Below, piece after piece: positions 1 to 44,490 of a stretch of DNA of 44,490 nt. The translations under genes and the position numbers were made by a program. The stretch spans positions 1 to 44,490 of the forward strand of contig JACDCD010000067.1 of NCBI GenBank assembly GCA_013694625.1, read 5' to 3'. The stretch's first letter is position 1. Each line of letters starts with the position of its first letter. Below the pieces are notes generated by a model. It ran no database searches. It was not told the origin of the DNA and was given only the letters and a program-made list of their open reading frames with translations. Source of the DNA: Actinomycetota bacterium (GTDB lineage Bacteria; Actinomycetota; CADDZG01; WHSQ01).

Positions 1-1053
1 GCTCTCGGGATGGCCCGTGCCCTGTCGCTCCGCGATGAGCTCGATATCGTCGGCGTTGCCGCACTTCACCGCGGCCCGCCCGCGCCGCCCTGGACACCGC
101 CCGTCGAAGTGCGTCACTTGCCGCTTCCCCGCGCCGCTCTGTACGAGGGCTGGCACCGCCTGCGGAGACCCACCGTAGAACGGGCCACCGGGACCGTCGG
201 CCTCATTCACGCGACCTCGATCGCGATTCCGCCGAAGTCCGCTCCCCTCGTCGTGACGGTCCACGACCTTGCCTTCCTCAAAGATCCATCGCATTTCACC
301 GCTCGAGGGATGCGCTTCTTCCACCGCGGTCTCGATCTTGCCCGCACGCAGGCCGACCTCGTCCTGTGCTCATCGGAGGCCACGATGCGCGACTGCCACG
401 AAGCCGGCTTCAGGCCCCACGCGTTGCGTCACGTGCCGCTCGGCGTCGACGCGCCCCAAGCAGATCCGGCCTCTGTCGCCCGGGTACGCCGCCACTATGG
501 CTTGACGCGCCCCTACGTCTTGTGGACCGGCACCATCGAGCCCCGTAAGAACCTGCCGCGGCTTCTGGAGGCCTTCCGAGATCTGGAGGCGGAGGTCGAC
601 CTCGTCCTCGTCGGGCCGAAGGGATGGAAGGAGGACCTCGACAAGCTTCTGACCGACTTGCGGGAGCGGGTGCGGGTGCTCGGCTTCGTACCCCACACCG
701 ACCTGGCGGCTCTCTACGCCGGCGCCGCGGTGTTCTGCCTTCCGAGCTTGCTCGAGGGTTTCGGGTTCCCGGTTCTGGAGGCCATGGCCCAGGGGACACC
801 GGTCGTGACCTCCCGAGGCACCTCGACCGAAGAGCTGGCAGGAAGTGCGGGGGTGCTGGTGGATCCTCTCGACCCCGGCGACATTGCGCGTGGTCTCACC
901 TGGGTGCTCACCGACTCGAGCAGGGCGACAGAGCTCGGTGCCGAGGGGCGCGCGCAGGCGGCCGGCTACTCCTGGACGCGGACCGCCGCCCTGGTCGCCG
1001 GCGCCTACGGGGAGCTCGCCGAGACAAAGTCCCGCTCGGAGGGTCGCGCGTGA
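1..1053 (+). CDS. Glycosyltransferase family 4 (GT-B), 5' end outside window
   Basis: Transfers a sugar from an activated donor, probably onto a surface glycan precursor at the cytoplasmic face. The reading frame is open to base 1 and the residues before the first ATG (base 10) already look like the N-terminal GT4 helix (ALGMARALSLRDELDIVGV), so the gene starts upstream of the window. Visible GT4 marks are the VTVHDLAF segment, a hinge region with GTIEPRKNL (start of the C-terminal Rossmann domain) and the donor-site E-x7-E in EGFGFPVLEAM. The stop overlaps the next gene's GTG by 4 bp (GTGA), so the three glycosyltransferases are probably translationally coupled. Family assignment is firm; sugar donor and acceptor cannot be read from the sequence. 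Confidence 0.9.
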   Translation, partial: ALGMARALSLRDELDIVGVAALHRGPPAPPWTPPVEVRHLPLPRAALYEGWHRLRRPTVERATGTVGLIHATSIAIPPKSAPLVVTVHDLAFLKDPSHFTARGMRFFHRGLDLARTQADLVLCSSEATMRDCHEAGFRPHALRHVPLGVDAPQADPASVARVRRHYGLTRPYVLWTGTIEPRKNLPRLLEAFRDLEAEVDLVLVGPKGWKEDLDKLLTDLRERVRVLGFVPHTDLAALYAGAAVFCLPSLLEGFGFPVLEAMAQGTPVVTSRGTSTEELAGSAGVLVDPLDPGDIARGLTWVLTDSSRATELGAEGRAQAAGYSWTRTAALVAGAYGELAETKSRSEGRA

Positions 1054-2177
1054 ACAGGGTCGGCCTGAATCTGGTGTGGATGGTGCCGGGCACCGTGGGC
1101 GGCTCGGAAAGCTACCTCACGCGCTTGTTGAATGGGCTCGCCGAGCGCTCCTCCGAGCTCGACTTCACGGTCTTCGCCTTGCCTTCGTTCGCAGACGCGT
1201 ATCCCACACTGTCCCGAGCTTTCCGAGTCGACTATGCCCCTGTTTCGGGGAACAGCAAAGCTCTGCGCGTTGCAGGGGAGAACTCATGGCTTGCGTATGA
1301 ATGCCGGCGCCGGCGGCTCAACCTGGTCCATCACGGTGGAGGCATCCTTCCGTTGGTGCGTTGGGGAACGTCGCTGATCACAGTTCATGATCTGCAATAC
1401 CTCAGCTATCCCGACTACTTCTCTCCGACCAAGCTCCAATACCTCAAACGGATGGTGCCGCGCTCAACCCGCATCGCCCGCCTGATCCTCACGCCGAGTG
1501 AATTCACGCGGCTCGCCGTCATCGAGCGAATGCATGTAGACCCGGACGCGGTCCGCGTGATCCCGCATGGAATCGCTCCCGTGCTCGGAGGTGACGCGAC
1601 AGAAGACGTGCGCGCTCGCTACGCCCTGACAGGCCCGTTCTTCCTTTATCCCGCAATCACCTATCCACACAAGAACCACCTCGTCTTGCTCGACGCGTTC
1701 GCCGCCGTGCTCAAAGATCACCCGGACCTGGCGCTGGTGCTCACGGGCGGCAGAGGGCCTGCAGAGGCCGCTGTGTTCCGAAGGGTGCAAACACTCGGCA
1801 TCGAGACGCAGGTGAAGCGACTGGGGTATATCTCCGAAGGTGACCTCAACTCGCTCTATCTCGAAGCAATCGCTATGACTTTCCCCTCGCGTTATGAGGG
1901 TTTCGGCGCGCCCGTGCTCGAAGCGATGGCCAGAGGGTGTCCGGTGATAGCGGCCGACGCTGCCGCCCTCCCTGAAGTCGTCGGGCCGGCCGGGAGGCTC
2001 GTGGCTCCGGACGACGTCGAGGGGTGGGCGGGCGCAATGAAGGAGCTCATCGTCGACGCCCAGGTCCGAGGACCTTTGGCGGCCGCCGGGCTAGAACGGG
2101 CGCGTCACTTCACAATGTCGCGCGCGGCCGGCCTCCTCGAGGACGCGTATCGCCTGGCGTTGGGGCGGACGCCATGA
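1050..2177 (+). CDS. Glycosyltransferase family 4 (GT-B)
   Basis: A 375-residue GT4 enzyme. The start is the GTG at 1050 that overlaps the previous stop; the frame is open further upstream but that part is only a shadow of the first gene. The N-terminus (VGLNLVWMVPGTVGGSESY) is the typical first strand and glycine-rich acceptor loop; LITVHDLQYL follows, then the C-terminal donor domain with ITYPHKNH and E-x7-E in YEGFGAPVLEAM. It overlaps the next gene by 4 bp (ATGA). The paired mannosyl/rhamnosyl-type look is common among actinobacterial polysaccharide clusters, but specificity is unknown. It is homologous to the first gene yet clearly diverged, so not a recent duplication. Confidence 0.9.
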   Translation: MNRVGLNLVWMVPGTVGGSESYLTRLLNGLAERSSELDFTVFALPSFADAYPTLSRAFRVDYAPVSGNSKALRVAGENSWLAYECRRRRLNLVHHGGGILPLVRWGTSLITVHDLQYLSYPDYFSPTKLQYLKRMVPRSTRIARLILTPSEFTRLAVIERMHVDPDAVRVIPHGIAPVLGGDATEDVRARYALTGPFFLYPAITYPHKNHLVLLDAFAAVLKDHPDLALVLTGGRGPAEAAVFRRVQTLGIETQVKRLGYISEGDLNSLYLEAIAMTFPSRYEGFGAPVLEAMARGCPVIAADAAALPEVVGPAGRLVAPDDVEGWAGAMKELIVDAQVRGPLAAAGLERARHFTMSRAAGLLEDAYRLALGRTP

Positions 2178-3418
2178 GACTTGTGGTCGTCACCCCGCAT
2201 TTCGAGCCCGATGTCGCTCCCACCGGGGAAGTTGTGACGCGGCTCGTGCACGAGCTCGCAGCGCGGGGCCATCACATCGAGGTGCTCACGTCGCTTCCTT
2301 GGTATCGCAATCACCGCATCGAGCCCGGATACGAAGGCAGGCTCGTTCGATCGGAAGACACGCCCTGGGGCCGCATCGCGCGCGTTAACCCCTTCGCCAC
2401 CTCCGACAAGCGCAATCTCTTCAAGCGGGGCGCTGCCTTTGTGGGGTTCAGCGCAGTCGCAAGCGCCATCGGCGTGCGCGGCGAACCGGTTGATGCAGTC
2501 CTTGCGGTGTCCCCCCCACTGACCCTGGGAGCCGCCGGATACTTGATAGCGCGGGCCCGCGCGGCGGCTTTCGTCTTCAACGTCCAGGACGTCTACCCCG
2601 ATGTCGCCGTCGAGTTGGGAGTCTTGAAGAGCCGTCTTGTTATCCAGGGAGCGACGCGCCTCGAGCGGTTCTGCTATGCGCGCGCCGACAAGATCACAGT
2701 CCTTTCCGATGAGCTCAAAGACAACGTCGGGGCCAAGACCGATCCCGCCAAGGTGCGGGTGATACCGAACTTTGTGGATACCGACTGGATCAAACCAGGC
2801 CCCCTCGAGAATGCGTATCGCACCGAGTTCGGCCTGCAGGGCAAGAAGGTCGTGATGTATGCAGGAAACGTCGGTCTGTCGCAGTCGATCGACACGGTCC
2901 TCGACTCCGCGATGGCCCTGGAGTATGACCCCGACATCGTTTTCGTCATCAACGGCGGCGGAGCTGTTCTTGAAGAAGTAGCCCGGCGCGCTCGTCAGCT
3001 GCCAAATGTGCGGCTCGTCGGCATGCAGCCGGCCTCGCGCCTGCCACAGGTGCTGGGAGCCGCAGACGTGCACCTGGTCCCGCTCAAGAAAGGACTTGCA
3101 CGTTCGAGCGTCCCATCGAAGGTGTACTCGATCCTCGCCGCAGGGCGCCCGTTGGTGGCGAGCGTCGACGAACGCAGCGAGGTGGCGCTCCTGGTCGAAC
3201 GGGCGAACGCCGGTTTCGCCGTGGCTCCGGGCGACGCCGAGGCGCTGACCAAGGCGATCAGACGTCTCGTCGACGACCCCGACGAGGCGCGCCGCATGGG
3301 GCTTGCGGCGCGCCGCTTCGTCCGGAGCTGGGCCTCCCCTGCTGCCGTGGCAGCCTCCTATGAGGACCTCTTCGAAGAGCTCGCCGCAAGTCGCGACGGG
3401 ACCGCAACGGACCATTGA
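2174..3418 (+). CDS. Glycosyltransferase family 4, WcaI-like
   Basis: A 414-residue GT4 protein beginning at ATG 2174 inside an ATGA overlap with the preceding gene. The N-terminus MRLVVVTPHFEPDVAPTG, the segment FNVQDVYPDVAVELGVL and the C-terminal KKGLARSSVPSKVYSILAAG are characteristic of the colanic-acid WcaI / fucosyl-GlcNAc type branch of GT4, in which the usual E-x7-E is replaced by a less strict S-x-PSK-x-YSILA segment. It is the last gene of the glycosyltransferase operon entering from the left; a 97-bp gap with its own promoter separates it from fabI. Role in surface polysaccharide assembly is inferred from family and neighbours. Confidence 0.88.
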   Translation: MRLVVVTPHFEPDVAPTGEVVTRLVHELAARGHHIEVLTSLPWYRNHRIEPGYEGRLVRSEDTPWGRIARVNPFATSDKRNLFKRGAAFVGFSAVASAIGVRGEPVDAVLAVSPPLTLGAAGYLIARARAAAFVFNVQDVYPDVAVELGVLKSRLVIQGATRLERFCYARADKITVLSDELKDNVGAKTDPAKVRVIPNFVDTDWIKPGPLENAYRTEFGLQGKKVVMYAGNVGLSQSIDTVLDSAMALEYDPDIVFVINGGGAVLEEVARRARQLPNVRLVGMQPASRLPQVLGAADVHLVPLKKGLARSSVPSKVYSILAAGRPLVASVDERSEVALLVERANAGFAVAPGDAEALTKAIRRLVDDPDEARRMGLAARRFVRSWASPAAVAASYEDLFEELAASRDGTATDH

Positions 3419-3503
3419 CTTCTCGTCGTGTAGACCACCGACGCGTCTGAGCACCCCCGCGCCTGGCCGCCTCTCGATGGGCGCTACCGGCGCGCCGAAC
3501 CAC

Positions 3504-3509
3504 TACACT
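3504..3509 (+). promoter_or_regulatory. Leaderless-type -10 box for fabI
   Basis: TACACT, followed by 6 nt and then the ATG of fabI at 3516. This spacing places the transcription start on or next to the start codon, and no Shine-Dalgarno is visible. The same geometry recurs at four other gene starts in the window. Confidence 0.5.
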
Positions 3510-3515
3510 CTCGCC

Positions 3516-4304
3516 ATGTTGCTCGAGGGCAAGAAGCTTCTGATCACCGGGGTGCTCACGCCGCAGAGCATCGCCTTCACAGCAGCCAAAGTCGCACAGG
3601 AGCAGGGCGCCGAGATCCTGCTTACGAGCTTCGGAAAGGGCGCCGCCCTCACCAAGAGGAGCGCCCGCAGGCTTCCGCAGCCGCCCGAGGTGCTCGAGAT
3701 GGACGCGAACGAGGTTTCCCATGTCGAGGCCGTCGCCGACGAGATCCGGTCGCGTTGGGGCTCGGTCGATGGCGTTCTCCACGCGATCGCCTTTGCACCG
3801 GGCGACGCACTCGGCGGCAACTTCCTCAACACGCCATGGGACAGCGCCAGCACCGCCTTTCAAACGAGCGCCTTCTCGCTCAAGACACTGGCCGTCGGGC
3901 TGCTGCCTCTGATGAAGGAGGCCGGCGGTTCGGTCGTCGCCATGGACTTCGATGCGTCGGTCGCCTGGCCGATCTACGACTGGATGGGTGTGAGCAAGGC
4001 GGCGCTCGAATCCATCGCCCGCTATCTCGCGCGTGACCTGGGGCCGCACAACATCCGGGTCAACTGCGTGTCGGCCGGCCCGTTGCGAACGATGGCGGCC
4101 AAGAGCATTCCCGGCTTCGACGTGTTGTCCGCGGCATGGGCGGGCCGCGCCCCTCTCACTTGGGACACCTCCGATCCCGAGCCCGTGGCGCGCGCGGTGA
4201 CGTTTCTTCTTTCCGACTGGTCTGCGGGCATCACGGGCGAGATTCTGCACGTCGACGGCGGCTACCACGCAATGGGGGCCGAACTGAGGCCGCCCGCCGG
4301 GTGA
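3516..4304 (+). CDS. fabI: Enoyl-[acyl-carrier-protein] reductase (NADH), InhA/FabI type
   Basis: Reduces trans-2-enoyl-ACP in the last step of the fatty acid elongation cycle, in the cytosol. The 262-residue length fits the family. The frame is open upstream, but MLLEGKKLLITGVLTPQSIAF is the canonical N-terminus, so ATG 3516 is chosen. The catalytic Tyr and Lys are in YDWMGVSK (Y-x6-K spacing of FabI/InhA rather than the Y-x3-K of ordinary SDRs), and MDFDASVAWPIYDWM plus SAGPLRTMAAKSIPG closely resemble mycobacterial InhA, supporting an actinobacterial host. It stands alone between the glycosyltransferase operon and the convergent LCP gene, and has its own leaderless-type promoter. Confidence 0.93.
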   Translation: MLLEGKKLLITGVLTPQSIAFTAAKVAQEQGAEILLTSFGKGAALTKRSARRLPQPPEVLEMDANEVSHVEAVADEIRSRWGSVDGVLHAIAFAPGDALGGNFLNTPWDSASTAFQTSAFSLKTLAVGLLPLMKEAGGSVVAMDFDASVAWPIYDWMGVSKAALESIARYLARDLGPHNIRVNCVSAGPLRTMAAKSIPGFDVLSAAWAGRAPLTWDTSDPEPVARAVTFLLSDWSAGITGEILHVDGGYHAMGAELRPPAG

Positions 4305-4343
4305 CGGGTGCGACGTAGTCACATTTGCAGCGCCTTCGCGTCT

Positions 4344-5423
4344 TCAGGTACGGCAGGCGGCGGGTTGCTCCTTCGGCTCCGGGATCGGGATCGGCTTGAG
4401 CTTCGGCTTGCCCTTTGCATCGGCAGGCGAGATGTTCCGGGCGATGGCGCCGAACATCTTCTCCATGGCGCGCCGGTCGGGGCGCAGGACCTGCCGGCCG
4501 TCCGGCAGCGTGAGCGGGCCCTTGATCGGGGCCGTGTAGGCCTCGAACCGCTTGGGATCGAAGCTCTGAAGCTGTCCGGCCAGGGCTCGGAGCTGCGGGA
4601 TGCCGGTATTTGCGTCGACACTCACGTTCTTGGTTGCGACACCCGGCAGCCGCAAAAGCTTCGCTGGGTTCAAGAGCGTCGAGGCCGAAGTCAGTTTGTC
4701 CAACGCGGCGGCAAGGAACTTCTGCTGGTTCTGGATACGGCCGAGATCGCCGTTGGGGAAGTTGCGTGAGCGGACGAAACGCAATGCCCTGTCACCGTCG
4801 AAATGCACCAGGGGAAGCTCGTCGGCGGTGACTTCGATTCCGGTTGCGTCGTCGAACGGGATCGGCTCTGTAAGACAGAGATCGACCCCGTCCACCGCAT
4901 CTACGAGGTCCCGGAAACCTGCGATGTTGACCATTGCGTAGTGATGGATCTCGAGCCCGGTGAGCTCCTTGACCGTGCGGATCAGCTTCGTGCTTCCACC
5001 GTCGAGCGCGATGTTGATCCTGTCCTTTGGGCCCCCGTGGATCTTTACGTAGAGATCGCGAGGGAACTGCACCATCGTCACCCGACCCGACTCGGGATCG
5101 ATGTGGGCGATGATCAGGGTATCGGCGCGCTGACCCGTTACTCCCTCCGTGCCAGCGCCGAGATCGAGCTGCTCCTCGGCGGTAAACCCGGAACGCGAAT
5201 CCGATCCCACCAACAGCGCGTTGTACGGATCTCCCGGCTTCTTGGCCACAACCACCCCTTCGGGAATGGAAGGGTCCTGGATCGCTTCCTCGGTGTCGTT
5301 GTAGAGCCACCAGCCGTAGCCCCCGACTGCAAAGAGGACCAACGCGATTCCTCCGAGCACCCACCGCCAGACGTGCCGCTTCTTGTACGGGTATGAGTGT
5401 TTGGAATCAGACATTCCACTCAT
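4344..5423 (-). CDS. LytR-CpsA-Psr (LCP) family glycopolymer transferase
   Basis: LCP proteins transfer undecaprenyl-linked polymers (wall teichoic acid, arabinogalactan, capsule) to peptidoglycan outside the membrane. This 359-residue protein has a short basic cytoplasmic tail, one membrane helix at about residues 20-40 (RWVLGGIALVLFAVGGYGWW) and an extracellular LCP domain: NALLVGSDSRSG, ADTLIIAHIDPESGRVTMVQ, FPRDLYVKI, NIALDGGSTKLIRTVKELTG, and the basic loop VRSRNFPNGDLGRIQNQQKF that holds the lipid pyrophosphate arginines. A second Met 3 codons in (5414) is an alternative start. It fits the nearby glycan genes. The tail is proline/lysine rich and ends with a lone Cys (ACRT). No LytR_C domain is visible. 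Confidence 0.92.
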   Translation of the reverse strand: MSGMSDSKHSYPYKKRHVWRWVLGGIALVLFAVGGYGWWLYNDTEEAIQDPSIPEGVVVAKKPGDPYNALLVGSDSRSGFTAEEQLDLGAGTEGVTGQRADTLIIAHIDPESGRVTMVQFPRDLYVKIHGGPKDRINIALDGGSTKLIRTVKELTGLEIHHYAMVNIAGFRDLVDAVDGVDLCLTEPIPFDDATGIEVTADELPLVHFDGDRALRFVRSRNFPNGDLGRIQNQQKFLAAALDKLTSASTLLNPAKLLRLPGVATKNVSVDANTGIPQLRALAGQLQSFDPKRFEAYTAPIKGPLTLPDGRQVLRPDRRAMEKMFGAIARNISPADAKGKPKLKPIPIPEPKEQPAACRT

Positions 5424-5436
5424 TATTTCAAGAACC

Positions 5437-5475
5437 TTGGTCGAAAATGCAGGCAGAGCGACATTTCTCGACCAA
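5437..5475. repeat. Inverted repeat between lyase and LCP genes
   Basis: TTGGTCGA (5437-5444) pairs with TCGACCAA (5468-5475), and the arms extend inward imperfectly (AAATG against CATTT). It lies 14-52 nt before the LCP start and 27-65 nt after the lyase stop, both genes reading leftward. It could be an operator for the LCP gene or a hairpin ending the lyase operon; there is no U-run, so an operator is at least as likely. Confidence 0.5.
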
Positions 5476-5501
5476 AGAACGCGCTCGGGTCCTTCCGGAG
5501 C

Positions 5502-6905
5502 CTAGGCGCGTCCGGGGATTCCGGGTTCCGTCATCGGTTTGACATCGAGTACATCGTCGAGATCAGCCTCGGACATCACTTCGTGCTCCAACGCCACTTC
5601 GCGTATCGTCCGGCGCTCCTCGTGAGCTTGCTTGGCGATGCGGGCGGCTGCCTCGTAGCCGATGTAGTCGGTCATCGACGTGACCAGCATTAGCGACTGT
5701 TCGAGGAGGTACGCACAGCGCTCTTCATCTGCCTCGATGCCGTCGACACAGCGTTCTGTGAACGCTTTCACGCCGTTGGCGAAGATGGTCATGCCGAACA
5801 ACAGGTTGAAGCCGAACGAGGGCCACCACACGTTAAGATCGAGTTGGCCATTGTGGGCTGCAAGCGTGCAGACCTCGTCGAATCCGATGACCTGAAAGCA
5901 AACCATGTTCATCATCTCGGCCATCGCCGGGTTCACCTTCCCCGGCATGATGGAAGATCCGGGTTGGACCGGGGGCAGAATGATCTCGCCGATGGCGGTG
6001 CGAGGGCCGGACGCCAGCAGGCGGATGTCGGACGCAATCCGGGAGACCTCAACCGCGACGTTCTTTACCGCGCTGGAAACATGAGTCATATCGGCGCCCG
6101 ATTGGGTGACCCGAAAGAAGTTGTCACTCCGGTGGAGGTCGAAGCCTGTGAGCTCGTTCAGATGCCTGACCACAGTTTCGATGTAGGCCGGCTCGGCGTT
6201 TATGCCGGTTCCTGCGGCGGTCCCGCCCAACCCGATTTCCTCGACCGCCTCCACAGATGAGCGCAGACGTTCGGTGCCGAGCTCCACTGCACGCGCCCAG
6301 CCGGAAAACTCCTGGCCCAAACGGATAGGCACCGCGTCCTGCAGATGAGTCCGCGCCGGTTTGACGATGTCATCGAAGCTTCGAGCCTTCCCGCCGAGTG
6401 AAGCTGCGAGGCCGTCGAGTGCTTGTATCAGGCGGTCGGATGCTCGCAATGCCCCGAGGCGCACGGCGGTCGGATTCGTATCGTTAGACGACTGCGCCAT
6501 GTTTACGTGATCGTTGGGATGAACCTTCCGGTCCCTGCCGCGCTCGCCACCGAGCAGCTCAGAAGCCCTGTTGGCCAGCACCTCGTTGGTGTTCATGTTG
6601 TGTGACACGCCTGCGCCCGCCTGCCAGGGATCGACCACGAAATGTTCGTCATGTCTGCCGTCGAGAGCTTCATCGGCTGCCTCGACGATCGCTTCTCCGA
6701 TCTTCCTGTCGAGCCGGCCGGTGTCCATGTTTGCCAAGGCGGCCGCCTTCTTGATCGTCACCATGCCCCAGACGTAGTCGGCCTGGGGGGGAAGACCGGA
6801 GATCGGGTAGTTGTCGCGCGCCCGTTGGCTCTGTGCCCCGTAGAGGGCCTGGGCCGGAACCTCGATCTGGCCCAGTGTGTCCTTCTCTGTCCGTGTGGCG
6901 CTCAT
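5502..6905 (-). CDS. Fumarase/aspartase superfamily lyase (aspartate ammonia-lyase or class II fumarase)
   Basis: A 467-residue member of the fumarase/aspartase family, which eliminates water from malate or ammonia from aspartate to give fumarate. Family motifs are complete: GAQSQRARDNY, SSNDTNPTAVR, ARTHLQDAVP, and the catalytic Ser loop GSSIMPGKVNP. MPGKVNP is shared by fumarases and Bacillus-type aspartases. The sequence around it (MAEMMNMVCFQVIGFDEV, GQLDLNV) and the ending MTEPGIPGRA resemble AspB-type aspartases, while LVTSMTDYIGYEAAARIAK is intermediate, so substrate is left open. The start codon overlaps the stop of the upstream DUF2007 gene by 4 bp, making it the last gene of a three-gene leftward operon with an acyl-CoA dehydrogenase. 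Confidence 0.88.
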   Translation of the reverse strand: MSATRTEKDTLGQIEVPAQALYGAQSQRARDNYPISGLPPQADYVWGMVTIKKAAALANMDTGRLDRKIGEAIVEAADEALDGRHDEHFVVDPWQAGAGVSHNMNTNEVLANRASELLGGERGRDRKVHPNDHVNMAQSSNDTNPTAVRLGALRASDRLIQALDGLAASLGGKARSFDDIVKPARTHLQDAVPIRLGQEFSGWARAVELGTERLRSSVEAVEEIGLGGTAAGTGINAEPAYIETVVRHLNELTGFDLHRSDNFFRVTQSGADMTHVSSAVKNVAVEVSRIASDIRLLASGPRTAIGEIILPPVQPGSSIMPGKVNPAMAEMMNMVCFQVIGFDEVCTLAAHNGQLDLNVWWPSFGFNLLFGMTIFANGVKAFTERCVDGIEADEERCAYLLEQSLMLVTSMTDYIGYEAAARIAKQAHEERRTIREVALEHEVMSEADLDDVLDVKPMTEPGIPGRA

Positions 6906-7408
6906 CTGATGACCTCCCGGTCGATCCTCGGCGACCCTCCGTCATGGCTCGGCCGGGCCGAATCATCACAGAACACCGGCACCACACAGACGGTGGTCGC
7001 ACGCGTCGCCTGTAGGAGCGCAGCGGCGATGAAGAGGGTCCCCAGCGCGATGGCGGTTGCCCACCAGAGAAGACGCACGGGACGTCTGGGCGGCGCCGGT
7101 TGACGCCGCTCGGCCGTGGGACTCGACCAGGAGATCTCCACCAGAACCAGGCGCGCCTCCTCCAATTGCCGGCGTCGCACCAGCACCGTGACGGGCGCCC
7201 ACGGGTTCGATCCACCGTAGAGCCACGCCCCCGGTGCCGCTCGGTCGGGCAGGGTCTGCACCTCGACGCCCGCTTCGGCCAGACGTCCGGCCAAGAGGTG
7301 TGCCTCGATGTCATCGGGGGCTTTGAGGAGCTCGATCCAACCGGAGCCACCTCCGCCTCCAGAGCGCGTCCGTGCTGGTGGAGGCGGTGCTTGCAATCTA
7401 GTGGGCAT
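6902..7408 (-). CDS. DUF2007-like protein with C-terminal membrane helix
   Basis: A 168-residue protein. The frame is open further upstream but that part is antisense to the acyl-CoA dehydrogenase; the ATG at 7408 lies 4 nt beyond the dehydrogenase stop. After a Pro/Gly-rich N-terminus, WIELLKAPDDIEAHLLAGRLAEAGVEVQTLP is typical of DUF2007 (PF09413, a ferredoxin-like fold proposed to be a signal-transducing domain), followed by a segment with APVTVLVRRRQLEEARLVL. One membrane helix follows at about residues 115-135 (LLWWATAIALGTLFIAAALL), then a short tail. Function unknown. It is overlapped by 4 bp with the lyase start, so all three genes are likely co-translated. Confidence 0.75.
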   Translation of the reverse strand: MPTRLQAPPPPARTRSGGGGGSGWIELLKAPDDIEAHLLAGRLAEAGVEVQTLPDRAAPGAWLYGGSNPWAPVTVLVRRRQLEEARLVLVEISWSSPTAERRQPAPPRRPVRLLWWATAIALGTLFIAAALLQATRATTVCVVPVFCDDSARPSHDGGSPRIDREVIR

Positions 7409-7412
7409 CCGC

Positions 7413-8576
7413 CTACTCGAGCTTCCCGAAGATCTTGCGGGCAATGACGACTCGCTGAATCTGATTGGTGCCCTCGTAAATCTGCGTGATCTTTGCGTCA
7501 CGCATGAGCCGCTCAACGGGATAGTCGCTGATGTAGCCATATCCACCGAGGGCCTGTACGCAGTCGGTGGTGATGGCCATGGCGGCATCGGATGCGTGGC
7601 ACTTTGCAATCGCCGCCCAGTAAGAAACGTCTGGATCGTCTTCGTCAACGGCAATCGCAGAACGATAAACCGCTAAACGGGCGGTCTCGAGTTTCATAGC
7701 CATGTCCGCGAACATGAACTGCATCCCCTGAAAAGACGCAATCGGCTTGCCGAACTGCTTACGCTCCGAGCAGTAGCCAACTGCGTAATCGAATGCGCCC
7801 TGCGCAATACCGAGCGCTTGGGCAGCAATGGTGGGGCGCGAGAAGTCGAGCGTCCGCATGGCGATGTCCCAGCCGTGATTCACCTGGCCCAAGACATTCG
7901 AACCCGGCACGCGGCAGTTCTCCAATATCACTTCACGCGTGGGCGAGCCTCTGATCCCTAATTTCTTCTCCTTGCGGCCGAGCGAGAATCCCTCCATGTC
8001 GCTCGACACCAGAAAAGCCGTGATGTTCTGCCCCTTGCGCGCCTCCAGGTCTGTCACTGCGAAGAAGGTGTAGAGGTCGGAGGCTCCCGCGTTGGTGATC
8101 CAGCGTTTGCTCCCGTTGATTATCCAGTCGTCACCGTCGGCCGTTGCGCGGCTCCGCATACTGGCTGCATCCGATCCTGAGTCCGGCTCTGTCAGGCAGT
8201 ACGACATCCGGTGCCGGCCGGTCGCAATGCCCGAACACACCTCGGACTTCTGCTCCTCGGTGCCCCCGAGCAGGACCGCTACGGCGCCGAGCTTGTTCAC
8301 CGCAGGGATGAGCGAGACACCCGCCTGCCAGCGGGAGATCTCCTCGACGAGGATGCAAAGCTCGACCGCGCCCCCGCCCGCGCCCCCGTACTGCTCCGGG
8401 TAGGACACACCCGACAAACCGTTCTTGACGAGCAGATCGTCGATATCCCAAGGGTACTCGTCCTCGGAATCGATATCGGAGGCACGGGGGGAAATCTTGT
8501 CCTCTACCAGCTCTCGCACCGCCGCGCGAAAGGCTTGCTGTTCCTCGGTGAGGGAGAAGCTAAGCCCTTCGCTCAT
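7413..8576 (-). CDS. Acyl-CoA dehydrogenase
   Basis: An FAD enzyme that introduces the alpha-beta double bond into acyl-CoA in beta-oxidation or branched-chain amino acid breakdown. The 387-residue length matches short/medium-chain family members. Visible are YPEQYGGAGGG in the N-terminal helical domain, CLTEPDSGSD and INGSKRWITNAG in the FAD-binding beta domain, and near the C-terminus DCVQALGGYGYI and the catalytic base Glu in IYEGTNQIQR. It heads the leftward operon with the DUF2007 and fumarase/aspartase-type genes and sits beside the thiolase and methylmalonyl-CoA epimerase genes, so a role in acyl-CoA breakdown is likely; chain length is not predictable. Its start has a leaderless-type promoter. 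Confidence 0.92.
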   Translation of the reverse strand: MSEGLSFSLTEEQQAFRAAVRELVEDKISPRASDIDSEDEYPWDIDDLLVKNGLSGVSYPEQYGGAGGGAVELCILVEEISRWQAGVSLIPAVNKLGAVAVLLGGTEEQKSEVCSGIATGRHRMSYCLTEPDSGSDAASMRSRATADGDDWIINGSKRWITNAGASDLYTFFAVTDLEARKGQNITAFLVSSDMEGFSLGRKEKKLGIRGSPTREVILENCRVPGSNVLGQVNHGWDIAMRTLDFSRPTIAAQALGIAQGAFDYAVGYCSERKQFGKPIASFQGMQFMFADMAMKLETARLAVYRSAIAVDEDDPDVSYWAAIAKCHASDAAMAITTDCVQALGGYGYISDYPVERLMRDAKITQIYEGTNQIQRVVIARKIFGKLE

Positions 8577-8582
8577 CCCATG

Positions 8583-8588
8583 ATGTTA
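8583..8588 (-). promoter_or_regulatory. Leaderless-type -10 box for acyl-CoA dehydrogenase
   Basis: On the minus strand TAACAT is followed by 6 nt and the ATG at 8576. No Shine-Dalgarno precedes the gene. Same geometry as the fabI, epimerase, pccB and ACT-protein promoters. Confidence 0.5.
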
Positions 8589-8655
8589 CCCGTGCCTGCG
8601 GCGTTGAAGCTCTTCGCAGGCTTCTGCACCACAAAACGGCCGGAGAACCGCTACT

Positions 8656-9900
8656 TCAGCGCACCCGGTAGATGAGGGCATCGCCCTGCCCGCCGCCGCC
8701 GCAGAGCGCAGCTCCACCGATTCCCCCGCCGCGTCTCTGCAGCTCGTGCAACAAGGTGACCGTGATGCGTGTACCCGTGCATCCGATCGGATGACCAAGC
8801 GCAACGCCGCCGCCGTTGACGTTCACTATGCTCTCGGCCGCTGTGTCATCGCCGAAAAGCATGCGCGTCGAGTGCAGAGCGACCGCAGCGAAGGCCTCAT
8901 TTATCTCGAGCAGATCAAGATCTTCTGGAGATAGTCCCGCTTTCTTGAGAGCCGTTTGCACTGCCAGGGCAGGCACTGTGTGCAGATAGGGAGGTTCGGC
9001 CGCGGACATGCCATGCGCCAGAATCTCGGCCACGGGCTCTATGTGCAGTTCCTCGGCGCGCTCCTTGCTCATCACGACAACGGCTGCACCACCGTCGGAT
9101 AGCTGTGCCGCATTGCCGGCGGTTATGGTTCCGTTCTCGGCGAACGCAGGACGGAGAGCGCCGAGTGATTCGGTCGTCGCGTCGGCGCGAATACCCTCGT
9201 CGCGGCCGAACGTCTGCGGCTCTGTTTTCCCTCGCGCGATCTGAAAAGGTGCGATCTCGTGAGCAAAACGTCCGTCATCAGTAGCGGCATAGGCGCGGCC
9301 ATGGGAGCGTGCGGCCCAGGCATCCTGATCGGAGCGAGTAATGCCGAGCTCTCCGTTGACCTCGTCGGACTGTGCTCCCATGGTCTTGTGGGAGAACGCA
9401 TCGACGAGTCCGTCGAGTTGCATCGAATCGACAAGGGCGCCGTCACCCATCCGGTGGCCCCACCGCGCCTTCGGCAGTAGGTAGGGCGCTTGGTCCATCG
9501 ACTCCATTCCCCCGGCCACCACTACGGACACTTCTCCGGCGCGGATGAGCTGATCGGCCAAGGCGATCGCTGTGAGGCCCGAGAGACAAACCTTGTTCAC
9601 CGTGATGGCAGGCGTCGATTGGGGAATCCCCGCCGCCATAGCTGCCTGCCGCGCCGTGATCTGCCCGGTTCCGGCTTGAAGGACCTGACCCATGATCACG
9701 TAGTCGACGTGCTCGCCCCTCACGCCGGTGCGGTCCAGTGCCGCCCTGATTGCATGGGAACCGAGCTCAACGGCCGGTATGTCCCTGAGGGCGCCGCCGA
9801 ACCTCCCGACCGCAGTGCGAGCGGATGACACGATCACTGAGCCGGCCAACTGAGCAGCCCCTTTCTCTGGAGAGGATTGCGCCGTAGGGGCGGCCTCCAT
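8656..9900 (-). CDS. Acetyl-CoA C-acetyltransferase (thiolase)
   Basis: Condenses two acetyl-CoA or cleaves 3-ketoacyl-CoA; cytosolic. 414 residues from ATG 9900. All thiolase catalytic elements are present: the nucleophilic Cys at about 105 in NKVCLSG, GGMESMDQAPY, NEAFAAVAL, GHPIGCTG with the His, and the second catalytic Cys in ALCGGGGQGDA. The first 21 residues are not conserved in the family, and SVIVSSARTAVG is the usual beginning, so GTG 9837 is a possible alternative; a TACAAT box overlapping ATG 9900 would also favour a downstream start. It is divergent from the methylmalonyl-CoA epimerase gene. A biosynthetic (acetoacetyl-CoA) or degradative role cannot be distinguished. Confidence 0.93.
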   Translation of the reverse strand: MEAAPTAQSSPEKGAAQLAGSVIVSSARTAVGRFGGALRDIPAVELGSHAIRAALDRTGVRGEHVDYVIMGQVLQAGTGQITARQAAMAAGIPQSTPAITVNKVCLSGLTAIALADQLIRAGEVSVVVAGGMESMDQAPYLLPKARWGHRMGDGALVDSMQLDGLVDAFSHKTMGAQSDEVNGELGITRSDQDAWAARSHGRAYAATDDGRFAHEIAPFQIARGKTEPQTFGRDEGIRADATTESLGALRPAFAENGTITAGNAAQLSDGGAAVVVMSKERAEELHIEPVAEILAHGMSAAEPPYLHTVPALAVQTALKKAGLSPEDLDLLEINEAFAAVALHSTRMLFGDDTAAESIVNVNGGGVALGHPIGCTGTRITVTLLHELQRRGGGIGGAALCGGGGQGDALIYRVR

Positions 9901-9993
9901 TGTAGGCGCGTGAGCTCATCCGGAGTCCGCCGGGTGCATCGGCGGCGCCAGAGCCTCGGCGCGGCCAGGGGCGCTCCTTGCGCGCCGAAGCAC

Positions 9994-9999
9994 TAGGAT
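9994..9999 (+). promoter_or_regulatory. Leaderless-type -10 box for epimerase gene
   Basis: TAGGAT, then 6 nt, then the GTG start at 10006. No Shine-Dalgarno. It lies in the 105-bp divergent gap between thiolase and epimerase. Confidence 0.5.
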
Positions 10000-10005
10000 T
10001 CGCAG

Positions 10006-10410
10006 GTGCTCGGACGAATAGACCATGTCGCCTTGGCGGTGAGCGATCTCGAAAACTCTCTCGCCCTTTTCCACGAGATCTGGGGGTTGGAAAGGGCCAC
10101 CCGGGAACGGGTCGAAGAACAGGGAGTCGAGGAAGCGATGCTGGCACTCGGCGACTGCAGCCTGCAACTCGTGGCTCCCGCGAGTGAGGACAGCAGGCTG
10201 ATGCGCTACCTCGAGAGGCGGGGTGAAGGCCTCCATCACATCGCTTTCAGAGTCGATGACATCGCCGGCACCCTGAAGCACCTGAAGGACAAGGGGGTTG
10301 AGTTGATCGACGACTCGCCGCGCTCCGGTGGTGGAGGGAGCCTCATTGCATTCGTTCATCCGCGCGGCCAGAACGGGGTTCTGATCGAACTGGTTCAACG
10401 GCCTCAGTGA
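10006..10410 (+). CDS. mce: Methylmalonyl-CoA epimerase
   Basis: Interconverts (2R)- and (2S)-methylmalonyl-CoA in propionyl-CoA metabolism. 134 residues, the usual length for this vicinal-oxygen-chelate enzyme. The two beta-alpha-beta modules carry the metal ligands: His in RIDHVALAVSDLE, the Gln in SLQLVAP, His in GLHHIAFRVDDI and Glu in GVLIELVQ. The start is GTG 10006, directly after a TANNNT box. Its stop overlaps the start of the MFS gene (GTGA). Finding it a few genes before the acyl-CoA carboxylase subunits is consistent with a propionate pathway in this organism; the mutase is not in the window. Confidence 0.9.
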   Translation: MLGRIDHVALAVSDLENSLALFHEIWGLERATRERVEEQGVEEAMLALGDCSLQLVAPASEDSRLMRYLERRGEGLHHIAFRVDDIAGTLKHLKDKGVELIDDSPRSGGGGSLIAFVHPRGQNGVLIELVQRPQ

Positions 10411-11807
10411 GGGGCGACGCCAATAGGCCACGGCGCCGGTCGGACAAGCGCGCTCCTGCCGGAACCAAGACAAGAGCCACCGGCCCGTTCGGCGCCAAGG
10501 GTTCCATCCCGGCTCCGGTCGATGAGAGCGACCTGAGCGACGACGACCCGCTCCACGGCGGCCCGGCCGACATCCACGAAGACATAGGGATGCCCCCTGC
10601 GACCCTGGGATCCAACACCGTCGTGCCGCCTCTCAAGCGACCAGAGTTCCGCAAGCTACTGGCTATCTCGATAACCGTCGCTCTCGGATTCGGGATGGTG
10701 ATTCCGGTGCTTCCTCTTTATGCCGAGTCGTTTGGGGTGGGACTCGCCGACATCGGCTTCATCCAGCTTGTGTTCGGCCTGACCCGTTTCTCGTTCGGGC
10801 TCGTCGGTGGGCTCGTCGTCGACCGTTACGGTGACCGGGTTTGCACCATGGCAGGGCTGCTGATCGTGTCTGTGTCCTCCTACGGCGCAGGACTAGCCGC
10901 CAGCTTCCCCCAGCTCGTCGTGGCGCGCGGAGTAGGTGGCATGGGGTCGGCCCTGTTCATCTCGGGGTTGATGAACCGCATCCTGCGAATTATCGAACCG
11001 TCGGCAATGGGAAGCGCCACAGGCGCGTTCAGAGCATCGTTCCTCGTCGGAGCGTCGGCCGGGCCCCTGGTGGGCGGGATCGTCGCGGCGCGCTTCGGGC
11101 TCGGCGCGCCGTTCATCTTCTACGCAACCGGTCTGCTGGTGGCGACGGCGATCACCTGGTACGTCATGAAGGGTGGAATCCTCGTCGACGATGGCGCCAA
11201 ACGCTCGCCTCTCGAGGCGCTACGGGCGGCGCGCCCGCTGTTGGGCGACCGGCGTTACATCATCGCCCTGCTGGCGACCCTCGTGTCATGGTGGACGGTT
11301 GCCGGACCGGCGCAAACCGTGGGGCCGGTGTTCGCCCGAGCGGTCCTGAGGCTTTCCAGCAGCCAGATCGGGCTCGCCATCACGATGCTCTCGGTGGGTG
11401 AGGTCCTCATCCTGTTCGTGGCCGGACGCGCCTCGGACCGCTACGGGCGCCGGGTAGTGCTGGCGCCGTCGCTGGCGGTCGCAGCGGCCGCCACGGCTGC
11501 GATAGGGCTGATCGACGCCGGCTCCGCCTGGGCCTACTACCCATTGATGATGGCCGTCGGTATGGGAATCGCCGCAGTTGGCGCGGCCTCGGGTGGGCTC
11601 CTGGCCGATGCGATCCCCCGGGGAGGCTCGGGCGCAGCGGTCGGAGTTAACCAGATGGCGGGCGATCTCGGCTACCTCACCTCACCTTTGACCGTCGGGA
11701 CGCTCGCCGAACGCTCCGGCTTCGGCGCGGCCTACATGGCCGGCGCCCTTCCCGCCGCCCTGGTATTCCTGGCCTCCCTGAAGCTCCCCCGCCGGCGGAG
11801 TGGGTGA
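10407..11807 (+). CDS. MFS transporter with long hydrophilic N-terminal extension
   Basis: A major facilitator superfamily permease of 466 residues. The start is GTG 10407, overlapping the epimerase stop by 4 bp. The first 75 or so residues are charged and Pro/Gly rich with no predicted membrane span. About 12 hydrophobic helices follow, from LLAISITVALGFGMVIPVLPLY. Motif A is GGLVVDRYGDR between helices 2 and 3, and a second copy RASDRYGRRVV marks the start of the C-terminal half. The closest general type is drug/metabolite efflux, but no substrate can be assigned. Coupling to an epimerase is unusual and may only reflect compact packing. If the extension is not translated, a start near residue 60 would still keep all helices. 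Confidence 0.87.
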   Translation: MRGDANRPRRRSDKRAPAGTKTRATGPFGAKGSIPAPVDESDLSDDDPLHGGPADIHEDIGMPPATLGSNTVVPPLKRPEFRKLLAISITVALGFGMVIPVLPLYAESFGVGLADIGFIQLVFGLTRFSFGLVGGLVVDRYGDRVCTMAGLLIVSVSSYGAGLAASFPQLVVARGVGGMGSALFISGLMNRILRIIEPSAMGSATGAFRASFLVGASAGPLVGGIVAARFGLGAPFIFYATGLLVATAITWYVMKGGILVDDGAKRSPLEALRAARPLLGDRRYIIALLATLVSWWTVAGPAQTVGPVFARAVLRLSSSQIGLAITMLSVGEVLILFVAGRASDRYGRRVVLAPSLAVAAAATAAIGLIDAGSAWAYYPLMMAVGMGIAAVGAASGGLLADAIPRGGSGAAVGVNQMAGDLGYLTSPLTVGTLAERSGFGAAYMAGALPAALVFLASLKLPRRRSG

Positions 11808-11859
11808 TGGGCGTGCATGGTTCACATCTCCCACCCACTCGGCGAAATTGCGCCGGCAC

Positions 11860-12978
11860 GTGAGCGGCGGCCGCTACGAGGAGGCCGGGGTGAGGGGGCA
11901 GGGGCTCGCCGTCTCATCCGTGCTCCGGCACCTTGGGCCTACTCTCGGCCTACCCGACGACGCCGAGGTGATTACGGGTTTCGGCCATTACGCAAGCGTG
12001 CTCAAGGTGTCGCACGACGTAGCGCTCGCGCTATCGACCGATGGGGTCGGCAGCAAGACGTTGATCGCATCGGCACTGGATCGCTACGACACGATCGGCT
12101 TCGACTGCGTGGCGATGAACGTCAACGACGTGCTCTGTGTCGGAGCATCCCCGATCGCCATGGTCGACTACCTGGGGGTGCACTCGCTCGATCCGCGGCG
12201 CGCCGAGGCGGTGCTGAGGGGCCTCGCGGCAGCCGCCTCAGAGGCGGGCATTGCCATCCCCGGCGGCGAAATCGCGCAGCTTCCCGAGGTCATTGGTCCC
12301 GGCGATGACGCCTTCGATCTGGTGGGCACCTGCGTAGGGATCGTGCACCCCGACCGGCTCATGCTGGGTGCGGACATCGAACCGGGGGACGCAATCATTG
12401 GAATCGCGTCGTCTGGGATCCACTCGAACGGGCTCACGCTGGCGCGCCGGGTTTTGCTCGCGGAGGAGGGTGGCGGGCTCGATGCTCACGTCGACGCCCT
12501 GGGGCGCCCGGTGGGCGAGGAGCTCCTGGAGCCCACTCTCATCTACACTTCTGCGGTCAGAGCCCTGCGGGGCTTGCCGATAAGCGGACTGGCGCACATC
12601 ACGAGCGACGGGTTCGTCAACCTCTGCCGCCTCGAGGCGCCCGTCGGCTACACCATCGAGACATTGCCCCCCCCGCCTCCCATCTTCCGGCTCATACAGG
12701 AGATCGGAGGCATCGAGGACGCAGAGATGTTCCGGGTCTTCAATATGGGTGTCGGGTTCGTGGTGATCAGTCGCCCCGGTGGTGCTTCCGACGCCCTCGA
12801 CCGCCTCGGGCGGGCGGGCCATGAGGCGGCGCTGATGGGTGTTGTGAGCGACGCCGCCGGCCGGGTGGTCATCGAGCCCGTGGGTCTGGTCGGGTCCCTG
12901 AGCGGATCCGAGAGCAGGTTCTCATCTGTTGAGGCCCTGCGACCAGTTGTGAAGGGGCCCGTGGCGCGACCCCATTAG
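11860..12978 (+). CDS. purM: Phosphoribosylformylglycinamidine cyclo-ligase (AIR synthetase)
   Basis: ATP-dependent ring closure of FGAM to aminoimidazole ribotide, step five of purine synthesis. GTG 11860 begins a 372-residue protein whose [10 protein letters not shown] matches the start of PurM; GTG 11800, overlapping the MFS stop by 8 bp, would add 20 residues not seen in the family. Key motifs are [13 protein letters not shown] (ATP/Mg site), [39 protein letters not shown] and [16 protein letters not shown]. No Shine-Dalgarno supports either start. The other pur genes are not nearby. The TAG stop doubles as part of the -10 box of the next gene. Confidence 0.92.
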
Positions 12979-12981
12979 ACT
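12976..12981 (+). promoter_or_regulatory. Leaderless-type -10 box for pccB
   Basis: TAGACT followed by 7 nt and ATG 12989. Its first three bases are the purM stop codon, so the pccB promoter is nested in the end of purM. Confidence 0.5.
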
Positions 12982-12988
12982 CCCGGTA

Positions 12989-14572
12989 ATGGCCACCGAG
13001 GAGCAGATCCCCGAACACGCCACCCCCATCGACAACCAGATCACAGACCTGCGGGCCAAGAAGCAGGAGGCGATGGTCGCCGGCGGCGAGGGCGCGATCA
13101 AAAGGCAGCACGACCGCGGAAAGCTGACCGCTCGTGAGCGCATCGAGTTGTTCCTAGACAAAGGCAGCTTCGTCGAGACCGACATGCTGGTCCGGCACCG
13201 ATCCCACGGCTTCGACATCGAGAATCGCCGCCCCAACTCGGACGCCGTCGTCACCGGCTGGGGAACCGTCGATGATCGAAAGGTCTTCGTGTTTGCACAG
13301 GACTTCACGGTTTTCGGGGGTTCCCTGGGCGAGGTCATGGCGGAAAAGATATGCAAGATCATGGATCTTGCGCTCGAAACCGGCGCGCCGGTTATCGGGA
13401 TCAATGATTCGGGCGGCGCGCGCATTCAAGAAGGTGCGGTGTCGCTCGCCGGATACGGTTACATCTTCGACCGCAACGTCAGGTGCTCCGGAGTCATTCC
13501 GCAGATCTCGGCGATCATGGGCCCGTGCGCAGGGGGCGCGGTCTACTCTCCGGCGCTCACCGATTTTACTTTCATGGTGAACGAAACCTCCCACATGTTC
13601 ATCACGGGACCGGAAATCGTACGGGCGGTGACGGGAGAGGATGTCACCCAGGAAGAGCTCGGCGGCGCCATGACACACGCCTCGAAGTCGGGGGCAACCC
13701 ACTTCGTAGCCATAAACGATGAAGATTGCCTCAGGCAAATGCGTTATCTATTGTCGTTCCTGCCTCCGAACAACTTCGAGTCACCGCCCTTCTTCCCGCC
13801 GACCGACGATGCCATGCGTTCATGTGACGAGCTGACCGACCTGATGCCCGACTCGTCGAACAAGCCCTACGACATGCATCACGTGATCGGCTCGGTCTCA
13901 GACGACGGTGAATTCTTCGAAGTTCACCAGCATTGGGCGCAAAACATCCTGTGTGGCTTTGCTCGAATTGCAGGGCATCCCGTCGGCATCGTTGCCAATC
14001 AACCTCAGGTGTTGGCCGGCACCCTCGATATCTCGTCATCGATCAAAGGGGCCCGCTTCGTGCGCTTTTGCGACGCGTTCAACATCCCACTCGTGACCTT
14101 CGTCGATGTGCCCGGTTTCCTTCCCGGCACCGGCCAAGAGTACGGCGGCATCATCCGGCACGGAGCAAAGCTCCTGTACGCCTTCACTGAAGCGACGGTA
14201 CCGCGCGTTACGATCATCACCCGCAAAGCGTATGGAGGCGCCTATCTCGTCATGAACTCCAAACATCTGCGCGCCGACATATCGTTCGCATGGCCGTCAG
14301 CAGAGATCGCAGTCATGGGCGCAGAGGGGGCGGTGAACATCATCCACCGCAAGGAGCTTACGGACGCCGACGATCCGGAAGCGAGACGTGAAGAGTTGCT
14401 CGACGACTACCTCGAAAGGTTCTCCAATCCCTATATCGCTGCCGAACGAGGTTACGTCGACGACGTGATCGAACCGCGGGACACGCGCATAAGGCTTGCG
14501 CAGTCGCTCGAGATGCTGCGTTCCAAGCGCGAAACCATCCCTCAGAGAAAGCACGGGAGCATCCCGCTGTGA
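12989..14572 (+). CDS. pccB: Acyl-CoA (propionyl/acetyl-CoA) carboxylase, carboxyltransferase beta subunit
   Basis: Transfers the carboxyl group from carboxybiotin to propionyl- or acetyl-CoA, giving methylmalonyl- or malonyl-CoA. 527 residues, the standard length for PccB/AccD. It has both crotonase-like halves: N-terminal [54 protein letters not shown] and [15 protein letters not shown]-terminal [33 protein letters not shown] and [10 protein letters not shown]. The biotin-carrying alpha subunit is not in the window, so it must be supplied from elsewhere, as is usual in actinobacteria. The stop overlaps the epsilon-like gene by 4 bp. With the nearby epimerase this fits propionyl-CoA metabolism, but acetyl-CoA use is equally possible. 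Confidence 0.93.
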
Positions 14573-14862
14573 GCGAGCCCCACAGACGGCGCAGCATGCT
14601 CGAGGTCGTCTCGATCGACGGCCAACCCAGCGAGGAGGAAAGGCAGGCTATCGCCCGGGCGCTCGAGGAGCTCGCAGCCAAGGAGAGGGCGGAGCGCACG
14701 GCATCCATATGGTTGAGGGCCGGCCGGGCTCAAGGGCGGCGGCTCGGCATGTTCGACTACCACGCTCGTTTCGAGGCCGCCGATGCGTGGCGGCTGTCCA
14801 CTCGGTTCCCGTTCGGTGGGCGCGAGTATCCGGGGTTGAACGGGCGCGGCGACGCAAAGTAG
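14569..14862 (+). CDS. Acyl-CoA carboxylase epsilon-like small subunit
   Basis: A 97-residue protein starting at GTG 14569 in a GTGA overlap with the carboxyltransferase gene. Residues 10-35 ([25 protein letters not shown]) resemble the N-terminal helix of actinobacterial acyl-CoA carboxylase epsilon subunits (LRVV-x-GxPTxEELAAL), which bind and stimulate the beta subunit. The C-terminal half, with several Arg/Trp residues ([33 protein letters not shown]), is longer than in typical epsilon chains. Assignment rests mainly on position directly behind pccB; it could instead be an unrelated small protein. Confidence 0.6.
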
Positions 14863-14953
14863 CGACCCGGCCCACGACACATGCCATGCTTCTGGGTGGG
14901 CCGGGACCGGACGTGAGTAAGGCGGGACGGCCACCGTAAGCGGGCGCTCCTGG

Positions 14954-16210
14954 GTGCCGGTGCCTGAGGGCTCGGACTTCCCCCTCCAGAACCTCCCTTA
15001 CGGCGTTTTCCGGCGCGCCGGGGAGCCCGCCCGAATCGGGGTTGCGATAGGAGACCACATCCTCGACCTCGACGCGCTGCAGCGAGACGGGCTCCTGGAA
15101 GCCGGTGGCAGGCTGCCCGAGGCGGTCTTCGGCCGAGGCTCGCTCAACCCCTTCCTCACGCTCGGCCGGAGCGCGTGGCAGAGCGTCCGGGCCCGCGTCA
15201 CCGAGCTCCTCGAGGATCGCAACCATACCGTCCGTGATCTCCCGGGGCTCGCAGGTCGAGCATTGATCGAGCAGTCCGAGGTCGAGATGATTCTGCCCGT
15301 GGAGATCGGCGACTACGTCGATTTTTACTCGTCGCTGGAGCACGCCTCGAACATGGGGGCCATGCTTCGCCCCGACGGCGACCCTCTGCCGCCCAACTGG
15401 CGCCACCTTCCCGTCGGCTACCACGGGCGCGCCGGAAGCGTCGTCGTGAGCGGAACGCCCGTGGTGCGGCCATGGGGGCAGACCGTCCGAGACAACGGCC
15501 CTCCGGCGTTCGGCCCGTCGGGGATGCTGGACTTCGAGCTCGAGGTCGGATTCATCGCAGGGGCCCCGAGCGCGTTGGGCGCCCCAGTACCCATCGAGGA
15601 GGCGCCCGAGCACATCTTCGGCTGTGTGCTCGTCAACGACTGGAGCGCCCGGGACATCCAGAGGTGGGAGTATGCACCCCTCGGGCCCTTTCTCGCAAAG
15701 TCCTTTGTGACGTCGATCTCGCCTTGGGTGGTGACCCTGGACGCCCTCGGGCCCTACTTCGTCCCAGGCCCGGAGCAGAAACCTCCCGTGCTCGAATATC
15801 TCAGGAGCGACCGGGACTGGGCCATCGATCTAGACCTCGAGGTCACCCTTGCGTCACAGGCGATGACCGAGCAGGGCCTGGAGGCGGAGATCATCTCGAA
15901 CACCAACCTCAGGACGCTCTACTGGAGCGTGGCCCAACAGCTCGCGCATTCCACTTCCAACGGGGCGCGCGTCCGCACCGGTGACCTGTTCGCCTCGGGC
16001 ACAGTCTCGGGCCCGCGCCCGGGGACCTACGGGAGCATGATCGAGCTCACCTGGTCCGGGGAGCGGCCGCTCGTACTCCCGGACGGATCCCACCGCACCT
16101 GGCTCGAGGACGGCGACACGATCGCGATGCACGGGGTCTGTGGTCCCGCCGAGGGGGCACCCGCCGTCGGTTTCGGCGAAGTCCGGGGCGCAATCGTCCC
16201 GTCGCCCTGA
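14954..16210 (+). CDS. fahA: Fumarylacetoacetase
   Basis: Hydrolyses fumarylacetoacetate to fumarate and acetoacetate, the last step of tyrosine/homogentisate breakdown. 418 residues, as in eukaryotic FAH. The N-terminal SH3-like domain begins VPVPEGSDFPLQNLPYGVF. The catalytic domain has VDFYSSLEHASNMG (metal Asp and the catalytic His), WRHLPVGYHGRAGSVVVSG, FELEVGFIAG (metal Glu pair), VNDWSARDIQRWEY (metal Asp) and LGPFLAKSF (Lys). GTG 14954 is the only start after an in-frame stop that keeps the conserved N-terminus. It converges with the homogentisate dioxygenase gene, leaving only 6 bp between the stops. Confidence 0.95.
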   Translation: MPVPEGSDFPLQNLPYGVFRRAGEPARIGVAIGDHILDLDALQRDGLLEAGGRLPEAVFGRGSLNPFLTLGRSAWQSVRARVTELLEDRNHTVRDLPGLAGRALIEQSEVEMILPVEIGDYVDFYSSLEHASNMGAMLRPDGDPLPPNWRHLPVGYHGRAGSVVVSGTPVVRPWGQTVRDNGPPAFGPSGMLDFELEVGFIAGAPSALGAPVPIEEAPEHIFGCVLVNDWSARDIQRWEYAPLGPFLAKSFVTSISPWVVTLDALGPYFVPGPEQKPPVLEYLRSDRDWAIDLDLEVTLASQAMTEQGLEAEIISNTNLRTLYWSVAQQLAHSTSNGARVRTGDLFASGTVSGPRPGTYGSMIELTWSGERPLVLPDGSHRTWLEDGDTIAMHGVCGPAEGAPAVGFGEVRGAIVPSP

Positions 16211-16222
16211 ATTGGCTCAGGG
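16205..16222. terminator. Perfect inverted repeat spanning two convergent stop codons
   Basis: CCCTGA, 6-nt loop ATTGGC, TCAGGG. Each arm contains one of the two stop codons (fahA at 16208-16210, hmgA at 16217-16219 on the minus strand). A short hairpin that could serve both directions; no U-run, so terminator function is tentative. Confidence 0.4.
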
Positions 16223-17407
16223 AATGGTGGGAATCTCTGATTCGGGAATGTCGCCCTCCGGCGCGTACCACGAGTACGCGTAACCCGGTTCATCCAGGCC
16301 CTGCGCCCAAGACGACAATCGAAGCGGGTTGAAGGTGTCGCACATCACCGCAAGCTCGTGGGTTTCGGTGACCCCCAGCGACTTCTCCACCAGGCCGGGC
16401 TGCGGTCCGTGCGGTATCCCCGACGGGTGCAGGGTTATCGAGCCGACCTCGATGCCCCGGCGCGACCCGAAGTTTCCCGAGACGTAATAGATCATCTCCT
16501 CGGAATTCAGGTTCGAGTGGTGATACGGAAGGGCGATCGCATTCGGGTCCCAGTCGAGCTTGCGGGGGCAGAAGGAACAGATGACGAAGTTGCGACCCTG
16601 AAAGGTCTGGTGGGACGGAGGGGGCATGTGGATACGACCCGCAATGGGCTCGAAGTCGGCGATGTTGAAGGTCCACGGAAACACGTACCCGTCCCAGCCG
16701 ACGACATCAAACGGATGGTAGTCGAGCAGGTATCGTTGATAGCCGTCTTTGATGCGCAGCACGACAACGTGCTCGCCGCGATCATCGTACGTCTTCAGCT
16801 CCGTCGGTGGATGGATGTCGCGCTGGTAGTAAGGAGCGTGCTCGAGCAGCTGTCCGTACGCATTCCGATAACGGCGCGGGGTCTCGATGAGACCAGGAGA
16901 GGTAAACACCAGGCAGCGCTGCGGTGCGGCGTCCGCGAAGCGGTATGTAGTTCCTCGTGGGATGACGATGTAATCGCCTTCCCGGAACGGCAGGTCCCCG
17001 AAGATCGTCTCGAGTGTCCCGGAGCCTTCGTGGACGAAGATGACCTCATCACCTTCGCCGTTGCGATAGAAGTCCCCCATCGCTTCCGCCGGCCGGCACA
17101 TCGCAATTTCCACGTCGTTGTTCCACATGAGCACTTTTCGGCCCGTGACGGCGTCACCCTCTGCCGGGATGTCCGCAGTGAGAAAGTGCCGATGTGCATG
17201 TCCGTCGGGCACCCATTCGTCGCGCTGGATCGGCTCGAACTTGCCGATCTCTTTGATCCGGCAGGGCGATGTGAGGTGATAGAGGATCGATTCGTTACCC
17301 GAAAACCCCTCCAGACCGAACACTTCCTCGGTCAAAAGGAGTCCGTCTCTGCGAAGCTGGGTGTGTCGCTTCGGCGGGACCTCGCCCCTTCGCTGGTAGA
17401 TAGGCAC
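16217..17407 (-). CDS. hmgA: Homogentisate 1,2-dioxygenase
   Basis: Fe(II) enzyme that opens the ring of homogentisate to maleylacetoacetate. The start is GTG 17407, where VPIYQRRGEVPPKRHTQLR begins and which is preceded by GGAGGAGG at good spacing; the open frame further upstream overlaps the divergent DUF4012 gene. The 396-residue length is that of the short bacterial form (longer eukaryotic enzymes have about 445). The cupin region has the iron/substrate motif LHPSGIPHGPQPG, then a Glu-rich segment and VMCDTFNPLRLS. The pathway partner fahA is convergent; the isomerase between them is not in the window. Confidence 0.93.
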   Translation of the reverse strand: MPIYQRRGEVPPKRHTQLRRDGLLLTEEVFGLEGFSGNESILYHLTSPCRIKEIGKFEPIQRDEWVPDGHAHRHFLTADIPAEGDAVTGRKVLMWNNDVEIAMCRPAEAMGDFYRNGEGDEVIFVHEGSGTLETIFGDLPFREGDYIVIPRGTTYRFADAAPQRCLVFTSPGLIETPRRYRNAYGQLLEHAPYYQRDIHPPTELKTYDDRGEHVVVLRIKDGYQRYLLDYHPFDVVGWDGYVFPWTFNIADFEPIAGRIHMPPPSHQTFQGRNFVICSFCPRKLDWDPNAIALPYHHSNLNSEEMIYYVSGNFGSRRGIEVGSITLHPSGIPHGPQPGLVEKSLGVTETHELAVMCDTFNPLRLSSWAQGLDEPGYAYSWYAPEGDIPESEIPTIP

Positions 17408-17416
17408 CCTGCGTAG

Positions 17417-17424
17417 CCTCCTCC
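17417..17424 (-). promoter_or_regulatory. Shine-Dalgarno deciding the hmgA start
   Basis: GGAGGAGG on the minus strand, 9 nt before GTG 17407. One of the few strong ribosome binding sites in the window; it fixes the start in a long open frame. Confidence 0.7.
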
Positions 17425-17504
17425 GTGAGCGTAAAGTCGCGCGCAGCCCAGCCCATGATAGGGCAGAAGCCTGTAACCATCGACTCCGGAGAGACCAACC
17501 ACAT

Positions 17505-19484
17505 ATGAGCGTCTCAGAATCTGCGCGACGACCCCAACGGGACTCCGGGAGTGCCCTTCTCGGCGCCGTCGTGCTGGTACTTGCCCTTGGGGGCTTGTCC
17601 ATGTGGCTGTCACTCCTCGCCGGGCCATGGCGCCTGGTGAATGGGTTGGTGGCTACGCGCGTCGAGCTGCGAAAGGCCGAGCGGGCCCTCACGTCCGGCG
17701 CCAACAAAGAGGCACGCCTTGCAACTCTCAAAGGAAGCGCGGCGGCGGAGCAAGCCAGAGAAGCCTTCGAAGCCCCAGCGCCGTTGCTGGATCTTGCGAC
17801 GGTGTCGGCACAGGTCAGAGACGCGCTCCCCGAACTGGGACACGTCGTAAATGCGGTGGAGCAGTCCGCCCAAGCCGCGCGCAGCACATTGAGGATCAGC
17901 CAGAACGCACTCAAAGGACCCTATAAGCTCATTGATCAGGATCCCGATGATCCGGACAGCAAGAAGATCCGCATCGAGCGGCTCCTCGCTGTCGGTGAGC
18001 TCATCTCGGATGTCCGGCGCGCCGTTCAAAACGTGGAACGGGAGCTCACTGCCGTCGATGCGAAGGCGCTTCCCCGTTCTTTGCGAGGCGGCATTGCACG
18101 TTCGATCGAGAAGGCCCGCAGCACAGATCAAACACTGGCCGACGCGGAAGATGGCTTCGCCATCCTTCCCGGCGTGCTGGGGGGGAGCGGCCAACGCATC
18201 TACTTTCTCGCCATCCAAAACTCCGCAGAGCTGCGCGGAACCGGCGGCTCATTGCTGCAGTTCCAGCTCATGCAGTTCAAAGACGGCCGGCCCCAGCTGT
18301 TGAAGGAGCGGTCAGGGTCGATCTACAAGATCGATCAGGACCGGCGTCAGCTGTCCATACCTTTGCCCGAAGACGCCTGGTACGTCGCCGGCATCGACGA
18401 TGCCAAAAGAGCGGGCAACGCGAACTGGTCTCCGGACTGGCCGTTGTCGGCGCGCCTGACCGTTGCCTACTCCGAGGCCGGAGCGCGCGCCAGCGGGACT
18501 CCCTGGCCCGACGTGGACGGCGTTATTGGGGTGGATCCCGAAGTCCTGAAACGCCTGCTGCCGGGGATCGGCCGCCCGAACGCCGGAACCGACTTCAAGC
18601 TGACGCCCGCCAATATCGTGGACTACGTCCTCTACAAAGCATACGCATCCTTTCCAATTCCGGGGATACGCAGGCAGCGTCTCAGCTACCTGGTCGATGG
18701 ATTCTACGAAAGCCTGTTCAACCCAGCCCGGCCCACCGAATTGATTCCAGGCCTCGGCCGCGCCTTGAGCGAAAAACACATGCAGATTTGGCTAAAACGT
18801 CCGCGCGAACAGGAGTTCATAGAGAAGATGAACTGGGACGGCGGGATAGAGGAGGCACCCGGCAGCGACTATCTCTACATCGTCGAACAAAACGTCGGGG
18901 GTAACAAGCTCGACTATTTCCAGGAGCAGACCCATTCGATGAACATCAGGCTAAGAGGCCGGGACGCACGCGTATCCACTGAGGTTCGCATCTACAACGG
19001 AGCGCTCGCCCCTCTGCCCCGGTACGTCTACGGAAACTCCGGTCCGCTCCATCGCCCGATGATCAATCTCTATGCCAAGGGTGATGCGGAGCTAATCGGA
19101 GCCCACATGGTAAAGGGCCGGCGCCTCGACGCGTCGCCCACGGCGGAGCTCGCAGCGTGGAACGGCAATCAGCCTCCCGAGCACACCGAACTGGGCAAAA
19201 AGGTCTGGTCGACTACACTCGAGATACCGCCGCAAGAGGACGCTGCGGTGCGCTTCGACTACCGGGTGCCCGGGGTGGTGCGCAAAGTTGGCGACCACAA
19301 CGTTTACCGCCTCACCGTGCAGCATCAGCCCAAGGTAAGGCCGGAAACGCTCGAGGTCAGGCTGCAACTCCCGCCGGGTGCCACCGGTGTGAAGTCGCCT
19401 GGATGGACGAAGTCCGGAGACATCCTGACGTGGGAGAAAACGCTGGTAAAAGACAAGGTCCTGGAGGTTACATGGCAAGGGTAA
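17505..19484 (+). CDS. DUF4012 domain-containing membrane-anchored protein
   Basis: 659 residues. A single N-terminal membrane helix at about 17-40 (ALLGAVVLVLALGGLSMWLSLL) leaves the rest outside. Residues about 50-215 are helical and charged, likely coiled coil. The DUF4012 core follows: FLAIQNSAELRGTGGSLLQF, NWSPDWPLSARLTVAYSEAG, DVDGVIGVDPEVLKRLLPGIG. The C-terminal part has YLYIVEQNVGGNKLDYF and a beta-rich tail. DUF4012 proteins are recurrent in actinobacterial exopolysaccharide clusters, but no biochemical role is established to my knowledge. It heads an operon whose next gene overlaps its last 13 bp. A GGAG sequence about 12 nt before ATG 17505 is the likely ribosome site. Confidence 0.88.
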   Translation: MSVSESARRPQRDSGSALLGAVVLVLALGGLSMWLSLLAGPWRLVNGLVATRVELRKAERALTSGANKEARLATLKGSAAAEQAREAFEAPAPLLDLATVSAQVRDALPELGHVVNAVEQSAQAARSTLRISQNALKGPYKLIDQDPDDPDSKKIRIERLLAVGELISDVRRAVQNVERELTAVDAKALPRSLRGGIARSIEKARSTDQTLADAEDGFAILPGVLGGSGQRIYFLAIQNSAELRGTGGSLLQFQLMQFKDGRPQLLKERSGSIYKIDQDRRQLSIPLPEDAWYVAGIDDAKRAGNANWSPDWPLSARLTVAYSEAGARASGTPWPDVDGVIGVDPEVLKRLLPGIGRPNAGTDFKLTPANIVDYVLYKAYASFPIPGIRRQRLSYLVDGFYESLFNPARPTELIPGLGRALSEKHMQIWLKRPREQEFIEKMNWDGGIEEAPGSDYLYIVEQNVGGNKLDYFQEQTHSMNIRLRGRDARVSTEVRIYNGALAPLPRYVYGNSGPLHRPMINLYAKGDAELIGAHMVKGRRLDASPTAELAAWNGNQPPEHTELGKKVWSTTLEIPPQEDAAVRFDYRVPGVVRKVGDHNVYRLTVQHQPKVRPETLEVRLQLPPGATGVKSPGWTKSGDILTWEKTLVKDKVLEVTWQG

Positions 19485-20233
19485 GGGCGGCTGTTCTAGC
19501 GGCGGGCATGTCGGTGCGTATGGGGGGCGTCAAACCCAAGACGCTCATGGGCGTCGGTGACCACAAGCCGTTCCTCCACTACATCCTGGCAGGTCTTCAG
19601 CAAGCGAAGATCGAGGATCTGCTCGTCGTCACGGGTTTCAAGTCGTCATTGGTGGAGGACTTTGTCACGGACAATTGGCACGGGGAAGCGGCATTCGTCT
19701 TCAACGCGCGCTACGCGTCGTGGGGCAACTTCCACTCCGCTCGCATGGCGATAGATCAATCTCCCCAATCGGAGTTGCTGCTGGTCAATTCAGACATCGT
19801 GATCCACCCGGACGTGTTCAGAGGTGTCATCAATAAACCCGGCGACCTCGTGCTTGCAGTGCAACAGAGAACCGACTTCGATATCGAAGAGATGCGCGTG
19901 CGGCTCGAAACCGACCGTGTCGTCTCCATCGGCAAGGACCTACCTCTAGAACAGAGCCACGGCGAGTTCGTCGGGGTCTCGCTCCTCCGCCACGAGGCGG
20001 CGCGCGCCTACGCCGCCACCGCCACCGACCTCGAGTGGCGCGCCGAGACGGCCCTCTATTACGAAGACGTGTACTCGAGGTTGCTCCGTCGCCTCGACGC
20101 ACGCGCCCTTTCGGTGTCCGAGGACCATTACGCGGAGGTGGACAACCCGAGCGAGATCGACGCCGCTGTCGAAGTCATCACACGACACCGCGCCTCGTGG
20201 CCCGAGCCGGTGGCGGCGAGGACCGAGACATAG
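19472..20233 (+). CDS. Nucleotidyltransferase (CTP:phosphoalcohol / sugar-phosphate type)
   Basis: A 253-residue GT-A-fold NTP transferase. ATG 19472 starts inside the DUF4012 gene and gives the canonical beginning VRAAVLAAGMSVRMG...KPKTLM (NTP-binding LAAG-x3-R-x-G and the PK lysine). LLLVNSDIVIHPD provides the metal Asp, and YAEVDNPSEIDAA is the C-terminal metal/substrate element seen in LicC-like phosphocholine cytidylyltransferases and inositol-1-phosphate cytidylyltransferases. Directly followed (3 bp) by sn-glycerol-1-phosphate dehydrogenase, so the tempting substrate is glycerol 1-phosphate, giving CDP-glycerol of unusual stereochemistry. That is inference; a sugar 1-phosphate or inositol phosphate is possible. 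Confidence 0.85.
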   Translation: MARVRAAVLAAGMSVRMGGVKPKTLMGVGDHKPFLHYILAGLQQAKIEDLLVVTGFKSSLVEDFVTDNWHGEAAFVFNARYASWGNFHSARMAIDQSPQSELLLVNSDIVIHPDVFRGVINKPGDLVLAVQQRTDFDIEEMRVRLETDRVVSIGKDLPLEQSHGEFVGVSLLRHEAARAYAATATDLEWRAETALYYEDVYSRLLRRLDARALSVSEDHYAEVDNPSEIDAAVEVITRHRASWPEPVAARTET

Positions 20234-20236
20234 ACC

Positions 20237-21283
20237 ATGGAAGACCGTAAGGACTTTCCTCAGGTCTTCGTCTACGGACCTCCGGGCAGCGAGCAGGGAG
20301 CGGCGGAGGATCTCGCACGAAAACTGGTGGACCTCGATATCATCGCGCCCCTCGTGGTCCAGTCCACCTTTGGAGAAGCACTCGGCGCGCGCATCAGGAC
20401 GCCGCTCCCCCACGTCGTCCCCGTCCCTCAGGCCAATCAGGAGTGGGCCGCGACGCTCGGCTCCCGCACCCGGCGATTGGGCGCCGACGCCATCGTCGCA
20501 ATAGGGGGCGGTCGCTGTCTGGACATCGCTAAGCTCGCGGCGGCGCGCGCCGGCGTCACCGTCATCGCAGTTCCCACTCAACTGTCCCACGACGGCATCT
20601 GCTCGCCGGTCGCGGTCGTCCCCGCCCAGGGCGCCTGCGGAGAGAGCATCGGGGCCATTGCGCCGCGTGTGGTCTACCTGTCGATACCGACCCTGCTGAG
20701 CTCGCCGCTCGGGGCCGTCCGCGCGGGGCTGGGGGATCTGCTCGCAAACCCCCTCGCACTGAAGGACTGGGAGCTAGCGGCCGGACGCGGGCTTGAAAGC
20801 ATCGACCAGCGCGCCTGGAACCTGTCGGTCGAGTCGTTCAAGTCGATCGAGAGTTATCTGGCCGCAGACGTGGCGAAATCCGCAAGAGACCCCCGTTTCC
20901 TCATCCGGCTCGCCGACGGGCTCGTTCTCTCGGGCATGGCCATGGTGTGCGCAGGCAACTCGCGGCCGGCTTCGGGAGGGGAGCACGAAATCTCGCACGC
21001 CATCGACCATCTGTTCGGAGGCCGGGCCCTTCATGGGGCGCAGGTGGCGTTTGGCTGTCTGCTCTCCACCGAGCTATACGGTGAGGACACCCAGGGTTTC
21101 CGGGCGCGTCTGGCGCGGCTCGGGCTGCCACAACACCCCGGTGATCTCGGCTTGAGCGAGGACGACATGGTCAAGATCCTGCTTGCCGCGCCGTATATGC
21201 GCCCGGGGCGGTTCACCGTGCTGGAAGATACGGACCTCGACGAAAGTGGTTCCCGCGCCCTTCTAGAGCGCATCTGGACTTAG
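20237..21283 (+). CDS. sn-glycerol-1-phosphate dehydrogenase (EgsA/AraM family)
   Basis: Reduces dihydroxyacetone phosphate to sn-glycerol 1-phosphate with NAD(P)H. 348 residues in the iron-containing alcohol dehydrogenase fold. Diagnostic motifs: IVAIGGGRCLDIAKLAA (nucleotide binding), VPTQLSHDGICSPVAVV (family-specific), AGLGDLLAN (metal Asp), SRPASGGEHEISHAIDH (metal His) and LHGAQVAFG (metal His). These distinguish it from glycerol dehydrogenase and dehydroquinate synthase. G1P is the archaeal lipid backbone; in bacteria the enzyme is known from Bacillus AraM (heptaprenylglyceryl phosphate). No GGGP/PcrB-type prenyltransferase is nearby; instead a nucleotidyltransferase precedes it and an AP-superfamily enzyme follows after 7 bp. 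Confidence 0.92.
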   Translation: MEDRKDFPQVFVYGPPGSEQGAAEDLARKLVDLDIIAPLVVQSTFGEALGARIRTPLPHVVPVPQANQEWAATLGSRTRRLGADAIVAIGGGRCLDIAKLAAARAGVTVIAVPTQLSHDGICSPVAVVPAQGACGESIGAIAPRVVYLSIPTLLSSPLGAVRAGLGDLLANPLALKDWELAAGRGLESIDQRAWNLSVESFKSIESYLAADVAKSARDPRFLIRLADGLVLSGMAMVCAGNSRPASGGEHEISHAIDHLFGGRALHGAQVAFGCLLSTELYGEDTQGFRARLARLGLPQHPGDLGLSEDDMVKILLAAPYMRPGRFTVLEDTDLDESGSRALLERIWT

Positions 21284-21290
21284 GGAGGAG

Positions 21291-22907
21291 ATGATGACTA
21301 CCCGGGCAGCCGTTATCGGTCTCGACGGCTCGGCTTGGCATCTGCTCGACCCTATGTTGGAGGCGGGCATCATGCCCCGGCTCGATGCACTGATGAAGCG
21401 CGGCGCCCACGGCACTCTTGTTTCGACGGTTCCGACCTACACGCCGCCGGCCTGGACCGCAGCAGCCACGGGCGTCAATCCCGGCCGCCACGGAATCTAC
21501 GGTTTCATTGGTGGCAACGCGCAGAACGAGCACCTCGAGTTGGTGCACTCCGGAAGGATCAAGGCTCCGACGATCTGGGAGATCGCCAACGCCCAAGGGG
21601 CCCGGACGGGCATCTACAACCTCCCGCTGACCTATCCACCACGCCGGCTCGATGGCTGGATGGTCTCCGGAATGATGACGCCCGGCTACGGTGAACACCT
21701 GAAGGGGTTCGCATGGCCCCCCGACCTGGAGCCGCAGATCCTGGAGCGGGCCCCCGGTTACGTGGTCGACGTCAGCGCTAATTGGGAGCTGGACTGGCGC
21801 AACACGACGTTGTGCGACCGCGTGATGGCATCGCTCCATCAGCGCCTCGTTGTCCTGGAGGGGTTGCTCGAGCTCGATCCGCCGGCCATCCTCTTCGCCG
21901 TGCTGGAGGCGCCCGACCGGCTCCAGCATGTCTACCTCCGCTACATGGATCCGGACGATGAGCTGTACGACACGGGCGAGGGTCGCGTCGTCCGCGTAGA
22001 GGTCGAACGCTGTTTCAGGGCAATGGACGACATCGTCGGCCTGGTGGACGACTACGCCGGGAGCAGCGGAGGCGTGATCGTGTGCTCCGACCACGGGTTC
22101 ACCGCCTGGGAGGTGAGCGTCCACACCAACGCTCTGCTCGAGCGTTGGGGATATCTGAAGCTCAAGCCGCGGGCTCGGCTCCTGCAGACACCGGCGGCCC
22201 GCAGCCTCGTGCCCCTGGCCCGCCGGGCCCTGCCCGCGAAGCTAGCGCGCCGGGCCAAGGGTGTGACCTTCAGCGCCGTCGACTGGTCCAGGACGACCGC
22301 CTTCGCGTCGCCGATTCCACAGCAGGGGATCTTCGTCAACGTCGCCGGGCGGGAGCGCTTGGGCTGGGTTCCCCCGTCCGACCTGTCCCGCATCAAGGAC
22401 GACATCACCGCCCGCTTCTACGACCTCACCGGGCCCGACGGACGGCCTGTGACCGACCACGTCCACCGGTCGGAGGATGTCTTCCACGGGGACGCCCTCG
22501 ACGGCGCGCCGGATCTCCTCCCGGTGCTGAGAAACCACCACTTCGAGCTCGACGACGAGATCTTCCACCGGTCTCCCTTCACCGACCAGCACCATCTTCC
22601 CAGAGGAGTCCATCACCCGGACGGGGTCGTGATCGTTGCGGGCGGCGGGGTCAAGGCGGGCCATCCGGGACTGCGGGGATCGGTCATGGACGTGACCCCG
22701 ACGCTGCTGCACCTGGCCGGGCTCGAGGTTCCCGACGACCTCGACGGCAGCGTGCTGACCGAGGCTTTCACCCCCCGTGCCCTGGAGGACAACCCCGTGA
22801 GGATGCTTGCACCCCTATCATCTAGACCGAAGGACGAGTCTTCGCCCTACTCAGACGAGGAGGAAGCGGTCATCGAGGAATCCCTGAGGGGCCTCGGCTA
22901 CCTCTAG
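21291..22907 (+). CDS. Cytosolic alkaline-phosphatase-superfamily enzyme (type I phosphodiesterase-like), paralog 1
   Basis: 538 residues, no signal peptide, of the predicted AP-superfamily phosphohydrolase/phosphomutase group (COG3379-like). Metal ligands come in the standard order: Asp12 (VIGLDGSAW), candidate nucleophile Thr51 (TYTPPAWT), D-x3-H in APDRLQH, DH in CSDHGF and the late His in GVHHPDG. The C-terminus SSPYSDEEEAVIEESLRGLGYL is shared almost word for word with the paralog at 32805-34421. It is preceded by GGAG and two candidate ATGs (21291, 21294). Its place after G1P dehydrogenase suggests it acts on a phosphate ester or diester of that pathway; phosphatase, phosphodiesterase and phosphotransferase activities are all possible. 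Confidence 0.85.
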   Translation: MMTTRAAVIGLDGSAWHLLDPMLEAGIMPRLDALMKRGAHGTLVSTVPTYTPPAWTAAATGVNPGRHGIYGFIGGNAQNEHLELVHSGRIKAPTIWEIANAQGARTGIYNLPLTYPPRRLDGWMVSGMMTPGYGEHLKGFAWPPDLEPQILERAPGYVVDVSANWELDWRNTTLCDRVMASLHQRLVVLEGLLELDPPAILFAVLEAPDRLQHVYLRYMDPDDELYDTGEGRVVRVEVERCFRAMDDIVGLVDDYAGSSGGVIVCSDHGFTAWEVSVHTNALLERWGYLKLKPRARLLQTPAARSLVPLARRALPAKLARRAKGVTFSAVDWSRTTAFASPIPQQGIFVNVAGRERLGWVPPSDLSRIKDDITARFYDLTGPDGRPVTDHVHRSEDVFHGDALDGAPDLLPVLRNHHFELDDEIFHRSPFTDQHHLPRGVHHPDGVVIVAGGGVKAGHPGLRGSVMDVTPTLLHLAGLEVPDDLDGSVLTEAFTPRALEDNPVRMLAPLSSRPKDESSPYSDEEEAVIEESLRGLGYL

Positions 22908-22924
22908 CCGGGACTCAAACCACC

Positions 22925-24382
22925 ATGGCACAGACGGCGCCGGCAATCGAGCCGGCCAAGACGCCCCAGCGGCAGCCGCTCCAGCATCGAAGCGCAAAGC
23001 GGATCGCGTCGCGCATGCTCGCGGATGCGGTGGCGGTCTCGACTGCGCTCTTCCTGTCGTCGACTCTGCGCTTCGAGATCCTGGGCGCAACCCCTGCAGC
23101 GAAGATCGACTACGCCCTCATCACCGGCCTTGCGACGCCGGTTTGGATCGTGCTGTTCTGGCTCTACGGGCTCTACGAGCCCAGGCAGGTCCTGAGCCCC
23201 GTCAACGAGTTCAAACAGACCTTCCACGGAGTCCTCGGCGGCACGGTGGTGCTGTTCCTGGTGGACTCCGTGCTGGATCTGGAGCTCGCGCGTGGGTGGG
23301 TGCTGCTGGCCTTCGGCCTCGGCCTGGCCATCGTCGGCGCCGAGCGCCTTGCGATCAGAAAGACGCTTCACTGGTTACGGCGGCGCGGCGGCGACGCCAC
23401 CCGAACCATTGTGGTCGGAATCAATCACGAGGCGCGTACGATCGCACGAGCGCTCGAGCGCGAGAGGTGGCTCGGATACCGGATCGTCGGCTTCGTCGAC
23501 GAGCAGGCGCCCGTGGGACAGGAGATAGGCGATGGCCACCGGGTCATCGGCGCTCCGGCCGAGCTCGGCGACCTCGTCAGGGACTTCGATGCAACTCTCG
23601 TGCTCGTCGCCGCCTCCGCCTTCGAGGCGTCGAAGATCAATCGTTTGTTCTGGGGATTGCAGGACGCGGACGTCGACCTCCAGATCACGACCGGCACCAT
23701 CGAGCTGCTTGCTTCTCGCATGATCGTGCAGTCGGTGGCGGGAGTGCCCCTTCTGTATGTCCGCCGCACCGGCATGACCCGGCTGCAGCGTGCCACCAAA
23801 CGAACCATCGACGTCATCGGCTCCCTGGTTCTACTCACTCTGCTCGCACCGTTCTTCGCGGCGGTCGCCTTGTGGATCAGACGGGATTCCCAGGGACAGG
23901 TGTTCTTCAGACAAGTGCGATCAGGTCAAGACGGCGAACTGTTCATGTGCTGGAAATTCCGCACCATGCAGGAGGACGCCGAGCGGCGGCTCGCCGAGCT
24001 CGAGCACCTGTCCGAAGGTCCTGGACTGTTGTTCAAATTGAGGGAAGACCCCCGCATCACAAGGAGCGGCAAGGTCCTCCGGCGCTACTCGCTCGACGAG
24101 CTCCCCCAATTGGCCAACGTCCTCCGCGGCGAGATGAGCCTGGTCGGCCCCCGCCCCGCCCTGCCCTCTGAGGTCGAGCAGTATGACGATTGGGTCCGCA
24201 ACCGCCTGCAGGTCAAGCCCGGGATGACGGGCCTCTGGCAAGTGAGCGGCCGAACCGAAACGAGCTTTTCCGATTACGTCAGATACGACCTCTTCTATAT
24301 CCAGAACTGGTCGCTGTCACTGGACCTGTGGATCATGTGGCGAACCCTGAGAGCCGTCCTGAGCGCCGAGGGCGCCCACTAG
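22925..24382 (+). CDS. Polyprenyl-phosphate sugar-1-phosphate transferase (exopolysaccharide initiation)
   Basis: A WbaP/CpsE-type enzyme of 485 residues that loads the first sugar phosphate onto undecaprenyl phosphate. The N-terminal half has four membrane helices (about residues 30-145) and a Rossmann-like CoA-binding/DUF1420-type domain (TIVVGINHEARTIARAL, GYRIVGFVDE). The catalytic half starts with the helix KRTIDVIGSLVLLTLLAPFF, then FFRQVRSGQDGELFMCWKFRTM, LREDPRITRSGKVLRRYSLDELPQLANVL, SLVGPRPALPSEV and VKPGMTGLWQVSGR, all invariant in the family. It ends the operon begun by DUF4012 (17 bp after the AP-superfamily gene) and anchors this operon firmly to surface glycan synthesis. Confidence 0.93.
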   Translation: MAQTAPAIEPAKTPQRQPLQHRSAKRIASRMLADAVAVSTALFLSSTLRFEILGATPAAKIDYALITGLATPVWIVLFWLYGLYEPRQVLSPVNEFKQTFHGVLGGTVVLFLVDSVLDLELARGWVLLAFGLGLAIVGAERLAIRKTLHWLRRRGGDATRTIVVGINHEARTIARALERERWLGYRIVGFVDEQAPVGQEIGDGHRVIGAPAELGDLVRDFDATLVLVAASAFEASKINRLFWGLQDADVDLQITTGTIELLASRMIVQSVAGVPLLYVRRTGMTRLQRATKRTIDVIGSLVLLTLLAPFFAAVALWIRRDSQGQVFFRQVRSGQDGELFMCWKFRTMQEDAERRLAELEHLSEGPGLLFKLREDPRITRSGKVLRRYSLDELPQLANVLRGEMSLVGPRPALPSEVEQYDDWVRNRLQVKPGMTGLWQVSGRTETSFSDYVRYDLFYIQNWSLSLDLWIMWRTLRAVLSAEGAH

Positions 24383-24409
24383 GCCTGGCGTCGCCAGCAT
24401 CGGAAGCGG

Positions 24410-24415
24410 TACGCT
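24410..24415 (+). promoter_or_regulatory. Leaderless-type -10 box for ACT protein
   Basis: TACGCT followed by 6 nt and ATG 24422, with no Shine-Dalgarno. Confidence 0.5.
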
Positions 24416-24421
24416 TCTGGG

Positions 24422-24799
24422 ATGCTGGAGGAGATCATCGTCACCGTGGACGACCGCCCCGGAGTCCTCGCCGACGTCGGAGAGATGCTCGGCCGGTCCG
24501 AGGTAAATATCCAAACGCTTTGCGCCTTCACCCACCAGGGATTGGCCCGTATACACCTGATCGTCGACGACGGCGAGGAGGCGGGCGAGGTCCTGGCCTC
24601 GAACGGCTTCAAGGTCGAGGCCACCCGCGCGGTGTTGACCGCGACCCTCGACGACCGCCCCGGGGAGCTCGGGCGTTATTGCCGGAGGCTCGCCGACGCC
24701 GGGGTGACAATCTCGGGCGCATATCTGGCGGGCCGAAGCGCAGGCGAGAGTGAGCTCATCTTCGCCGTAGACGACCTGGACGTTGCGAAGACGTTGTGA
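24422..24799 (+). CDS. Tandem ACT-domain protein
   Basis: 125 residues made of two ACT domains: residues 1-65 (EEIIVTVDDRPGVLADVGEML, INIQ-like VNIQTLCAF) and 68-125 (AVLTATLDDRPGELGRYCRRL, GVTISGAYL). Each has the DRPG ligand-loop typical of ACT domains that bind amino acids. There is no catalytic domain, so a sensor or regulatory subunit is likely; partner unknown. It follows the sugar transferase by 39 bp but has its own leaderless-type promoter, so it need not belong to the glycan operon. Confidence 0.8.
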   Translation: MLEEIIVTVDDRPGVLADVGEMLGRSEVNIQTLCAFTHQGLARIHLIVDDGEEAGEVLASNGFKVEATRAVLTATLDDRPGELGRYCRRLADAGVTISGAYLAGRSAGESELIFAVDDLDVAKTL

Positions 24800-25148
24800 T
24801 CGCTCAAATCGTCGCGCGCCCTTCTCCCCTCCCCGTCCGGTGCAGGTCATTTGAGGTGTGCAGGAGACACTTTCCCTTCGATCGTGGACAAGGGTATTCA
24901 GCCTGAGTCACATTCGCGAGGCAGCCCTGCCCTCGCCATCGTTTCCCGAAATAGTTAAAAGACGAGAAAGTCTCGACTCGCACAGCATCTATCCCTGGAT
25001 CGCGGCTTAACCTTCTCGGCAGCGGACCACGAACGCGGACAGGCGGCGATTCGACCAGGCTGCGGGACGGGATGGCCGCACATGTGATCTGAAGCCGATG
25101 AGAAGCTCCATTGTGGATGGTCACCAAAATCGGAGGACAAGGAGCGAT
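24800..25148. other. 349-bp intergenic region before the SDR gene
   Basis: No convincing gene. It contains an A/T-richer patch around 24945-24975 and a small hairpin there (CGAGA, 3 nt, TCTCG). A clear ribosome site (GGACAAGGAGCG) ends it at about 25136-25146. A minus-strand open frame across it is antisense to the SDR and shows no protein-like pattern. Probably holds the SDR promoter, but no convincing -35/-10 pair is visible. Confidence 0.5.
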
Positions 25149-25928
25149 ATGGCGGGCAGACTGGAAGAGAAGATTGCGCTGATCACCGGATCGGACTCTG
25201 GGATTGGGCAGGCCACCGCGATCGAGTTCGCGAAAGAAGGGGCGGACGTGGTGATCACCTACCTCCACGACCGGAAGGGAGCACAGCACACGCTGGCACA
25301 AGTCGAGGCGCACGGACGCCGGGGGGTAATCGTCCAAACCGACATCAGTGACGAAGCTCAAGTCGAAGCCTTGTTCGATCAAGCCGTGGCCACGTTCGGC
25401 ACGGTTCACATCTTGATGAACAACGCAGGAGTCGACGCGTCGGGCGATGAGGTTGCCGATCTGGCGACGGAGACATGGGACCGGGCCATCAGGGTGAACG
25501 TCTACGGCGCGTTCTTTTGCTGCCGGCACTTCATCAATATTCGAAAAGAGGCTGGGGGTGGCGGCAAGATCATCAACGTTACGTCGGTGCACCAGGAGAT
25601 CCCGAACGCCGGGGGGGCCGACTACGACTGCTCCAAAGGAGCGCTGCGCAACCTAACCAGCACGCTTGCCCTGGAGCTCGCACCTCATGGCATCAACGTG
25701 AACAACCTTGGGCCGGGGATGGTCTTGACACCTTTCAACCAGGGCGCGATCGACAACCCGGACGTGCTGGAGGAGCAAGTTCAGAGCATCCCCATGAAGC
25801 GCGCAGCAGAACCTAGCGAGATCGCCCGGCTGGCGGTCTTCCTCGCGTCGCAGGACGCAGATTACGTCACGGGTTCCACCTACTACATGGATGGCGGCCT
25901 CATGCAGAACCTGGGCCAAGGTGCCTAG
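25149..25928 (+). CDS. Short-chain dehydrogenase, glucose 1-dehydrogenase-like
   Basis: A classical SDR of 259 residues. ATG 25149 has a good Shine-Dalgarno (AAGGAG). Motifs in order: TGSDSGIGQ (cofactor glycine loop), NNAGV, INVTSVHQEIPNAGGADYDCSKGAL with catalytic Ser, Tyr and Lys (Y-x3-K), GPGMVLTPFN and the end DADYVTGSTYYMDGGLMQN. SVHQ-x-IP and the C-terminal motif are like Bacillus glucose 1-dehydrogenases, but other sugar or alcohol substrates are possible. The presence of a Shine-Dalgarno and a looser upstream region set it apart from its leaderless neighbours; with the transposase remnant downstream this hints at acquisition. Confidence 0.88.
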   Translation: MAGRLEEKIALITGSDSGIGQATAIEFAKEGADVVITYLHDRKGAQHTLAQVEAHGRRGVIVQTDISDEAQVEALFDQAVATFGTVHILMNNAGVDASGDEVADLATETWDRAIRVNVYGAFFCCRHFINIRKEAGGGGKIINVTSVHQEIPNAGGADYDCSKGALRNLTSTLALELAPHGINVNNLGPGMVLTPFNQGAIDNPDVLEEQVQSIPMKRAAEPSEIARLAVFLASQDADYVTGSTYYMDGGLMQNLGQGA

Positions 25929-26023
25929 TCTAGTCTACTTCCCCCTGAAAAAGTAGCTCCGATCTCCAACGATCGAGCCCTCTCCGGCGCGACGATCGCG
26001 GCACGATCCGTCTCAGGGGGAGC

Positions 26024-26566
26024 ATGGGAAAGCCTCGACGCAACGACCAGTGCACATGCGGGAGCGGCCGCAAGGTCAAGCACTGTTGCGGGGTGCGCAG
26101 CGGCCCCTCGGAAGCCGCCTTGGCTAAGGCGTTCCTCTCCGCTCAGGCGCGGGCGGCGGCTGTTGACCTGATCTCCTTGGGTGAGGCTGATCTCGCTCGG
26201 CTGTACGGCGAGCTTTTCGACCTCCCCGAGCACGACCTATCGCTGATGACGCCCTTGCCGGAGGTCTTCACCTCCGATCTCGCCCGCTTGTGTCGTGCGG
26301 CCGCGCGCATGGACCCCGATGCGACCGACGCGGCCCTACCGGGAGTGCTTGCGCGCGCCGATACGCCCGTTGCGCGCGCCGCGCTCGCTCGCGCCGTCAT
26401 TGCCTTGCGCGACTCCGGGCAGCTCGACGACAAGCTTGCTGCCGGCGCGCTCGTCGATCTGGACAGCCGGTCGAGCGCGCTCATGCGCGCGAGCCTCATC
26501 CAGTCGGTGCTGGTCGAGGTGGGCGCCGCGAGGACACCTTCGGGACTGGTGGTCGGCGGCGTCTGA
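26024..26566 (+). CDS. SEC-C zinc-motif protein
   Basis: 180 residues from ATG 26024, with AGGGGGAG almost touching the start. The N-terminus RNDQCTCGSGRKVKHCCG is a complete SEC-C zinc motif (C-x-C-x8-C-C), as found at the SecA C-terminus and in many small proteins. The rest is alanine-rich and helical with no recognisable fold (repeating ALARA/ARAAL stretches). Function unknown; SEC-C often mediates ribosome or protein binding. Its 3' end is followed after 95 bp by a transposase remnant. Confidence 0.75.
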   Translation: MGKPRRNDQCTCGSGRKVKHCCGVRSGPSEAALAKAFLSAQARAAAVDLISLGEADLARLYGELFDLPEHDLSLMTPLPEVFTSDLARLCRAAARMDPDATDAALPGVLARADTPVARAALARAVIALRDSGQLDDKLAAGALVDLDSRSSALMRASLIQSVLVEVGAARTPSGLVVGGV

Positions 26567-26661
26567 TCCGTCGCGCTGGTTGTTCTTAGACTGCTCGCGA
26601 TGGGCGCGCGGCTTTGCTTGAATGAAATCATCGTCACCTCACTTCTCCGCGGGAGGCCGGC

Positions 26662-27120
26662 GTGCTCCGAGTGTCCGACCCACAGACAACCATCTGGGAC
26701 GCGCTGTTGCCCGAGGAGGCAAAGCGCCTGTCAGAAGAGCTCACCCACATCGATCAGTTGCTCGACGACGAGCGCTTCATCGCCCCCTATCGCAAACACT
26801 TCTCGGCGACCGTCGGCCGTCCGTCGATCCCGATCGAGACGCTCTTGCGAATGCTGTATCTCAAGCATCGTTACCAGCTCGGCTACGAGAGCCTGTGCAA
26901 AGAGGTGTCCGACTCGATCACGTGGCGGCGCTTCTGCCGCATCCCGCTCGACAAGCCGGTTCCGCACCCGACTACGATCCTCAAGCTCGTGAGGCGCTGC
27001 GGCACAGAGACCATCGACGCCCTCAACGAGGCTCTGCTTCTCAGGCTCAAGGAGCAGAAGCTGCTCAGGAGTCCAAATAGTCTAGCTGCTTCGGGAGGCC
27101 ACAAAATAAGGCCCGCCTGA
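26662..27120 (+). pseudogene. Truncated transposase (DUF772 / InsH N-terminal domain)
   Basis: Residues 1-135 read as the N-terminal domain of an IS5/IS1182/ISNCY-type transposase: RPSIPIETLLRMLYLKHRY, GYESLCKEVSDSITWRRFC and PHPTTILKLVRRCG. A full enzyme has some 400 or more residues with a DDE nuclease domain; here the similarity ends at about base 27070 and the frame runs out in a terminator hairpin, so the catalytic part is gone. No terminal inverted repeats or target duplication could be recognised. It marks an old insertion/deletion event at the border of the islet. Confidence 0.8.
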
Positions 27121-27135
27121 TGGCGAGCCCTATTT
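27104..27135 (-). terminator. Intrinsic terminator (strong, probably bidirectional)
   Basis: A 14-bp stem, AAATAAGGCCCGCC paired with GGCGAGCCCTATTT (two imperfect positions), with a 4-nt loop. On the minus strand it lies 22 nt after the DUF4383 stop and runs into TTATTTTGT, a classical U-tract; on the plus strand it is followed by TATTTGTCT. It would end DUF4383 transcripts and also anything from the transposase side. Confidence 0.8.
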
Positions 27136-27157
27136 GTCTCTGCCATGGTGCAGTTGC

Positions 27158-27559
27158 TCAGGCTCCGGAGCCCTTCGTGCCGAAATACAGCGAAACGCCT
27201 CCGGAGACGAGGTGCAGGACCCAGTCGGCGGCGTTGTGGTTGAGGAAGCCGAACAGGCTGTCGCCGACAAAGATGCCCAACACACCGAGGGCCAGGTACA
27301 CGGCGCCGATGAGCGTGTTTACACTCTTGGCACCGGCCGGCGACCTCGCGCCGCCAACCCACAGCGCGCCCACGAGAATGTGGACGATGTTGTGGAGCGG
27401 GTTGATCCCGAAGACGATCAACGTGTCGCCCGATTCTGCCGCGAAGTTGTCGAACCCCGTAAACAGGAACCCGGCCACGCCAAAGACCAGATACACGACA
27501 CCGGCTACTAGGGCGAAGGTCTGCCCCGGTGTCCTGACGGCACTTCCACTTGCAACCAT
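27158..27559 (-). CDS. DUF4383 membrane protein
   Basis: 133 residues, four membrane helices: FALVAGVVYLVFGVAGFLF, NPLHNIVHILVGALWVGG, VNTLIGAVYLALGVLGIFV and ADWVLHLVSGGVSLYFG. The NPLHNIVHILVG segment is the DUF4383 signature. The start ATG 27559 is preceded by AAAGGGG at 7 nt. DUF4383 proteins are common in actinobacteria and of unknown function. The gene ends in a strong terminator and its upstream region is shared with the divergent AP lipoprotein gene A. Confidence 0.85.
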   Translation of the reverse strand: MVASGSAVRTPGQTFALVAGVVYLVFGVAGFLFTGFDNFAAESGDTLIVFGINPLHNIVHILVGALWVGGARSPAGAKSVNTLIGAVYLALGVLGIFVGDSLFGFLNHNAADWVLHLVSGGVSLYFGTKGSGA

Positions 27560-27640
27560 CGTGCCCCTTTCGAGAGTCAGTAGTGTCAGCCAACATGTAT
27601 ACAGCCTGGAAGATGCCAGAAACCGTATTCTAGTGAACTT

Positions 27641-27691
27641 CTGACGCCTTCTGATACCCACTGATGTAGCAGGGAAACCGACTGATAACAT
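27641..27691. promoter_or_regulatory. Phased CTGA repeats and -10 box before lipoprotein A
   Basis: CTGA occurs at 27641, 27651, 27661 and 27682, i.e. at 10, 10 and 21 bp steps on one face of the helix; the first two are in CTTCTGA. The last copy abuts a -10-like TAACAT (27686-27691). It looks like an activator or repressor array in the 162-bp divergent gap, acting on gene A and perhaps on DUF4383. Confidence 0.35.
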
Positions 27692-27721
27692 GCCGACCTT
27701 CTTGTCGTCCGGCTCTATGGC

Positions 27722-29362
27722 ATGAGACGCCGGCTGGCCACCTGGCTGGGGGTCTTGTTGATGTCGGGCTGTACCGGCGCACCGACCCAGCCCGACACAG
27801 CGGGGGAATCCGCCAGCAGCACCTCGCGCCCCGCCCGAGACGGAGCCGGGGCGGGCGCATCCTGCGGCGAGACTCGCCAGCTCGTCCGTCGGGTCCAGCG
27901 CGGCTACACCGGGCGAAGCTCTCCGGACGTCTCCCTGATCCCCAGGGCGCCCAACTACATCGGCACCGCAGCCATGCCTGCTCACTCGGGCCCCTGGGAC
28001 TACCTCGCCGAAGTGCCGCTGGCGCTCTACGGACCGGGCCACATCCGGGCCCGGGGCCCGGTCGACCGGCGCGCCACCATGGCCGACCTTGCTCCGACCC
28101 AGGCGCGCCTGATCGGCTTCAGTTCCTGGCCTCGCCGAGACGGGCGGGTGCTCGATACCGCCCTGGCGAAGGGCTCCCCGACACCGCCGCGCGCCGTGGT
28201 CACGATCGTGTGGGACGGGGGCGGCAACAATGTGCTGGAGGAGCATCCCCGGTCGTGGCCATACCTGCGCACGATGATGGAGCGCGGAACCTCGTTTGAA
28301 AGGATGACGATCGGATCGTCCCCCTCGGTCACTCCGCCGGTTCACACGACCTTGGGCACGGGTGCGTGGCCCGCGACCCACGGCATTCCCGCCCTGAAGT
28401 TTCGCACCAGGGACAACCGCTACGTTGATCCGTTCGAGGGCCTCGACCCCGGGCGCATCCGGGTGGGGACGCTGGCGGATCTGTACGACGAGGCCGAGGG
28501 CAACCGCCCGGTCGCGGGGGCTTTCGGAGCAATCGACTGGCATCTCGGAATGATCGGGCAGGGCTCGGACTGGCCGGAGGGTGACCGCGACCCGGTCGTC
28601 CTGCTCAACTACCTGGGAGCCACGCTCTCCAACGAAGCCATCTACACGCTCCCGGCGATCGAAGACCCAGCGGCGCTGAGCAAGTACACCGACGCACTCG
28701 ATGCGAGAGACGGGGCCCTGGACGCGCGGTGGCGCGGGCACAACCTCGGCGACGAGACCGTGCGTTACGCCAGCCCCGCTCACGTGGCCTACCAGCAGCA
28801 CCTACTCGAGCGCTTCATCGCCTCGACGGACATTGGGGAAGACTCGATTCCGGACCTCCTGTACGTCAACTTCAAGATGAGCGACGACGCCGGACATGGC
28901 TGGGGGATGACTTCGCCGGAGACGGCGGACGCGCTGAGGGCGCAGGATCGTGCCCTCAAGCGTCTAGCCGAAACTCTGAACCGGACCGTGGGCCGGAGAC
29001 AGTGGGTGCTGATGCTCACCGCCGACCACGGGCAGATGCCCTATCCACATGAGTCGGGCGGATGGGCGATTGCCGGCTCGGAACTGCAGGCCGACGCAAA
29101 CGCCGCCCTCGATCACACCGACAACGGGATCGATCTTGTCGAGTTCGTCAAATCCGCCGGCATGTATGTGCGCCGGGATGATCTCCGCCCCAACGACCTG
29201 ACCCTGGAGAATCTGGCGCAGTGGGCTTACAGCTACCGGGTCGAGGCCAACCTCAGGGAGGGCGAGCAGATACCACCTTCGTACGCGGGCGACCCCGGCG
29301 ACCGGCTGTTCGACGCCGCCCTGGCAGGAGACCACGTGGGCGCCGGTCGCTGTCGCCCATAG
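27722..29362 (+). CDS. Circularly permuted alkaline-phosphatase-superfamily lipoprotein A
   Basis: 546 residues, with a lipobox (LLMSGC, Cys17), so membrane-anchored outside. Residues 60-145 match the C-terminal part of ordinary type I phosphodiesterases: GYTGRSSPDV, HSGPWDYLAEVPLALYGPG with the last metal His (His88), and DLAPT. Only then comes the usual N-terminal part: WDGGG (Asp165), SPSVTP (candidate nucleophile Thr204), TTLGTGAWPATHGI; then D-x2-GH in DDAGH (Asp388, His392) and TADHG (Asp435, His436). So all metal ligands are present but the order is rotated. Mature Cys residues are only Cys48 and Cys544, one at each end. Convergent with paralog B. Substrate unknown. Confidence 0.85.
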   Translation: MRRRLATWLGVLLMSGCTGAPTQPDTAGESASSTSRPARDGAGAGASCGETRQLVRRVQRGYTGRSSPDVSLIPRAPNYIGTAAMPAHSGPWDYLAEVPLALYGPGHIRARGPVDRRATMADLAPTQARLIGFSSWPRRDGRVLDTALAKGSPTPPRAVVTIVWDGGGNNVLEEHPRSWPYLRTMMERGTSFERMTIGSSPSVTPPVHTTLGTGAWPATHGIPALKFRTRDNRYVDPFEGLDPGRIRVGTLADLYDEAEGNRPVAGAFGAIDWHLGMIGQGSDWPEGDRDPVVLLNYLGATLSNEAIYTLPAIEDPAALSKYTDALDARDGALDARWRGHNLGDETVRYASPAHVAYQQHLLERFIASTDIGEDSIPDLLYVNFKMSDDAGHGWGMTSPETADALRAQDRALKRLAETLNRTVGRRQWVLMLTADHGQMPYPHESGGWAIAGSELQADANAALDHTDNGIDLVEFVKSAGMYVRRDDLRPNDLTLENLAQWAYSYRVEANLREGEQIPPSYAGDPGDRLFDAALAGDHVGAGRCRP

Positions 29363-29396
29363 GCGCACGAAGAGTTTCCCGGGACTTCGGGCACGG

Positions 29397-31136
29397 TCAT
29401 CGGGGCTGCGCGCAGCCCCAGATCCGCCCCAGGGCATCACTCGGGAACGCGGCCGAGAGGATCGGCTCCCTGACTCTGGCCCGGTAGCCCTCTGGAACCT
29501 CACTCCCGGTCTCGACGTTGTCCTCGAGCCGGTACCCGAGGAGCCATCTGGCGACCCCCTCGGCCGATATGCGCCCGTTCTCGAGCGCCCCCTGATCGAT
29601 CCAGAATCCCACCGGGCTCGACTCCGCCACCAGGTCGCCGGCCCCCATGCCGAAACGTTCCTCGGCGTCGCCGATCAGCTCGGTCATGTTTATGGGCCAT
29701 GCGCCACTGGCCTCAGCGAGCGGTCCCTGTCCGTGATCCGCCGTCATGGCCACAACCCATTGCCCCCGCCCCACCTCACGGTCCAGCCAACTGGTGAGAT
29801 CGCCCAACGCATCGTCTACGTACCTCAGCGTCGGCCTCATCTCGGGCAGCAGCATGTTCCACGCATGCCCCACCTCGTCCGGCTGTTTGTAATTCGTGTA
29901 GAAGAGATCGGGGATGTCGTCCTCGCCGAAGCGTTCGCGCTTCAGCAGGGCCTTTATCAAGTCCGTCTGATGCAGGGTCCAGGCGGGGGTGTCGCGGCGC
30001 AGGGTCGGGTCACGCAGTATCTCGTGTCCCATCCAGGCGGAATCCAGGCGACCATCGTCGAGGTCCACCGAGCGGGTGTCTCCCTGCAATCCCGGGACCT
30101 GCTTGAGTGATTGGGGAAACGTGTACCACCGGCGGTTGGTGACAAGGCTCTCCTGCGTATCCACGATCACGGCGACGTCCTTGTCACCCCCGGGCCTGTA
30201 GGCACCGTGTCCGATCATGCCGAGGTGCCAGGACTTGAAAGCGAGCATGCCGATCTGTGCCTGATTGCCGGTGGTCGGATCGTAGACATCGGCGAGCGAG
30301 GGAATCAGGAGGTTGCTGGGGGTCTTGTTCGGATACGCCGCCTTGATTGCACCGTCCACACGAACGGGAATCCCGACAACACCGTGTTGCTTGGGAAACG
30401 CGCCGGTTCCCATCGTGGTGTGCACCGCAGGCGTCACCGAGGGGGACGAACCCACGACGGCATCCTCGATGGAGGACCCCTCCGTCATCAGCCTCGCCAG
30501 GTTGGGCCACGCATCGGGCCATGCGTCGAGGACGTTGGTTCCCCCTCCATCCCACACGATCGTGAGGATCAGCTTCGGTCGGCCCGGCCGGTTTGCCTCA
30601 GGTACCAGGACCTCGTCGATCGGCGCGCCCACATCGGCGGGGGCCGGCGTGTCCAGGAGCTCTGCGTACGTCGGTGCGAGGTCGGCGAGGGTCACCTCCC
30701 GGTCGAGGGACAAGCTCCCCTGCGAGCGAATGAACCCCGGCCCATAGAACACCAGGGGAACCCGCTGCACGTAGTCCCACGGGCCCGAGTGGCTCTGTCC
30801 CACAAAGGCACCGAAGAAGTTGGGCTCGCGCGGGACAACCATCACGTCCGGTGAGCGCCCCGGAAAATACCCCCTCCGGATTCGGCGCAGCGTCTCCAGG
30901 GGGAGGCTGCATCCCGATCTGAACGGGTTGGCCGACGGCTCGGTCACGGTGGCGAGGGGTGGAGGAGTGTACCGGGGCCCCGGTGTGCCTTCGGGCTGCT
31001 CCTTGGAGGCGCCGGACGAGGAGGGACCTGAGGAGGTACCCGAGGCGGTGCAGGCGCCTATCGCCAAAGCGGCGGCCAGACACCATGTCATCCTCCGGTC
31101 GTGCCGCGCCCCGGGCCGGCCATTCCTCAAGCTCAC
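29397..31136 (-). CDS. Circularly permuted alkaline-phosphatase-superfamily lipoprotein B
   Basis: 579 residues from GTG 31136; ATG 31091 (564 residues) is an alternative but has GGAGG touching it. Lipobox IGAC with Cys29. Same rotated order as A: YFPGRSPDVMVVP, His116 in SHSGPWDYVQRVPLVFYGPG, DLAPT; then Asp196 (WDGGG), Thr235 (SPSVTP), Asp420/His424 (DEVGH), Asp467/His468 (TADHG). There is no His at all after TADHG, so the third-site His can only come from the N-terminal segment. Non-lipobox mature cysteines are Cys76 and Cys575. Divergent from the GT2 operon and convergent with A. Probably a zinc phosphodiesterase or phosphatase on the cell surface; substrate unknown. Confidence 0.85.
   Translation of the reverse strand: MSLRNGRPGARHDRRMTWCLAAALAIGACTASGTSSGPSSSGASKEQPEGTPGPRYTPPPLATVTEPSANPFRSGCSLPLETLRRIRRGYFPGRSPDVMVVPREPNFFGAFVGQSHSGPWDYVQRVPLVFYGPGFIRSQGSLSLDREVTLADLAPTYAELLDTPAPADVGAPIDEVLVPEANRPGRPKLILTIVWDGGGTNVLDAWPDAWPNLARLMTEGSSIEDAVVGSSPSVTPAVHTTMGTGAFPKQHGVVGIPVRVDGAIKAAYPNKTPSNLLIPSLADVYDPTTGNQAQIGMLAFKSWHLGMIGHGAYRPGGDKDVAVIVDTQESLVTNRRWYTFPQSLKQVPGLQGDTRSVDLDDGRLDSAWMGHEILRDPTLRRDTPAWTLHQTDLIKALLKRERFGEDDIPDLFYTNYKQPDEVGHAWNMLLPEMRPTLRYVDDALGDLTSWLDREVGRGQWVVAMTADHGQGPLAEASGAWPINMTELIGDAEERFGMGAGDLVAESSPVGFWIDQGALENGRISAEGVARWLLGYRLEDNVETGSEVPEGYRARVREPILSAAFPSDALGRIWGCAQPR
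29402..29419. repeat. 18-bp perfect palindrome in the last codons of gene B
   Basis: GGGGCTGCGCGCAGCCCC lies in the codons for the C-terminal GCAQP of lipoprotein B, between the convergent ends of A and B. As RNA it forms a GC hairpin from either strand and may help terminate A (40 nt after its stop). No U-run. Confidence 0.45.
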
Positions 31137-31165
31137 TTGCGTCTTAGGCTACTCTCCTAAGCCGT

Positions 31166-32143
31166 ATGAGCGACCAGGACAAGGCATCATCGAGCTTCAT
31201 CATTGCGACGCGCAACCGGCCGGAGGAGCTTCGGGTCACGGTGGAGAGCATCGTGGCCCAAACGGTCCTGCCTGGCGAGCTTTGCATCGTGGATTCGAGC
31301 TCCGACACACCCGCGCGCTCCCACATCGAAGGGCTGTGCGCCGATTCGGGGCTCCGCCTCGACTACGTGCACCCTGCGCCGCGAGGCCTGCCCAGACAGA
31401 GAAATTTCGGCCTCGACCGCACCTCCGGCGATCCCGTCTTCCTGGTCGACGACGACGTCTTCCTGGCTCCCGACTGTCACGAGGTCATCCTCGGCGAGTA
31501 CGACCGCTGGGGCCCCGAGCTGGGTGGGGTCAGAGCTGCTCCCGTCCGCCCCGCTCGTCCTCCGCTCATCTCGATCATGTGGCGCAAGCTCTTCGGCATC
31601 GGCGCCTGGTGGCCTGAGGCGAGCGGCCGGGTCAGAGCCGGATTCTGGTTGGAAGGCACCTCCGAGTCGGTGGGCGTCCGGAAACAGGAGGCGTTCGTCG
31701 GCTATTTCATGTCATACCGTCGCGAGGTTTTCGACCACGAACGCTTCGACGAAGCGCTTTCCGGCTACGCCAGCCAGGAGGACATCGACTTCTCCTACAG
31801 GGTCTCTCGCCGCTACATCCTCATCCAGACGCCGAGGGCCCGTTGCGATCATTTCAAGACCGGGACCGACCGCATGCCGTCGCGCAAGCTCGAACGCATG
31901 AAGCTCGCAAATCACTTCTATCTGCATCGCAAGAACATGCCGCAGGATCTCAGACACAAGGGGGCCCTGTGGTGGGGGTTACTCGGGTTGTTGATCCACA
32001 ACGTGGTCAAGGCGACCGCACGCCGGGATCCCGGCCTCGTCACCGGCATTCTCATGGGGGCCTGGGAGCAGGGCCGCGGCAGGGGGTTGATAGACCCGGC
32101 CTCTGAGGACGGCGCGCCGGTGCCCCAGCGGGCTGTGGGATGA
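31166..32143 (+). CDS. Glycosyltransferase family 2
   Basis: A 325-residue GT-A enzyme. SFIIATRNRPEELRVTVESI is the nucleotide-binding start, FLVDDDVFLAPDC holds the metal DxD, and ASQEDIDFSYRVSR contains the catalytic-base ED region. A hydrophobic, possibly membrane-associated stretch lies near residues 265-280 (ALWWGLLGLLIHNVV). It begins a three-gene operon; the next start overlaps its stop (ATGA). A TACTCT box 10 nt before the ATG may serve as promoter, shared back-to-back with gene B. The pairing with a CDP-alcohol transferase suggests glycosylation of, or beside, a phosphodiester-linked acceptor; donor unknown. Confidence 0.88.
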   Translation: MSDQDKASSSFIIATRNRPEELRVTVESIVAQTVLPGELCIVDSSSDTPARSHIEGLCADSGLRLDYVHPAPRGLPRQRNFGLDRTSGDPVFLVDDDVFLAPDCHEVILGEYDRWGPELGGVRAAPVRPARPPLISIMWRKLFGIGAWWPEASGRVRAGFWLEGTSESVGVRKQEAFVGYFMSYRREVFDHERFDEALSGYASQEDIDFSYRVSRRYILIQTPRARCDHFKTGTDRMPSRKLERMKLANHFYLHRKNMPQDLRHKGALWWGLLGLLIHNVVKATARRDPGLVTGILMGAWEQGRGRGLIDPASEDGAPVPQRAVG

Positions 32144-32808
32144 GCAGTGCCGCCGCTGCCGGAATGAAGGCCAAGAAGCGCGACTACTGGTGGACGGTCC
32201 TCGCAGTCGATCCCATCGCGGTCCCGTTGGCGCAGAGGTTTGCGGACCGCAGGCTCATGACGGCCGATCAGGCCACCCTGGTCTCTATCCTGCTCGCCGT
32301 CCCGATCGGCCCCGCCTATGCTTCGGGGTCGCGGGCGGGCCTCATAGGTGGAGCGGCGCTCTTCTACCTCGCATTCCTGTTCGATTGCGTCGACGGCAAG
32401 GTGGCGAGGGCGCTCGGCACCGCCAGCCACCGGGGCGAGATGCTCGACGAGCTGGCCGATGCGGTGCGCCGGGTCAGTGCGTCTCTGGGTCTCGCGGTTT
32501 ACCTGTGGCGCTTCGGAACCGGCGGGAGCTTCTGGTTGGCCGTCGCCTACGTGGTGATTGCGTTCTTCTTCGCAGACATCTCAGGGGAAACCCGGGGCGA
32601 ACCCCAGACGGCCCTGGGGGGGAGATGGTCCCAGGCCCTGGCACGCCGGAGGCTACACCCGACACCCGGAACGCCCGACATCGGGGCGATCGCATTCATC
32701 TTCGGCCCGGTGACCGGTTTCGTGGTCCCCTCACTTGCGGTGGGGGTGACGATGTTGATCGCGGGAACCCTCCTGGTGCTCCGGAGACGATTGAAGAAAA
32801 ACCCATGA
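32140..32808 (+). CDS. CDP-alcohol phosphatidyltransferase family protein
   Basis: A polytopic membrane enzyme of 222 residues that displaces CMP from a CDP-activated alcohol or lipid to form a phosphodiester. The full signature D-x2-D-G-x2-A-R-x8-G-x3-D-x3-D is seen in DCVDGKVARALGTASHRG and MLDELAD. About five or six membrane helices surround it. After the motif there is a soluble-looking loop (GETRGEPQTALGGRWSQAL) that is longer than in phosphatidylinositolphosphate synthases. It overlaps both neighbours by 4 bp. With the nucleotidyltransferase and G1P dehydrogenase in the operon at 19.5-21.3 kb it could use CDP-glycerol made from sn-glycerol 1-phosphate, or a CDP-diacylglycerol; this is inference. 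Confidence 0.88.
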   Translation: MSSAAAAGMKAKKRDYWWTVLAVDPIAVPLAQRFADRRLMTADQATLVSILLAVPIGPAYASGSRAGLIGGAALFYLAFLFDCVDGKVARALGTASHRGEMLDELADAVRRVSASLGLAVYLWRFGTGGSFWLAVAYVVIAFFFADISGETRGEPQTALGGRWSQALARRRLHPTPGTPDIGAIAFIFGPVTGFVVPSLAVGVTMLIAGTLLVLRRRLKKNP

Positions 32809-34421
32809 GCAGGGTGCTCATGCTCGGCCTCGACGGTGTCACCTACAACATTCTCGACCCCGCGTTCGCAGAGGGCCACATGCCGACGCTGAAGAAGCTT
32901 CTGCACGACGGGGCGTCGGGTGTCCTCTCCTCGACCCATCCCCCCTATACGCCTCCCGGATGGACATCCATCTTCACCGGGGTGAACCCGGGCCGCCACG
33001 GCATCTTCGGGTTCACTCTGGGACACGCTCAGGATCCGGGCGGGCTCGTTCGGCTCGACCGGGTCAAGGCGCCGGCGATCTGGAACGCCGCCAACGCACA
33101 GGGCATGAGCATGGGGGTTTTCAACGTGCCCATGACCTACCCACCCCCGAGCGTGGACGGGTTCTCCGTCGCCGGCATGCTGACACCGGAAGGCGGAGGT
33201 GCCACCCCGGAGAACTTCACCCATCCTCCGGAGCTCGCCGGCGACATCGCGAGGGTTGCGGGGGGTTACGCAATCGACATCAGGGTCGACTACGACGAAG
33301 ACTACAAGACCACGGCGATCATCGACCGGCTCTCCGAGAACCTCGCAAGAAAGCGGCGGGCTCTGCAGTTCCTCCTGGCCGAGCGCGGGGAGGTGCCGCT
33401 TCTCTTTGTCGTCCTCGAGGCCCCGGATCGGCTCATGCACTCCCACTACAAGTACATCGACCCGCGCTGCGAGCACTACAGGCGCGCCGAGGCAGAGCCA
33501 ATCAGGGAGCGCATTTGGAGCTTCTTCGACGAGATGGACGCGGTGATGGCCGATCTCCTAGGGTGGGCCGGCCCCGACGGTTTCACCGTGACGATGTCAG
33601 ATCACGGCTTCGGGCCCAAGGAAAAGGTCGTCAACGTCAATCTCGCCCTGAGGGAGTGGGGCCTGCTGTCGGTTGGCGGCGCCGGGACCGTCGGCAGCTC
33701 GGCGGGGCTTCGCCGGCTCGCCCGGAAGGCAAAGGGCGTGGTGCCGAAGTCGGTGTGGCGGCGGGCGAAGGGCGCAGCCCATTCGTCCATCGACTGGTCG
33801 AAGACCAGAGCCTTCTCCGCACCGAACCCGCAGCAGGGCATCTATGTGAACCTCAAGGGCCGGGAGTCGGGGGGCATCGTGGACCCGTCCGACTACGAGG
33901 CGGTGCGAGACGAGATCACCGCCAGGTTCCACGATCTGGTCGACCCCGACGACGGCGCGCCGGTCCTCGATCGCATGTACAAGAGGGAGGAGGTCATCGA
34001 AGGGCCCGAGGCGGCCGATGGGCCCGACCTCTTTCCGGTCTGCCGTGATTACACCTATGAGCTGTCCGAGGGCCTCTACTCCTCCAATGTGCTAACCGAT
34101 TACAGGGCGCTGCCACGGGGCTTCCATCACATGAACGGGATCTTCGGGGTCGCCGGGCCCGGGGTACCGGACGCCTCCGGCTTGACGGCCAGCGTGCTCG
34201 ACATAGCTCCCACCACCCTCTACCTGGCCGGGCTGGACCTCCCGATCATGGACGGGCGCGTCATCACCGAGGCGCTCCCCGAGGGCATGGTCGCCGGACG
34301 ACCCATTGCCATCAGGACCATGGACCTTCCGCTTGCGGGTGACGGGACCGAGTCGTCGCCCTACTCGGCCGACGAAGAGCAACAGATCGAGGAGTCTCTG
34401 CGCAACCTCGGTTACCTGTAG
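32805..34421 (+). CDS. Cytosolic alkaline-phosphatase-superfamily enzyme, paralog 2
   Basis: 538 residues, the same length as paralog 1 (21291-22907) and clearly homologous throughout. ATG 32805 overlaps the preceding stop (ATGA). Standard ligand order: Asp in LMLGLDGVTYN, nucleophile Thr in YTPPGWTSIFTG, D-x3-H in APDRLMH, DH in MSDHGFGPKEK and a late His in FHHMNG. SSIDWSKTRAFSAPNPQQGIY and the C-terminal EEQQIEESLRNLGYL are shared with paralog 1. No signal peptide. It closes the GT2 / CDP-alcohol transferase operon just as paralog 1 follows G1P dehydrogenase, so the two probably act on related phosphoesters. Activity is not established. Confidence 0.86.
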   Translation: MSRVLMLGLDGVTYNILDPAFAEGHMPTLKKLLHDGASGVLSSTHPPYTPPGWTSIFTGVNPGRHGIFGFTLGHAQDPGGLVRLDRVKAPAIWNAANAQGMSMGVFNVPMTYPPPSVDGFSVAGMLTPEGGGATPENFTHPPELAGDIARVAGGYAIDIRVDYDEDYKTTAIIDRLSENLARKRRALQFLLAERGEVPLLFVVLEAPDRLMHSHYKYIDPRCEHYRRAEAEPIRERIWSFFDEMDAVMADLLGWAGPDGFTVTMSDHGFGPKEKVVNVNLALREWGLLSVGGAGTVGSSAGLRRLARKAKGVVPKSVWRRAKGAAHSSIDWSKTRAFSAPNPQQGIYVNLKGRESGGIVDPSDYEAVRDEITARFHDLVDPDDGAPVLDRMYKREEVIEGPEAADGPDLFPVCRDYTYELSEGLYSSNVLTDYRALPRGFHHMNGIFGVAGPGVPDASGLTASVLDIAPTTLYLAGLDLPIMDGRVITEALPEGMVAGRPIAIRTMDLPLAGDGTESSPYSADEEQQIEESLRNLGYL

Positions 34422-34543
34422 CCCGACATTGCCGGTGCTCCGTCGCTCGAGAGTGGCGCCTGCGCCAAGGCCGCCGTGGTCGTCGTTCAAAAAGCGCCCG
34501 CACTGATGAGCGATCGCGTCGACTAACTTTCGCGCCGAGGCAC

Positions 34544-34549
34544 TAGTAT
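34544..34549 (+). promoter_or_regulatory. -10 box before the leader ORF / O-antigen ligase
   Basis: TAGTAT, 11 nt before ATG 34561. A plausible promoter giving a leader of only a few nucleotides. The rest of the 240-bp gap holds a small TGGCG/CGCCA hairpin (34454-34467) and nothing else recognisable. Confidence 0.4.
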
Positions 34550-34560
34550 CGGCGTCACCC

Positions 34561-34665
34561 ATGGCCCCCGTCTCTCCGACCCCGCGCGCCATCCTCGGCC
34601 ACCTGAGGTCACAACCGGCAGGCCGGGACAAGCGTGGGCCTCGGCTTTTTTCTCCGGGTGGTTGA
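34561..34665 (+). CDS. Possible 34-residue leader peptide coupled to the ligase gene
   Basis: ATG 34561 opens a 34-codon frame (MAPVSPTPRAILGHLRSQ...) whose TGA stop overlaps the TTG start of the next gene by 4 bp (TTGA). The same overlap geometry joins real genes throughout the window. The peptide is basic and Pro/Arg-rich with no known domain. It would explain how a TTG start with no Shine-Dalgarno is translated. It could also be a chance frame. Confidence 0.35.
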   Translation: MAPVSPTPRAILGHLRSQPAGRDKRGPRLFSPGG

Positions 34666-36422
34666 TCCTGCGCACCAACACGTCAGATCCCCAGCCCCTG
34701 CCCTCCGGCCCGTCCGAGGCGAATGCACGCCCGAGGTGGCTCGACCGCCTGCCTTCGCCGCACTCGGGGTCCCCGGCCCGGTGGCTCTGGGGGATGACCC
34801 TGGCCGGTGGCGTCGGCGGGCTGCTCGCATGGGCATTTGGGGCCGGGGTCGTCGCGTTGTGGTGCTTCACGGGCGCGGCGGTTGCCCTTGCCGTCGTGCT
34901 GCCGTATCCGTGGGCTTTCGTGTCGCCCTTGTACGTGGGTCTGGCGGGATGGCTCGTGGACATGCTTCCGTTCGTCATCCTGGCAGGATGGGGAGCGGTC
35001 GTGCTTCGCTGGGGCGTCTCGCTCGTACGGGCAAGGAGGTGGCCACGGGGAGCGAGGTGGACTCTTCTCCCCGTAGGTTTGCTCGTCTGGACGATGTTCG
35101 GCGCCCTCGTCATCAGCGCCGCCGACGCGAGGCATTTCGCACTGCTCCTGGCCATGCAGGTCCTCGCCAGCGGAGTGCTGCTGGCTGCGGTCGACACACT
35201 GACCGAGCTCCACGACCGCTCCAGGGTGGTCACCGGGCTCGTCGCCTACGTCGTGGTACTCACGATCGCGGTGATCGCGGTATGGGCCGGCTTGCCGCTC
35301 GAGGATCTCCAGGACAAGGCAACGGCAAGGTTGGTGGAACGCGCCTACGGCGTGGACGCCTTCCAGAACAATGTCGGGATGATCAAGGACGAAAAGTCGA
35401 GTAAGGGCGGTGGCCTCGAGCTCAAGCGCGACATCGACAGCCTCGCCGAGCGCGATCCCCGCCTGCCGGCCTTTGAGGTGTTCCAACCCAGGTTCAGGGT
35501 TTTTCCCAAGAAACTGATCGTCCGGTTCCAAGGTTCGGCGCGACCCTGGCAGGACCAGCTCGAACAGCGCGGCGTCGAGCTCCTCTACGACAACATCGGC
35601 TTTGGAGCCGCCAGCACCGTTGCTCGCATGCGGTCGTTCCCGCGCAATGCGAATACCTATGCCGGCATAGGCGCGGTGCTGTTGCCTTTTGCTTTCTTTC
35701 TTGCGTGGACGGGTCGCCGCCGGATGGGCTGGCTAGGCTGGGCCGGTGTTGCAGCCTGCCTGTTCGGCATTGGATTCTCCTTGACGCGGGGGGCGTGGCT
35801 TGCTGCCGCAACCGGCATCCTCTTCCTGGTGATCGCCGGGCGGCTCTCGAGACCGCTCAAATTTCAAATAGCGGCAGGCTTCCTCATCGGTGCAGTCGTT
35901 CTCTCGGCGTTCTACCTGGTGAAGTACAACGTCGATCCCTATAACGCGCGCGCCGAAGGCGGGGGCAGTGTCAACACCCGAAGCCAGTTGTACGGCGATA
36001 CGATCCGATCGGTCAACGGCCTCAACCTTCTGCTCGGCTACGGGACGGAGAAGCCGCGCACAAGCGACGGTGTCTCCCATGCGCTCGGGCGGTACATCCC
36101 GCGCGCCGGAACGCACTCTACCTACCTCAATTACCTGTTCCGGACGGGCGTGCCCGGAGCGCTTATGATCACCGCCCTCTACGTCATTGCAGGCCTGCAT
36201 GCGCTTGCCGCGGCACGCTCGCGGAGTGGCAGTGAGGGCCTCTTCGGCAACGCAGCCCTGGCGGGCGTGGTTGCGGCGGCGGCTCACGCGGTGGTCCAGA
36301 ACCTGTACGTCGAGCCCATCTACACTCTAACGATCTGCCTCGTCCTCGGCGTGGCGATGGCCGGTGGGCTCGCCCCGGGGGTTTCGATCATCCCGGGGCG
36401 CAGGGCCGGCGCCCGGCTCTGA
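34662..36422 (+). CDS. O-antigen ligase / Wzy-like polymerase family membrane protein
   Basis: 586 residues, about 11 membrane helices, resembling the O-antigen ligase (PF04932) family that transfers or polymerises lipid-linked glycans on the outer face. Start is TTG 34662, chosen from the coupling to the short upstream frame; the first in-frame ATG is about 44 residues later and would still precede the first helix. A soluble segment of roughly 105 residues (about 215-320; KDEKSSKGGGLELKRD, FEVFQPRFRVFPKKLIVRFQG) sits between helices in the middle, ahead of NANTYAGIGAVLLPF. The catalytic-type elements are SLTRGAW and the late loop THSTYLNYLFRTGVPG. It fits a surface polysaccharide locus. Ligase and polymerase cannot be told apart. 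Confidence 0.82.
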   Translation: MILRTNTSDPQPLPSGPSEANARPRWLDRLPSPHSGSPARWLWGMTLAGGVGGLLAWAFGAGVVALWCFTGAAVALAVVLPYPWAFVSPLYVGLAGWLVDMLPFVILAGWGAVVLRWGVSLVRARRWPRGARWTLLPVGLLVWTMFGALVISAADARHFALLLAMQVLASGVLLAAVDTLTELHDRSRVVTGLVAYVVVLTIAVIAVWAGLPLEDLQDKATARLVERAYGVDAFQNNVGMIKDEKSSKGGGLELKRDIDSLAERDPRLPAFEVFQPRFRVFPKKLIVRFQGSARPWQDQLEQRGVELLYDNIGFGAASTVARMRSFPRNANTYAGIGAVLLPFAFFLAWTGRRRMGWLGWAGVAACLFGIGFSLTRGAWLAAATGILFLVIAGRLSRPLKFQIAAGFLIGAVVLSAFYLVKYNVDPYNARAEGGGSVNTRSQLYGDTIRSVNGLNLLLGYGTEKPRTSDGVSHALGRYIPRAGTHSTYLNYLFRTGVPGALMITALYVIAGLHALAAARSRSGSEGLFGNAALAGVVAAAAHAVVQNLYVEPIYTLTICLVLGVAMAGGLAPGVSIIPGRRAGARL

Positions 36423-36491
36423 CTACGCCTCTCAGCCAACCGATCACAAAACCGGCCCAGAACATCGACTCGGCCGGGGGAGTCTGAGAAG

Positions 36492-38309
36492 ATGCGCCCG
36501 ATGACGTCTCGAGCCGCTCGACCTGAGATCAGGCGTCGAGGTGCCGCAGTGGTCCTCGCCGTCGCCGTGGTTATCTCGGCCGGGTGCTCGGGTGCCCCCG
36601 GCCCCCGGGAAGGCCCGGTCGCCGGGCCGTCGCGCGCTCCGGGGATGAAGGGCGCATCCAACGGGGGCGCCCCCGAGGAGATCGCTTCGCAGCCCGGAGG
36701 GCGCACGGCACATCGCAGGGAAGAGCCGCGGCGCGGCAAGCCCAAGGGCTGGTTCGATGCCGCCTGCGGCATGAGCGAGACGCTCCTCAGGCGGACACTG
36801 CGCGGGAATTGGCTCGGGCGAGGCCCGAATCTCAGCCTCATCTCCCACCGGGGAAACCCCTTCGGAGACTTCACCTTCAGCACCACCCATTCGGGCCCTT
36901 GGGACTTCCTTCAGCGCGTCCCGCTGCTGTTGTACGGGCCCGGGTTCATCAGACCCCGAGGCGATCTGCAGATCGGACGAGAGGTGACGCTTGCGGATGT
37001 CGTTCCTACGCTTGCCGGCCTCCTCGAGACGCCGGCTCCGGCCACCGCCGTCGGCCGCCCCATCAAATCGGCTCTCCTGCCTCGGGACAGGCGGTCCAAG
37101 GATCTGCGGCTGATCGTCACGGTCGTCTGGGACGGCGGCGGCTCGAACGTGCTCCGGAGATGGAAGGGGTCCTGGCCCTTCCTCGCCTCCCTGACCAAAC
37201 GGGGAACCTTCGTCACGAACGCCACCGTGGGCTCTTCTCCGAGTGTCACTCCGGCGATCCACGCGACGCTCGGGACCGGCGCGTGGCCCAGCCGGCACGG
37301 GATCGTAAACATCACGCAACGCGACAACGGATACCTGACCGGCTCCTTCGAGTCCCTGTCCCCCGATCACCTCGAAGCCAAGACGCTGGCGGATGTCTGG
37401 GACCGGAGAACCGGCAACAGAGCCAAGATCGGCCTGGTCGCGAAGGATGGCCTCCATCTCGGCATGATGGGCCATGGAGCTTACCTCCCTGGAGGAGACC
37501 GAGACATCGCCGCAATAACCGGCGCCGGAGATGCACCATGGTCGCCGGGGACGAACGAGCTCTGGTATCAGCTGCCCGGCTACCTGCTCTCGGTTCCCGG
37601 GATCGAGACCGCCGCAGCGACCGTGGATCGCGATGACGGCAAGTTGGACGGGCGCTGGATGGGACACGACATCCCCGGCGATCTCCTGGCAGACCCCGGC
37701 TTCAACAAGACCCCTGTTGAAACCCTTTACCAGACCAAGGTCAGCAAGTTGCTTCTCGCCAACGAGGGCTTTGGTGAAGATCGCGTCACCGACATGTTCT
37801 TTACGAACTACAAAGACGTCGATTACATGGGCCATGCTTATAACTTCTTCGAGCCCGAGGTGCGCAACACGATCGAGTACTCGGACGCAGAGCTGCGCGA
37901 GCTCGTGCGATTCGTAAATTCCCGGGTCGGCGAGAAGAGGTGGGTACTGGTCTTGACTGCGGATCACGGCCAAGCGCCGCTCCCCCAGGCAGTCGGGGAT
38001 TGGCCCATCGACGTGCTCGAGTTGACCAATGACCTCGGGCGGTTTGCCGATCAACCGGCGGCCGAGCTCGTGGAGCACGTGAAACAAACCGGCGTGTGGC
38101 TCGATCGCGGCCTGTTGAGCTCCTCTGGGATGGACCTGCGGGATGTGGCTAACTTTCTCCTTGACTACACGATCGAGGACAACGCCGGAGACAGTCCAGT
38201 GCCGAGGGCCTACCTGGATCGCCTCAGTGAACGGATCTTCGACGCCGTGATCCCAAGCTCCCAGTTACGGCGTGCTCTGGGGTGTGCGGAGTCTGCCTCG
38301 CCCGGATAG
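36492..38309 (+). CDS. Circularly permuted alkaline-phosphatase-superfamily lipoprotein C
   Basis: 605 residues; ATG 36492 has GGGGGAG 9 nt upstream. Lipobox SAGC (Cys32), followed by a longer Arg/Gly/Pro linker than in A and B. The rotated order is the same: WLGRGPNLSLISH, His133 in THSGPWDFLQRVPLLLYGPG, VVPT; then Asp214 (WDGGG), Thr253 (SPSVTP), Asp444/His448 (DYMGH), Asp491/His492 (TADHG). The only mature non-lipobox cysteines are Cys92 and Cys598. LHLGMMGHGAYLPGGDRD is shared with B, so B and C are the closest pair. It lies between the O-antigen ligase and the GH51-like gene, all on the plus strand. Substrate unknown. Confidence 0.85.
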   Translation: MRPMTSRAARPEIRRRGAAVVLAVAVVISAGCSGAPGPREGPVAGPSRAPGMKGASNGGAPEEIASQPGGRTAHRREEPRRGKPKGWFDAACGMSETLLRRTLRGNWLGRGPNLSLISHRGNPFGDFTFSTTHSGPWDFLQRVPLLLYGPGFIRPRGDLQIGREVTLADVVPTLAGLLETPAPATAVGRPIKSALLPRDRRSKDLRLIVTVVWDGGGSNVLRRWKGSWPFLASLTKRGTFVTNATVGSSPSVTPAIHATLGTGAWPSRHGIVNITQRDNGYLTGSFESLSPDHLEAKTLADVWDRRTGNRAKIGLVAKDGLHLGMMGHGAYLPGGDRDIAAITGAGDAPWSPGTNELWYQLPGYLLSVPGIETAAATVDRDDGKLDGRWMGHDIPGDLLADPGFNKTPVETLYQTKVSKLLLANEGFGEDRVTDMFFTNYKDVDYMGHAYNFFEPEVRNTIEYSDAELRELVRFVNSRVGEKRWVLVLTADHGQAPLPQAVGDWPIDVLELTNDLGRFADQPAAELVEHVKQTGVWLDRGLLSSSGMDLRDVANFLLDYTIEDNAGDSPVPRAYLDRLSERIFDAVIPSSQLRRALGCAESASPG

Positions 38310-38382
38310 AGGGAGCCCGACCACGGCGCCCCCTTGCGGCCGCCCAGGATGTCTTTGCCGGAGTCGGGAGGAGGTAGTCGCC

Positions 38383-38388
38383 TATACT
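38383..38388 (+). promoter_or_regulatory. Possible -10 box before the GH51-like gene
   Basis: TATACT, 58 nt before ATG 38447, in a 137-bp gap. A TTGCCG at 38355 could be a weak -35 but the spacer (22 nt) is too long. Tentative. Confidence 0.3.
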
Positions 38389-38446
38389 GCGGCGCGCACG
38401 ATGAACGGCGGCACACCCGCGCCCCTGGACCTCAGCGAGAAAACCG

Positions 38447-40537
38447 ATGCCCAAACGCTACACAAGTCTCCTGATCCTCGCCCTCCTGCTGTCCGCTGGG
38501 TGCGAAAACATCCAGAACGCAGCCGACGGAGGTGGTGCGAGTGTCTCCCGCCAAAGAAACGGAGCAGCCGAAGGCAGCGGCTCCGATCCGAGCGCTCCCG
38601 GCGCGCCGAGTTGTCCGGCCGACGCGGCGCCCTCCGTCGCCACCGAGGCCCTGACCGTGATGCCTCCGGGCGCCTCAACAACGCAGGTAGTCGTCGAAGC
38701 CGGCCGGCTGCGGGGGCCGATCAGCGAGCTCGTTTACGGAGCCAATCACCGCTACCCCTACAACGGTTTTTATATGTGGGACTCCCGGGCAGGGGAGCCC
38801 TTTCCCCTGTTCGTGCGCAGATTCAACTACGCGGGCCTCTCTGCGGTCCGTTATCCCGGCGGGAGGACGGCAAACAACTACCACTGGAGGCGCGCCATCG
38901 GGCCGGTCGAGAAACGGCAGGGGCACGTGGACAGCGCCTTCGGACGGCAGACCATTCACAGCAAGCCACTCTCGAGCGAATTCGGGCCCGATGAATTCGG
39001 ACGGTTCCTCGATGCCACCGGGGCGGAAGGAAACGTGGTGGTGAACTTCCCGACCGGGACGGCCCTCGAAGCGGCCAACTGGGTGGAGTACATGAACGCG
39101 CCTGCAGGCTCGAATCCCAACGGCGGCGTTGCGTGGGCGCAAAAGCGGGCCGACTACGGCCACCCGGAGCCCTACGGCGTCAAGTACTGGGAGGTCGGCA
39201 ACGAGCTCGGCGGAGAGAAGACCTTCTGGCTCGGGCCTGAAGCGACCGACCAGGACAGGGCGTCCAGCTACATCTTCGGCGGGCAAACCCGCTTCGTGAG
39301 ACAGCCGGTGGTGACGTTCACCGATTACAGCTCGACCGGTGCCCTCAGCACGGGCCAGCCCTCTCAGGCTTTCTACGTCCGCTTCCCACCCGCGCTTTCC
39401 GGCAGTACCACCGTCTATGTGGAGGGCGAGCGATGGAATCTCGTCCGGGACCTCGGTTCTGCAGGACGCGAGAAGGTTTACTCCGTCGATGCCGCCAGTG
39501 GCAAGATCGGTTTCGGAGACGGCGACCACGGCCTGGTTCCCCCCAAGGGCGCCCACATAACGATTACCTACGTGTCGGGGCCCCACGATGGTTTCAACGA
39601 CTTCTATCGAGAGATGAAGTCGGTGGACCCCTCCATACAGATCGGCTCGGGCCTGAACAGTCCGTTCTTCATCTCGATGATGGGCCAGGTCCATCCGTAC
39701 GACTTTCTTGTGGCCCACAGCTACAGCTTCTTCACCTCCACACCACCGAATACCGATGGATTGCACGATCTCATGATGGGGTTGACCGAGGAGCAGGCGT
39801 CGAAGGTGGAGAACACCAGGTCGGTCATCTCGGATTATGCGGGCGAACGGCGCGCCGAAGACATCGACATCGTGGTGTCGGAATGGGCGATGGCGACGGG
39901 AGTGAACATTGGACTCGGACGAATCGATGCTCCGTTGCATTACACACAGTCTCTGGACGGTGCTCTCTACGCTGCGCTCATACTGCGCCAATGGATAAGG
40001 CTCGACATCCCTCTGGCCGAAAAGCACGCTCTTATCGACATCAACCCCGGCTCGCCCCCGCCAGGATATGACAAACCGCGGACCGCGTATCAAGCGGTGA
40101 TCGGCCCGGCGCCGTGTTACGTGCTATCCGCGCCGGCACTCGCTTTCCGTATGTACTCGACCCTGTTGGGACGCGGCGAGGTCACAAGCTCCGTGATCGG
40201 TAATCCGAGCAGGCAAACGTTTTTGGGGGAGACTTTGGAATCTCTTGCGACCGTCGCAGCCGTCGACGACGCCGGAGATCTGTCTCTTTTGGTGATCAAC
40301 CAGGACAGGGCGTCGGACGTCAGGGCGGCAATCCAAACGGAAGGCTTCGACGAGGCCAGCGACGCCACCGCGTGGACACTGGACGGGCCCGGTTACCTCG
40401 CGTACAACTCTGTTCGCAAGCCCAATAAGGTCGCTATCAAGGAAACGGCGCTCACAGGGGTGGAGGAGGGCTTCAGATTCAACTTTCCGGCTCACTCGAT
40501 CACGGTCATCAAGCTCCGCCAAGCTGCCGCGCAGTGA
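38447..40537 (+). CDS. GH51-like alpha-L-arabinofuranosidase lipoprotein with inserted beta module
   Basis: 696 residues with a lipobox (LSAGC, Cys19) and a Ser/Gly/Pro linker to about residue 75. The clan-A barrel starts at PISELVYGANHRYPYNG, with FNYAGLSAVRYPGG and NNYHWRRAIGP. The acid/base is Glu253 in YWEVGNELGG and the nucleophile Glu479 in VVSEWAMATG, the retaining pair of GH51/GH-A arabinofuranosidases. Between them, residues about 283-378 form an inserted segment ending SGKIGFGDGDHGLVPPKG, a beta-type motif also seen in phage baseplate-like proteins. The C-terminus (SITVIKL) is the usual beta-sandwich. Likely trims arabinose-containing cell-surface glycan, its own or another's. A hairpin follows the stop. 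Confidence 0.82.
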   Translation: MPKRYTSLLILALLLSAGCENIQNAADGGGASVSRQRNGAAEGSGSDPSAPGAPSCPADAAPSVATEALTVMPPGASTTQVVVEAGRLRGPISELVYGANHRYPYNGFYMWDSRAGEPFPLFVRRFNYAGLSAVRYPGGRTANNYHWRRAIGPVEKRQGHVDSAFGRQTIHSKPLSSEFGPDEFGRFLDATGAEGNVVVNFPTGTALEAANWVEYMNAPAGSNPNGGVAWAQKRADYGHPEPYGVKYWEVGNELGGEKTFWLGPEATDQDRASSYIFGGQTRFVRQPVVTFTDYSSTGALSTGQPSQAFYVRFPPALSGSTTVYVEGERWNLVRDLGSAGREKVYSVDAASGKIGFGDGDHGLVPPKGAHITITYVSGPHDGFNDFYREMKSVDPSIQIGSGLNSPFFISMMGQVHPYDFLVAHSYSFFTSTPPNTDGLHDLMMGLTEEQASKVENTRSVISDYAGERRAEDIDIVVSEWAMATGVNIGLGRIDAPLHYTQSLDGALYAALILRQWIRLDIPLAEKHALIDINPGSPPPGYDKPRTAYQAVIGPAPCYVLSAPALAFRMYSTLLGRGEVTSSVIGNPSRQTFLGETLESLATVAAVDDAGDLSLLVINQDRASDVRAAIQTEGFDEASDATAWTLDGPGYLAYNSVRKPNKVAIKETALTGVEEGFRFNFPAHSITVIKLRQAAAQ

Positions 40538-40542
40538 CTCTT

Positions 40543-40574
40543 CGGCGTGAAGTGACCCGGGCCGCTTCACGCCG
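40543..40574 (+). terminator. 10-bp perfect hairpin after the GH51-like gene
   Basis: CGGCGTGAAG (40543-40552) pairs with CTTCACGCCG (40565-40574) around a 12-nt loop, 6 nt after the stop. No U-run follows, so factor-independent termination is uncertain. A GACACT box 6 nt before the next gene's GTG begins within 1 nt of it. Confidence 0.55.
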
Positions 40575-40586
40575 GACACTGTTGCC

Positions 40587-42125
40587 GTGAGGCGGAGGAG
40601 TACTGGGCTGCTGTTGGCTTTCCTTCTGGTTGCAGGGGCATGCCAAGGGGACGGCGGTTCCGAGAACACCCCCTCGCGCCAATCGAACACAGAGCAAGAG
40701 GATGGTGATCCTGCGGGCACCACGGCCGCCCCGGCAACTTCGGACCCCAACGATATGGCGCCCGTGAAAGATCCGGAAGAGGAGACGGCCGAAGACACGC
40801 TCGTGATTCCCCCGCCCTACACGCAAGACCAGGCCCCCCAACTGCCCGAGTTCATCAGGGAGGGCATCGCAGAACAGGTGCAAGCCGAGTTGTCGCCCCC
40901 CGACACCCTTGCCCTCGCCCGGGAAAAGATCAAACACGTTGTCTTCATCGTCAAGGAGAACCGGACCTTCGATCACATGTTCGGGCGCTTCCCTGGGGCA
41001 GAGGGGGCCACGGAAGGTATGACCTGTGATGGGCGTGTCATACCGTTGCGGCGCGCCGAAGACGTGACCGAAAGCGTCGATCACTCGTTTCTCGCTGGAC
41101 TCGTCGCGGTGAACGGTGGACAGATGAACTGTTTCGACAGGGTACGCGGCAGCGAGACGGCTCCGGATTCCTATGTGCAGTATCACGAACAGGACATCCC
41201 GAACTACTGGCGTTACGCAAAGGAGTTCACTCTCGGCGACCGCTTCTTCAGCTCGGTGTACGGGCCCACAACGGTGGAGCATCTATGGGTCATCGCGGCG
41301 CAGTCAGATAGGTTCGTCGACCTCCAGCGGCCCGAGCAGGCCGGCACCGGAGAACCGCGGGAGTTCTGCGAGGACGATGCCGAGCTCATGTGGTCGTTCG
41401 GCAAGCTCACCGGATCGGAGGAGAATGCCGCCTACAGGCTCGAGGAGATCCCTGCGGTTCTAGAGCTCGTCAACCGTTACTGGATCGAACGCCCTCCCTG
41501 CACCGACATCAAGATTCTTCCCGACCTCTTGGAGAAGAGAGACATCCCGTGGAAGTACTACTTCTCCGGCGCCGGCCCCATGCACGTCATGAAGATGATT
41601 CGGCACGTCCGTTTCGGGCCGATGTGGGACAAGGTCGTGCCCGTCTCGTCGCTCTACGAGGACGTTCGGGCAGAACGGCTCCCCTCGGTCTCGTGGGTCA
41701 TCCCGGCGTGGCAGCACAGTGACCATCCAGAAGCCAACGGGATCTGCGCCGGGGAGAACTGGACCGTCCGAACCCTCAACGCAATTATGGATAGCCCACA
41801 ATGGAAGAACACGGCCGTTTTCCTTACGTGGGATGACTATGGCGGCTTCTACGACCATGTGGCTCCTCCGCATGTCGATCTCTACGGAATGGGGCCACGC
41901 GTTCCCATGCTGTTGATCTCGCCGTGGGCGCGACGAGGTTACATCGATCATCAGACCTACGATTTCTCCTCGGTGCTGAGAACGATCGAGGAGATCTTCG
42001 GCCTGGCTCCCCTCGCCCAACGTGACAGCCGCGCAACCGACATGCTCGGGGCATTCGATTTCGATCAAGAACCGCTTGATCCATTGATCTTGAACCAAAC
42101 GCAATGCCCCGAGCCGGCTGACTGA
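40587..42125 (+). CDS. Phospholipase C / acid-phosphatase-type phosphoesterase lipoprotein (PF04185)
   Basis: 512 residues from GTG 40587. Lipobox VAGAC (Cys19) and an acidic linker to about 95. The phosphoesterase family core is complete: [57 protein letters not shown] and [18 protein letters not shown]...[15 protein letters not shown]. These enzymes are in the AP superfamily and include mycobacterial phospholipases C and bacterial acid phosphatases; [10 protein letters not shown] varies from the usual ENRSFDHYFG. Phosphatidyl lipids, phosphosugars or teichoic-type phosphodiesters are possible substrates. It is one of five exported phosphoesterase-like proteins in 16 kb. Confidence 0.88.
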
Positions 42126-42180
42126 CACCGACCCGGGTCATTGGCCCTCCGGGTTCGCGCCTTGCTCACGGCGCAGTGGA

Positions 42181-43437
42181 CTACTTCTGGCGGGTCAGTT
42201 GAATGGTGGCCGTGGGTGCGGTGCGGTTGTGGGCATAGTCTCGTGCTCGAACAAAGTACTTGTAGCGCTTGGTGAAGTAAGTGTCGTTGTCGTTGTAAGA
42301 GTTGCTTCCCGACGTACCCACCATGCGCGGTGGTCCCGTCTTCTTCACCCGGTAGACTTCGTACCGCCCGACGCCGCTGCCGCCGGTATCGGTCGAGCCC
42401 GCCCAGGAGAGTTGAATGCCGGAGCTAACGTTCCGAGCCTGAAGACGGTTCGGCACGCTGGGGGCCACTCTGTCCGGCCCCAGTGCTGCCCAACGAAAGC
42501 GGTGGTCGGAATAATAGCGTGCCGGGTCGTTTGTCTTGTTGTTGTATGAGCTGTCCACCCCTGCGCCATAGACGCCGGCACGGGCGAAGATGTAGTCGAC
42601 CGCCGTGCTCATCGGCCCCCGCACGGCATAGACCGAGTCGCGGTAGTTTCGAGGCCCCGTGAGCCAACTCCAGTAGGGCGAGGGGTGGTTCGGCGAGGTC
42701 TGGCGGCTCGTGTTGAAGTCCCCGCCGATGACGTTGTAGCGGTTGGAATCGATATCGGGACGCTTCGCGGCAAGCTTGTTTGTGATATTTCGGGTTGTCT
42801 CGGTGACACTGGACTCCTGGATGTGGATGCTCGTCATAGCGAAAGTCATCGCCGTGCCGTTTCGACGCGCGAAGCCATAGGCATGCCCTTTGTACATGGG
42901 CCGGTTCGCGCTCGAATCCTTTGGCTCCTCGAGCCACCCTCCGTCACCCACCTTTGTCATGGTGGCCGTGTTGAGCAAGATGGCGCTGTCACGGACGATG
43001 ATCCGTTTCGGTGTGCCGGTGTAGGGATCCCGGGCTCCTCCGAACGCCACCGTGTATCTGTGCCCGGTCCTGTTCGAGAGGAGTTGGGCCACGGCGGCGG
43101 CGCTCTTGCGCCGGACCTCTTGAAGGAGCAGGACGTCGGGGTCGTGAGGCACACGGGACAGCACCCGGGACACGAAGATCGGCAGCTCCCGCATGTTCTT
43201 CAGATCGCGGTCGTTGAAGCCCTCCTGGAGATTGGCGGTGATGAATACGGTCTTCTGGGTCGGAGAGAGTGATCCGGCCCCGGCCACCCCAACGTGAAGC
43301 AACGCAGTTGCGCACATCGACGCGGCCACCACGACCGAGCATGATCTGCGTGCTCGGGCTCGCAAACTTACCGCCGGGCCTGCGTGACATGGTGGTGGCT
43401 GGATGGGCGCTGAGCCCTGAGAATCTAACTGCGGCAT
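42181..43437 (-). CDS. Secreted endonuclease/exonuclease/phosphatase-family protein with FN3 domain
   Basis: 418 residues. ATG 43437 is set by GAGGAG 6 nt upstream (an open frame further up is riboswitch RNA). A basic N-region and hydrophobic stretch (SVVVAASMCATALLHVGVAGAGS, about residues 33-55) form a signal peptide. The DNase I-like fold follows: ITANLQEG, LLLQEVRR (metal Glu), TSIHIQ, GGDFNTS (Asp/Asn), VDYIFARAG and YYSDHRFRW (catalytic Asp-His). A fibronectin type III domain closes the protein (SVPNRLQARNVSSGIQLSW, YEVYRV, YKYFVRARD). It may cut extracellular DNA, or a phospholipid or phosphosugar. Its mRNA leader holds a candidate c-di-GMP riboswitch, an important clue to regulation. 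Confidence 0.87.
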   Translation of the reverse strand: MPQLDSQGSAPIQPPPCHAGPAVSLRARARRSCSVVVAASMCATALLHVGVAGAGSLSPTQKTVFITANLQEGFNDRDLKNMRELPIFVSRVLSRVPHDPDVLLLQEVRRKSAAAVAQLLSNRTGHRYTVAFGGARDPYTGTPKRIIVRDSAILLNTATMTKVGDGGWLEEPKDSSANRPMYKGHAYGFARRNGTAMTFAMTSIHIQESSVTETTRNITNKLAAKRPDIDSNRYNVIGGDFNTSRQTSPNHPSPYWSWLTGPRNYRDSVYAVRGPMSTAVDYIFARAGVYGAGVDSSYNNKTNDPARYYSDHRFRWAALGPDRVAPSVPNRLQARNVSSGIQLSWAGSTDTGGSGVGRYEVYRVKKTGPPRMVGTSGSNSYNDNDTYFTKRYKYFVRARDYAHNRTAPTATIQLTRQK

Positions 43438-43445
43438 CTGGAACT

Positions 43446-43532
43446 CCTCGGTTCGGAAGCTGGGCGGCCTCCTGAGAGGTCCCTGGCTTTGCGCGCCCAC
43501 CTCGCGATGGGTTTGCCTTTATCGCTCGAGGT
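43446..43532 (-). promoter_or_regulatory. Candidate c-di-GMP-I (GEMM-I) riboswitch
   Basis: Read on the minus strand, the leader has the conserved core GATAAAGGCAAACC (43523-43509), a helix CCCATC/GGTGGG capped by a GCGA (GNRA) tetraloop, the second core GCAAAGCC (43492-43485), a variable hairpin CCTC-TCAG-GAGG, and the tetraloop-receptor-side 3' core CCAGCTTCCGAACC (about 43462-43449). Their order and spacing match GEMM-I. The closing helix CCTCG (43531-43527) with CGAGG (43450-43446) overlaps the Shine-Dalgarno GAGGAG (43449-43444), which suggests ligand-induced shut-off of translation. A competing hairpin pairs 43532-43521 with 43508-43499 and would free that site. Confidence 0.8.
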
Positions 43533-43834
43533 CTGTTGACCTTTCTAAGTGGTCTATCGTCGCCCCCCTCTTTTTCCTTTAATTGCCAGACACCGCGCGA
43601 GCCGCTACGATCGGACGCGGGGGAGTTCAGGCCGACGATGAACAGCCACTCGCCGGGATTGTGGATACGAAAGAAAGACTTGCCATGAACCGGCAGTGAT
43701 CACCCTGAGAAGAGTTGTCGAAGGTGGGTGCTGAGCTCACCATCCCCTGCCTCCGTGACGGGGGCGAGCGTTTGGAAGCCCCGGGCCCTCGGGCCCCCGG
43801 TCCGGGCGCCATCAACCCTTTGGGTCCACCCCCC
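43533..43834. other. 302-bp intergenic region: leader/promoter side of the riboswitch gene and hairpin after HAD gene
   Basis: No convincing gene; a minus-strand open frame across it lacks protein-like features. A GC-rich hairpin at about 43779-43800 (GGGCC, CTCG, GGCCC, extended with a bulge) lies 35-55 nt after the HAD stop and may terminate it. An A-rich stretch on the minus strand near 43570-43582 (AATTAAAGGAAAAAG) and TAGACC at about 43550-43555 could be part of the riboswitch-gene promoter, but no clear -35/-10 pair is seen. Confidence 0.4.
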
Positions 43835-44490
43835 TCAGACGGGGGATCGCACTCCGACCTCGTCGAGGTGATCCAGAAGGCCGGCGGGGTCTGCGTAGAC
43901 GCGGTAGGCGCCCGCCTGGAGGAGCTCCTGCTCGCCGTACCCTCCCGACAACAGCCCCACTCCGAGGGCCCGGGCACGGCGAGCGGCGAGGAGGTCCCAC
44001 ACGCTGTCGCCCACCACTATCGCATCGGTGATCTTGGTCCCCAAACGCTCGGCCGCGGCCACGAACAGATCGGGGTCGGGCTTGGCATAGAGGACGTCGT
44101 CGCGGGTCACCACGGGAACCTCGGGTGGAATCCCGAGCAGCTCGAGGACCGGGCCGGCGCTGGCCAGCCTCCCGCTGGTCGCCACCGCCCACGGCACCTC
44201 CTGCTCGGTCAGGTAGCGGAGGAGATCTTGCGCCCCGGGGAGCGGCCGTACCCCCCGAACCGTGCGCGCATAGGCCTCTGCGTGGAGCCGCCCGAGGTCG
44301 GACGCCATGTCCACGGTCACCGGCCGGCCCGTCTCACGCAGCAGCGCGTTTGCGAACAGTCCCCCCGACATCCCGATCTTGCGGTGTATCCGCCACACCG
44401 ACAGCGCGATTCCCGCCCGTTCGAGAGCCTCCTGCCACGCCAGGACATGCTGGTAGACGCTGTCCACGAGTGTGCCGTCGAGGTCGAAGA
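43835..44490 (-). CDS. HAD-family hydrolase (beta-phosphoglucomutase/Gph-like), 5' end outside window
   Basis: The frame is open to the right edge, where the residues FDLDGTLVDSVY give HAD motif I with the nucleophilic Asp, so the start lies just beyond base 44490. The cap domain follows (HVLAWQEALERAGIALSVWRIHRKIGMSG). Motif II is the Ser/Thr in WAVATSGR, motif III the Lys in AKPDPDLF and motif IV the Asp in IVVGDSVWDLLAARRARA. The type is subfamily I with an alpha-helical cap, as in phosphoglycolate phosphatase, beta-phosphoglucomutase and related phosphatases. No substrate can be assigned. It runs toward the riboswitch gene on the same strand, 300 bp upstream of the riboswitch. Confidence 0.9.
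   Translation of the reverse strand, partial: FDLDGTLVDSVYQHVLAWQEALERAGIALSVWRIHRKIGMSGGLFANALLRETGRPVTVDMASDLGRLHAEAYARTVRGVRPLPGAQDLLRYLTEQEVPWAVATSGRLASAGPVLELLGIPPEVPVVTRDDVLYAKPDPDLFVAAAERLGTKITDAIVVGDSVWDLLAARRARALGVGLLSGGYGEQELLQAGAYRVYADPAGLLDHLDEVGVRSPV

Follow-up and report, generated by a model that had tools for sequence, protein, structure and literature searches.

Actinobacterial lipoproteins that are very probably natural circular permutants of PafA-type alkaline phosphatase superfamily enzymes

The window (the whole stretch of DNA analysed, 44,490 nucleotides) contains three intact genes for alkaline phosphatase (AP) superfamily lipoproteins, designated A, B and C and located where the earlier note had placed them, each of which has a permuted block order, with a moved C-terminal block in front of its catalytic core. 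Protein A (27722..29362, + strand; 546 aa) has the moved block at residues ~46-152 (27857..28177, + strand), with Cys48 at the new N-terminus and the predicted metal ligand His88, and the catalytic core at residues ~156-544 (28187..29353, + strand), which matches only positions 1-226 of the PF01663 profile. Protein B (29397..31136, - strand; 579 aa), convergent with A, has its moved block at residues 77-177 (30606..30908, - strand), which align to residues 435-533 of PafA and include the predicted metal ligand His116, and its core at residues ~187-579 (29400..30578, - strand), with D196, T235 (the nucleophile), D420, H424, D467 and H468, and with Cys575 at the new C-terminus, the probable partner of Cys76. 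Protein C (36492..38309, + strand; 605 aa) has its moved block at residues ~87-202 (36750..37097, + strand; predicted metal ligand His133) and its core at residues ~206-605 (37107..38306, + strand). Lipobox motifs were read from the sequence without a predictor (LMSGC in A, AIGAC in B, SAGC in C), and on that basis the three proteins should be exported lipoproteins on the outer face of the membrane. Two cytosolic AP-superfamily paralogs in the window (21291..22907 and 32811..34421, both + strand) serve as normal-order controls: the PF01663 match starts at the N-terminus of each, and they keep the canonical order, as the earlier note had stated.

That note had reported that the same motifs come first in A, B and C, namely (Y/W)xxGR..P(D/N)V, HSGPWD(Y/F), VPL, YGPG and PT, that WDGGG, SPSVTP, D..GH and TADHG follow the moved block, and that B has no histidine at all after TADHG; each of these statements holds for the translated proteins. 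After TADHG, C has one histidine (in EHVKQ) and A has several, none of them conserved. PF01663 matches B at residues ~190-490, but only with profile positions 2-239 of 342; thus, the canonical C-terminal third is absent from its usual place.

When B alone was compared with PDB sequences by phmmer, PafA (5tj3) was matched in three out-of-order pieces (B residues 181-255 to PafA 12-88, 380-532 to 254-412, and 77-177 to 435-533). Block matches obtained from a single protein are modest (i-E 4e-4 for the third piece), which leaves some room for a reading in which the similarity of the N-terminal block to the C-terminus of PafA is accidental, the block being an unrelated domain and the metal site being completed within the core. 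A profile of 50 family members matches crystallized PafA with E 6.2e-50, again in three out-of-order pieces (profile 111-224 to PafA 14-146, 303-463 to 248-414, and 7-107 to 435-535), all of them significant (i-E 1.8e-7, 3.6e-26 and 1.1e-11, respectively), and matches PhoK in three stretches likewise. In HHalign comparison with a profile built from six PafA-type proteins of normal order (Bacteroidota and Proteobacteria), the moved block alone scores 99.1% probability (E 1.5e-18). With an invariant histidine at the position of the metal-binding one, no C-terminal block after TADHG and no histidine there in B, the unrelated-domain reading retains almost no credibility, having been refuted already by the profile comparison.

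The block comparison that the earlier note had proposed for HHpred was run as HHalign. In native order, the family profile gave two separate alignments to the normal-order profile, 113-461 to columns 29-429 (score 244) and 14-110 to columns 460-559 (score 125), as that note had predicted; after rotation of the family profile, a single collinear alignment of 461 columns was obtained (score 349, E 4e-45), the result expected of a circular permutant, for which rotation should restore collinearity with the canonical family. Single-domain HMMER scores of native and rotated sequences did not discriminate between the two orders (medians 51.5 vs 51.6 bits) because the weakly conserved middle splits the match whichever order is used, whereas HHalign did discriminate. 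The moved block is first in 62 of the 63 family members examined, the remaining one being interrupted by a contig end, and the plain order C-N-middle is found in 58; the four others, all with C first, have a split N block (two), no scored N block (one), or joined N and middle blocks (one). Normal-order PafA-type proteins of other phyla were the controls for block order. Along G131:C117, the PafA model NF042991 is matched in the order 451-549, 36-110, 285-441. The permuted block order is far beyond chance.

The residues that correspond to the metal ligands of PafA-type enzymes (H46, D126, D350, H354, D397 and H398 in the aligned proteins; add 70 for the numbering of B) are invariant in all 50 aligned family members, and the nucleophile T165 is Thr in 49 and Ser in one. 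His46 is supplied by the moved block and aligns with the histidine of the canonical C-terminal block, which supports the earlier proposal that the last metal-binding histidine comes from the N-terminal block. The two-metal site would be rebuilt from both ends of the chain, with His from the first block, an Asp and two Asp/His pairs from the second, and Thr as the nucleophile, in a chain that would fold as one AP-type alpha/beta/alpha unit; the geometry of this site is inferred from a model. The structure prediction that had been proposed, made for B by AlphaFold2 with the family alignment, is a single confident fold that includes the moved block (pLDDT 95.6, pTM 0.94). The block is ~23% of the chain, so that its unconfident placement would keep pTM near 0.77. 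Foldseek comparison of the model with the PDB ranked PafA first (E 3e-12), then PhoK, XacNPP and PhnA, with probability 1.0 for PafA and PhoK; the TM-score to PafA is only 0.58 because the Foldseek alignment depends on chain order. Metal ligands, Thr/Ser nucleophile and predicted alpha/beta/alpha fold all meet the expectations for the AP superfamily, but the canonical order (nucleophile core first, block of the last metal-binding histidine at the C-terminus) is not met, being rotated. A rotation that preserves the active site, as originally inferred, is supported by the end-to-end alignment of the rotated profile and the invariant ligands; activity and metal-site distances are inferred only.

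Cysteines in the aligned mature proteins are limited to positions 6 and 505, at the new termini: both are present in 46 of 50, neither in four, and a single one in none. This statistic is weaker than it appears because on the tree there were only two independent losses of the pair, and a phylogeny-aware test with two events has no power. A disulfide staple between the new termini (Cys76-Cys575 in B) is inferred as probable. The sequences show that the new termini opened in the loop region equivalent to PafA ~414-435 and that a short linker joins the old N- and C-termini. That the old termini lie near each other in space, and the new ones likewise, is inferred only indirectly, from this short linker, the terminal cysteine pair and the pTM of 0.94. 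Block order alone cannot exclude interchain swapping, and these genomes often have AP genes in tandem, so the protein could be a two-part fusion, not an intramolecular permutant, and form a domain-swapped dimer in which each chain supplies its moved block to the active site of the other. This is given a slim chance, considering that a single chain modelled alone reached the pTM given above, that each chain has one copy of each block in dozens of genomes, that the linker between the old termini is short, and that the terminal cysteine pair fits intramolecular closure. The best full explanation, held with high confidence, is that A, B and C are members of a family (family 1) of natural circular permutants of PafA-type AP-superfamily enzymes.

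Family 1 shares with PafA (PDB 5tj3; NCBIfam NF042991) the core, the metal ligands, the Thr nucleophile, the C-terminal block and export, but differs in its rotated blocks, its new terminal cysteine pair and a lipoprotein anchor on the moved block. It does not meet the cut-off of 650 bits of the PafA equivalog NF042991, scoring 81-95 bits in three stretches (94.7 at best), nor the residue criterion of that equivalog (N100, K162, R164), these residues being replaced at the aligned columns by I/V/H, variable residues and W/I, respectively. Thus, the activity and substrate range of PafA cannot be transferred to the permuted family. In PafA, the three residues have a role in phosphomonoester specificity. 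PDB entry 5too has all three mutated together with T79. PhoK/SPAP of Sphingomonas (3q3q, 5xwi), the second-best PDB relative by profile and by fold, has the canonical order and low identity (17%). The N-terminal two thirds of PF01663 (XacNPP, ENPPs) match family 1 above the cut-off (97.8 vs 23 bits), but the C-terminal third of the profile is absent at the C-terminus of family 1 and has its counterpart in front.

From weak matches to PafA, a second family of permuted proteins was traced (family 2: L078, L080-L083, L086, L091-L100), which are cytosolic, ~490-530 aa long, and have the same block order as family 1. Rotation changes the HHalign result for family 2 from two matches (133, 79) to one (197); AlphaFold2 with nine sequences predicted a fold with pLDDT 82.1 and pTM 0.86, for which Foldseek found NPP and PhnA structures with probability 1.0. 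The closest PDB sequence to the family 2 core is not PafA but phosphonoacetate hydrolase, PhnA (3szy, 1ei6), which has the canonical order and lacks the N-terminal block. Members of family 2 (L091-L100 and others) have an extra N-terminal region of ~85 aa and occur in several Actinomycetota families, including in single-contig genomes. Two proteins of the actinobacterial family f13 (L079 211-1695, + strand; L084 1489-2946, - strand) have a normal-order AP domain after a membrane-like N-terminal region of ~210 aa.

Unrooted trees, for which the sequences were first rotated, place family 1 together with normal-order PafA and leave family 2 outside this group (support 98/95 with 49 rows and 100 with 41 rows); two permutations, or one permutation plus a reversal, are suggested as the simplest readings. 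A single origin, with all permuted forms held together, was rejected (AU p 0.021 and 0.016), but given the long branches and a grouping that was chosen after the first tree had been seen, this rejection is suggestive only. The direction of the two order changes cannot be read from an unrooted tree, so the order with the C block before the core could be ancestral and that of PafA derived; this is highly improbable, with the canonical order found in PafA, PhoK, NPP, PhnA, sulfatases and other AP families, and permuted forms found only in Actinomycetota (other phyla were not searched systematically).

Four secreted proteins of 1181-1389 aa (L113 1574-5116, + strand; L114 1121-4948, + strand; L115 1216-5244, - strand; L116 1328-5494, - strand) have four blocks in the order C1-N1-C2-N2, and from their sequences both units appear to retain catalytic residues. 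The outer blocks C1 and N2 show strong matches to family 2, and in L113, the sole protein scanned, the inner blocks N1-C2 form a single uninterrupted canonical PF01663 domain (positions 2-340 of 342); thus, a canonical domain is enclosed by the two halves of a permuted one. The same two observations disfavour a simple tandem duplicate of the permuted unit. Such a nested order would be expected to arise from three tandem copies by loss of the first N block and the last C block. There is about an even chance that at least two AP permutations took place in Actinomycetota at nearly the same loop, one from a PafA-like ancestor to the exported, disulfide-stapled family 1 and one in the cytosolic lineage of family 2, and that the four-block proteins are surviving relatives of tandem-duplication intermediates. 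L113 also has a CarboxypepD_reg-like domain after its AP blocks.

By whole-genome searches (a single-protein scan of the genome collection had found three loci only), family 1 is carried by 16 of the 24 genomes of the class, all within one family and with 2-10 matches each, and the full-length permuted form also occurs in the Actinomycetota families f9, f51 and f58 in a sample of 397 genomes. In plasmid records, only short partial PafA-type and PhnA-type matches were found. The genome of the window has nine relatives, one of which is a pseudoenzyme. This pseudoenzyme paralog is conserved across genomes (L009 1357-2340, + strand; L053 130-1473, - strand; L045, L046, L048, L051, L056): the metal-binding Asp is changed to Lys (Ala in L051) and the nucleophile Thr to Pro, another residue stands in place of the metal-binding His, and the Asp-His motif is gone, with the permuted block order and Cys6 (also Cys505 in L053) being kept. 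Genes of the pseudoenzyme often adjoin permuted genes of the active type, as judged from residues only.

The AP superfamily, which comprises phosphatases, sulfatases, NPPs, phosphonate hydrolases and mutases, is a standard model for the study of how enzymes evolve and of catalytic promiscuity. Domain models take the order of its chain to be constant, and the Pfam match here omits the moved block. The earlier note knew of no permuted AP fold, and a search of the open-access literature, which did not cover subscription papers and preprints, yielded no account of an AP-superfamily enzyme with a permuted chain. The same type of evolutionary event is known in different folds, those of the SGNH-like proteins AlgJ/AlgX (PMC9487903) and the GTPase YqeH (PMC2741578); as far as could be found, and with absence of evidence as the only ground, it is new for the AP superfamily. 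A natural, multi-copy and apparently repeated permutation in which all catalytic residues are kept indicates that the AP scaffold tolerates rewiring. Canonical, permuted, nested and dead forms are available as a matched set, with which one can test directly how chain order affects folding, metal binding and catalysis, and the natural cut site points to where AP circular permutants could be engineered.

Most likely, A, B and C act on phosphate esters at the external side of the membrane, by hydrolysis or by transfer, and differ from PafA in the substrates accepted; this function is inferred, as is catalysis itself. Phosphate-ester chemistry on a surface polymer is the best guess, though a tentative one, made because of neighbouring genes of surface-polysaccharide type in the window and in the related genome G009; phosphate scavenging, the main rival, is held to be only somewhat less likely. 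Neighbours in the window encode a sugar transferase, a GT2 glycosyltransferase, a CDP-alcohol phosphatidyltransferase, an O-antigen-ligase-like protein (Wzy_C), a MobA-like nucleotidyltransferase and an Fe-ADH_2 protein, and those of two permuted genes in G009 encode a WecG-type glycosyltransferase, a GT2 protein, a CDP-alcohol phosphotransferase and normal-order AP proteins. In the window, the genes of the surface-polysaccharide cluster (17505-24382 and 31166-36422) are interspersed with AP-superfamily genes of both the normal and the permuted order. Two more proteins of phosphoesterase type, a PF04185 phosphoesterase (40587-42125) and a member of the Exo_endo_phos family (42181-43500), are encoded close to the permuted lipoproteins and are probably exported. 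The source genome (2.7 Mb) has 21 PF01663 matches, an unusual expansion, and contains a further cluster of at least six PF01663 proteins (G000:C171 2735-20772).
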